From positions 1-36,406 of IMG/VR virus record IMGVR_UViG_3300025266_000021: a stretch of 36,406 nucleotides of DNA. One strand, 5' to 3'. Positions 1 through 36,406 of the stretch are shown one piece after another. The notes beneath the pieces were generated by a model that made no database searches, had not been told where the DNA came from, and saw only the letters and a program-made list of their open reading frames with translations. Both the position numbers and the translations under genes were made by a program. This DNA is from a virus. Each line of letters starts with the position of its first letter. The first letter of the stretch is position 1.

Positions 1-1742
1 GATCATTAGGCTTGGACTTGTTTCTAGGCTTAGGTACTAGCAGCAAATACTACATTGAATCAGGTCAGGGCTATTACGACATTACGCCGTTAAGGGCCAC
101 CACTGCCGCAGGGGGCGCTACTTTTGCTAAGGTAGCAAATGGCAATTCTGTTTTAACAGTAGCCGATCCTAGTCATGGGGCGGTAAAGGGTGACTTCGTT
201 ACCTTCAGCGGGGCGGCTAGTTTAGGTGCCAACATCACTGCTGCTATACTTAATCAAGAGTATGAGATCGACGATATAGTAGACTCCAACAGCTATAAGA
301 TTAAAGCTCGTGCCGTAGCTTCTGTAGATTCTATAACAGTTAATGGCGTGTATACTCCTACCACCGTAAATGCAGCGGCTGGAGATGGCGGTAATGGTGG
401 GGGCTCTATAAAAGCTGCTTATCAAGTAAGTATAGGACTAAACTCTGCTATATTCGGAACAGGCTGGGGCGCGGGAACTTGGGGCCGAAACACTTGGGGT
501 AGTGCAGCGTCTCTTACCTTGACAGACGTATTGCGTATTTGGACACATGATAACTTTGGCGAAGATTTAATCTTAAATGTCAGAGACGCGGACATATACT
601 TATGGGACGCATCTGCCGCTAATCCTCTTTCTACACGGGCTACGTCTCTCGCAACGCGGGCGACAGCAGCAGGTCTAACGGGCGCACCAACGGTTGCTAC
701 AAAAGTTATTGTATCTGATGTTGACAGGCACGTTATAGCTTTTGGCGCAGATCCTATCACTGCAATCGGCACACAAGATCCACTGCTTATAAGGTTCTCT
801 GATCAAGAAAACGCTATAGACTGGACGCCTACAACCACGAATACAGCGGGCGATCTTCGGTTAGGTTCGGGATCAAAGATAGAAACAGCGGTTGAGACAA
901 GACAACAAATCTTAGTATTTACTGACGTATCTCTTTACTCAATGCAGTTCATAGGCCCACCGTTTACTTTTGGCATTAACATGATATCGGAAAACACCAC
1001 TATACGTGGCCCCTTAGCCGTAGTTGCAGTAGATGATTCTGTGTACTGGATGGGTAAGAACGAGTTCTATATTTATAACGGTGGCGTCCAGAAGCTACCT
1101 TGCACAGTACGTGACTACGTCTTTTCCAGCTTTAACGAAGATCAAGCGGAGAAGTGCTTTGCTTCTTTAAACTCTTCTTTCTCAGAAATCTGGTGGTACT
1201 ATCCTTCTTTAGGTTCAGAAGAAATAAATCGTTACGTTGTTTACAACTACGTGCAGAAAATCTGGTATGTTGGAAATTTAAACAGGACGGCTTGGATAGA
1301 TCGCGGCGTCTACAACCTGCCGATTGCTGCCAGCACTGACAGCTACTTATATAGCCATGAAAAAGGTTCTGATGACGGCAGCACATCTCCTGCTCAGGCG
1401 ATTGCCGCATATATCGAGTCTAGTCAGTTTGACATAGGTGAGGGAGATCAGTTTAGTTTTGTTCGTCGTGTCATACCTGACCTTACATTTAGAAACTCTA
1501 CAGCAAATGTACCTGTCGTTAACATGACACTACAATCTAGTAACTACCCCGGCGGAACCTACACAAATACAGATGCTTCTCCGATAACACGTACCTTCAT
1601 TCCTGTAGAGCAGTTTACACAAGATGCTAACATTCGTCTTAGAGGGCGCTCTATGTCTTTAAAAGTAGACTCGTCCGCTAAAGGAGTGGCTTGGCGTTTA
1701 GGCGCACCTCGAATAGAAATAAGAACCGATGGTCGAAGATAA
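1..1742 (+). CDS. Phage neck/tail protein, P22 gp10-like (5' partial)
   Basis: The frame is open from the left edge, so the N-terminus is missing; the first TTG at 12 is not a convincing start. About 580 residues are visible, rich in aromatic residues, Gly, Ser and Thr and alternating in a beta-strand manner. There are many short W/Y-D/N repeats (for example around WTHDNFGEDLILNVRD and VYWMGKNEFYIYNGG) of the kind seen in beta-propeller virion proteins. The N-terminal YYDITPLR followed by a Gly/Val-rich beta domain resembles proteins annotated in marine podophages as packaged-DNA stabilisation or tail-hub proteins. That resemblance is from memory of the family and was not computed. The protein would sit at the portal-tail junction and keep packaged DNA in place. 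It ends in TAATG, so it is translationally coupled to the next gene. A tail-fibre or tail-tubular protein is the main alternative. Confidence 0.6.
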   Translation, partial: SLGLDLFLGLGTSSKYYIESGQGYYDITPLRATTAAGGATFAKVANGNSVLTVADPSHGAVKGDFVTFSGAASLGANITAAILNQEYEIDDIVDSNSYKIKARAVASVDSITVNGVYTPTTVNAAAGDGGNGGGSIKAAYQVSIGLNSAIFGTGWGAGTWGRNTWGSAASLTLTDVLRIWTHDNFGEDLILNVRDADIYLWDASAANPLSTRATSLATRATAAGLTGAPTVATKVIVSDVDRHVIAFGADPITAIGTQDPLLIRFSDQENAIDWTPTTTNTAGDLRLGSGSKIETAVETRQQILVFTDVSLYSMQFIGPPFTFGINMISENTTIRGPLAVVAVDDSVYWMGKNEFYIYNGGVQKLPCTVRDYVFSSFNEDQAEKCFASLNSSFSEIWWYYPSLGSEEINRYVVYNYVQKIWYVGNLNRTAWIDRGVYNLPIAASTDSYLYSHEKGSDDGSTSPAQAIAAYIESSQFDIGEGDQFSFVRRVIPDLTFRNSTANVPVVNMTLQSSNYPGGTYTNTDASPITRTFIPVEQFTQDANIRLRGRSMSLKVDSSAKGVAWRLGAPRIEIRTDGRR

Positions 1743-2035
1743 TGTCCAGAAACCTATCTATACCATACTTCCCCAACTCCCCTCAAGAGTACAGCCAACA
1801 GTATACAGCCGAGGTTGTCAGAGCATTTTCTTTGTATGTTCAGCAGATGCAGAACCCCGGAGAGGGCCGTAATACGTTTGGGGTATTTACAAATTTACAG
1901 ACGGATGACTCTGGTTTAGAAACAGGGGCTATCTTTAACCATGACGGTTATGTTAAAATAACGGAAACTAATAACCCTCACGTCCGAGGATCGGCAGGGA
2001 CAGGCCAAGTTGGACAAGTATCGGTGGTGACATAA
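1742..2035 (+). CDS. Small hypothetical virion-region protein (97 aa)
   Basis: The ATG at 1742 overlaps the TAA of the neck gene (TAATG), which sets the start; the open frame continues upstream to a 1691 ATG, but that start would overlap the previous gene by 52 bases. The product begins MSRNLSIPYFPNSPQEYSQQ and has no signal peptide or membrane segment. The C-terminal half is Gly/Thr/Val-rich and ends in a VGQVSVVT strand-like tail. I do not recognise a family. Its position between the neck protein and the next small gene, with coupled overlaps on both sides, suggests a minor structural or assembly protein. Confidence 0.75.
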   Translation: MSRNLSIPYFPNSPQEYSQQYTAEVVRAFSLYVQQMQNPGEGRNTFGVFTNLQTDDSGLETGAIFNHDGYVKITETNNPHVRGSAGTGQVGQVSVVT

Positions 2036-2163
2036 TGAGTAAAAAACCTGAAGATAAAAGAGAAAATGTTTTGCTGATAGACTTAAAGAAAGTCTTGGAG
2101 GCAAAGAGAGTTGACGCAGCAGTTGCTGTTGTTGGTCCTCCTCCCGCATCAGGAGAATCGTAA
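2035..2163 (+). CDS. Small hypothetical protein (42 aa)
   Basis: This small gene is bracketed by two TAATG overlaps: its ATG at 2035 shares a base with the stop before it, and its TAA at 2161-2163 shares a base with the next ATG. The product begins MSKKPEDKRENVLLIDLKKV and ends in a PPPASGES tail. It has a charged N-terminus, a short amphipathic helix and no membrane segment. An AGGAG motif near its end serves as the ribosome-binding site of the next gene. The two exact couplings are the main evidence that it is real. Function is unknown. Confidence 0.65.
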   Translation: MSKKPEDKRENVLLIDLKKVLEAKRVDAAVAVVGPPPASGES

Positions 2164-3173
2164 TGGCTGAAACTTCTTCTTTTGGTTCTAACTTTATGAG
2201 CGGTCTACGCTCACTAGGAAGCCAACTTAAAAATGATTTTAATCATCAGACAGGAAGAAATAAGTACACGGGGGCTGCTCTAGACGACTTTAATGCTCGT
2301 TCTAAACCTCGTCTTGATAGCATAGAAAATTCCAAGACAGGTAAAGGTAGGGTGGCAGACATACGAGCCAGAAACCAACGTCAGAGAGATAAGAGGGCAG
2401 CGGCAGAGGAAGCGGAAGCAGCAACAGGAGCTGTAGAGGAAACAGATTTAAGCGCATTTGCAGCGAACAAGAAACGCTACGATGACTACCTTGCCCAGAA
2501 GAAATCTGACGAAGATACTAAAATTAAAATGGATCGTGCAAGAATGATGTACGAGCGTCAGAATAGAGGCGCTGGTCCTGTGCCTCGTCAGATGCAGGGG
2601 CTTAATCAATTTAGAAATCCCCAGATGCGTCGTATGATGGCCCCCGGTACAGGTGGCTCTGGAGTACAGCCGGGTTTAAACACACCGCCGCCAATGCAAG
2701 ACAGACGAGGTTACCAGCCAGCAGTGATGCCCAGACGACAACCCATGCCACAGAACCCAGCGTCTAGCCCTGCGTTTAGGTATGCGGGTCAAAACTATGA
2801 TAGGCTAGGTGGTCAGCAGCGCATGTATGATCGCCCCGGTGAGATGATGAGCCAAAGAGAGAGGCAAGGCGTTAGGGATATACGTGATGATATGGATCGG
2901 TCAGAACGCTTTCGGCCCATGCCCATGCCGGGTCCGGGCTTTGGGCAACAAGGTGGTCAACAAGGAATCGCCTCATTAATACAAAATATGATGAGTAACA
3001 AAGGTGGTGGCAGAACAGCACCACAGCCACAGATGCCTAGATATCAGACTATGAGGCCACAGGCACCCAGCAGGGGTAGACCTATGCAGAGTTACGGGGG
3101 TAAGGGCGCAGGGCAGACTATGCCACAACAAAGTGATTTTGGACGTATGCTTGCGAATAGGTTCGGAGGGTAG
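2163..3173 (+). CDS. Met/Gln/Arg/Pro-rich hypothetical protein, probably virion-associated
   Basis: This 336-aa protein has a ribosome-binding site (AGGAG, 8 nt before the ATG) and a TAATG coupling upstream. Residues about 1-130 are charged and helical, with a KRAAAEEAEAATGAVEE segment. From about 135 to the end it is of low complexity, rich in Met, Gln, Arg, Pro and Gly, with many RRMMAPG-, PMPMPGPG- and QQGGQQG-like stretches, and so is probably disordered. No enzymatic motif or membrane segment is visible. The composition resembles unstructured internal or scaffold-type phage proteins, but the role is an inference from position. GGAGGG at its end acts as the ribosome-binding site for the EF-hand protein. 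Confidence 0.7.
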   Translation: MAETSSFGSNFMSGLRSLGSQLKNDFNHQTGRNKYTGAALDDFNARSKPRLDSIENSKTGKGRVADIRARNQRQRDKRAAAEEAEAATGAVEETDLSAFAANKKRYDDYLAQKKSDEDTKIKMDRARMMYERQNRGAGPVPRQMQGLNQFRNPQMRRMMAPGTGGSGVQPGLNTPPPMQDRRGYQPAVMPRRQPMPQNPASSPAFRYAGQNYDRLGGQQRMYDRPGEMMSQRERQGVRDIRDDMDRSERFRPMPMPGPGFGQQGGQQGIASLIQNMMSNKGGGRTAPQPQMPRYQTMRPQAPSRGRPMQSYGGKGAGQTMPQQSDFGRMLANRFGG

Positions 3174-3176
3174 TCA

Positions 3177-3524
3177 ATGACTGGGTTTGATAAAGCTGAC
3201 CTTGATAGCAACGGCCACATAGACAAGGCCGAATGGGATAAGCTTGCTTGGGAAGACAAGCGCCGTCAGATGGACGACGAAGATCACAAGCGAGATGCTC
3301 AGTTACGGATGACGTGGTTTGCTCTGTCTGGCATGGTACTTTACCCTTTGATTATTCTGACCTGTTCGATTCTTGGGTTTGATACTGCGGCAAAGTTAAT
3401 TACTGATATAGCCTCAATATACATTGTGAGTGTTTCAGGTCTGTGCGCCGCGTACTTTGGCTTTAATGCTATGAACAAAAAGGCGTCAGCTCCTGTGTCT
3501 ACATCAAAGGTGATGGATAAATGA
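3177..3524 (+). CDS. EF-hand loop membrane protein of the lysis cassette
   Basis: The start follows GGAGGG, which overlaps the previous stop. In this 115-aa protein, residues 8-19 form a textbook EF-hand calcium-binding loop: D8-L-D10-S-N12-G-H14-I-D16-K-A-E19, with acidic or amide ligands at loop positions 1, 3, 5, 9 and 12, Gly at 6 and Ile at 8. A charged helix follows, then two hydrophobic segments at about 44-67 and 74-99, and a polar tail. The protein is therefore predicted to be membrane-anchored with a short cytoplasmic or periplasmic EF hand. It overlaps the holin by ATGA and is followed by the endopeptidase, so a role in lysis (accessory holin, holin regulator) is a reasonable inference. 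A single EF hand may need dimerisation, or may be only a calcium-responsive motif. Confidence 0.75.
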   Translation: MTGFDKADLDSNGHIDKAEWDKLAWEDKRRQMDDEDHKRDAQLRMTWFALSGMVLYPLIILTCSILGFDTAAKLITDIASIYIVSVSGLCAAYFGFNAMNKKASAPVSTSKVMDK

Positions 3525-3979
3525 TTACTCTACTCGGAAGTTTACTAGGGTTTGGAACTTCATTCCTGCCAGAGGTTTTAAACTACTTCAGGGCAGGTCA
3601 AGAGCATAAGCATAACCTTGAGCGGATGTCGCTTGAGATGGACATGATGGCTCGGCGCAATGAGTTAAAGCTGGACATCTTAGACAAACAGGCTGGCATC
3701 AAGGAAACCGAGAGTTTATATAAACATGATAGCATGGATGCAGGAGGTTTTATTAACGCACTACGAGGTAGTGTCAGGCCTGTCATCACTTATGTTTTTT
3801 TTAGCCTTTTCGTTGCCATCAAGATAACAGCACTAATGGCCCTGATGGATTCGGGAACAGACTTTGGTAAGTCTTTGTCTCTGATCTGGGATGATTCAAC
3901 CAGCGGCTTGTTCGCTGCAATAGTAAGTTTTTGGTTCGGCGGTAGAGCCGTATCTAAGTATATGAAAGTAAAACCATGA
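3521..3979 (+). CDS. Holin, 3-TM (GTA holin-like)
   Basis: This 152-aa protein has an N-terminal hydrophobic stretch (about 1-17), a charged helical middle with the motif EHKHNLERMSLEMDMMARRN, and two further membrane segments at about 88-113 (VRPVITYVFFSLFVAIKI) and 128-145. The Gly-Phe-Ile-Asn-x-x-Arg-x-x-Val-Arg-Pro sequence just before the second segment is typical of the Holin_3TMs family, known from gene transfer agents and many marine phages. Holins form lesions in the inner membrane and release the endolysin. The ATGA overlaps on both sides place it in one translational unit with the EF-hand protein and the endopeptidase, a standard lysis cassette. Confidence 0.85.
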   Translation: MITLLGSLLGFGTSFLPEVLNYFRAGQEHKHNLERMSLEMDMMARRNELKLDILDKQAGIKETESLYKHDSMDAGGFINALRGSVRPVITYVFFSLFVAIKITALMALMDSGTDFGKSLSLIWDDSTSGLFAAIVSFWFGGRAVSKYMKVKP

Positions 3980-4428
3980 CATATAAATTAGGAAACCGTA
4001 GTAATGATCGCCTGGATGGTGTTGACCCTAGTATGCAGACTGTTGTTCGTGCAGCAATAGGTCGATCTGAGCAGGACTTTAGTGTGATCTGTGGGCTAAG
4101 AACTCGCAAAGAACAGGAAGCTCTTGTAGCTAAAGGTGCCAGCCAGACTATGAAGTCCAAGCACCTTGGCGGCTTTGCGGTAGATTTAATGGCCTACATC
4201 GATGGCGGCAGATGGGAACTAAACCTGTATGATGAGATTGCTGATGCTATGAAAGAGACTGCAAAAGAACTTGGCGTCAAGATACGCTGGGGTGCGGCTT
4301 GGCATATAGATGATTTTGGCGAATACGAAGGCACTGCTGAAGAAGCGATGAATGAGTATGTTGACCTACGAAGATCACAGGGTCGAAGGCCGTTTATTGA
4401 TGCACCGCACTTTGAGTTGATGGATTAA
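3976..4428 (+). CDS. Endolysin: M15-type peptidoglycan endopeptidase
   Basis: This 150-aa protein matches the small M15C/VanY-like L-alanyl-D-glutamate or D-Ala peptidases in length and motifs. SKHLGGFAVDL gives the zinc ligands H63 and D70 (SxHxxGxAxD), and the C-terminal DAPHFEL gives the third ligand, H145. RTRKEQEAL at about 42-50 matches the conserved 'GxRTxxEQ' region of the family. It should cut the peptide stems of the host wall at the end of infection. It has no signal peptide, so it depends on the holin encoded just upstream, with which it overlaps (ATGA). Confidence 0.9.
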   Translation: MTYKLGNRSNDRLDGVDPSMQTVVRAAIGRSEQDFSVICGLRTRKEQEALVAKGASQTMKSKHLGGFAVDLMAYIDGGRWELNLYDEIADAMKETAKELGVKIRWGAAWHIDDFGEYEGTAEEAMNEYVDLRRSQGRRPFIDAPHFELMD

Positions 4429-4441
4429 ATTTTTCGTGTTA

Positions 4442-4457
4442 AAGTTCAGTTGAACTT
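4442..4457 (+). repeat. Short inverted repeat before the 389-aa virion gene
   Basis: AAGTTCA-GT-TGAACTT is a perfect 7+7 palindrome with a 2-base centre, in the 41-base gap between the endolysin and the next gene. It lies just before that gene's GGAG ribosome-binding site. It has no T-run, so it is not a normal terminator. It could be a protein-binding site or a weak RNA hairpin that sets the level of the downstream genes. Confidence 0.45.
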
Positions 4458-4469
4458 CTGGAGATAGTT

Positions 4470-5639
4470 ATGGTCTTACCACTGTTATTAAGTATGGGTC
4501 TCCCTGCACTGGCTGGTACAGGCGCACTTGGCGGTTATATGGCTAGCCTTTCTGTTCCAATGTTATCTGGACTAGGGGCTGGTTTGGGTGGTTTCGTACA
4601 GACTGGTGATATAGGTAAAGGCATACAAACTGGGCTAATGGCTGGTTTGGGCGGTAAGATTATGGGAGGTCTGACTAATTCAGCAGCTCCCGCAGCAATA
4701 CAAAGTGGCGCTGCTAGCGCTGTCGTCCCCCCACAGTCTGGATTTATAGATAATCTTTTCAGCAAAGGGGCACCAGCATCTTCTGTTGTTAGCGGGCCTT
4801 CATCTCAGTTAGGCACAAAGATTCTTGGAGCTACTGGTGCCAATACCCCTCTTCCGTTTGTAAATACAGCTAACGCCACTAATCCAGCTACTAAAGGTGG
4901 CGCTTTCAACGCTGCTCAACAAGGGTTTATGCCCGGTTACATGGCGCAAACCATGACCGATGCTCAGTTGATGGAGCAGGAAGCTAAGAAAAGAGCGGCG
5001 GAAAAAGCAAAAGGCGACACTACAGTGCCGATGCCGAATCCAATGCGCAGGACTTATAACCCTAATCCTTACGCTTCTGGTGGTGGAGAGGGTTCGTACT
5101 TCCAATATCAAAGACCGCCAAGAGCAGATGGTTCTGAGGTTAAGCCCCCCTATACTTATGCAGATGGTGGCCTAATGGGTCTACGTCGAATGGCTGAAGG
5201 TGGTGAAGCTGAAGCAGATCAAATGATGGCACAGAGTGGCATGAACGAAAAAGATGTTATTGTCAGTGCCATAGAAGCTATTAAAGGAATGTCTGAGCAG
5301 CCAGAAATTGTTCTGGCAATGTTTGTTCAGAAATACGGCGAGGACGCACTACGTGATCTTGTCGGGCGCGTACAGTCGGGAGAGTTAGATGAGACTGTGC
5401 AGCGTTTTGAAGAAGGTGACAAAGGTATGGTGCGTGGCCCCGGCGATGGTTCGGGTGTAGACGACATGGTTCCTGCGACACTTGAAGGGGAGCAAGATGT
5501 ACTCTTGTCTGATGGGGAATTTGTTTTGAGGAAGAACACAACTGATGCGCTTGAGAAGGCATATGGTGGTGGGTTCCTTGATGTTGTTAACCGCGCTGAA
5601 GAGGAAGCTCCGGAGAAACTCCAACAAATGGTGGGATAA
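4470..5639 (+). CDS. Gly/Ala-rich virion protein with DGEFV motif
   Basis: This 389-aa protein is preceded by GGAG 6 nt before the ATG. Residues 1-75 are a Gly/Ala/Leu-rich hydrophobic region (GALGGYMASLSVPMLSGLG and similar) resembling glycine-zipper or membrane-active segments. The middle is Pro/Asn-rich, and YADGGLMGLRRMAEGGE follows at about 230. The C-terminal third has VPATLEGEQDVLLSDGEFVL followed by a GGGFLDVVN segment. That motif is widespread in phage tail, tape-measure and internal proteins of aquatic phages, usually as 'ml.pGEfvi.k'. I infer a structural or ejection-related virion protein. It lies just before the T7 gp13-like gene, so it may travel with the internal virion set. 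Confidence 0.65.
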   Translation: MVLPLLLSMGLPALAGTGALGGYMASLSVPMLSGLGAGLGGFVQTGDIGKGIQTGLMAGLGGKIMGGLTNSAAPAAIQSGAASAVVPPQSGFIDNLFSKGAPASSVVSGPSSQLGTKILGATGANTPLPFVNTANATNPATKGGAFNAAQQGFMPGYMAQTMTDAQLMEQEAKKRAAEKAKGDTTVPMPNPMRRTYNPNPYASGGGEGSYFQYQRPPRADGSEVKPPYTYADGGLMGLRRMAEGGEAEADQMMAQSGMNEKDVIVSAIEAIKGMSEQPEIVLAMFVQKYGEDALRDLVGRVQSGELDETVQRFEEGDKGMVRGPGDGSGVDDMVPATLEGEQDVLLSDGEFVLRKNTTDALEKAYGGGFLDVVNRAEEEAPEKLQQMVG

Positions 5640-6053
5640 TTGAGAGTCAGCTTGGTGCCTTCAGAGGCGGTAAGGCAAGTATGGAAGGATGTTGAAAGTA
5701 TACTAAAGAAGAGCGTAGCCACAGTTAAAGACAAAGCAGAGATGATTGATGTCTTGAGCGGAGTACTTAATGGCACTTATGTTCTTTGGGTTGTAATGGA
5801 TGAAGATGACAGTCTTATAGCTGCATTTACCACAAGACTTATCGTATACCCTCAACGGAAAGCATTGGCCTTGGATTGGGTAGGCGGAACGCGCATGAAA
5901 GAATGGGAAGATCAGTTGATCGACACTATGCGTAAGTACGGAAATGAGTTAGAATGTAGTCATCTAGAGGGCTACGGCAGAAAAGGTTGGGGTAGATCGT
6001 TAAAGAAATACGGTTTCTACCCTGAGTATATAGCGTACCGAATGGAGTTATAA
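5640..6053 (+). CDS. GNAT-fold protein, T7 gp13-like internal virion protein
   Basis: This 137-aa protein starts at a TTG directly after the previous stop (TAATTG); no better upstream start exists, and the next ATG would remove a quarter of the domain. The C-terminal half (WVGGTRMKEWEDQLIDTMRK, then EGYGRKGWGRSLKKYGF and YIAYRMEL) is the pattern of the acetyltransferase-like phage proteins to which T7 gp13 (138 aa) belongs. The almost identical length and the following run of three large proteins mirror T7 genes 13-14-15-16. T7 gp13 is needed for assembly of the internal core or ejection proteins. Whether this one binds acetyl-CoA cannot be told from the sequence. Confidence 0.7.
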   Translation: MRVSLVPSEAVRQVWKDVESILKKSVATVKDKAEMIDVLSGVLNGTYVLWVVMDEDDSLIAAFTTRLIVYPQRKALALDWVGGTRMKEWEDQLIDTMRKYGNELECSHLEGYGRKGWGRSLKKYGFYPEYIAYRMEL

Positions 6054-6054
6054 T

Positions 6055-8103
6055 ATGGGCAAAGGCAGTTCGCAGGCACCAACGGAAAGCACCATCCGTC
6101 AAACTAATTTACCTGAGTACGCTGACCCGTACTTTCGCAGGATGTTGCAGGGTGCCGAAGATTCGACGCAGCCTTATCAGGACGATCTTAGTCGCCCTAT
6201 TTACGACGATGATCAGAACATAACTGGTTTCGAGCAAGAGAGTACCTACATGCCCTACCAAGGTGAGCGCATAGCGTCATCTGATATGTACGGGGATATC
6301 ATGGGTTCTCGCGCTATGACGCGAGGTATTGCTCAGTCTGGTATTGCTGGAATGCCTCAAGCTCAAGCCGCTGCCCAAGCTGGTATGGACATGCAGGCGG
6401 AAGCACTAGGTGGCCTACGTGGTCTAGCTAACTACAATACTGGTCAGTTTGATGCCCAATCGGTAGACCCTTACTCTGGATTTCAAGCTGCTGATACCTC
6501 TGACTTTGCTAATCAATTTAGTATGTCTGATACCTCTGACTTTGCTAATGAGTTCCAAGCGTTCGACCCAAATCAATACTCAGGTTTTGAGCAAGCTCAA
6601 GCAAACTCTATGATGGACGAGTTCCAGTCAGTAGACCCTAACTCTATGATGAACGAATACCAGATGGCTAACTTCTCTCCGTCTGGACAGTTTAATCAAT
6701 ATGACTTTAGAAACCCATCAGAGTTTAGTAACTTTGGTGTGAGAGATGACTTTAACTACAGCGGCTTCGGCTTTGATCCTACACGTCAGTTCGGCACTGC
6801 CGAGGCTAACAGATACATGTCACCCTACATGGACGCTGTTGTAGCAGATCAGAAGTCTCAAGCTATACAAGACTTTGAAAGACAGGGTGCAAGCCGTGAC
6901 GCAGCAGCAGTACAAGCTGGTGCATTTGGTGGATCAAGGCAAGCAGTACAAGAATCTTTAGCCGAGGAATCACTACAAGACAGGCTTAGAAGTATTGGTG
7001 CTTCTGGCACTCAGTCTGCATTTGAGCAGTCAGCGCAGCAATTTGAGCGTGATCGTGCTGCACAAGAACGTCAGCTTGGTATGCAAGTTGGTGAGTTCGG
7101 CAGGGTTCAATCAGGTCTTGCGTCAGAGCAAGGTCGTGTCGATGCACTTAGAATGCAAGAGCAGTCACAACGTGAGTTCCGTCAAGCAGATGAGTATGCA
7201 CGTTCTGGAAACATGGAAGCAGCAGAAGCAGCCAGAGTACAGGCTGCAAACACAGCAGAACTTGCACGTACGCAAGCTGGTATGGCTGGTGAGATGGGCA
7301 GAACACAAGCTGGTCGTGTGGGCGAGAACGCTCGTATGGATAATATGTACCAGCAGGAAGCAGCTAGAACACAGGCCGCAAGAGCTAACGAGCAAGCTCG
7401 CTTAGATGATTTCCTTCGTATGGAAATGGGAAGAGTTCAACAAGCAGAGGCGTCCGAGAACGCTCGCATGGATAGTATCATGCAGCAAGAAGCTGGCAGG
7501 GTCCAATCTAGTAGGGTAGGAGAGCTTGGCAGAGCGCAAGGCATGACAGCTAACGAGCTTGCTAGAGTTCAATCTAGCAGAGTAGGTGAACTTGGTAGAG
7601 CGCAAGGTTTAACAGCCAGTGAGATGGCGCGTATCCAACAATCCGAAGCTGGAGAACTTGCCAGAACTCAAGGCATAGATGTTAGCGAAGCTGCAAGAAC
7701 ACAGCAAGCAAGAGAAGCATCCCGTCAATTCGGCGCAGGTCAAGGTCTCGCTGCCTATCAAGCTATAGGTTCTGGAGCAAGCAATCTAGCTGGGCTGGGT
7801 TCAGGTCTTGCAGGGTTAGGGCAGCAACAACGTGCTGCTGACATTCAGGGCGCACAGCTACTCGAAGCTACTGGTCGTGATATTCGCGCAGAAGATCAAG
7901 CGCGTCTCGATATGTCGTATGAAGACTTTATTCGCCAACGTGATTACCCAATGTCACAGTACCAGCAGATGGCAGGTATCTTGCGCGGTGTCCCAGTAAC
8001 TCCCAATGTGAATGAGCAAAGGTTTGCTTCTTATAATCCTGCGCAGCAAGCTCTTGGTGCAGGTATATCAGGGCTTGGTCTTTATAAGGGTCTTACATCA
8101 TGA
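6055..8103 (+). CDS. Internal virion protein with 19 hendecad repeats (gp14 position)
   Basis: This 682-aa protein starts 1 base after the previous stop. Residues about 1-110 are polar. About 138-240 is a Phe/Tyr/Asp/Asn-rich zone with degenerate repeats (DTSDFANQF, DTSDFANEF, QYSGF). About 255-340 is helical and Gln/Ala-rich. Residues 346-554 form 19 uninterrupted 11-residue repeats with Glu at position 2 in all copies and Arg at position 5 in 18. A Gly/Ala/Leu-rich tail follows. Its place after the gp13-like gene suggests an ejection protein corresponding to T7 gp14, although it is more than three times longer and I see no direct sequence match. Hendecads form nearly straight helical bundles, which would suit a trans-periplasmic conduit. 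It overlaps the next gene (ATGA). Confidence 0.7.
   Translation: MGKGSSQAPTESTIRQTNLPEYADPYFRRMLQGAEDSTQPYQDDLSRPIYDDDQNITGFEQESTYMPYQGERIASSDMYGDIMGSRAMTRGIAQSGIAGMPQAQAAAQAGMDMQAEALGGLRGLANYNTGQFDAQSVDPYSGFQAADTSDFANQFSMSDTSDFANEFQAFDPNQYSGFEQAQANSMMDEFQSVDPNSMMNEYQMANFSPSGQFNQYDFRNPSEFSNFGVRDDFNYSGFGFDPTRQFGTAEANRYMSPYMDAVVADQKSQAIQDFERQGASRDAAAVQAGAFGGSRQAVQESLAEESLQDRLRSIGASGTQSAFEQSAQQFERDRAAQERQLGMQVGEFGRVQSGLASEQGRVDALRMQEQSQREFRQADEYARSGNMEAAEAARVQAANTAELARTQAGMAGEMGRTQAGRVGENARMDNMYQQEAARTQAARANEQARLDDFLRMEMGRVQQAEASENARMDSIMQQEAGRVQSSRVGELGRAQGMTANELARVQSSRVGELGRAQGLTASEMARIQQSEAGELARTQGIDVSEAARTQQAREASRQFGAGQGLAAYQAIGSGASNLAGLGSGLAGLGQQQRAADIQGAQLLEATGRDIRAEDQARLDMSYEDFIRQRDYPMSQYQQMAGILRGVPVTPNVNEQRFASYNPAQQALGAGISGLGLYKGLTS
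7090..7716 (+). repeat. In-gene 33-bp (11-residue) repeat array, 19 copies
   Basis: These 209 residues (346-554 of the 682-aa protein) split without gaps into 19 units of 11. Examples are GEFGRVQSGLA, AELARTQAGMA, GENARMDNMYQ and NELARVQSSRV. The consensus is x-E-x-A/G-R-hydrophobic-Q/D-x-x-x-A/V. Glu at position 2 is invariant, and Arg at position 5 is lost only in the third unit. Two neighbouring units (GELGRAQGMTA and GELGRAQGLTA, separated by one unit) are nearly identical in protein and DNA, showing recent duplication. Confidence 0.9.
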
Positions 8104-10712
8104 ACATAATAGATATCCAAGACAACTTAAAGAACCTTGCAGAGAACGCTCTGATGCAGGAGTTCCAGCAGCCAACTGGTAATGCGCCTCAATTCCTTAT
8201 CTTAGGTGAGCTTAAACGCCGTAAGCAGATGCGTGAGGATTATCAGCGTCAGCAAAACTCTGACATGAAGACCGTTGCAGAAGAGACTATAACAGGTGCA
8301 GGAGTGCCTCAAGAAGGTATCATGCAGATGTCTCGTGCTATGACACCGAAGACAAACATGGCACAAGATACAGGTATAGCTCAGGCTACGCCAGTACAGC
8401 CAACGCAAGCACCTCAACCACAGATGATGTCTGATGGTGGGGTCGTGCGGTTTGCTAATGGCGGTATGTCTGGTGGAACTTTAGGCGCTATTGCTTCATT
8501 AAAAGTAAATCACCCAAATATTTATGAGATGGTTAAAGACGATGATGAAAAGCTATTGCAATATGCACAACTATTTCAGCAGACTGCTTCAGAATCAGAA
8601 ATAAGTCCTCTTGAGGAGCTTGAAGCACCAAGAAAGAAAAACTTTTTTAATACGATGACAGGGTTTGAGTCAGGTCAAGCAGAGTCAAGTATGTTTAATG
8701 ATCCGACGGCCAGATCGGTTAGACGTGCGCTCGCGGAGTTAGACGCCAGTCAGCCAGATCGTATACAACAATCGATGGACGCATCACAGGCAAATTTAGC
8801 AGAGAGAGGGGCGTATCTAGGTAGTGACATGGCTGGACAAGAAGATCCAATTTTCTCTGAGGGTTCTCCTGTTGAATATATAAACGCGACATCAGCGGGC
8901 GGTGTCCCTAGCATTGCCGATGTGATCACAGAAACTCCAACTCTTGCAGTCCCTAGTTTTGACACTTCCTTCGATGGCGGTTCAGGTTTCACCGCAGGGG
9001 ATGAAACATCTCTACCCGCATTACTACAACAACAAACTTTGCCTCAACCTTCAAGCGAGATGGATTCTACATATCAGCAGATTGTTGACGCTAATAATCG
9101 GCAAGACATGATGGAGCGTATGATAGGGCTAGAACCTAATGAAGATATATACACTTCAGAAACTGATAGAAGACGCGCTGCACTGGCGGACCCAAATTCT
9201 TCTGGTATAATAGATGGACTAGATGGATTGTTTAATACCCGAGGCAATGATGAGCAGCGGAACGACTTCTTGTCTTCTTTTGGATCGGTGGGTAAGCCGA
9301 CTGCAATGGATAGGCTAAATAGAAGAGCGTCAGACTATAGGTCCAGCGATTTGTCTACTCCAAAAGAAGACGTGTACGGTGATGTACTTGGTGGCAACAT
9401 CTACGACATGCTTCGGTATGAAGAAGAGACACCCGAAGAGATAGATAATGTGTCTAACCTCTTGGCGGCTACTGCTAGGGCTGACGAGCAAAGAAAAGAC
9501 GACCTTGCGAAAACTGCCGACGAAGAAAGGCTAACTCCTGAACAGGTTGAGGCTGCTAGGCAGGCCGAAGTTAAGCGCATGATAGACGTAAATGAAATCC
9601 CTGAACCACGAATAGCGGGTGGCCTTGAAGATTTTGTAACTACCGAAGTTGGTAGATTAAAAAGTGGAATTAATGATATGTTCGTCCCTAGTATGGATGG
9701 GCTTTTACCCCCCGGTTCAATTGAATCCCCCACTCAAAAGCTACAAGCAGAAATTGCAAGTATTAACGCACAACTCGCTGACCCTAACACTAGTGAGATT
9801 TTGTCTGGTATTTTAACTCGAAAGAAAGAAGGATTAGTAAGGCAGTTGCAACTTGGAGAAGCTCAAACTGACACTGGTGAGTTTCTTAGCAGTATTCCCT
9901 CAATACTTAGACAAGGATATGAACAGTACGTTGCTCCCGGTTTAGGGCTTACAACCCCAGAACAAGCTGCTGCCAACGTCGAAGAGATCGTAAATGATAA
10001 CGCCGAGGCCGACGCCGCAGAGGCAAGGCGAGAAGAGGTACTTAATGATTTGATAGGTGGTGCAAAGGCTGTACCTACCATTGGCGATATGGACACAGGG
10101 GAACCACTTTCGATACCTAGCGAAGGGGAAGGCGGGATTGCCTCGCTACTCCCACCCAAACCTAAAAAATCATCTGACAATGCAGTTGCAACTAAACAAA
10201 CTTCTGGCGGCGCAAGCGGTGCAGGTTTTGGTTCACTAGATTCGCGCATTGCTACAATGCTTTCGGAACGTCAGAAGCAATCCGAATCAGATAAATGGAT
10301 GGCGCTCGCCCAAGCTGGGTTCCAGATAATGAGTTCTAAGTCTCCTACGCTACTAGGCGCAGTAGGTGAAGGGGGTCAAGCAGGGTTAAAAGCTTTGGGT
10401 GCATCTAAGAAGGGCGCACAAGATTTCGAGACCGACATGCTCAAACTGCAAACTCAACTGGATATAGCCCAGCAGAGAGCAAGAAGTAGTGGGGCTAAAG
10501 GGAGTAACTTAACGCTTAATCAGATGTTGTCTCGCGGTGTTGACTTACTGAAAGAAGGTAATTCTATGCTCGAAAATGCTCAAGGTAATGCTGACGTAGC
10601 TTCGGTAGCTCAAGGTCTTATCAAAAAAGGTCAGATGCTTATAGATGCAGCGGGCGGCGGTGCAGGTAGTGGTGCAGGAGAGTTTAATCTATCTTCAGCA
10701 AAAGTAGGGTAA
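8100..10712 (+). CDS. Large virion protein (870 aa), probable internal/ejection protein
   Basis: The ATG at 8100 overlaps the previous stop (ATGA). The N-terminal 70 residues are helical and charged. At about 110-120 is MSDGGVVRFANGG, a short motif common in aquatic phage internal virion proteins. The central 500 residues are acidic, low in Cys and mostly helix/loop, with repeated E-E and D-E clusters. Residues about 715-780 (LDSRIATMLSERQKQSESDKW followed by FQIMSSKSPTLLGAVGEGGQ) form a conserved-looking Gly/Ala helix pair, often seen at the C-terminus of such proteins. There is no catalytic motif and no signal peptide. By position it corresponds to T7 gp15, but that is synteny, not detected homology. 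Confidence 0.65.
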   Translation: MNIIDIQDNLKNLAENALMQEFQQPTGNAPQFLILGELKRRKQMREDYQRQQNSDMKTVAEETITGAGVPQEGIMQMSRAMTPKTNMAQDTGIAQATPVQPTQAPQPQMMSDGGVVRFANGGMSGGTLGAIASLKVNHPNIYEMVKDDDEKLLQYAQLFQQTASESEISPLEELEAPRKKNFFNTMTGFESGQAESSMFNDPTARSVRRALAELDASQPDRIQQSMDASQANLAERGAYLGSDMAGQEDPIFSEGSPVEYINATSAGGVPSIADVITETPTLAVPSFDTSFDGGSGFTAGDETSLPALLQQQTLPQPSSEMDSTYQQIVDANNRQDMMERMIGLEPNEDIYTSETDRRRAALADPNSSGIIDGLDGLFNTRGNDEQRNDFLSSFGSVGKPTAMDRLNRRASDYRSSDLSTPKEDVYGDVLGGNIYDMLRYEEETPEEIDNVSNLLAATARADEQRKDDLAKTADEERLTPEQVEAARQAEVKRMIDVNEIPEPRIAGGLEDFVTTEVGRLKSGINDMFVPSMDGLLPPGSIESPTQKLQAEIASINAQLADPNTSEILSGILTRKKEGLVRQLQLGEAQTDTGEFLSSIPSILRQGYEQYVAPGLGLTTPEQAAANVEEIVNDNAEADAAEARREEVLNDLIGGAKAVPTIGDMDTGEPLSIPSEGEGGIASLLPPKPKKSSDNAVATKQTSGGASGAGFGSLDSRIATMLSERQKQSESDKWMALAQAGFQIMSSKSPTLLGAVGEGGQAGLKALGASKKGAQDFETDMLKLQTQLDIAQQRARSSGAKGSNLTLNQMLSRGVDLLKEGNSMLENAQGNADVASVAQGLIKKGQMLIDAAGGGAGSGAGEFNLSSAKVG

Positions 10713-10718
10713 AACACG

Positions 10719-13700
10719 ATGGGCGTTTATCAATATACCGATCCTCAAACGGGACGTAGCTATAAATTTAACCACGCAGGGGAAGCCCCATCCAACGAAG
10801 ATTTTTCTGAAATACAGAACATTCTCGCTCAAGAACGTGTAGGGTACGCTGAAAAATACGAAAATGTTTTTGGTGAAGAGTTTGAAGCGCCTGATGACGG
10901 CACTGCCATTGGTCGTGGCTATGAACGTGGCAAGAAACAGATCAAACAGGCTTTTGGTGAGACGCTCGGAACCGCTGGCGAACAGTCAGGTCTTGGATTC
11001 CTTGCAAACTACGGGCAGGGCTTAGAAGAACGTAGTCGTCAAGAGCTAGGCGAATTGCTTCTTGAGCAGCCAGAGCGTATGCAATCTACTGACGTTGATG
11101 GGTTTGGCTCGGCGTTAACCTACGCAGGTGAAGTTGTTGGTGAGCAGATTCCACAGCTTGGTCTTGGTCTCGGAGCCGCCGTTGCTGCGCCCGTTATAGC
11201 AGGTGCCGCTGGTGTAGCTGCGCCCTTCGTTGTAGGTGCAGGTGCCGCTGCTCTTGTAACCGCACCGATCTTGTTTGGTAACAACATTCAACGTCAAGAG
11301 GACGAAGTCGCTTCGGGTAAGAAAGCCCGTGTCGATATAAGTGATGCGCTGACCGCCACATTCGGCCAAGCCATACTTGAGGGTGTGTCTGATAAGTTGT
11401 TGCTGGGTAGTGTATTAAAGCCTATTGGTAAATCAATCTTTACGCGTACAGTCAGCCGTGCAGGGGGCGGTGCTACAACTGAAAGTTTGACCGAAGTCGG
11501 CCAACAGATGATGGAGCGAGCGCAAGCTGGCCTAGAAGTTGATAGCGATGACGCCATTGCAGAGTATCGTGAAGCAGCTATTGCAGGTGGCCTAATCGGT
11601 GGTGGTACGCGTGCTACAATCGGATCATTCGGCGAGCGTAGAGATACCCCAGACGAAACAGATATCACAGACGAAACAGATACTACGCAAGCTATTGAGA
11701 ATGCGGTAGAGACGGCGGTAGGGGATCAAGCTAACGCGGCGCTGGAAACCGAAGCGCGGAACGCCGCCGACCCTGAGCCACTTAAAGGCAAAGCGGAACA
11801 GACAAACGACCAACAGGCGGCAGATTCGGCGGAGGTAGCGACAAATGCAGCTACGCCAAGCGCAGCTTTGGTTAAAGAAGAAGTTAACCTCAAAGGTGAG
11901 GCGACACGCGCCGAAGCCAAGGCTGTTAAGAAAGCCGAAGACAAAACTCAAGAATACTTACCGGGCCTTGAACCTGTAGTAGAAGAAGACCGCGCCGCTG
12001 CGAAGAGGAGCGAGGAGACTGGTAAGGAAATAGAGGTAGAGAACCTCGAAACCGTTGAGGCGGCGCAAGATACATTTACGCCAGACTTTGTATCTAAAGT
12101 ATTTGGTGTATTGGGAGGGGAATCACCGTTAAGTAAAGCCGCGAAGTCAAGTAAACTAAGCAACAAACCTATTAGTGATCCCGCTGTCCTTGAACGAATT
12201 ACTGGGTATGTAAACAACAAAGGGGTCAAAGCGGACACTGTAAAATCTGCGATGGCAGAGAGGGGTTATACATATGCTAAAGGACAATTCGTTAAATCTG
12301 AACCAGCAGGACTTGGAAGCGGCGTTGCAGGTGGTGGATCAGGCGTGGCTGCAAGTGGAGGACCGGGAATTGGAAACATCAATCCCGACGAGACTTCAAC
12401 ACCTATCGAAGGAACAGTGGGAGGAGGTGTGTCTCTTGCTCAACCACCTGAACTGGCAGCGAGAGTACAGCCCGATACATTAGTAGACCCAGTAGCTGAA
12501 GTAATACCCGAAGAAGTAGCTGAAGTAACACCCGAAGAAGTAGTCGAATTAGAGAAGCAAGCCGAGGTCGCTACCGCTACGCCTGTGGATGTACCACAAG
12601 CTGTACCACAAGCTGATCCACAAGCTGTACCACAAGCTGTACCACAAGCTGTACCACAAGCTGTACCACAAGCTGATCCACAAGCTGTACCACAAGCTGT
12701 ACCACAAGCTGTACCACAAGCTGTACCACAAGCTGATCTACAAGCTGCTCCTGACGACGGGCGTAACGCAGCACCGGGAAGAGTTACGGGTGGAGGTCCA
12801 GGTAATCTTGCTCCTCCTATGGGTCCAGCGCCAGTTCAAGCGCCAGTCCAAGGCGCGGTTGTACCACAGGCCCAACTCCAAGAAGCCGAAGCTGCGCAAG
12901 ATGCAAGGGCGCAAGCAGAGCTAAATCGTATTTATGAGTCAGACCCAGAGCCAGAAGTTGTAAGCGGGCTGTCCAAAGAAAAGGCTGTTGAACTAGCCGA
13001 GAGAGAAGCCACTCGGCGAGCTGGAGTGCGAAAATATCAAGACACTCAAGTAAACCCACGAGATGTTGCCGAAGTCACTACTGCGGTAGACAAAGAAGGA
13101 GTTATCGAGCTTATTAACACCAAAGACAGTGATCTCGACGAGCAGGGCAAAGCTGCTAAAATATACTTTAGTCGGTTCCGTAGACCTGTTGACGCGCTTG
13201 ATGAAATAGGCGCAGCTAGTGCGCAAGGCGAAACGCAATCTAGAAAGAAAAACTACACCCCTGAACAGTTCGTATTCTACAAAGGCATGACCCAAAAGTC
13301 AGCTATGGATGCACGCAAATGGGTGTTTGATAACATGTCTGAGCCTGCTAGAACTTTTGCACGAGACGCGGCTGTACTAGCAAAGCGGGATACTACTAAA
13401 GCAAACCCATCCGATATGGTCATTGGAATGGTAAAGGCTATGAAAGGTATCCAGCAGAAAGAAGACGCGGTGCTTGCAAAGCAGATGAACCGCGAACTTG
13501 ACGGTTTAAACCTGCAAGCTAAAGAACCCGCCGTGCTAGGACAGGAAATGCGTGGCAGAGGACCAATAGGCACAATTAAACCAATCAAAGGTCAGACAGC
13601 GTTTGAGTCTTTCTTAGCGGGAATCAAATTTAAACGGCGCAAAGTTCGTAGCAACGAAACGACTGCGGAAGACACATATACGTTTACTGATAAAAAAGGT

Positions 13701-16700
13701 ATTGTGTATGTCTACGCAGATGAGCAAAACGAGGGCCAGCTACTAACAAAAGTAGACGCACAAGAGTTCTACGATAATCTCGCGTACACTCAAAGTGAAA
13801 TGGGTTTCTTACTTATCGACCCTATGCATGGTTTGGATCAAGCTCTGCTGCCCAGCATCCGTAACGCACTACAACGTGGTGATCTACAGTTCGCCCTCAA
13901 CGCTATTGCGGCCACAAGCCAAGTAGACCGTATCCGTGAGATCGCAGCCAAGCTCGGTAGAGTTCTCGGCACGACACAGGTGCAAGTGGTTGACGATCTG
14001 TCTCAGATGACGGGGCGCAAAGCTGCTGGTATGTTTGAACCCGAAACAAATACAATTTACATCGATGCTAACAACGGGATGAACGTGCATACTGTCTTGC
14101 ACGAGATGACTCACGCGGCTACTTCGGCGGCTATAGCAAATCCCTCCTTACCAGAAGTTAAACAGCTACAAACTCTGCTTGACGCAGTGCGCGAGCAATT
14201 CGGCGAAGTATACGGCACCCGTAATCTCGACGAGTTTGTAGCAGAAGCCTTCAGTAATCCTGAGTTCCAGAGTGCGTTAGCTCTGACGAAGGTAGATGGC
14301 GGCAAGATGTCAGGCTGGGAGAAGTTTACAGGTGCCATTAAACGTGTCGTGCGTAAGATACTAGGTTTGTCTCCCTCCCCTTCAGCACTGACTGAAGTCG
14401 ATGGCCTTATAGATGGTATGCTGGCTTCATCACCTGCCACACGGGCAGCGCCGAATATGTTGTTGATGGCAGGTACTAAGAAAGGGTCTTCGCAGCTACT
14501 CAGTAAAGCAGCGAACCTTGCGCCTGAAAAAGTTAAAGACTACGCAGATGTTATATTTAACGAAGGCGTTAGTGTAAAAGCAAAAAGCTGGGTATTAAAT
14601 ACATTACCCGTAAACATCTTGACAGATATAGCGGTTAAATACATTCCGTTCGCTAGAGAACTTAACATGCTTATAAATAAGCAGAGTGGGGCGTTGCGGC
14701 AGAAGTCTGAACTGTTAGATTCTATGCTGAACAATCTCCATAAATGGCAGCGTAAAAATAAAGGTATGTCTGCTGTACTAAACAACATCATCCCGCGCAG
14801 TACTTACTTAAAGATTGATCCGTCACGGGGTAACGATGCTAAGTACATGAAAACTATTCGTGACGACAAGGAACGCTCTGCCGAATACGATGAGTTGTTT
14901 GCAGAATACAGTAAGCTCGACGCACAAGGTAAGGCGTTTTATGGGCAGATGCGCAACTACTTCCAAGACACTTATGACGATATTATCGCTGCGTTAGACG
15001 CACGGTTGGACGCCACGATCCCCGATGCAGAGGCTAAGAAGAGCGCCTTTGAAGCCCTACGAAAGTTGCTACAGGCAGATTCTGGGATCATCCGCCCTTA
15101 CTTCCCACTGCAACGTAAAGGAGGGTATCGTTTAGTCTATAACGCGCCTGACCCAGACAAGGGTAATATGGAGCAATTTGTAGAGTATTACCCCACGCTG
15201 CGTAAAGCGGAGCAAGCTCGCGCAGCTATTGCAGATGTCGATGTCGATGCAGAAATAACTTCCTCGACTAACCCTATGAACTTCGACAAAGCTCCATCAA
15301 GTAGCTTTGTCCGTAATATCCTGAACACAGTGGCACTGCGCAAGGAGTCATTTTCTTCAGAGCAAGAATACAAAGAAGCCATGCAGGCAATTGTTGATCT
15401 ATCACTAGACGCAATGCCAGAGCGTTCGTTCATGCAGAACTTCCGCCGCCGTAAAGGCGCAAATAATAAAGGTGTACGGGGTTTCCTTGGTGACACTACA
15501 CCGACAGGTATGGGTGGTATGGAGTTCGACGCCTTTACAATGCTCAAAGAAAAAGGTCGTGATCTAAACCGTCAACTTGTGCAGCTAAAGTCCGCAGCGG
15601 AGATTGAAAAGTTTCGCGCTAAACTAGCGGGGCCGATCAGCGGTACAGAAGGGCCGACATATAAGACTGATCCCCGTACAGCTATGATGGCTGAAAAGCT
15701 AGACCAGGTCGCTAAGTTCGCGCAAAGCCCTAACGTACCTCGCTACTCACAAGTGGTAAACAGCTTGGGGTTTGGCTTTACGATGGGGCTTAACTTCTCG
15801 TCAGCGGCGATTACATTCTTTGACGTTGCCATGAGTGCTATGCCTGTCATTGCAGGTAAACATAAAGTAGGTCCAACGGCTCGTGCATTTGGAGCGGCTA
15901 CTAAACTGTTTGCAGGTGCGCCCAGTAAGCGTACCATAATGGTTAAAGATGCAGACGGCCAACTTATCCCGCAAGAAATAAATATGGGTGCGGCTGGCAA
16001 ATCTATCTCTAACTATGACCTAAATAGCTTACCTGAGATACTGCGTAATGTCCGTGCTGATATCCTTATAGCTATGGGCATAGACCAAGGGCAGTTCAAT
16101 CAGTCCATGACGCAGGAGAATTTGGAGATAGGACGCGATGCGCCCTTAGAAACTTTTAATAAGTATTCTAGTTTTATGTTTCATCACTCAGAACGCTTTA
16201 ACCGTGAGACAACGCTTACCGCTTCTTACGTGTTAGAGGTCCAGAAAATGCAGCGTGAAAAAGGATCACCCCTTACTGACGCTGACTATCGTGAAGCGGC
16301 GCAAGAAGCTATAAACACCACAGAGTTTACTCTTGGTTCTACAGCGGCGGCGGGGCGTCCAATTGTGGCGCAAGGGGCAATCGGTAACATCTTGTTCCTC
16401 TTTAAACGCTTTGCAATCAGTAAATACTATATGATGGCTAAGTTGGCGCAGGAATCTGCCAAAGGTGATCCAGTGGCTCGTGCGGCGGGGCGTAACTTCC
16501 TAATTTCAACTGGTCTGTTCGCAGGTCTTGGCGGTATGCCTTTGATGGGCGGTATCGGTGCAATATACAACATGTTTGCAGATGATGACGAAGACGACTT
16601 TGAAGCAATGACACGTAAGTTTGTTGGCGAAGGTATATATGGTGGGCTTTCCAACGAGATACTAGGCGTAGATTTAGCTAACCGCATCTCGCTGAACAGC

Positions 16701-17312
16701 TTGCTGTATCGCTCCCCGATCATCGACAAAGATCAAAGTAATTTGTGGACATTAATTGAGCAGCTTGGGGGTCCAGTTATTGGTGTAGGATTAAGCGTAG
16801 AACGCGGCGTTAAAGATATATACGATGGAGAGGTGCAACGCGGTATCGAATCCATGGCCCCTGCGTCAATCAGGAACGGCCTTAAATCTTTACGTTTTGC
16901 TACAGAAGGCGCAACAACACGTCGTGGTGACCCAATTATTGAGGACATCAACCCATACAACGTAGTCATGCAGGGGCTAGGGTTTGCGCCGCAAGCCTAC
17001 ATCCAGCAGCTTGAAGCAAATAAAAACGCTCGTCGCCGGGAAGACGCTGTAAACAGTAGAAGGACTAAACTACTGCGTCGCCGTAACATGGCTATCCGGG
17101 AAGGCGATAGAGACGAGTTGCAGAAGGTGGAACTTCTTATTGAAGAGTACAACGCAGGGCTACCACAAGACGCGGATACACGTAAAAAACAGATTACGGT
17201 GAAAACAAAACAACGTTCTCTCGAATCTTTCGGCAGGACAACAAGTAACATGCGCGGGGGTGTAACAACCACAGAGATGTCGCAGAGTATCCTAGACCAA
17301 TACGATTTCTAA
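10719..17312 (+). CDS. Giant polyvalent virion protein with HExxH protease motif (gp16 position)
   Basis: At 2197 aa this is the largest gene in the window. A short polar head is followed by a strongly hydrophobic Gly/Ala segment at about 145-187, able to insert in membranes. An acidic, disordered Ala/Glu-rich zone (about 310-470) comes next, then a VPQA repeat tract (625-676). A zinc-metalloprotease motif follows, H1128-E-M-T-H1132, with DEFVAEAFS 40 residues later offering E1176 as a third ligand, a gluzincin-like layout. The C-terminal third is helical, with conserved-looking Phe/Lys/Arg-rich helices (ILFLFKRFAISKYYMMAKL). This architecture matches the large polyvalent proteins of podophages, delivered into the host with the DNA. 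Position agrees with T7 gp16. The lytic transglycosylase motif of gp16 was not found; the protease motif may replace a wall or host-protein processing function. Confidence 0.75.
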   Translation: MGVYQYTDPQTGRSYKFNHAGEAPSNEDFSEIQNILAQERVGYAEKYENVFGEEFEAPDDGTAIGRGYERGKKQIKQAFGETLGTAGEQSGLGFLANYGQGLEERSRQELGELLLEQPERMQSTDVDGFGSALTYAGEVVGEQIPQLGLGLGAAVAAPVIAGAAGVAAPFVVGAGAAALVTAPILFGNNIQRQEDEVASGKKARVDISDALTATFGQAILEGVSDKLLLGSVLKPIGKSIFTRTVSRAGGGATTESLTEVGQQMMERAQAGLEVDSDDAIAEYREAAIAGGLIGGGTRATIGSFGERRDTPDETDITDETDTTQAIENAVETAVGDQANAALETEARNAADPEPLKGKAEQTNDQQAADSAEVATNAATPSAALVKEEVNLKGEATRAEAKAVKKAEDKTQEYLPGLEPVVEEDRAAAKRSEETGKEIEVENLETVEAAQDTFTPDFVSKVFGVLGGESPLSKAAKSSKLSNKPISDPAVLERITGYVNNKGVKADTVKSAMAERGYTYAKGQFVKSEPAGLGSGVAGGGSGVAASGGPGIGNINPDETSTPIEGTVGGGVSLAQPPELAARVQPDTLVDPVAEVIPEEVAEVTPEEVVELEKQAEVATATPVDVPQAVPQADPQAVPQAVPQAVPQAVPQADPQAVPQAVPQAVPQAVPQADLQAAPDDGRNAAPGRVTGGGPGNLAPPMGPAPVQAPVQGAVVPQAQLQEAEAAQDARAQAELNRIYESDPEPEVVSGLSKEKAVELAEREATRRAGVRKYQDTQVNPRDVAEVTTAVDKEGVIELINTKDSDLDEQGKAAKIYFSRFRRPVDALDEIGAASAQGETQSRKKNYTPEQFVFYKGMTQKSAMDARKWVFDNMSEPARTFARDAAVLAKRDTTKANPSDMVIGMVKAMKGIQQKEDAVLAKQMNRELDGLNLQAKEPAVLGQEMRGRGPIGTIKPIKGQTAFESFLAGIKFKRRKVRSNETTAEDTYTFTDKKGIVYVYADEQNEGQLLTKVDAQEFYDNLAYTQSEMGFLLIDPMHGLDQALLPSIRNALQRGDLQFALNAIAATSQVDRIREIAAKLGRVLGTTQVQVVDDLSQMTGRKAAGMFEPETNTIYIDANNGMNVHTVLHEMTHAATSAAIANPSLPEVKQLQTLLDAVREQFGEVYGTRNLDEFVAEAFSNPEFQSALALTKVDGGKMSGWEKFTGAIKRVVRKILGLSPSPSALTEVDGLIDGMLASSPATRAAPNMLLMAGTKKGSSQLLSKAANLAPEKVKDYADVIFNEGVSVKAKSWVLNTLPVNILTDIAVKYIPFARELNMLINKQSGALRQKSELLDSMLNNLHKWQRKNKGMSAVLNNIIPRSTYLKIDPSRGNDAKYMKTIRDDKERSAEYDELFAEYSKLDAQGKAFYGQMRNYFQDTYDDIIAALDARLDATIPDAEAKKSAFEALRKLLQADSGIIRPYFPLQRKGGYRLVYNAPDPDKGNMEQFVEYYPTLRKAEQARAAIADVDVDAEITSSTNPMNFDKAPSSSFVRNILNTVALRKESFSSEQEYKEAMQAIVDLSLDAMPERSFMQNFRRRKGANNKGVRGFLGDTTPTGMGGMEFDAFTMLKEKGRDLNRQLVQLKSAAEIEKFRAKLAGPISGTEGPTYKTDPRTAMMAEKLDQVAKFAQSPNVPRYSQVVNSLGFGFTMGLNFSSAAITFFDVAMSAMPVIAGKHKVGPTARAFGAATKLFAGAPSKRTIMVKDADGQLIPQEINMGAAGKSISNYDLNSLPEILRNVRADILIAMGIDQGQFNQSMTQENLEIGRDAPLETFNKYSSFMFHHSERFNRETTLTASYVLEVQKMQREKGSPLTDADYREAAQEAINTTEFTLGSTAAAGRPIVAQGAIGNILFLFKRFAISKYYMMAKLAQESAKGDPVARAAGRNFLISTGLFAGLGGMPLMGGIGAIYNMFADDDEDDFEAMTRKFVGEGIYGGLSNEILGVDLANRISLNSLLYRSPIIDKDQSNLWTLIEQLGGPVIGVGLSVERGVKDIYDGEVQRGIESMAPASIRNGLKSLRFATEGATTRRGDPIIEDINPYNVVMQGLGFAPQAYIQQLEANKNARRREDAVNSRRTKLLRRRNMAIREGDRDELQKVELLIEEYNAGLPQDADTRKKQITVKTKQRSLESFGRTTSNMRGGVTTTEMSQSILDQYDF
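12591..12746 (+). repeat. 12-bp tandem repeat (VPQA/DPQA), 13 units
   Basis: There are thirteen 12-bp units of GTACCACAAGCT, encoding V-P-Q-A. Every fifth unit is changed to GATCCACAAGCT (D-P-Q-A), which creates a higher-order 60-bp period. The blocks 12601-12660 and 12661-12720 are identical. The last unit has GATCTACAAGCT (D-L-Q-A). It encodes residues 625-676 of the 2197-aa protein and is a Pro-rich extended linker. Identity of the 60-bp copies points to recent slippage or unequal recombination. Frames on the other strand stay open only because of this repeat. Confidence 0.95.
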
Positions 17313-17319
17313 TAAAAAA

Positions 17320-17344
17320 GCCCCGCACAGGTTATATGCGGGGC
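17320..17344 (-). terminator. Intrinsic terminator between convergent blocks
   Basis: GCCCCGCA, a 9-base loop, then TGCGGGGC form a perfect 8-bp GC-rich stem. Read on the minus strand it is followed by six T residues (the A-run at 17314-17319), so it best terminates left-pointing transcription from the replication block. The same stem lies 8 bases after the stop of the 2197-aa gene and could also stop or protect the right-pointing message, although no U-run follows in that direction. Confidence 0.85.
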
Positions 17345-17395
17345 AAGATAACAATGGAGAACAACACTGTAAACAATGTCGTAATGATTAACGTA

Positions 17396-17623
17396 TCACA
17401 CAGTTCTCCATACACGTAAACCTAGTTTCTTGTCTTCTACGCATATTTGCACCTCAAACTCCCATTTTTTACGCTTCGCAAGCTTCTGTAACTGATCTTT
17501 AGCCTTCTCAGTATTAATGCAGGGTACGAAGATGGACGACTTAACGTCCATAACTTCCCAATTTATTGTGATCCGTAGCCCGTCAGGATTTAGATCATCA
17601 ATTTTTAGTACTTTCTGGTCCAT
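17396..17623 (-). CDS. Small hypothetical protein (75 aa), last gene of the left-pointing block
   Basis: I choose the ATG at 17623 because AGGGTGACG lies directly before it. An ATG at 17647 in the same frame gives 83 aa but lacks a comparable site. Both starts overlap the end of the primase-helicase gene. The product starts MDQKVLKIDDLNPDGLRITI and has alternating hydrophobic residues with a basic middle (KLAKRKKWEFEVQICVEDKK), suggesting a small alpha/beta or OB-like domain. No family is recognised. It shares the primase-helicase transcript. Confidence 0.65.
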   Translation of the reverse strand: MDQKVLKIDDLNPDGLRITINWEVMDVKSSIFVPCINTEKAKDQLQKLAKRKKWEFEVQICVEDKKLGLRVWRTV

Positions 17624-20420
17624 CGTCACCCTGCTCCATCTCTGCAAACTTCATCTCTAGCACCCAGTCAGGCGGGAGATTGAAGTCCGTGCCTTTGGTT
17701 AGACGTTTCTTAACGCGCTTGGCTCCTAGCTTTTCTTTCAAGTCATCCACTACGCCTTGGTAGTTTATTTGCTGGTCAACACACCACTCTCGGAACGGCT
17801 TGAGACGCAGGAACAACAACTTGGTATCTGGCTCGTAGCGTGCGACCAACGTACCGCGAGGACTTGCACCAATAGGCACAAGCTCTATTACGTTATCATT
17901 CCTGCCACGCTGATCTTCAGTGCTTTCGATCTTGAGCAGGTTGTTGTAGTTTTCTGACAAGTAGTTGTTCAGTGTTTCAGTGACGGATGACCCTGCATCG
18001 CTGACGTAGTTGCGACGAGAAATCAACTCACTCACAATCCATCTGTACACTAAGGCTACGTCATAGTTTACGAGGCCCAACTTTTTAGCAATCATCAAAC
18101 CAGAGATAATCGCGGCGTTACCGTTCGTCCAGAACCGATGCTCTGGGCCAAGTCCAGCCGCCTTGTCTATGCGTATACGCACAGAGTCTACGATCTTGCG
18201 CACTTCGTCTTTGTTGTTGATGACCCACTGGATGTACTCAATGCCGATATGCCCGTAGTTCGCCTTAAAGTCCTCTATGAGGTGGGCAGTAGCAGTATTG
18301 TCGCCTTTGGTAAAATTCATCATCTTCACGTTTAGCTCAAACATCCGCAGCATCTCTGCTTTCGGCGTTGCCTTATGCCGACCCAAGATTTCCCATGCGC
18401 TCGTGTTACCCGAACTCAGAGCAAGCAGTTGCCAAGGCTTACCCCTAACGCGTTCGGTATTACCACTAGAGGACATGCGGTTTTTCTGTCGCCCACTGGA
18501 TACTTGATAGGTGTAGTCAGACATCTGTTCGCCGTTTACGTTCGTCATCTCATCAGACACCAGCGGGATATTGTGCATCACCTCGCCCCTCAGCATACGA
18601 GCGTTGTGCGTATCCTCTTTGCTGTTCATCAGTTCTTCAGGGCTACCCCAGATACCGATAGCTGCCATCTGTGCAGTTGTTTTACCAACACCCGAACCAC
18701 CATATAGGTGTATAGACATACTGTTGAGTCCTGTGACTGCCATCAGCGGTGAGCCGAAACCAACGCCGACAACGTACTGGTGCAGTTCGTACCCCGGTTT
18801 GTTGTAGAACTCCAACAGCTCAAGGTTCTTCTCGCGCGTACCTTTCGGCTCGAATGCATCTATCAGCCCTGCTGTGGCCGATGAAGACGGGTTAAAGTCT
18901 ACGTCTGTCGCCGTGACTAACTTGTCTCCCAACACAAACGACTCCATAGTATCGTCAGCCCAACCGAATTGGCGATGCGCCTCATCTGCTGTAGTCGTGC
19001 GTTGTAGTTCGTCTACCCATTTTGTTGTATATGTCATTAGTTTATCTAGTGCCTTCCCATGTGCGGTTACGCCTTCCTTAGCCATGCACTTACGAAATTC
19101 CTCACGAGAGGTTACTTGTGCAAGTGGTACGTTAAATTGACGTACGCCATCTCTCGGCAAATGCAGACGAAACACCAATGTCTCGCCCAGTTCAATATCG
19201 TGTAGACGCCTAGTAATGTAGATGTCGTGGTGATAAACAAGGTCTTCTTCTATATCCCCATCAGCATTGCTACTGCGTAGGAACACGCCCCCCGCTGCGC
19301 CACGGAAATAGGGTGCAGGATATTCGGGTATGTCAAATTTTTCAGACTTCTTTACTCCGCCCTTAACAACGGACGCGAGTACTGTCACATCACCATCGGA
19401 CTCTCGAACACGCCTACCCAGCACAATCGGCGATTTGATCTCGCCTTGTAGTGAGCAGTCTTTACAGACGCCTTCGTTTAACTCGTCAAAGCGTGCGCAA
19501 GTATACGGGCCCTTGATCTCATCTAACTTCTTGCGCATAGCTGCTTCGTTGTAGTCGGGGTGTTTGCTAGAAATCTTCTTTGCGGCTACGTCCCCATCTA
19601 TACAAAACTTTGCAATAGATAACCCCGCACGCCACAGCGGTTCGCTGACCTCAGACTGGTGCGTCGCTATAAACCTTAGCTGCTCACAACCACGCCCTTC
19701 AGCGGTCTTCTTTATAATAGTCTTAAAAACATTCTCAGAGTTGTCTGCGTACGCTTCGTAGAGTGCGTCAGTACCTAGATCAAGCGTGGTAACTGGCATC
19801 GTAAGCACACCCAGATTGGACGTAAAATCTTCTAACACCACAGGGTCAGGCATAGAAACGCCAAACAGTTCTACGGGTAGGGGTGGGTCACTCTTGCAGT
19901 TATAAGTACCGGGGACACGTAGGACTTGCGCAAGGTTAGCAGTGACTACGGGGTCAGCACGAAGGCCGTTATCCACACATGCTTGCTTTAGCCGTTGAGC
20001 TTCTACCACCCACTGCTCTGCCGAAACTGCTTCGGTAAGGGGCCAGTACACATGCACCCCGTTTCCGCTGTTGACCATCATAGGTTTAGGCAGGGAAAGC
20101 TTCTTGCAGAAAGCACGTAGGGCGTCCACCGCCGCCTTCTGCGTAGGGTACTCTTTCAACGAGCCAACATCCAAGTCGAGAAATAGAGACTTCAACTCGT
20201 ACGCGTTCTGGGCTTTTCGCCCTGCATTCTTGGTCGGCTCTTTAAATGTACTAAGAGCGAAGTATGTGTTTAATCCTTCCGCAGCATACTTGTTGGCCGC
20301 GCGTTCTACCTCTTCAAGAGTATCGTAGAACTCCTGTATACGGGTATCGTCTTTAGAGGCGAACACGCAGTAGTGGCCTTCACTACTCAGTACCCCCCTT
20401 AAAAATTCTAATGTTTTCAT
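17598..20420 (-). CDS. Primase-helicase: AEP-like primase fused to DUF927-type ATPase
   Basis: Start MKTLEFLRG at 20420 follows GGAG 10 nt upstream; an in-frame ATG at 20480 lies inside a hairpin and lacks a site. In this 940-aa protein, residues about 75-200 look like an archaeo-eukaryotic primase/PrimPol domain: FLDLD (D82, D84), SGNGVHVYW with H123, and an RVPGTYNCK segment. About 290-345 contains a Cys cluster (CARFDELNEGVCKDCSLQ) that could bind zinc or an Fe-S cluster. About 385-760 is a DUF927-like helicase ATPase with Walker A GGSGVGKTT at 574-582 and Walker B-like IPLVSDEMTN. It probably primes and unwinds at the fork, replacing a DnaG/DnaB pair. It is in one operon with the SSB just upstream. 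Confidence 0.85.
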   Translation of the reverse strand: MKTLEFLRGVLSSEGHYCVFASKDDTRIQEFYDTLEEVERAANKYAAEGLNTYFALSTFKEPTKNAGRKAQNAYELKSLFLDLDVGSLKEYPTQKAAVDALRAFCKKLSLPKPMMVNSGNGVHVYWPLTEAVSAEQWVVEAQRLKQACVDNGLRADPVVTANLAQVLRVPGTYNCKSDPPLPVELFGVSMPDPVVLEDFTSNLGVLTMPVTTLDLGTDALYEAYADNSENVFKTIIKKTAEGRGCEQLRFIATHQSEVSEPLWRAGLSIAKFCIDGDVAAKKISSKHPDYNEAAMRKKLDEIKGPYTCARFDELNEGVCKDCSLQGEIKSPIVLGRRVRESDGDVTVLASVVKGGVKKSEKFDIPEYPAPYFRGAAGGVFLRSSNADGDIEEDLVYHHDIYITRRLHDIELGETLVFRLHLPRDGVRQFNVPLAQVTSREEFRKCMAKEGVTAHGKALDKLMTYTTKWVDELQRTTTADEAHRQFGWADDTMESFVLGDKLVTATDVDFNPSSSATAGLIDAFEPKGTREKNLELLEFYNKPGYELHQYVVGVGFGSPLMAVTGLNSMSIHLYGGSGVGKTTAQMAAIGIWGSPEELMNSKEDTHNARMLRGEVMHNIPLVSDEMTNVNGEQMSDYTYQVSSGRQKNRMSSSGNTERVRGKPWQLLALSSGNTSAWEILGRHKATPKAEMLRMFELNVKMMNFTKGDNTATAHLIEDFKANYGHIGIEYIQWVINNKDEVRKIVDSVRIRIDKAAGLGPEHRFWTNGNAAIISGLMIAKKLGLVNYDVALVYRWIVSELISRRNYVSDAGSSVTETLNNYLSENYNNLLKIESTEDQRGRNDNVIELVPIGASPRGTLVARYEPDTKLLFLRLKPFREWCVDQQINYQGVVDDLKEKLGAKRVKKRLTKGTDFNLPPDWVLEMKFAEMEQGDDGPESTKN

Positions 20421-20510
20421 TGTTGCTGCTCCAAAGTGTGCCGTGGTGGGTAGAAAGGACACGAAATCCCACCACGGCAATCTACCGTTAACTAACGACT
20501 ACCTGTTAAG
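20421..20510 (-). promoter_or_regulatory. Leader between SSB and primase-helicase with 12-bp hairpin
   Basis: The 90-base gap holds a perfect 12-bp inverted repeat, TGCCGTGGTGGG at 20439-20450 and CCCACCACGGCA at 20468-20479, with a 17-base loop. A weaker stem, ACGACTA/TAGTCGT (20495-20501 and 20512-20518), overlaps the SSB stop. Neither is followed by a T-run on the minus strand. In a block where most genes overlap, this is one of the few structured gaps. It may lower primase expression relative to SSB by RNA folding or processing, or block an alternative start. Confidence 0.7.
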
Positions 20511-21212
20511 TTAGTCGTCCCAATCGTCAACGATAGATGAAAGGTCCGCCTCTTCAGTAGAGGGAGCAGCCTCTTTCTTCTTGGCGACCTTTTTCGGTGT
20601 AGGCACTTCGTCTACTTCAGCAGGGGCAGACTCAACTACATCCCCAAATATAGCAGACGGGTCATCCTCGTCGAGAGAAAAACCTTCTTGCGTATCAAAC
20701 GGAGAATGTTGTTTCTTCACCGCTAGAGCTATAACCTGCACAGCTTTTATCCGTAGTGATACACCATGAGAAGTCATGTTGTACGGTACAAGAGCCACTG
20801 CTATATTTACAGTACTGCCATGCGTGAGTTCAAAGTCAGAGGGTAGTTTTCTGTTCTTTGAGTCAACGTGTAGGGGCTTATCGGTAACCGTACCAGAGTA
20901 CTGACCCTTTAGTTGAGCAGAGCCAATGTACATACCATCTGCATCCCTTTCAAACACTTCGGTATGCTTCGGCATTTCAGGCCAGCTTGATTGGGCTGCT
21001 TCCTTGTATGCAGCTTTCATGGCGTTATACAATTCTTTTGCCTGTGCATCGTTCATACGAAACTTCGTATCGTACTTTGCATTCTCTTCGGTAGGACCAC
21101 AAGGCACTGTCTTTCCGTTAGGAAGAACGCTCCTATCAAATTTATAGGTCTGATTAAGACGCGGGTAATGAGCTTCGACGCCTTTGATTAGCATTGGTTT
21201 GGCTGCTGCCAT
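20511..21212 (-). CDS. Single-stranded DNA-binding protein (DUF2815/T7 gp2.5-like)
   Basis: This 233-aa protein has the pattern of phage gp2.5/DUF2815 SSBs: a beta-rich N-terminal OB-type region (about 1-175, containing VEAHYPRLNQTYKF and LKGQYSGTVTDKPLHV), then a Lys/Ala/Glu-rich linker (about 200-222), and a strongly acidic C-terminal tail ending DDWDD. The aromatic, acidic tail is the hallmark of SSBs that recruit polymerase and helicase. Its start overlaps the previous stop (TAATG). It lies directly before the primase-helicase, as expected for the replication module. Confidence 0.8.
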   Translation of the reverse strand: MAAAKPMLIKGVEAHYPRLNQTYKFDRSVLPNGKTVPCGPTEENAKYDTKFRMNDAQAKELYNAMKAAYKEAAQSSWPEMPKHTEVFERDADGMYIGSAQLKGQYSGTVTDKPLHVDSKNRKLPSDFELTHGSTVNIAVALVPYNMTSHGVSLRIKAVQVIALAVKKQHSPFDTQEGFSLDEDDPSAIFGDVVESAPAEVDEVPTPKKVAKKKEAAPSTEEADLSSIVDDWDD

Positions 21213-21934
21213 TAGTCTTCTCCTTTGTTATATTCAAAACCGCTTACTTCTGTAAACGGAGAGTTGTCCCTTGCGGTTTCTAATTGAACCGTCATGGTCT
21301 GTAACGCAGCCATGCTTGCCGCACGGCTACCTTTCTGTTCGAGCGCCTTCTTGAGTTCTTGTTCGTTGAGCGCACGGACAGCTTTAAAAAACAGTTTAGG
21401 TGTTTCAGACCCCTCATCAAAACGTACCTGTGTAACCACCGATAGTGATGAAGCTTTATGCCTATGTAGGTACTTAGAGTAGCCTTGCATAGCCATATCA
21501 CCTTTTTGATCTTTGCCAAAAATAGATGTAGCGGGGATACGCATCTGATAAACTGTATCCATCTGCCCTTCCAATACGACCGCCAGACGTTGCGAATACC
21601 TGCAAGCGCGGCCCCCACCGCTGCTTGAACCTTTGATGTTATGTTGGCAGTCCATACAGCGAGTAGCTTGCTTTTGGTCTGTCGGAACATCATTGGATGG
21701 TATCTGCGTATCTGGTGACCAACATGTCGGGGCAGATGGGTTTGCTGGATCGTACATACCTTCATAGTAAGTACGGGCCAGCTTTGCGGCGTTTACTATA
21801 ATTACATTCAATGGACCATCACTTACGTTGACGTACTCGCCGTCAACGGATTGGCGAAAACGCCTACCCCCCAAGGTGATTTGGTTTAAACCAGACCCAT
21901 CAATATAGTTATTGTCAACCGCCGTAACTGGCAT
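21212..21934 (-). CDS. Cys4 hypothetical DNA-metabolism protein (240 aa)
   Basis: C71-W, C93-x2-C96 and C111 form a likely zinc site in the pattern CW-(21)-C-x2-C-(14)-C, with a Gly/Ser-rich loop (SSSGGGRAC) before the last Cys. This layout recurs in hypothetical proteins coded next to SSBs or recombination genes in many phages. I recall the pattern but know no proven function. The C-terminal half is helical, with ALNEQELKKALEQKGSRAAS. TAATG overlaps join it to the HTH protein before it and the SSB after it, so a role in ssDNA handling is inferred. Confidence 0.7.
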   Translation of the reverse strand: MPVTAVDNNYIDGSGLNQITLGGRRFRQSVDGEYVNVSDGPLNVIIVNAAKLARTYYEGMYDPANPSAPTCWSPDTQIPSNDVPTDQKQATRCMDCQHNIKGSSSGGGRACRYSQRLAVVLEGQMDTVYQMRIPATSIFGKDQKGDMAMQGYSKYLHRHKASSLSVVTQVRFDEGSETPKLFFKAVRALNEQELKKALEQKGSRAASMAALQTMTVQLETARDNSPFTEVSGFEYNKGED

Positions 21935-22140
21935 TAGTTTTTCCGCTTCTTCGGTTTCTTAGCATTGGTCACCGAAGCCTCTACCTCGTCGAGCCTAAAT
22001 CTGTAGACTTCTCCGATTTTGATGTAGCTGCTTTCAGGTATTAGTCCCTTACGCATCCAAGTACGGATGGTTGTTACAGATACTCTGAAGTACCCTGCAA
22101 CTTCCCTAATGTTCGAGTAAGGTGTTTCAGTGGTAAGCAT
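21934..22140 (-). CDS. Excisionase/MerR-type helix-turn-helix protein
   Basis: This 68-aa protein carries a winged HTH of the HTH_17 (excisionase) kind: NIREVAGYFRVSVTTIRTWM, the turn-wing GLIPESSYIKIGEVYRFRLD, then a basic tail (KKPKKRKN). The ribosome-binding site AAGGAAAA lies in the end of the preceding gene. It is the best candidate in the window for a small phage DNA-binding regulator, and could bind one of the repeat families described below. No integrase is visible here, so the name excisionase describes the fold only. Confidence 0.8.
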   Translation of the reverse strand: MLTTETPYSNIREVAGYFRVSVTTIRTWMRKGLIPESSYIKIGEVYRFRLDEVEASVTNAKKPKKRKN

Positions 22141-22141
22141 T

Positions 22142-22531
22142 TCATTTTTTCCTTACAGAGATAACGTACTCCGAATCCACATTTAGCCCCGCAGGTAGCA
22201 AGTCAGGGTTCTCTTCTATGAATTGACGTACATTGGTTTGGTTGAGACGCTTTTCAAAAAAGTCAGGAAGGTTGTGGTCCATAATAAACGAGTGCATAGA
22301 CTCCCAGTCACTTGTCCAGTACCGCTGCTTAACAGTACGATAGAACAAACCTGATCCCGTACGCACGCTGTCTACTCCTTGATCTTTGCAGTAGTCCAGC
22401 AAAGCTCTTTTGATTTTGTCTTGCTGTTCAGAAAGAACACCATCTTCTTCTTTGAACTTGGCCGATACTTGTGTACGCTTTTCGCGTATCTTTGTGTAAG
22501 CACTAACAAGTTTTTCAACAGGTATTGTCAT
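22142..22531 (-). CDS. Hypothetical protein (129 aa), first gene of the SSB/primase operon
   Basis: GGAGAACAGCT precedes the ATG, and a good promoter lies 43 bases upstream. The first 50 residues are a charged helix (KLVSAYTKIREKRTQVSAKF). The remainder contains FYRTVKQRYWTSDWESMHSF and then NQTNVRQFIEENPDLLP, a pattern I recall from conserved hypothetical proteins of marine phages in replication modules. There is no catalytic signature. The coiled N-terminus recalls Gam-like or host-nuclease inhibitor proteins, but that is only a possibility. Confidence 0.7.
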   Translation of the reverse strand: MTIPVEKLVSAYTKIREKRTQVSAKFKEEDGVLSEQQDKIKRALLDYCKDQGVDSVRTGSGLFYRTVKQRYWTSDWESMHSFIMDHNLPDFFEKRLNQTNVRQFIEENPDLLPAGLNVDSEYVISVRKK

Positions 22532-22560
22532 AGCTGTTCTCCATTTTATACGCGCATTAC

Positions 22561-22600
22561 TGACATATAGTGTCTTATACTGTCTTATGGTGACTAGTCA
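22561..22600 (-). repeat. Four phased 10-bp elements overlapping the operon promoter
   Basis: On the plus strand the units are TGACATATAG, TGTCTTATAC, TGTCTTATGG and TGACTAGTCA, in exact 10-bp register. They share the shape TGWCNTATRS with elements at 34749-34788 and 36204-36213. On the minus strand they cover the -10 and -35 boxes of the promoter for the 22531 gene. One helical turn per unit places all copies on the same DNA face, as expected for cooperative protein binding, here in a repressor-like position. Confidence 0.65.
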
Positions 22601-22601
22601 A
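22574..22601 (-). promoter_or_regulatory. Sigma70-type promoter for the SSB/primase operon
   Basis: On the minus strand TTGACT (22601-22596), a 16-base spacer and TATAAG (22579-22574) each match the consensus at five of six positions. The start of transcription would be near 22567, giving a 35-base leader to the ATG at 22531. The -35 box overlaps the stop of the SNF2 helicase gene, so the operon can be switched separately from the genes upstream. Confidence 0.7.
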
Positions 22602-24129
22602 GCACTTCGTTGTATAAATCTATCATAGCTGTATGTATGTTAATACGCTCGTCCAACATGCGATAAATTCGTTTCTCCGCAGGAGACCCAGCTAATTGTA
22701 TTATAGTACATTTATGCTTCTGACCTGCGCGATGAATACGTGCGTTGGCTTGTGCGTAGGTCTCAAGGGAAGACGTTGGTCCCCACCATACGATTGTGTT
22801 AGCCGCCGTAAGCGTTACGCCATGCGCCGCTGATTGTGGCTGGATGACCAGCACTCTCGGATCAGGGTCGCTTTGGAACCTACGAAAAATATCAGTACGT
22901 TTAGATGCAGAGACATCTCCTCGTATGACCTCGGTAGTAACGCCGTCTTTTCGCAGCTTGCTTGTCAACATATCTATCGTGTGCCTAAACGGAACAAACA
23001 CTAAAACCTTTTGACTGCTCTCGTCGATTGTTTCTTTAAGGACTTTGTATCGGTTTTTAATATCGAACTCTACCGAATCACCGTCGTCGGTGTAAACTGC
23101 CCCCGCGCTGATCTGAAGTAGCTTGTTCATACTGATTGCAGCGTTAGCGGCTGTTACAGACTCGCCAGCTACTTCCATAATCATCTTCTTGCGAAGGGTA
23201 TCATAATACTTCTTCTGCTGTGCGGTCATCTCGACAAAGCGTTTGGTGTAGACCATATCAGGCAGGTCTAAGCATTCGTCTTTGGTAAACCTGATCGCAG
23301 GTTGCAACGCTCGGAACACCGTATCCTTGGAGTTTTCTTTTGGTTTGTAGCTAAATTGAGTTACCTTCCACATTACCATATCACGCCATGATCCAAAGAA
23401 CCTCGGCACCGCCATAGGGTTTACCAACTTGGCTAGTCCATAAGCATCAACTGGACTTTGTGCGGCGGGAGTACCCGTCATCATCCATAACCAATCGTCC
23501 TCGCCGATTAGTTTGTTCAGTGTCTTCCATCGTTTAGTCTGCGCGTTTTTGTAGTGGGTTGCTTCGTCAACAATAAACAGATCAAAACCACCCTTAGCAA
23601 TCTCTTCGCTAACGACTTCGACACCATCATAGTTAATAATTACAAACTCTGCCCCGCTGTTGATGATCTTCTTACGCTTCTCTTTGCTACCGTGAGCAAC
23701 ATCTACCGTGCGGTGCATGGCAAAAGAAAACAAGTCTGCACGCCATGCGCTATCCATTATAGATAGCGGGCAGATTACTAACGCACGTTTAATCTTACCT
23801 TGAGACATAAGATAGTCTGCCGCCCAGATAGCCGATGCGGTTTTGCCTGTACCCTGCTCGTTAAAGCAGAACGACTTCTTGTTCATAGTCATAAAAGACG
23901 AGGTGTCTTTCTGATGATCGAAGGGTCTATACTGTCCCGGCCAACTGTATCGTTTAGTTATAGGTGACGGTACGTTTATATTTAACCCTCGTAGGGTATG
24001 AGCTTCTTCTAAGCCCCAGTTAACGACGACTTTGTTCATTGGTAATTCCTTACTTTTAGGGATTACTGCTGTGATCTGTTTAGGGTTACGAACCTTCAGC
24101 AGTATTGCTTTATCCCGTAGAATCTTCAT
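22594..24129 (-). CDS. SNF2-family DNA helicase/translocase
   Basis: This 511-aa protein has all key SNF2 motifs: motif I EQGTGKT (91-97), motif Ia-like VICPLSIMDSAW, motif II VDEAT (187-191), motif III TGTP (218-221), and motif VI Q460-x3-R464-x2-R467-x-GQ470. Arg/Lys-rich surface loops fit a DNA translocase. GGAGAACAAC precedes the ATG, and the 15-bp palindrome lies 13 bases before it. Phage SNF2 proteins are thought to assist replication, recombination or removal of bound proteins; the exact job here is unknown. No DnaB-like helicase is seen, so this and the DUF927-type enzyme are the two helicases of the module. Confidence 0.9.
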   Translation of the reverse strand: MKILRDKAILLKVRNPKQITAVIPKSKELPMNKVVVNWGLEEAHTLRGLNINVPSPITKRYSWPGQYRPFDHQKDTSSFMTMNKKSFCFNEQGTGKTASAIWAADYLMSQGKIKRALVICPLSIMDSAWRADLFSFAMHRTVDVAHGSKEKRKKIINSGAEFVIINYDGVEVVSEEIAKGGFDLFIVDEATHYKNAQTKRWKTLNKLIGEDDWLWMMTGTPAAQSPVDAYGLAKLVNPMAVPRFFGSWRDMVMWKVTQFSYKPKENSKDTVFRALQPAIRFTKDECLDLPDMVYTKRFVEMTAQQKKYYDTLRKKMIMEVAGESVTAANAAISMNKLLQISAGAVYTDDGDSVEFDIKNRYKVLKETIDESSQKVLVFVPFRHTIDMLTSKLRKDGVTTEVIRGDVSASKRTDIFRRFQSDPDPRVLVIQPQSAAHGVTLTAANTIVWWGPTSSLETYAQANARIHRAGQKHKCTIIQLAGSPAEKRIYRMLDERINIHTAMIDLYNEVLD

Positions 24130-24142
24130 GTTGTTCTCCGTA

Positions 24143-24157
24143 GTAGTGAGTCACTAC
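24143..24157. repeat. 15-bp palindrome, copy 1 (perfect)
   Basis: GTAGTGAGTCACTAC, at the junction of the HNH-like gene and the SNF2 helicase gene. It contains the TAG stop of the former and lies just before the GGAGAACAAC site of the latter. Confidence 0.95.
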
Positions 24158-24441
24158 TTTTTTTTCTTTGGGCTACTTATAGCACCGCCAGCCGCGCGGT
24201 TTTTCTTTTTGCTTTGGACGGATACACCATCCTTGTTAGTCCCACCTTTACTTAGCGGTTTCTTGTGAGCGATATCCTTGCCTTCCCGCTTGTCGGCTTT
24301 GCCATTCTTGTTGGCATCTTTGCCTGTCTTATCCATTTTGCGCCTAGCTTTCTGGCGTTCCATGCGATTTTTGTGTTCGCCACGTTCTACCTGTTGGTCG
24401 TACTCTTTCTTGTACGGGCGTTTCTTGTTTTTGTATGGCAT
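24154..24441 (-). CDS. Very basic small protein with degenerate HNH motif
   Basis: This 95-aa protein has about 40 Lys and Arg residues. The C-terminal part GKDIAHKKPLSKGGTNKDGV followed by SKKKNR mirrors the HNH core 'dvDHi.PLskGGtn...N....NR': the central His and the GGTN turn are kept, while the usual Asp before the His is Ala and the second Asn is Asp. It could be an HNH nuclease with altered residues or a DNA-binding relative that has lost activity. TGATG couples it to the RecB-like nuclease gene upstream. Its TAG stop lies inside the 15-bp palindrome. Confidence 0.65.
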   Translation of the reverse strand: MPYKNKKRPYKKEYDQQVERGEHKNRMERQKARRKMDKTGKDANKNGKADKREGKDIAHKKPLSKGGTNKDGVSVQSKKKNRAAGGAISSPKKKK

Positions 24442-25115
24442 CAGCTTGCTCCGTTATGAGGACATTCAATTACTTGGCAGTGGCGTCTGCAAAGTCCTGA
24501 CGGGCGGGGGTTCCACACATCTACTTCAAACGCTTTCTCTAGTTTAGCATAGTTCGACAACCATTTGCTCCAAAGAACTTGCTGTAAGTCAATTTCATAT
24601 TCTGCTTTGACAAGGCTCTTAGCTATTACAAAGAGTAGCCCTGCTTTTAGATTAGTAACCTTTGGGTAATGCTTAAATATTGTAAGTGCCATCAACTCAA
24701 GCTGTCCCTTGTCGGCGTACTTGGCAGACTTTCCTGTCTTGTAGTCTATGATCCAACCCGTACCAGTATCCTCGTCTATGATTGCAAGGTCAACAATACC
24801 TCGAAACCAAACATCTTTGGCAAAGAAGCTGCACGGTTCTAGGTCAGCGGTCAACCCTAGCTTCTGCTCGACGATCTTCTTACCTTTCTTACGGTTCAAA
24901 GAATCGAGTGTCGGCTTTATGAAACCAAACTTAGCAGGGATAGGCGTGCCCTCACCTATGTATTTCTCACACGCCTTGTGAAAATCACTACCATAGCGCA
25001 TGGCCTCAGTCGGTCTAAACGGATACTGCTTGAGTACCTTTTCGTGGTAGAATTGTTTAGGGCATTGCTCGAATGCTTTGATCCGACTGAATGACCATGG
25101 CCCTGCTTTACTCAT
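24441..25115 (-). CDS. RecB/Cas4-like PD-(D/E)XK exonuclease with Fe-S-type cysteines
   Basis: This 224-aa protein has the RecB-family nuclease motifs: SFSRIKAFEQCP at 8-19, GSDFHKACE (H46), GIVDL (D109), DYKTGK (D124, K126) and QLELMAL (Q138). C18 near the N-terminus and C209, C213 and C218 at the C-terminus reproduce the four-cysteine layout that holds a 4Fe-4S cluster in AddB- and Cas4-type nucleases. It probably resects DNA ends during phage recombination or replication. No CRISPR array or other Cas gene is present, so a Cas4 role in spacer capture is not supported. Confidence 0.85.
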   Translation of the reverse strand: MSKAGPWSFSRIKAFEQCPKQFYHEKVLKQYPFRPTEAMRYGSDFHKACEKYIGEGTPIPAKFGFIKPTLDSLNRKKGKKIVEQKLGLTADLEPCSFFAKDVWFRGIVDLAIIDEDTGTGWIIDYKTGKSAKYADKGQLELMALTIFKHYPKVTNLKAGLLFVIAKSLVKAEYEIDLQQVLWSKWLSNYAKLEKAFEVDVWNPRPSGLCRRHCQVIECPHNGAS

Positions 25116-25118
25116 TTT

Positions 25119-25319
25119 CTACTGCCCAACAATGCTTATTGACGAGTCGAGAATATCTACTGCAGCGGTTAGTTCTTCAATAGACGCACCGATCATAGCT
25201 AGGAGAACCCGATCAGGCCCGAGGCCGGTCTCGCGACACACCTCCTCCATAACTTTTATACGGCTAACAGTGCTCTCAAACAACGCTGTGTCTATGTATT
25301 TTCTACGCCTATTTATCAT
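25119..25319 (-). CDS. Small hypothetical helical protein (66 aa)
   Basis: It starts with ATGA overlap to the polymerase stop and has GGGGAT upstream. The product is helical: a basic head (MINRRRKYIDTALF), a central KVMEEVCRETGLGPDRVLLA and an acidic C-terminus. The central part could be a short HTH-like pair of helices, but no family is recognised. It sits between DNA polymerase and the RecB-like nuclease, so a replication accessory role is possible. Confidence 0.65.
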   Translation of the reverse strand: MINRRRKYIDTALFESTVSRIKVMEEVCRETGLGPDRVLLAMIGASIEELTAAVDILDSSISIVGQ

Positions 25320-27142
25320 TCACAATCCCCATATGATTTGCCCGTACCGCTCTCGCAATCGACAGGTAGCCCCTCGGCCCAGTCGGGTGTCCACCGCATA
25401 CAACTCTCCACAAACGCCTGTGCTTCAGCGACTTCGGCGTCGGGAACACAGCACACAATCGAATCGTGAACAGTCAATACCACTTGGTATTTCTTACTTA
25501 TACTTAGCATTTGTTCGCCTATAATACAACGTGCTATGGCTTGGCATACATTCTCTATGACTTTGCCGCCGTATATTTTGGTGCGTCCTCTACGAGTTTT
25601 GTAGCTATACTCCAAACCTTTTTCGGCTTGCTCCCCGTATAACTCATCGTAGAAAATTCTTAGGCCGCTCGGCACAATCAGTGCTTGGTTAGCGGCGTCT
25701 ACTTGGATGATACCTTTACGCCCGAACTTAACTGCCCGGTTACTGGCAAGCTTCTGCACCATGTAGTTCGCATCGCGCCATCCTTGACTAATTTTATAAT
25801 TCGCATCCCGGTATATGTCTATGATCCGACGAGCTTCATCAGTTGATACCTCATACCCAAACGTCTTTAACTGCACGCCAAACTTCTCGGCACCCATGCC
25901 ATACCCAGCACCGAGGATCGTAGTCTTCCCAACGAACCGCTGATCTTTTGTAACGTTTTCTTCTTTGCAACCGTAGATACGTGCCGCCATCTTTATGTAT
26001 ACATCTTCCCCTCTGGCAAATGCAGAGGTCAGGTCATCCTGTCCCGTGAACCACGCTAAGACCCTTGCTTCGATCTGTGAGCTATCGGCTTCGACAACTG
26101 TGTGTCCTTCGGGAGCAACGATAGCCTTCTTTAATTTCTTCCCGTTCTTCCCACGGCTTGGAAGGTTTTGTAAGTTGATCTTGTCGGACCCACCCCAACG
26201 ACCTGTGTGTGCGGCGTAGTATCTAACTGGGACCGGAAGCAGGCCACGTTTATATATGCCTATAAACCTCTCTGTGCGTGTCTCCTCTAAGGTACTTTTG
26301 CTACCCAAACGTGCCGCTACTAGAGATTGGACCCTGTCATCCTCGTGTTCTTGCAGTGCTTTAAAGTCCTCGTCTGACTTTGCAAAGGCGTAAGTATCCT
26401 TGCCTGTGGTGGGGCTTACCTTCATAGGAGGTTCTACACCTAGCCCTCTCAGCATGTCAGCAAACTTTATATTAGACATAAGGTCTTTCTTGTCCTCTAT
26501 CCCAGCGTCCACCAACAACTTGTGCTTGCGGTCACGGGTGTCCTCAAGGTGCTGCTCCAACAACCCAAGGTCTAGATCCAAGACAGGGTTGATGAACATG
26601 CGTAATGTAAGGTCGATTATCTTTAACTCTTGACGGGGGAACTTACCGCCCATCATCCTAAACAACTTGTATGTCAACTCTACATCGTTCTTGGCATACT
26701 CACCGTACTTAGCCGCCTCTTCCACAGTGAAATCGGCACGGTGCTTGCCTTTAGCATTGTTTACTTCGTTGCCTTTAACGCCGACACCGTACCGTTCTGC
26801 TGTAGCTTTTAGAGACACGCTTGTTTCTACGCCGTGTAACGCACGGGCCATGCACATAGTATCAAACCATACTTTCGGATTAACCCCGTAACGCCAACTC
26901 AGTATAGCACCATCGAACATCGTATTGTGACATAGGATGGCGCTACTAGAGAAGTCTATGTGTGATAGCAGACGCTTTATTAACGCTGGATCGTTAACGT
27001 ACTTAGTAGACCTATCGTTCTTCTTGATCGCAAGACCGATTACTTCAAAGCGCGGATCACGTACATATTCTTCGGTCGTGACCTTGGACAACGAATATTT
27101 CTGGTCGTAGTACGTCTCGAAATCTAGCGTGTATACGTCCAT
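25316..27142 (-). CDS. DNA polymerase, family A, with 3'-5' exonuclease domain
   Basis: In this 608-aa protein residues 1-170 form the proofreading domain: Exo I DFET (D7, E9), Exo II CHNTMFDGA and Exo III Y-x3-NDVELTY. The polymerase domain has motif A DSSQIEAR (D353, E358, R360), motif B R402-x3-K406-x3-L410-x2-GYG and motif C HDS (D560). The residue equal to E. coli Pol I Phe762 is Leu410. Motif C has Ser561 where Pol I has Glu883. No 5'-3' exonuclease domain is present, as usual in phages. The gene is coupled by TAATG to the DUF6378-like gene upstream. It is the replicative polymerase of this phage. Confidence 0.95.
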   Translation of the reverse strand: MDVYTLDFETYYDQKYSLSKVTTEEYVRDPRFEVIGLAIKKNDRSTKYVNDPALIKRLLSHIDFSSSAILCHNTMFDGAILSWRYGVNPKVWFDTMCMARALHGVETSVSLKATAERYGVGVKGNEVNNAKGKHRADFTVEEAAKYGEYAKNDVELTYKLFRMMGGKFPRQELKIIDLTLRMFINPVLDLDLGLLEQHLEDTRDRKHKLLVDAGIEDKKDLMSNIKFADMLRGLGVEPPMKVSPTTGKDTYAFAKSDEDFKALQEHEDDRVQSLVAARLGSKSTLEETRTERFIGIYKRGLLPVPVRYYAAHTGRWGGSDKINLQNLPSRGKNGKKLKKAIVAPEGHTVVEADSSQIEARVLAWFTGQDDLTSAFARGEDVYIKMAARIYGCKEENVTKDQRFVGKTTILGAGYGMGAEKFGVQLKTFGYEVSTDEARRIIDIYRDANYKISQGWRDANYMVQKLASNRAVKFGRKGIIQVDAANQALIVPSGLRIFYDELYGEQAEKGLEYSYKTRRGRTKIYGGKVIENVCQAIARCIIGEQMLSISKKYQVVLTVHDSIVCCVPDAEVAEAQAFVESCMRWTPDWAEGLPVDCESGTGKSYGDCE

Positions 27143-27600
27143 TACTTGCTCGCTATCTCACCACCACAGGCCATGTAACCTGCGGCATCAATCCAGTTAT
27201 CCATATTATTTGCGTTGGATTTTATACGCGCCACCTTTAGTAGCGTCATCATAACAGAGACATCGGTAGCACTTACTTCAGTGCCTAGATGGACAGACCA
27301 ATACTCACTTATCGTTTGGAAATTACTTTCCATATCACCGTGATCAGAGGCCCGATCTTTCGTGACATAATCCTTGGCGGTGTCCAAGATGTCACCGCGT
27401 GATTTCCAGCTACGCGTTGTCCACGTACCCACTGGGTTTAAATCCGCATCCAATACTTCTTTTGGTGTGCTGATCTTGCTCATTAGCTTATGCACGTAGT
27501 TATAAGACGCTCCAGTAGCCGTTGCGACTTCCCGCGTTGTGGCCTGTGGATGCTTGACTTTATACGCCCAGACCTTGTCAGCTTTTTTCTTCTTAACCAT
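27142..27600 (-). CDS. HTH plus DUF6378-like protein
   Basis: The ATG at 27600 is preferred because GGAGAGTAAC lies just before it; an ATG at 27612 would give four more residues. Residues about 15-45 (QATTREVATATGASYNYVHK) look like an HTH. The C-terminal 90 residues carry the strong pattern DHGDMESNFQTI, then YWSVHLG, DVSVMMTLLKVARI and DNWIDAAGYMACGGEI, which I recognise as the DUF6378 signature found in many phages. Biochemical function is not established. Conserved His, Asp, Asn and Asp residues in helices recall small nucleotide-hydrolase-like helical bundles, but that is speculation. Confidence 0.8.
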   Translation of the reverse strand: MVKKKKADKVWAYKVKHPQATTREVATATGASYNYVHKLMSKISTPKEVLDADLNPVGTWTTRSWKSRGDILDTAKDYVTKDRASDHGDMESNFQTISEYWSVHLGTEVSATDVSVMMTLLKVARIKSNANNMDNWIDAAGYMACGGEIASK

Positions 27601-27611
27601 GTTACTCTCCA

Positions 27612-27800
27612 TTATATGTTAATGCCTTGTTCCCGCAGTTTTGCGGTAAACTCTCGTAGCTCTCTCCTTGCACGATACAAGTCTTGCTGTACGTCAGGAT
27701 GTTGGTTGACGCGATTAACTTCGCGCTCGTACTTATCTGTCTCCTGTTTTAGAAACCGATACTCTGCTTTTTGCGCAGGGTTTAATGCTTCATCACCCAT
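27612..27800 (-). CDS. Small coiled-coil protein (62 aa)
   Basis: It has AAGG 10 nt before the ATG, an 8-base overlap with the gene before it and a TAATG junction with the next frame. It is almost entirely charged helix (ALNPAQKAEYRFLKQETDKY, then RARRELREFTAKLREQG), compatible with a coiled coil. No family is recognised; it is probably an accessory early protein. Confidence 0.65.
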   Translation of the reverse strand: MGDEALNPAQKAEYRFLKQETDKYEREVNRVNQHPDVQQDLYRARRELREFTAKLREQGINI

Positions 27801-28008
27801 TAGGTCTTGCCTTCGGACGCAATGTTTTGCTTATTACATCTGAACTTTCGCATGATATGTGAATGTCTCGTGGGCTGTCATAGATTATTTCTAATGCTTC
27901 TGACCTGAGAACCCTCTCACATTTAGCGTAGCTCTCAAACCAAATCTCGCTGACGACATCGTTACCTTGAAGCGGGTAGTAGATTAGCAGTGCAGTGAAA
28001 AGTTCCAT
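27793..28008 (-). CDS. Small hypothetical protein (71 aa)
   Basis: This protein starts one base after the stop of the 23-aa gene, with GGGGG as a possible ribosome-binding site. The head MELFTALLIYYPLQGNDVVS is hydrophobic, then SEIWFESYAKCERVLRSEAL is helical. The general form, a short beta strand ending in a loop followed by a C-containing helix, is common among small phage proteins of unknown function. It could be partly membrane-associated, but the hydrophobic stretch is too short for a clear membrane helix. Confidence 0.65.
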   Translation of the reverse strand: MELFTALLIYYPLQGNDVVSEIWFESYAKCERVLRSEALEIIYDSPRDIHISCESSDVISKTLRPKARPNG

Positions 28009-28009
28009 C

Positions 28010-28081
28010 CTACCCCCGCTGTTCTTTAAAAACTTTTCTGAACACCTCGTTCAGCATGTCTTCTATATTGCGTTCACCCAT
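28010..28081 (-). CDS. Very small protein (23 aa)
   Basis: A strong ribosome-binding site (AAGGGAGAAG) precedes an ATG at 28081. The frame reads MGERNIEDMLNEVFRKVFKE plus QRG and stops one base before the next ATG. The peptide is an amphipathic charged helix. The good start signal and exact fit between two genes support translation, but a leader or coupling peptide for the downstream gene is equally likely. Confidence 0.5.
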   Translation of the reverse strand: MGERNIEDMLNEVFRKVFKEQRG

Positions 28082-28095
28082 CTTCTTCTCCCTTG

Positions 28096-28437
28096 TTATG
28101 TTTCTTGCGTAGGCAAGCTGTATCTTGACTTCGCTTTGCTTACTACATTTTGACTAATGCCTAATATGCTTGCGATTGTTATTTGGGTCATATCGTTTTT
28201 CAACATTCTGTTGATTATCTTAACTCGCTCTGGCATTGCCTTTCTCTTCTCTAATCTCACCGCACCTTTTTTGGCGTTCTTATATTGAGCGTCTACTATT
28301 TTCTTATTAGCGAACAACACACAGTTCTTATTGACTGCATCCTTTTTGTTTTGCTTGAGCCAAGCCAAACGATACGCACCTTGATAGGTGTCTACGTGCG
28401 GTATCTTTAAAGACCTACTCCGCCTAAGCTGTTCCAT
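28096..28437 (-). CDS. Basic protein with C-terminal helix-turn-helix
   Basis: I choose the ATG at 28437 (MEQLRRSRSLKIPHVDTYQG), with GGAGG 12 nt upstream; a TTG nine bases earlier is possible. It overlaps the VRR-NUC gene by 31 bases. The N-terminal two thirds are rich in Lys, Arg and Asn (KQNKKDAVNKN and RLEKRKAMPERVK). The C-terminus MTQITIASILGISQNVVSKA is a clear HTH of the resolvase/sigma-region-4 kind. It is a candidate phage DNA-binding protein and possible ligand of the repeat families in this block. Confidence 0.7.
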   Translation of the reverse strand: MEQLRRSRSLKIPHVDTYQGAYRLAWLKQNKKDAVNKNCVLFANKKIVDAQYKNAKKGAVRLEKRKAMPERVKIINRMLKNDMTQITIASILGISQNVVSKAKSRYSLPTQET

Positions 28438-28712
28438 GCTAACCAATCCTCCACTTCAGTAATGTTATCTTCGTTTATGACCATAGCTTCGCCACCCGAA
28501 CGGCTGATGTCCTGCAAGTTCTTTTCCTGCAATGCTGTAGGTTTGTTCTTCCCAGCTTTACATTCGATACCAATAAATCGCCCACCATGGCACGCTACTA
28601 TGTCAGGCACCCCACTATGCCCGTAGCCCCCCGTCACAGGGTAGAAGTAATATGCCCCGTGATCGTTGAGTATGGCAACAACTTTCTTTTTGACTTTGGC
28701 TTCGGGTGTCAT
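28407..28712 (-). CDS. VRR-NUC domain nuclease
   Basis: The ATG at 28712 (MTPEAKVKKKVVAILND) is preferred to an upstream start at 28805 that would read through the palindrome and the GC hairpin. In this 101-aa protein the VRR-NUC core is complete: G34-V-P-D37, E50-C-K52 and Q62, the PD-(D/E)XK catalytic set. Stand-alone VRR-NUC proteins act on branched DNA such as Holliday junctions, and in phages probably help resolve or trim replication intermediates. Confidence 0.85.
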   Translation of the reverse strand: MTPEAKVKKKVVAILNDHGAYYFYPVTGGYGHSGVPDIVACHGGRFIGIECKAGKNKPTALQEKNLQDISRSGGEAMVINEDNITEVEDWLAWNSLGGVGL

Positions 28713-28749
28713 CTTGTTTATCCTAGTAACTGGTTTCGGTAGGTAAGTA

Positions 28750-28767
28750 GGGGCGGCGAACCGCCCC
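28750..28767 (-). promoter_or_regulatory. GC-rich tetraloop hairpin before the VRR-NUC gene
   Basis: GGGGCGG and CCGCCCC flank a 4-base loop (TTCG on the minus strand, CGAA on the plus strand), forming a perfect 7-bp stem. It lies in the 74-base gap between the 87-aa gene and the VRR-NUC gene, 4 bases from palindrome copy 2. No T-run follows on the minus strand, so it is more likely an RNA stability or processing element than a terminator. Confidence 0.6.
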
Positions 28768-28771
28768 CATG

Positions 28772-28786
28772 GTAGTGACTCACTAC
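28772..28786. repeat. 15-bp palindrome, copy 2 (perfect)
   Basis: GTAGTGACTCACTAC (central base C), immediately after the TAG stop of the 87-aa gene, in the gap before the VRR-NUC gene. Confidence 0.95.
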
Positions 28787-29050
28787 CTATTTGTGGTAGA
28801 CCCAATAAGTATTGCTATCTATCCGGTGACCTACACCCTCAACTGGTTCGGTCGGGGGTGTCCCGTTGGTCATCATCAGTATAGCAATCCTTTCTTGTAC
28901 CCAATTAGGCGTGCTGGTCATGCTGTCATATAGTCCCAAAGCTGACGCGTCAATAGCTTCCATACCAAAACATAGTATATCTACTCTATTCGTATCAGGA
29001 TGTATCATAACGCGATAGTGTTTGTTCTCGCACACGCTCAAGTCATTCAC
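28787..29050 (-). CDS. Hypothetical protein (87 aa) sharing a C-terminal module with its neighbour
   Basis: It overlaps the 293-aa gene by ATGA. The body is a beta-rich stretch (HYRVMIHPDTNRVDILCFG), then YDSMTSTPNWVQERIAILMM and VEGVGHRIDSNTYWVY. The last 40 residues match the C-terminus of the upstream 293-aa protein in order: YD, P, a hydrophobic helix, VEGVG, then an aromatic end. No known family is recognised. The two genes may have arisen by partial duplication. Confidence 0.65.
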   Translation of the reverse strand: MNDLSVCENKHYRVMIHPDTNRVDILCFGMEAIDASALGLYDSMTSTPNWVQERIAILMMTNGTPPTEPVEGVGHRIDSNTYWVYHK

Positions 29051-29928
29051 CCGCGCAGATAGAATATAGTGTCACTTACTTTGTAGCCGACACCCTCAAC
29101 ATACCCGTCCGCTTGAAGCATACTTAGCACCGACATCTTACCTGCCAGCTCGTCGGGCAGACTATGTTGGTCGTACACAGACATCTCGTCAGGTCCGGGG
29201 TCAAACGCAAAAGCCATGTTCGCATCTACATCAGTAAGCACGCGGAACACCTGCCTACCTGTTGGTGATATAGACGCCTCAACAAACGTGAATGTGTTTT
29301 TGTTAGCGTCACGGGCCATTGCAAGTTCTTTTACCCCGCCAACTATCTTTGCTATCTTATCGCCAAGGTCTTTGTCTAAGAACTCATAGCCCGAATCCAC
29401 CATGTGCTTTAGTTCACGCTGCAACGCATTCGGCGTCGGTGGGGAGTATGTGCCTGTGTCAAACAAGTTGTTGGTCATCTCCCGCCTTACGTCCCCTACA
29501 CTATCCCGTATTTTAGACACCACGATTGCTGCCGCAGTGCCACAGTCCCGTAAGGATAGTTTGACAGTCTGCTTTATAGACAACGGTCGTAAGTATTGCA
29601 GGGCGTTCTTGACCGCCTTGTCTCTCTTCAACGCCAGACACATGCTCTGTTGCTCGCCACCATTATACTTCATGTTTTTTATGTTTGGTGACCACACAGC
29701 GTAACGATCTTCTCCGTCACTTGTATTTTGGAAGTCACCATAACCAATCATACCCACAGCGTAGTTGTCGCCTTTACGGTACACCCACAACCGATTGCTA
29801 TGTTTACATACAGAGACACTGAACCCCTTCATCTCTTGCATTAGCTTGTCAGCGAAATCCAATAGACCGAAAGGCTGTCGCTCATCTTGTGGTTCACGTA
29901 GGTTAATTACTTGTTCTATGCGTTTCAT
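29047..29928 (-). CDS. Hypothetical protein (293 aa)
   Basis: GGAGAACAAT directly before the ATG sets the start, with the 15-bp palindrome 17 bases upstream. The N-terminal half has RLWVYRKGDNYAVGMIGYGD and then DRYAVWSPNI, a beta-sheet-like run. The middle is helical and basic with SVGDVRREMTNN. The C-terminus shares the VEGVG module with the next gene. It resembles conserved hypothetical proteins of aquatic phage early regions; no function is assigned. Confidence 0.7.
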   Translation of the reverse strand: MKRIEQVINLREPQDERQPFGLLDFADKLMQEMKGFSVSVCKHSNRLWVYRKGDNYAVGMIGYGDFQNTSDGEDRYAVWSPNIKNMKYNGGEQQSMCLALKRDKAVKNALQYLRPLSIKQTVKLSLRDCGTAAAIVVSKIRDSVGDVRREMTNNLFDTGTYSPPTPNALQRELKHMVDSGYEFLDKDLGDKIAKIVGGVKELAMARDANKNTFTFVEASISPTGRQVFRVLTDVDANMAFAFDPGPDEMSVYDQHSLPDELAGKMSVLSMLQADGYVEGVGYKVSDTIFYLRG

Positions 29929-29945
29929 ATTGTTCTCCAGTTTGC

Positions 29946-29960
29946 GTAGTGAGTCACTAC
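29946..29960. repeat. 15-bp palindrome, copy 3 (perfect)
   Basis: GTAGTGAGTCACTAC. It supplies the TAG stop of the 340-aa gene and lies 17 bases before the start of the 293-aa gene. On the minus strand it is followed by GCAAAC and TGGAGAACAA, the same cassette as copy 7. Confidence 0.95.
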
Positions 29961-30979
29961 TGTTTCATAAATCCTGCGTTGTTATTCACGAACGAGTTGT
30001 ATCTCGAACGCACGCGGTTCACGTCTTCTTTTGTCTCTACTTCTTTTACTGCGTACGACTTGTTCCAGTTGTTGTATTCGTTTTGACATTGCGCCGCAAA
30101 GTAGACCCAGTACTGTAATCGCATTGGGTGGTTCTCATCCGCTAGGATTTCACGAGACCACTCAGGGTTCCATGCTTCATATGCCGTAAGCGGGTGGAAG
30201 TGTTTACGCAGTTCGTCTGTACGCTCCATGATATAGTCTCGTTCTAGTGGTATTAACGGACTCATAGTCATGCCCCATTCAAAGAACTTTTTAATTGCGT
30301 CGCGGTACTTAGCCTTCAACGCCTTGTCCACGCGTGGGTTTTGCGGTGGCTTTCCCCCAGTTGTTTTATCATGCACCCATTTGTTATCGACGTAATGGAA
30401 CAGCAGTGCCGCGTTGTCATCTGTACGTTTACGCCAAAGCCTCATTTTGTGTGCGGACGCGAAGTCCTTTTCATGGGCATACTCTTGAGCAGTTACTGTC
30501 TTGCCCTTAGCTAGGAATAACTTAGGCTCATTGTCATAGCCTACGGTGATGTAATGGCGACTAGATGCTCGGACAAACTGCAAACCTCTTGGCACATACC
30601 TTTCGAGGAAACTGTAGCGAGACGGTTCACACCCATGGTCTGGCCCTGTCATGTTCCTGATTTGCACGCTGAAGCTACCGTCCATGTATCGACGCCATAC
30701 AATCGGCGCGTAGTACTGCATCTTGCCAAGGGTGGATTTGCTATAGTAGCTGAACATAGGATCGCCACGATGGTGACCATCGCTCAATGCGTAGCAGTTT
30801 CGGCTTATCTTTACGATACGCTCCCATTTACGACTGCGATCACCAATAGGTCTGATGTTACGAGATGTCCCATACCCGTGCAGGTTCTCTGCGCAACTTC
30901 GCTCGTTGATAGGCTTGATGCTTTCGTAGTGAGTCACTACCGACTCAAACGAAGTGTGGTTTGTGAATGTTAGTACCAT
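29957..30979 (-). CDS. Hypothetical protein (340 aa) linked to the MoxR/VWA genes
   Basis: The ATG at 30979 lies one base after the stop of the VWA gene (TAAGATG), with AGGGA upstream, and is preferred to a 31018 start that would overlap it. The product is rich in Tyr, His, Arg and Trp, with no membrane segments. Notable stretches are NCYALSDGHHRGDPMFSYYS, APIVWRRYMDGSFSVQIRN and FEWGMTMSPLIPLERDYIME. HHRGD might look like a metal or nucleotide site, but no family is recognised. Residues about 14-18 (VVTHY) are encoded by a copy of the 15-bp palindrome. Confidence 0.7.
   Translation of the reverse strand: MVLTFTNHTSFESVVTHYESIKPINERSCAENLHGYGTSRNIRPIGDRSRKWERIVKISRNCYALSDGHHRGDPMFSYYSKSTLGKMQYYAPIVWRRYMDGSFSVQIRNMTGPDHGCEPSRYSFLERYVPRGLQFVRASSRHYITVGYDNEPKLFLAKGKTVTAQEYAHEKDFASAHKMRLWRKRTDDNAALLFHYVDNKWVHDKTTGGKPPQNPRVDKALKAKYRDAIKKFFEWGMTMSPLIPLERDYIMERTDELRKHFHPLTAYEAWNPEWSREILADENHPMRLQYWVYFAAQCQNEYNNWNKSYAVKEVETKEDVNRVRSRYNSFVNNNAGFMKQ
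30926..30940. repeat. 15-bp palindrome, copy 4 (perfect, inside a gene)
   Basis: GTAGTGAGTCACTAC within the 5' end of the 340-aa gene, about 40 bases after its start, where it encodes V-V-T-H-Y. It is perfect although it lies in coding sequence. Confidence 0.95.
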
Positions 30980-30980
30980 C

Positions 30981-32198
30981 TTACATGTCCCTTGATTTAA
31001 TATGTACTGTCTTGCCACAGTCTGCTGTAGCCCTGTTGTTATCCATTACGCACCACAGCACAGGCATAGTCCACTGACCCCAGCCACCGAATAGATAGCC
31101 ATCTGTCAGCACGATACATGCTTGCGCGTTGATGTTCTCATCCCGAATGTAATCGGTAACGCATGTCACATCAGTGCCACCACCACCCGCTGGTTTGGTT
31201 GACTGTACGAGTGTATCGAGATCGTGCATTTCATACGTCTCGTCACGACATATCTCCGTGTCCCAATACAACAGGCGTACCCGTTCGGGATGTACCGTGT
31301 CGCATATCTCTTTGACCTCGGAGAGGAACGCAGAGAGTTCACGCTGTCCGATTGATCCAGACGTATCGATAGCCACGATCAACTCACCAACTTGCTCGGT
31401 CACACCGCTTGGCATGTACATACCACTCGACAGGTATCTGCGATTAGGTCTGCGATAAGTAGAGTAGTCGCTACCTGTGCAAGTGTTCTGCACAAACTCA
31501 CGTAATGCTTCACGCCAGTTGACTTGCGGCTGTAGTAGTTCGGCTAGGTCACGGTCACCACCACTGCCCATCTTGCCAGCAACCAATGCACCTTGGCGTA
31601 TTGCCTCGTCGATCTCTCGTGCAAGGTCGCGTTGTTCCTCGGCGGTCAGTTCTTGTGCGCCTTCCCAGTCATGGGTATCGAATGGATTTTGTCCATCAGG
31701 TAGTGAACCACTACCACCTTGCCTGCCACCGTCGCCATCTTGGTCATCACGCAGAGAGTTGTATACCTGCGCACTGTCCATGCCAGTATACTTAGGATCA
31801 TAGCATCCCTTCTCCAACGCGCCTGTCATAGTGGCGAAGCCATCGGAGTTATCATCTACGAGCTTGACGTTGATGACATAGTCACACGCTATGTTTGCAA
31901 GGTGTCCGTCCTCGTCATATAGGTGACGCCATGTGGTTAGGTGTCGGAACAGCTTGTGATACACCTCGTGCAACACCAAGAACCTAAGCTCGGCATCGTT
32001 GAGTTGTGTTACAAACTCACGTCCATACATTTCGTCACGTCCATTGGTACACGCGGTCGGGACACTTGGGTCATCCACCACGTTACGATCACCAATCATC
32101 AGCACCCCTGCGAGTGCTGTGTACTTCGGGTTACCCATGATGGAGACAACGGCTTTGGTTAGCCGCTGTTCCTCTGTTAGCTGATTTAACATTAGCAT
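30981..32198 (-). CDS. VWA-domain metallopeptidase-like protein (DUF2201 type)
   Basis: AGGAG 7 nt before the ATG fixes the start. The 405-aa protein has an N-terminal zinc-peptidase-like motif, H77-E-V-Y-H81. An acidic Gly/Asp/Gln-rich linker follows (about 150-190). The C-terminal VWA domain has a complete MIDAS: D278-x-S280-x-S282, the GGGGTDV threonine and LTDGY aspartate. This order matches DUF2201-type proteins, which pair with MoxR AAA+ ATPases. The MoxR gene lies just upstream with only a 50-aa gene between. In bacteria such pairs act in metal insertion, protein remodelling or stress response; the phage role is unknown. Confidence 0.85.
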   Translation of the reverse strand: MLMLNQLTEEQRLTKAVVSIMGNPKYTALAGVLMIGDRNVVDDPSVPTACTNGRDEMYGREFVTQLNDAELRFLVLHEVYHKLFRHLTTWRHLYDEDGHLANIACDYVINVKLVDDNSDGFATMTGALEKGCYDPKYTGMDSAQVYNSLRDDQDGDGGRQGGSGSLPDGQNPFDTHDWEGAQELTAEEQRDLAREIDEAIRQGALVAGKMGSGGDRDLAELLQPQVNWREALREFVQNTCTGSDYSTYRRPNRRYLSSGMYMPSGVTEQVGELIVAIDTSGSIGQRELSAFLSEVKEICDTVHPERVRLLYWDTEICRDETYEMHDLDTLVQSTKPAGGGGTDVTCVTDYIRDENINAQACIVLTDGYLFGGWGQWTMPVLWCVMDNNRATADCGKTVHIKSRDM

Positions 32199-32200
32199 TG

Positions 32201-32353
32201 TTATTCTCCTTGTTTCTTATTCTTTGGCTTAGTAGCCCTGTTGCTTTTCAACGCACGTCTCGCGGCGCGGTTGACGGGTTTCATTTCAGAAGTGTCTTGC
32301 TTCTTGCGAGGAGGGGTTAGCCGATGCCCGTGCGTATTGTTTATAGTACCCAT
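32201..32353 (-). CDS. Small basic protein (50 aa)
   Basis: GGAG precedes the ATG at 32353 and the frame ends 2 bases before the ATG of the VWA gene. The product begins MGTINNTHGHRLTPPRKKQD and ends in a Lys/Arg-rich tail (RAARRALKSN, KPKNKKQGE). It is likely disordered and possibly nucleic-acid binding. Its place between MoxR and VWA genes, with good ribosome-binding sites on both sides, supports it as a real gene. No family is recognised. Confidence 0.7.
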   Translation of the reverse strand: MGTINNTHGHRLTPPRKKQDTSEMKPVNRAARRALKSNRATKPKNKKQGE

Positions 32354-32363
32354 GATGATCTCC

Positions 32364-33458
32364 TTATTTCTTATCTGCTGTGTACAGATGGTTGTTCTGC
32401 ATAGCCCACGCTGTGAACTTCTTGTTGGTCATCACCATCGCTTGCTTGCTGTACTTGGGTGAGCGTACACCGTTAGCGAACATAGCCTGTGCCTCGGTGT
32501 CGAGACGCGGTAAGTAATCCATCCAAGCGTCGAGCCAGTCTTTCTCCAACGCGGCCAGAGTTCTATACACAACCATACACACGGCGGCGGCGCTGCCGGG
32601 AACCTTGGCATTCTTCGGATCATCCTTGACCGATTGCAAGCTGGGTAGCTGGTCGGATAATGACACAAACGCCATCAAGTCCATCGCACCACGATCACCA
32701 ATCGTACCCATCAGGGCGGCGGTCAGTGTTACATCGTCGAAGTGTTCCCGTGTTTTGAGTACATCAGACGCCGCTTCGAGTGAACGTGGAGTAACAAACG
32801 CAGTGCGTTGCTGCTTGGGGTGAAAGATGTATGGGTTCTCGTCGGGGTCTTTCACATCCTCGAACGATGCCATCAGGTGTGGGTTGTCTTTGACCCAACC
32901 AAGTAGGGTGTGATCGACATCGTTGTTGATACCCCATTCGATCCAATCCATGTGGTTGGTCTTGCGTATCTGCACCACAGTCATACGGTTGCGTGCGTGC
33001 GGCGGTATCATGTCACCCACACCCTCTGAACCTTTGTTGGTCGTGGCAAAGACAATGCTGTCAGGGTGTAGTGAGTAACTACCCACTTTACGCTCCAACA
33101 TCAGACGCAACATCGCGTTCTTCACAGCGGGGTTCGCCTTGCCATACTCGTCGAGCATCAGGATGATCGGCCCATCTATATGCAGACCGAGTTCTTCGTG
33201 TGGGATCATACGCACACAGCCATCCGTTTCGATAGACTGCATCGACGGGATCATAATGTCACCGAGGTCTTTAGTCGTGCCATCAAAGTATATGGGTCGA
33301 TGGGTCGGCAGTTGTTCGGCCAAGGTGTTGATCATGGATGACTTGCCGTTACCCATATCACCCTGTGCTAGTATGGTACGTTTGCTACCCACCGCTTTGA
33401 TAAGATCGACGCATTGATCTAGGTTCAGTGCGTACATTGCTTGTGCTTGATTAGTCAT
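32364..33458 (-). CDS. MoxR-type AAA+ ATPase
   Basis: The start is ATG at 33458 (MTNQAQAM), preceded by GGAGGACAACAAA. In this 364-aa protein Walker A is GDMGNGKS (33-40), Walker B is IILMLDEYGK (D103, E104), the sensor-1 stretch is IVFATTNKG, and arginine-finger candidates follow in PPHARNRM. This is the MoxR/RavA-like branch of AAA+ proteins, which act as chaperones with VWA partners. Adjacent genes are a DUF3150-like protein upstream and the VWA/HExxH protein downstream, so the three probably form one complex. Its 5' half contains a degenerate copy of the 15-bp palindrome. Confidence 0.9.
   Translation of the reverse strand: MTNQAQAMYALNLDQCVDLIKAVGSKRTILAQGDMGNGKSSMINTLAEQLPTHRPIYFDGTTKDLGDIMIPSMQSIETDGCVRMIPHEELGLHIDGPIILMLDEYGKANPAVKNAMLRLMLERKVGSYSLHPDSIVFATTNKGSEGVGDMIPPHARNRMTVVQIRKTNHMDWIEWGINNDVDHTLLGWVKDNPHLMASFEDVKDPDENPYIFHPKQQRTAFVTPRSLEAASDVLKTREHFDDVTLTAALMGTIGDRGAMDLMAFVSLSDQLPSLQSVKDDPKNAKVPGSAAAVCMVVYRTLAALEKDWLDAWMDYLPRLDTEAQAMFANGVRSPKYSKQAMVMTNKKFTAWAMQNNHLYTADKK
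33068..33082. repeat. 15-bp palindrome, copy 5 (one mismatch, inside a gene)
   Basis: GTAGTGAGTAACTAC inside the MoxR gene. One base in the right arm differs from the consensus and the central GANTC is lost. It may be a weak site or a chance relic. Confidence 0.7.
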
Positions 33459-33479
33459 TTTGTTGTCCTCCAAGACAGT

Positions 33480-34394
33480 TTATATATCCAATGATGGTAG
33501 TGATTTGATCGCGGCATCTACTGCCGCTTTGGTTTCGGCGCGGAAGTATTCATCCTCACGCAGTGCATCAGGTGTCACGCCAGACATTGCCTCTTCGAGA
33601 CTGTTCGCCATTGCTGACATCTGCGTTGACTGTGTCACGTTACACACACGGAGAAGTTCTATCATGTCGTTGACGTTGCCAACCAAGCTGTCGCGGAACA
33701 CTTTCTTGTCCTCTTTGCTACCGTAGTCGAGACGCTCTGACATGCTGGTCAGTGACTTGTGCAAACGTGTCCACACATCATTCATCGCGGTGTTGTACTG
33801 CTTGGCGTAGAACTCGCTGTACTTCTCTTGCACCTCGGCTAGTGCATCGTTGCCGATATCCACACGGAAGTCGCCAGAGTCAGGCAGGGGCATGTAGTTG
33901 ATGCCGACAGAGAACTTACGCTCTACCTGTACGTGGTCAGGATAGTCATCACGTGAAAACAAGTCTCCAAGTATGATCTGAACGTCGATCACGGCATCGT
34001 TGTACCTGTCCAAGAACCCCTGCACGAGACGCCAGAACTCGTTGACCATCTCAGACATGGCTTGGCTGTACTTGAAGTACTGCGCTGTCGGTAACAGGCG
34101 AAGACCTGAGTTTGACCACGGCATTGTCATAGCCGCGTGCGTGGCACGAATTGCTGATACGTGAGTTTGTATCGCCTTGAGATCGTCGTTGTTGGCAAGC
34201 AACTTCTTGTTGACGTTCGCCACACCTTTAGAGGCGTAGTTCTGTGAGGTGACATCGGCAGAGGCACGCTTGTCTTTCTTGCGCCCAACCCAGTGAGAGA
34301 TGTTGACCTCGACGAGCATCGCGGATGATGCAAGTGTTGGTGCTTGGGTTTGCGGTAGTGGGTCACTACCTTGGATTGCGTTCATCATATTCAT
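33480..34394 (-). CDS. DUF3150-like protein, likely partner of MoxR/VWA
   Basis: The ATG at 34394 follows AGGAG by 8 bases; a longer frame to 34487 would overlap the zinc-ribbon gene. The 304-aa protein begins MNMMNAIQGSDPL. The early segment LVEVNISHWVGRKKDKRA resembles the start of DUF3150 proteins ('l..l.is.W.grkk'), and the rest is helical with VNEFWRLVQGFLDRYNDAV and DRVFRD-like charged stretches. DUF3150 genes are recurrent neighbours of MoxR ATPases, from memory of the family. It probably serves as an adaptor or substrate of the AAA+ protein. Assignment to DUF3150 is tentative. Confidence 0.65.
   Translation of the reverse strand: MNMMNAIQGSDPLPQTQAPTLASSAMLVEVNISHWVGRKKDKRASADVTSQNYASKGVANVNKKLLANNDDLKAIQTHVSAIRATHAAMTMPWSNSGLRLLPTAQYFKYSQAMSEMVNEFWRLVQGFLDRYNDAVIDVQIILGDLFSRDDYPDHVQVERKFSVGINYMPLPDSGDFRVDIGNDALAEVQEKYSEFYAKQYNTAMNDVWTRLHKSLTSMSERLDYGSKEDKKVFRDSLVGNVNDMIELLRVCNVTQSTQMSAMANSLEEAMSGVTPDALREDEYFRAETKAAVDAAIKSLPSLDI
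34355..34369. repeat. 15-bp palindrome, copy 6 (one mismatch, inside a gene)
   Basis: GTAGTGGGTCACTAC within the 5' end of the DUF3150-like gene, about 26 bases after its start. One base in the left arm differs and the central GANTC is lost. Confidence 0.7.
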
Positions 34395-34404
34395 AGTTCT
34401 GCTC

Positions 34405-34617
34405 CTACATTGAATACTTGTTGAGACCCTTGAGGTCGTTGGGATTGGTGACGAGTGTTGCACCTTGCTTGTGGGCAATCGGCGCAATGCACCAGCTTGA
34501 CCGAACTTGTTGGGCGCGGAAGTCGCCGCAGTCTAGGCAGAAGTTGTAGCCCAGTTGACGACGACGATGGTCGTACTGTTCGCCGCATGAACGACAGGTG
34601 ACAGTCTTTAGTGCCAT
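34405..34617 (-). CDS. Zinc-ribbon protein (70 aa), first gene of the long left-pointing operon
   Basis: GGAGAACAAGACC precedes the ATG at 34617; the frame is open to an ATG at 34632, but that ATG lies upstream of the ribosome-binding site. C-x2-C (CRSCGEQYD) and C-x2-C (CLDCGD), spaced 17 residues apart, form a zinc ribbon. The rest is basic. It could bind DNA or RNA polymerase. It is the first gene after a near-consensus promoter, so it is likely made early. Confidence 0.75.
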   Translation of the reverse strand: MALKTVTCRSCGEQYDHRRRQLGYNFCLDCGDFRAQQVRSSWCIAPIAHKQGATLVTNPNDLKGLNKYSM

Positions 34618-34639
34618 GGTCTTGTTCTCCATTGTTTGC

Positions 34640-34654
34640 GTAGTGACTCACTAC
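34640..34654. repeat. 15-bp palindrome, copy 7 (perfect)
   Basis: GTAGTGACTCACTAC in the leader between the 34714-34742 promoter and the zinc-ribbon gene, 22 bases before its ATG. On the minus strand it is followed by GCAAACAATGGAGAACAA. Confidence 0.95.
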
Positions 34655-34713
34655 TGGTTTGCTTAGTCGCGCTTGGAGCGCGGTACGTTGCTCGTTTCGT
34701 GACAACATATATT

Positions 34714-34742
34714 ATAATACCATATAGGGTATCAAATGTCAA
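34714..34742 (-). promoter_or_regulatory. Near-consensus sigma70 promoter for the long left-pointing operon
   Basis: On the minus strand TTGACA (34742-34737, perfect), a 17-base spacer and TATTAT (34719-34714) form the best promoter in the window. The start of transcription would be near 34706, about 90 bases before the zinc-ribbon ATG. The spacer holds a near-palindrome, ATACC-CTATAT-GGTAT, which could be an operator. Phased TGAC elements lie directly upstream of the -35 box. Confidence 0.8.
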
Positions 34743-34748
34743 GTTTTC

Positions 34749-34788
34749 TGACATATAGTATAAAGTCCTGACCTATGGTGACGTATCG
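34749..34788 (-). repeat. Phased TGACNTATNG elements upstream of the main promoter
   Basis: TGACATATAG (34749-34758), TGACCTATGG (34769-34778) and TGACGTATCG (34779-34788) lie at 20- and 10-bp steps, just upstream of the -35 box at 34742. The first 35 bases share 27 positions, without gaps, with the array at 22561-22600. Confidence 0.65.
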
Positions 34789-34802
34789 TATAAGTTATGT
34801 AG

Positions 34803-34890
34803 GTAAGCTACTGAAATGTAAGGGAAGTTCCTAATGTTCCGTAATGTTCCACGTAAGTAGTTGAAATGTAAGTAAAGTTCCAATGTTCCT
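34803..34890. repeat. 50-bp direct repeat, two units
   Basis: Units starting at 34803 and 34853, exactly 50 bp apart, share GTAAG, then TGAAATGTAAG, then AAGTTCC and ATGTTCC. The second unit is diverged and shorter. They carry the plus-orientation TAATGTTCC/CAATGTTCC iterons. Confidence 0.75.
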
Positions 34891-35089
34891 TTGATCTGGC
34901 ATAAGGTGGGGGGTAAATGAGGTTATGTGTACGTTGGTGTTATTAGCATGTAGAGGGGGTCGCGTGGGGGGTGTTATTTTTATTAATGGAACATTAGGAA
35001 CATTAGGAACATTATAATAAAAACAATACTTTGAAGACCCCCCTTATGGAACTTCTTGCGGGACATTAGGAACTTTATATGGAACATTA
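34832..35089. repeat. GGAACATTA/TAATGTTCC iteron cluster
   Basis: TAATGTTCC is at 34832-34840 and 34842-34850, with CAATGTTCC at 34881-34889. In the opposite orientation, three GGAACATTA units are head to tail at 34988-35014 and a fourth is at 35081-35089, with variants at 35061-35068 (GGACATTA) and 35069-35077 (GGAACTTTA). Six perfect 9-mers in about 260 bases, in two blocks of opposite orientation, are far more than chance allows. The arrangement fits an initiator or regulator binding region. Confidence 0.8.
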
Positions 35090-35096
35090 TAAAAAG

Positions 35097-35111
35097 GTAG
35101 TGACTCACTAC
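35097..35111. repeat. 15-bp palindrome, copy 8 (perfect)
   Basis: GTAGTGACTCACTAC. On the minus strand a TATAAT sequence (35091-35086) follows 5 bases later, so a protein bound here would cover the -17 to -31 region of any promoter using that box. No good -35 box is present. Confidence 0.95.
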
Positions 35112-35160
35112 TACTTGCCGTGTGATGCGCAGAGCTGCTTACATAACTGGTTTCATTAGC

Positions 35161-35175
35161 GTAGTGAGTCACTAC
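35161..35175. repeat. 15-bp palindrome, copy 9 (perfect)
   Basis: GTAGTGAGTCACTAC, right end of the first 52-bp unit. Confidence 0.95.
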
Positions 35176-35260
35176 CCTTTGTACTGTTCCGTACCACGAC
35201 ATCTCTACACGCGTGGCTGGCATGACGCGCAGAGCTGCTCCGAGAACTGGCTTCAATAGG

Positions 35261-35275
35261 GTAGTGAGTCACTAC
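35261..35275. repeat. 15-bp palindrome, copy 10 (perfect)
   Basis: GTAGTGAGTCACTAC, right end of the second 52-bp unit, 14 bases from the U-tract of the terminator. Confidence 0.95.
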
Positions 35276-35289
35276 CAAAAGCAAGACAC

Positions 35290-35322
35290 AAAAAAAGCCC
35301 CGAAACCCGAAGGCTCCGAGGC
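35290..35322 (-). terminator. Intrinsic terminator with cUUCGg tetraloop
   Basis: On the minus strand GCCTCGGAGCC, loop TTCG, GGTTTCGGGGC form an 11-bp stem (three G-T pairs) closed by the very stable C-UUCG-G tetraloop, followed by seven T residues. It lies 6 bases after the stop of the 44-aa membrane gene and ends the short right-end transcript before the repeat-rich control region. Confidence 0.9.
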
Positions 35323-35328
35323 GGTGTA

Positions 35329-35463
35329 TTAAATAAAAAGTGCAATGAGTATCCAACAGCCTATTGTAGCGGCTGTCGCAAGGTAAAGCAGTACTGCTCT
35401 GGTAATACCTACTGCTTCGATATCTTGAAGTATGATTTGTTTAATGAGGCTAATTGTTTTCAT
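35329..35463 (-). CDS. Small membrane protein (44 aa)
   Basis: The ATG at 35463 has GGA about 10 bases upstream, a moderate signal. The product starts MKTISLIKQIILQDIEAVGI and continues into one clear membrane helix (AVLLYLATAATIGCWILIAL) ending FI. The gene lies between a GCAA-loop hairpin and a strong terminator, so it is the last gene of a two-gene transcript with the 183-aa gene. Small early membrane proteins in phages often affect superinfection or host membrane state, but nothing in the sequence decides the role. Confidence 0.65.
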   Translation of the reverse strand: MKTISLIKQIILQDIEAVGITRAVLLYLATAATIGCWILIALFI

Positions 35464-35491
35464 GTGTCCATTCCAATTAAGTGTTGCGGTT

Positions 35492-35511
35492 GAGGCGGCT
35501 TGCGCCGCCTC
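35492..35511 (-). promoter_or_regulatory. GC-rich hairpin with GCAA tetraloop
   Basis: GAGGCGGC, a 4-base loop (GCAA on the minus strand, a GNRA tetraloop) and GCCGCCTC form a perfect 8-bp stem, 6 bases after the stop of the 183-aa gene. No T-run follows, so it is probably an RNA stability or partial attenuation element between the two genes. Confidence 0.65.
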
Positions 35512-35517
35512 GTTACC

Positions 35518-36069
35518 TTATCCGATCGACTTGATCATCATGTTGAGTGCTTCAACCATGGCACCAACATCCATCTTGGATTCGAACGTATCAGACTTTT
35601 GCATACGTTTGATTGCATCGTTGAGCAATTCGCGTACCTTGGTTTCGGCCGATACCGTTCTGGCATCTGGCCCAGTCTTGCCTGACGCGACTTCCGAGGC
35701 GATGTCTTCACGGCGTTTGAGTTGCGTCTTGATGTCGCCGATAACCGCGTTAGCCTGACGCATCCAATACGCTCTTGACTGGCCGTTAACAGTCTTGTCG
35801 CCGCATACCTTGGCAGACATAGCCATCATATCTTGCGCACCTTTTGGCAAGCCTGAGTTGATAGTATCTTTCAAGAACGCCCAGCCTTCATCTGTGGCCT
35901 CGCTCCCCTCAGACTTAGGCGATATGCAATGAGTGCTGGCCCAACCTGCGCTACGCAATGTATCAGTACGTTTGATACGTGCCAGATCAGTCTTAACTGT
36001 AGAAGTTGACCAATCGCGAATTGTTGTTTCGATCTCAGTGTTGATAGTCGCAATGTTTACTTGTGTCAT
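35518..36069 (-). CDS. Hypothetical early protein (183 aa)
   Basis: The ATG at 36069 (MTQVNIATINTEIETTIRDW) follows AAGGA by 8 bases. The frame is open to 36105, but that start lacks a site. The product is mostly helical and charged, with GWAFLKDTINSGLPKGAQDM and YWMRQANAVIGDIKTQLKRR. The C-terminal half is likely coiled (KVRELLNDAIKRMQKSD). No family is recognised. It is the first gene of the right-end left-pointing transcript and so possibly expressed very early. Confidence 0.75.
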   Translation of the reverse strand: MTQVNIATINTEIETTIRDWSTSTVKTDLARIKRTDTLRSAGWASTHCISPKSEGSEATDEGWAFLKDTINSGLPKGAQDMMAMSAKVCGDKTVNGQSRAYWMRQANAVIGDIKTQLKRREDIASEVASGKTGPDARTVSAETKVRELLNDAIKRMQKSDTFESKMDVGAMVEALNMMIKSIG

Positions 36070-36126
36070 GTTGTGTCCTTTCAAAGACGTTATCAATTGG
36101 TGCATGATTGCCCGTTTGATGTAACC

Positions 36127-36155
36127 AGTATACGTGTTTTGGTGTGTTGTGTCTC
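36127..36155 (-). promoter_or_regulatory. Possible promoter of the 183-aa gene
   Basis: On the minus strand GAGACA (36155-36150, four of six), a 17-base spacer and TATACT (36132-36127, five of six). The start would be near 36120, giving a leader of about 50 bases. The weak -35 box suggests dependence on an activator; the palindrome and a TGACGTATGG element lie 30-60 bases upstream. Confidence 0.45.
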
Positions 36156-36183
36156 GTTATCAGGTGTCGCTAGCTATCAAATG

Positions 36184-36198
36184 GTAGTGAGTCACTAC
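36184..36198. repeat. 15-bp palindrome, copy 11 (perfect)
   Basis: GTAGTGAGTCACTAC upstream of the possible promoter of the 183-aa gene, 5 bases from the TGACGTATGG element. Confidence 0.95.
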
Positions 36199-36203
36199 TT
36201 TTC

Positions 36204-36213
36204 TGACGTATGG
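36204..36213 (-). repeat. Single TGACNTATNG element
   Basis: TGACGTATGG, third site of the 10-bp element family, upstream of the first left-pointing gene. Confidence 0.5.
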
Positions 36214-36406
36214 CGACCCCCACGTACCCCCAACCCCCCTGCATAGCGACACGTCTCGCACTTCTATATAATAAAGATCTGCGCAAACTTTTTCGTTTTC
36301 CCCAAATATGGAACATCGCCTTACTTCGAGGAAGAGTAGTGGTTCATGGGGTTTGGTAATAACAACCTAATGTAATCAATAGCTTAGCTACCCCCCACCC
36401 TTTTTC

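Follow-up and report, generated by a model that had tools for sequence, protein, structure and literature searches.

An inverted repeat of 15 bases recurs through the early genes of the phage analyzed here, which raises the question of what recognizes it, and whether it is read as DNA or as RNA. The window, i.e., the whole 36,406-base stretch of an IMG/VR virus record, was searched for GTAGTGASTCACTAC with up to three mismatches. The search returned 12 copies, all within 24143–36198: nine exact, two with one mismatch and one with two mismatches. Shuffled sequences gave an expectation of 0.93 copies, and the highest count in 100 shuffles was 4. A first-pass annotation had listed eleven copies, nine exact and two with one mismatch; every coordinate proved correct, and a twelfth copy with two mismatches, GTAGTGAACCACTAC at 31700–31714, had been overlooked. 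The absence of the motif from the first 24 kb, which it also reported, holds for positions 1–24142 even when three mismatches are allowed. G001, a 47,193-base contig of the same phage that extends about 15 kb beyond the window's right end, contains the same 12 copies and none elsewhere, so the motif is confined to one region and not scattered over the genome.

Location of the copies relative to genes and promoters

The copies are found at gene junctions, in leaders and inside coding sequences, as the first-pass annotation had described. Four exact copies occupy leaders: 24143–24157, 13 nt before the helicase start at 24129 (in relatives the same place, at −28); 28772–28786, ahead of the endonuclease gene and followed by a GC-rich hairpin and GAAACCAGTT; 29946–29960, ahead of a 293-aa gene (start 29928); and 34640–34654, ahead of the zinc-ribbon gene (start 34617) and about 50–65 nt downstream of the presumed early transcript start. 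Four more lie within genes, namely an exact copy at +39 of a 340-aa gene (30926–30940), the two-mismatch copy in the VWA gene, with both mismatches in the free spacer, a one-mismatch copy in the MoxR-like ATPase gene (33068–33082) and another at about +25 of the DUF3150 gene (34355–34369), its mismatch again in the free spacer. Three exact copies (35097–35111, 35161–35175 and 35261–35275) form a cluster in a non-coding stretch, the second and third being followed by GAAACCAGTTATGTAAGCAGCTCTGCG and GAAGCCAGTTCTCGGAGCAGCTCTGCG, respectively. This cluster lies between an intrinsic terminator (35297–35322, minus strand) and a sigma70-type early promoter, TTGACA-17-TATTAT (34714–34742, minus strand), which is a consensus match at 11 of 12 bases and not proof of a promoter. 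The terminator is downstream of the candidate regulator gene, o183 (35518–36069, minus strand), which encodes 183 aa and is the first early gene. The remaining exact copy, 36184–36198, is upstream of o183, in the intergenic region that divides early genes from divergent late genes in G001.

Placement was then counted for 159 exact sites in 16 genomes, with gene calls and starts taken from our own simple script: 66 were in leaders, 53 in non-coding stretches and 40 in coding sequence. Most leader sites (54 of 66) begin 28–39 nt before the start codon, and no rule for site orientation was seen. Clear sigma70-type promoters precede some leader sites by 45–60 nt, including the window promoter at 34742–34714. 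The gap between the MoxR and VWA genes measures 30 nt and leaves no room for a promoter, as do some other site-bearing gaps; an operator overlapping a promoter at every gene was ruled out on this ground.

Copies that run across replication genes, a cluster adjoining an AT-rich, repeat-bearing non-coding region and a class-independent GATRCCAGTT element after the cluster sites would all suit a DNA-organizing, partition or replication-control protein of the ParB or KorB kind, acting without any transcription roadblock. We consider this explanation unlikely: placement follows gene starts, the late half of the genome has no sites, and ParA (PF13614) was found in none of 12 records, which may be fragments, against detection of the control in 14 of 14. 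A replication role may nevertheless apply to the non-coding cluster at 35.1–35.3 kb. The packaging mark suggested in the first-pass annotation is unlikely, as the late region lacks any copy.

Repeat classes and their association with the first early gene

An exact scan of IMG/VR for the motif yielded 109 stretches. In most of them the early genes and their order are shared (helicase, exonuclease, DNA polymerase, endonuclease, VWA protein, MoxR-like ATPase, DUF3150 protein, zinc ribbon), with protein identity down to about 60%; the viruses of this family are mostly marine and their hosts are bacteria. Close relatives retain the motif at the same junctions, which was the check originally proposed for it. 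The kept places include 28 nt before the helicase start, about 30 nt before the 293-aa gene, +39 in the 340-aa gene and +391 in the ATPase gene (start aligned by BLAST). The repeat itself is real, but the fixed center of the 15-bp palindrome first described is not, since positions 7–9 differ among relatives and leave GTAGTG-N3-CACTAC as the conserved form. No description of the repeat was found in open-access papers.

Each lineage of the IMG/VR relatives has its own inverted repeat, in about 8–14 copies restricted to the early region. The classes comprise GTAGTG-N3-CACTAC (window), GTAGTT-N3, GTTAGTG-N3/4, GTTAGTC-N4, GTTAGC-N6, TTTAGGG-N4 and TTCGGGCA-N2, and spacers of both 3 and 4 nt occur within one genome. 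In a sample of 80 helicase relatives chosen independently of the motif, the helicase-leader position holds other repeats in other lineages, e.g., GTTAGTG-N3-CACTAAC, GTAGCT-N3-AGCTAC, TTTAGGG-N4-CCCTAAA and TTCGGGCA-N2-TGCCCGAA; many distant members of this sample have no obvious inverted repeat there. Among 80 contigs fetched by ATPase homology, all but one (L283) repeat a single inverted repeat of their own, with a shuffle maximum of 1–2 per locus and just two or three copies on the shortest contigs. Whole records hold about 8–12 copies per genome, in the early region only. GTTAGTC-N4-GACTAAC occurs 8 times in G046, and GTTAGC-N6-GCTAAC occurs 13 times in G040 (L375, L376), where a fourteenth copy has a 7-nt spacer; many G040 copies are apparently within coding sequence, and one is distant from the rest.

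Among cultured phages, the Planktothrix phage Pag-Yong1 shares DUF3150 and VWA genes with the family and contains GGTTCA-N3-TGAACC in 21 exact copies, spread beyond the early region. No comparable repeat was seen in the parts of sequence read of two distant cultured relatives, DSL-LC04 and HTVC023P. Three 65,014-base records, OL906435 (L154/L155), OQ594354 and PP438419, are 100% identical in one compared protein. Their stated hosts are Planktothrix, Planktothricoides and Synechococcus, yet the genome is 69% G+C, and a bacterium associated with these may be the actual host.

Near-identical phages of differing repeat class were compared gene by gene, with three o183 sub-families merged by position. 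Between G024 (TTCGGGC) and G025 (TTTAGGG), the core has a median identity of 92% and o183 an identity of 27%; between G007 (GTAGTG) and G011 (GTAGTT), the values are 97% and 27%, and o183 is the lowest-identity gene in both comparisons. Across classes, o183 identity was 0.18–0.29 in 35 of 35 pairs whose core identity is 0.8 or more, and within classes it was 0.41–1.00 (n = 65), these counts being non-independent trials because contig pairs share ancestry. On trees of 43 contigs, repeat class changes 5 times along o183 (minimum 4) and 8 times along the neighboring gene o305. The o305 tree places TTCGGGC in three separate positions and GTAGTT in three among GTAGTG phages, or in two without L283, which has mixed sites and was labeled by its o183. 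In these comparisons, repeat class follows one phage gene, o183, the small ORFs beside it being taken together with it. For this reason the phage-regulator operator, one of the three initial suggestions, is now well supported.

Arms and regulator do not correspond in a strict one-to-one fashion. GTAGTG arms are also present in the deep G003/G004 lineage, yet its o183 is only about 19% identical to that of the window, and TTTAGGG arms accompany two o183 clades. The gene at the o183 position in G046 is weakly related, in its C-terminal part, and the first early gene of Pag-Yong1 has no detectable relation to o183. The relevant stretch is missing from G031 and several further contigs, which are therefore uninformative on whether repeat and regulator are absent together. 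That a binder is not recognized from sequence, o183 being put forward on genetic grounds, would leave room for host transcription factor operators copied by the phages. We find this highly improbable, given that near-identical phages differ in class and that class tracks a phage gene.

The sites themselves differ along with the regulator. From G007 to G011, 9 of 11 aligned early sites have moved towards the arm sequence of G011, eight of them on both sides of the spacer, and the two unchanged sites sit in stretches identical between the phages; from G024 to G025, all six aligned sites have changed. In the same-class pairs G024/G029 and G025/G027, arms are unchanged at 7 of 7 sites each, one alignment gap aside, and changes are confined to the spacer. 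Arms within coding sequence change even when this alters amino acids, as in the ATPase (GSYSL, GSVSL, GSYKL). L283 combines a GTAGTG-type backbone, 85–94% identical to L258 in aligned stretches, with a GTAGTT-type o183, and its sites are half-converted, e.g., GTAGTGAAAAACTAC where L258 has GTAGTGAAACACTAC. Positions 4677–9597 of this contig appear caught between two repeat classes following a regulator swap, and would represent a rare snapshot of a genome rewriting many operators.

DNA-level versus RNA-level recognition

An RNA hairpin was among the roles first suggested for the repeat. In a developed form of this idea, hairpins just before ribosome-binding sites would be bound or cut by a phage protein, controlling translation or mRNA processing. 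Several observations speak for it: leader sites stand 28–39 nt ahead of start codons and downstream of predicted promoters, and spacers of 3 and 4 nt in one genome suit a loop. This last point is easier to explain with RNA, and we count it against the DNA reading.

Mismatches and spacers point the other way. Among 33 single-mismatch copies, some of them shared by descent, 2 would form G-U, 2 A-C and 29 other pairs, so G-U is not preferred. Spacer frequencies in four classes correlate with those of their reverse complements (0.73, 0.80, 0.90 and 0.41), and the correlations with reverses or complements range from −0.39 to 0.20. The TTCGGGC class has ANCT or, in reverse complement, AGNT as the spacer of all 52 sites. 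A loop recognized as RNA would not give such symmetry, and the symmetric A..T within spacers is unable to pair in a hairpin. The symmetry of the spacers under reverse complement and the lack of a preference for G-U are signs of DNA-level recognition and suggest that the repeats are read as double-stranded DNA. In addition, three sites of the window are over 350 nt upstream of the early promoter, beyond a terminator, and many sites of the class with a 6-nt spacer are apparently intragenic. No known RNA family was detected within 24000–36406. The hairpin explanation is accordingly disfavored, and we rate it as improbable.

The boxB/N antitermination system of lambdoid phages is nevertheless a useful comparison. 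boxB is a 15-nt inverted repeat, lineage-specific and matched to an early phage protein, and it acts as an RNA hairpin in one or two copies. The repeats described here resemble it in their inverted form, 15 nt long in the window, and in being lineage-specific and paired with an early phage protein, and differ in their signs of DNA recognition and in their number, about ten. RNA-type recognition should show a loop whose identity matters, tolerance of G-U and use of one strand only, and these marks were not seen.

Candidate regulator and proposed dispersed operators

The AlphaFold2 model of o183 is all-helical (mean pLDDT 89.8, pTM 0.62), and a TTCGGGC-type o183 that is 18% identical has the same helix order in its model (mean pLDDT 82.7, pTM 0.55). 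A Foldseek search of the PDB gave no match below E 0.7, a PDB profile search no meaningful match, and Pfam neither a consistent family nor a ParB match; none of the three recognized a DNA-binding domain. As no fold, profile or Pfam match was recognized, the argument that o183 binds DNA is a genetic one. A 116-aa HTH-like protein (28096–28446) was rejected as the binder, being present in few relatives, and the CcrM site GANTC at the motif center was rejected as essential, being lost in many relatives.

We consider it reasonably probable that the repeats are dispersed, 'stoperator'-like operators for a phage regulator, most likely o183. A dimer of o183 would bind both arms, and bound copies near ribosome-binding sites, in early genes and by the presumed origin would halt host RNA polymerase and shut off the early operon, while the site beside o183's own gene would permit autoregulation. 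Dispersed-operator block fits best because the sites occur independently of promoters, at places where a block would keep RNA polymerase out of the following gene, and because they are matched to an early gene that has its own site. Against it stand the tight leader-to-start distance, which is more than a DNA roadblock strictly requires, and the 3- and 4-nt spacers in one genome, which would be unusual for a DNA-bound dimer. An activator or antiterminator working on passing RNA polymerase would also suit sites strung along a transcribed early operon; ten sites, many of them intragenic, fit a block better, and the known DNA-bound antiterminators, to our knowledge, act at one promoter-proximal site. 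We therefore view this alternative as quite unlikely.

Under the dispersed-operator reading, arms and regulator would form lineage-specific, exchangeable pairs, and acquisition of a new regulator allele would be followed by conversion of the phage's sites. The recurrent class switching suggests selection for escape from a rival phage's regulator, i.e., a form of immunity; physical binding, dimerization, elongation block and immunity are all steps that we infer. Neither integrase (PF00589; its control matched) nor ParA was found in the 12 possibly fragmentary records, so a lysogenic role is not supported, and early-gene shut-off and exclusion of co-infecting relatives are more likely uses. A prophage origin was likewise rejected: a helicase scan of GTDB gave as close matches only short MAG contigs (65%, Rhodobacteraceae MAG) and no integrated copy. 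More tentatively, and with considerable doubt, o183 could represent a new DNA-binding regulator family with an immunity-like function in lytic phages, in which some ten elongation blocks would silence a co-infecting phage of the same repeat and would be evaded by regulator exchange and concerted site rewriting.

The closest parallel is the stoperator system of Cluster A mycobacteriophages (L5, Bxb1, Trixie) and their immunity repressor (PMC9283540, PMC6550527). L5 stoperators are asymmetric 13-bp sites, 20–30 per genome, oriented with transcription, and the repressor of these temperate phages binds as a monomer and combines an N-terminal HTH with a Stoperator domain (PMC9283540). The way immunity evolves in this group (PMC6550527) is similar to the class switching by gene exchange described here. 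In both systems a genome carries one short site many times, mostly off promoters and often in short intergenic gaps; each lineage has a single consensus, which changes together with the repressor (here the candidate o183), and specificity has changed repeatedly. In contrast, the sites described here are inverted repeats of 15–18 bp, 8–14 per genome and in the early region only; they are neither asymmetric nor oriented, and their spacer is reverse-complement symmetric. No HTH or Stoperator domain was recognized in o183 by PDB, Pfam and fold searches, and, unlike in temperate Cluster A phages, integrase and ParA were not found in the 12 records, fragments as some may be.

KorB operators of plasmid RK2 offer a second likeness, as they are about a dozen short odd-length palindromes at promoters and between or within genes, served by one global regulator. 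KorB itself belongs to the ParB family and has a ParA partner. The sites of the window share the number, the short odd length and the location between and within genes, whereas o183 has no ParB-family match in Pfam and the 12 records no ParA.

These phages, a nearly uncultured group, thus offer several natural, exchangeable candidate regulator–operator pairs together with a named gene to test. If the immunity reading is true, operator-based superinfection control extends beyond temperate phages.

Several neighboring features were also recorded. The VWA/DUF2201, MoxR-like ATPase and DUF3150 genes (window 30981–34397) stay together as a trio, conserved in Pag-Yong1 and almost all phages of this family. 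A 2197-aa polyvalent protein (window 10719–17312) has LPD39, a DarB-like C-terminus and a peptidase-like motif, HEMxHA, that is conserved; its residues 620–699 are of low complexity. Suggestive hairpin spacing led us to consider N4-like virion RNA polymerase promoters, an idea set aside, as this LPD39/DarB-like, peptidase-like protein is without the polymerase motif R-x3-K-x7-YG; a PF00940 search gave no match, and neither did its control. At window 34780–35080, AT-rich non-coding DNA adjoining the site cluster contains repeated GGAACATTA/TAATGTTCC-like units that resemble replication-origin iterons. A second element, approximately GATRCCAGTTCTNNGAGTAGCNNNGCG, follows non-coding palindromes by 5–8 nt, 2–3 times per genome, and is similar in all repeat classes (window 35161–35300 and 28700–28740; G024 27270, 27415 and 27525; G026 52774, 52895 and 53010). 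The endonuclease leader has a partial copy of this element, which is possibly part of an origin.
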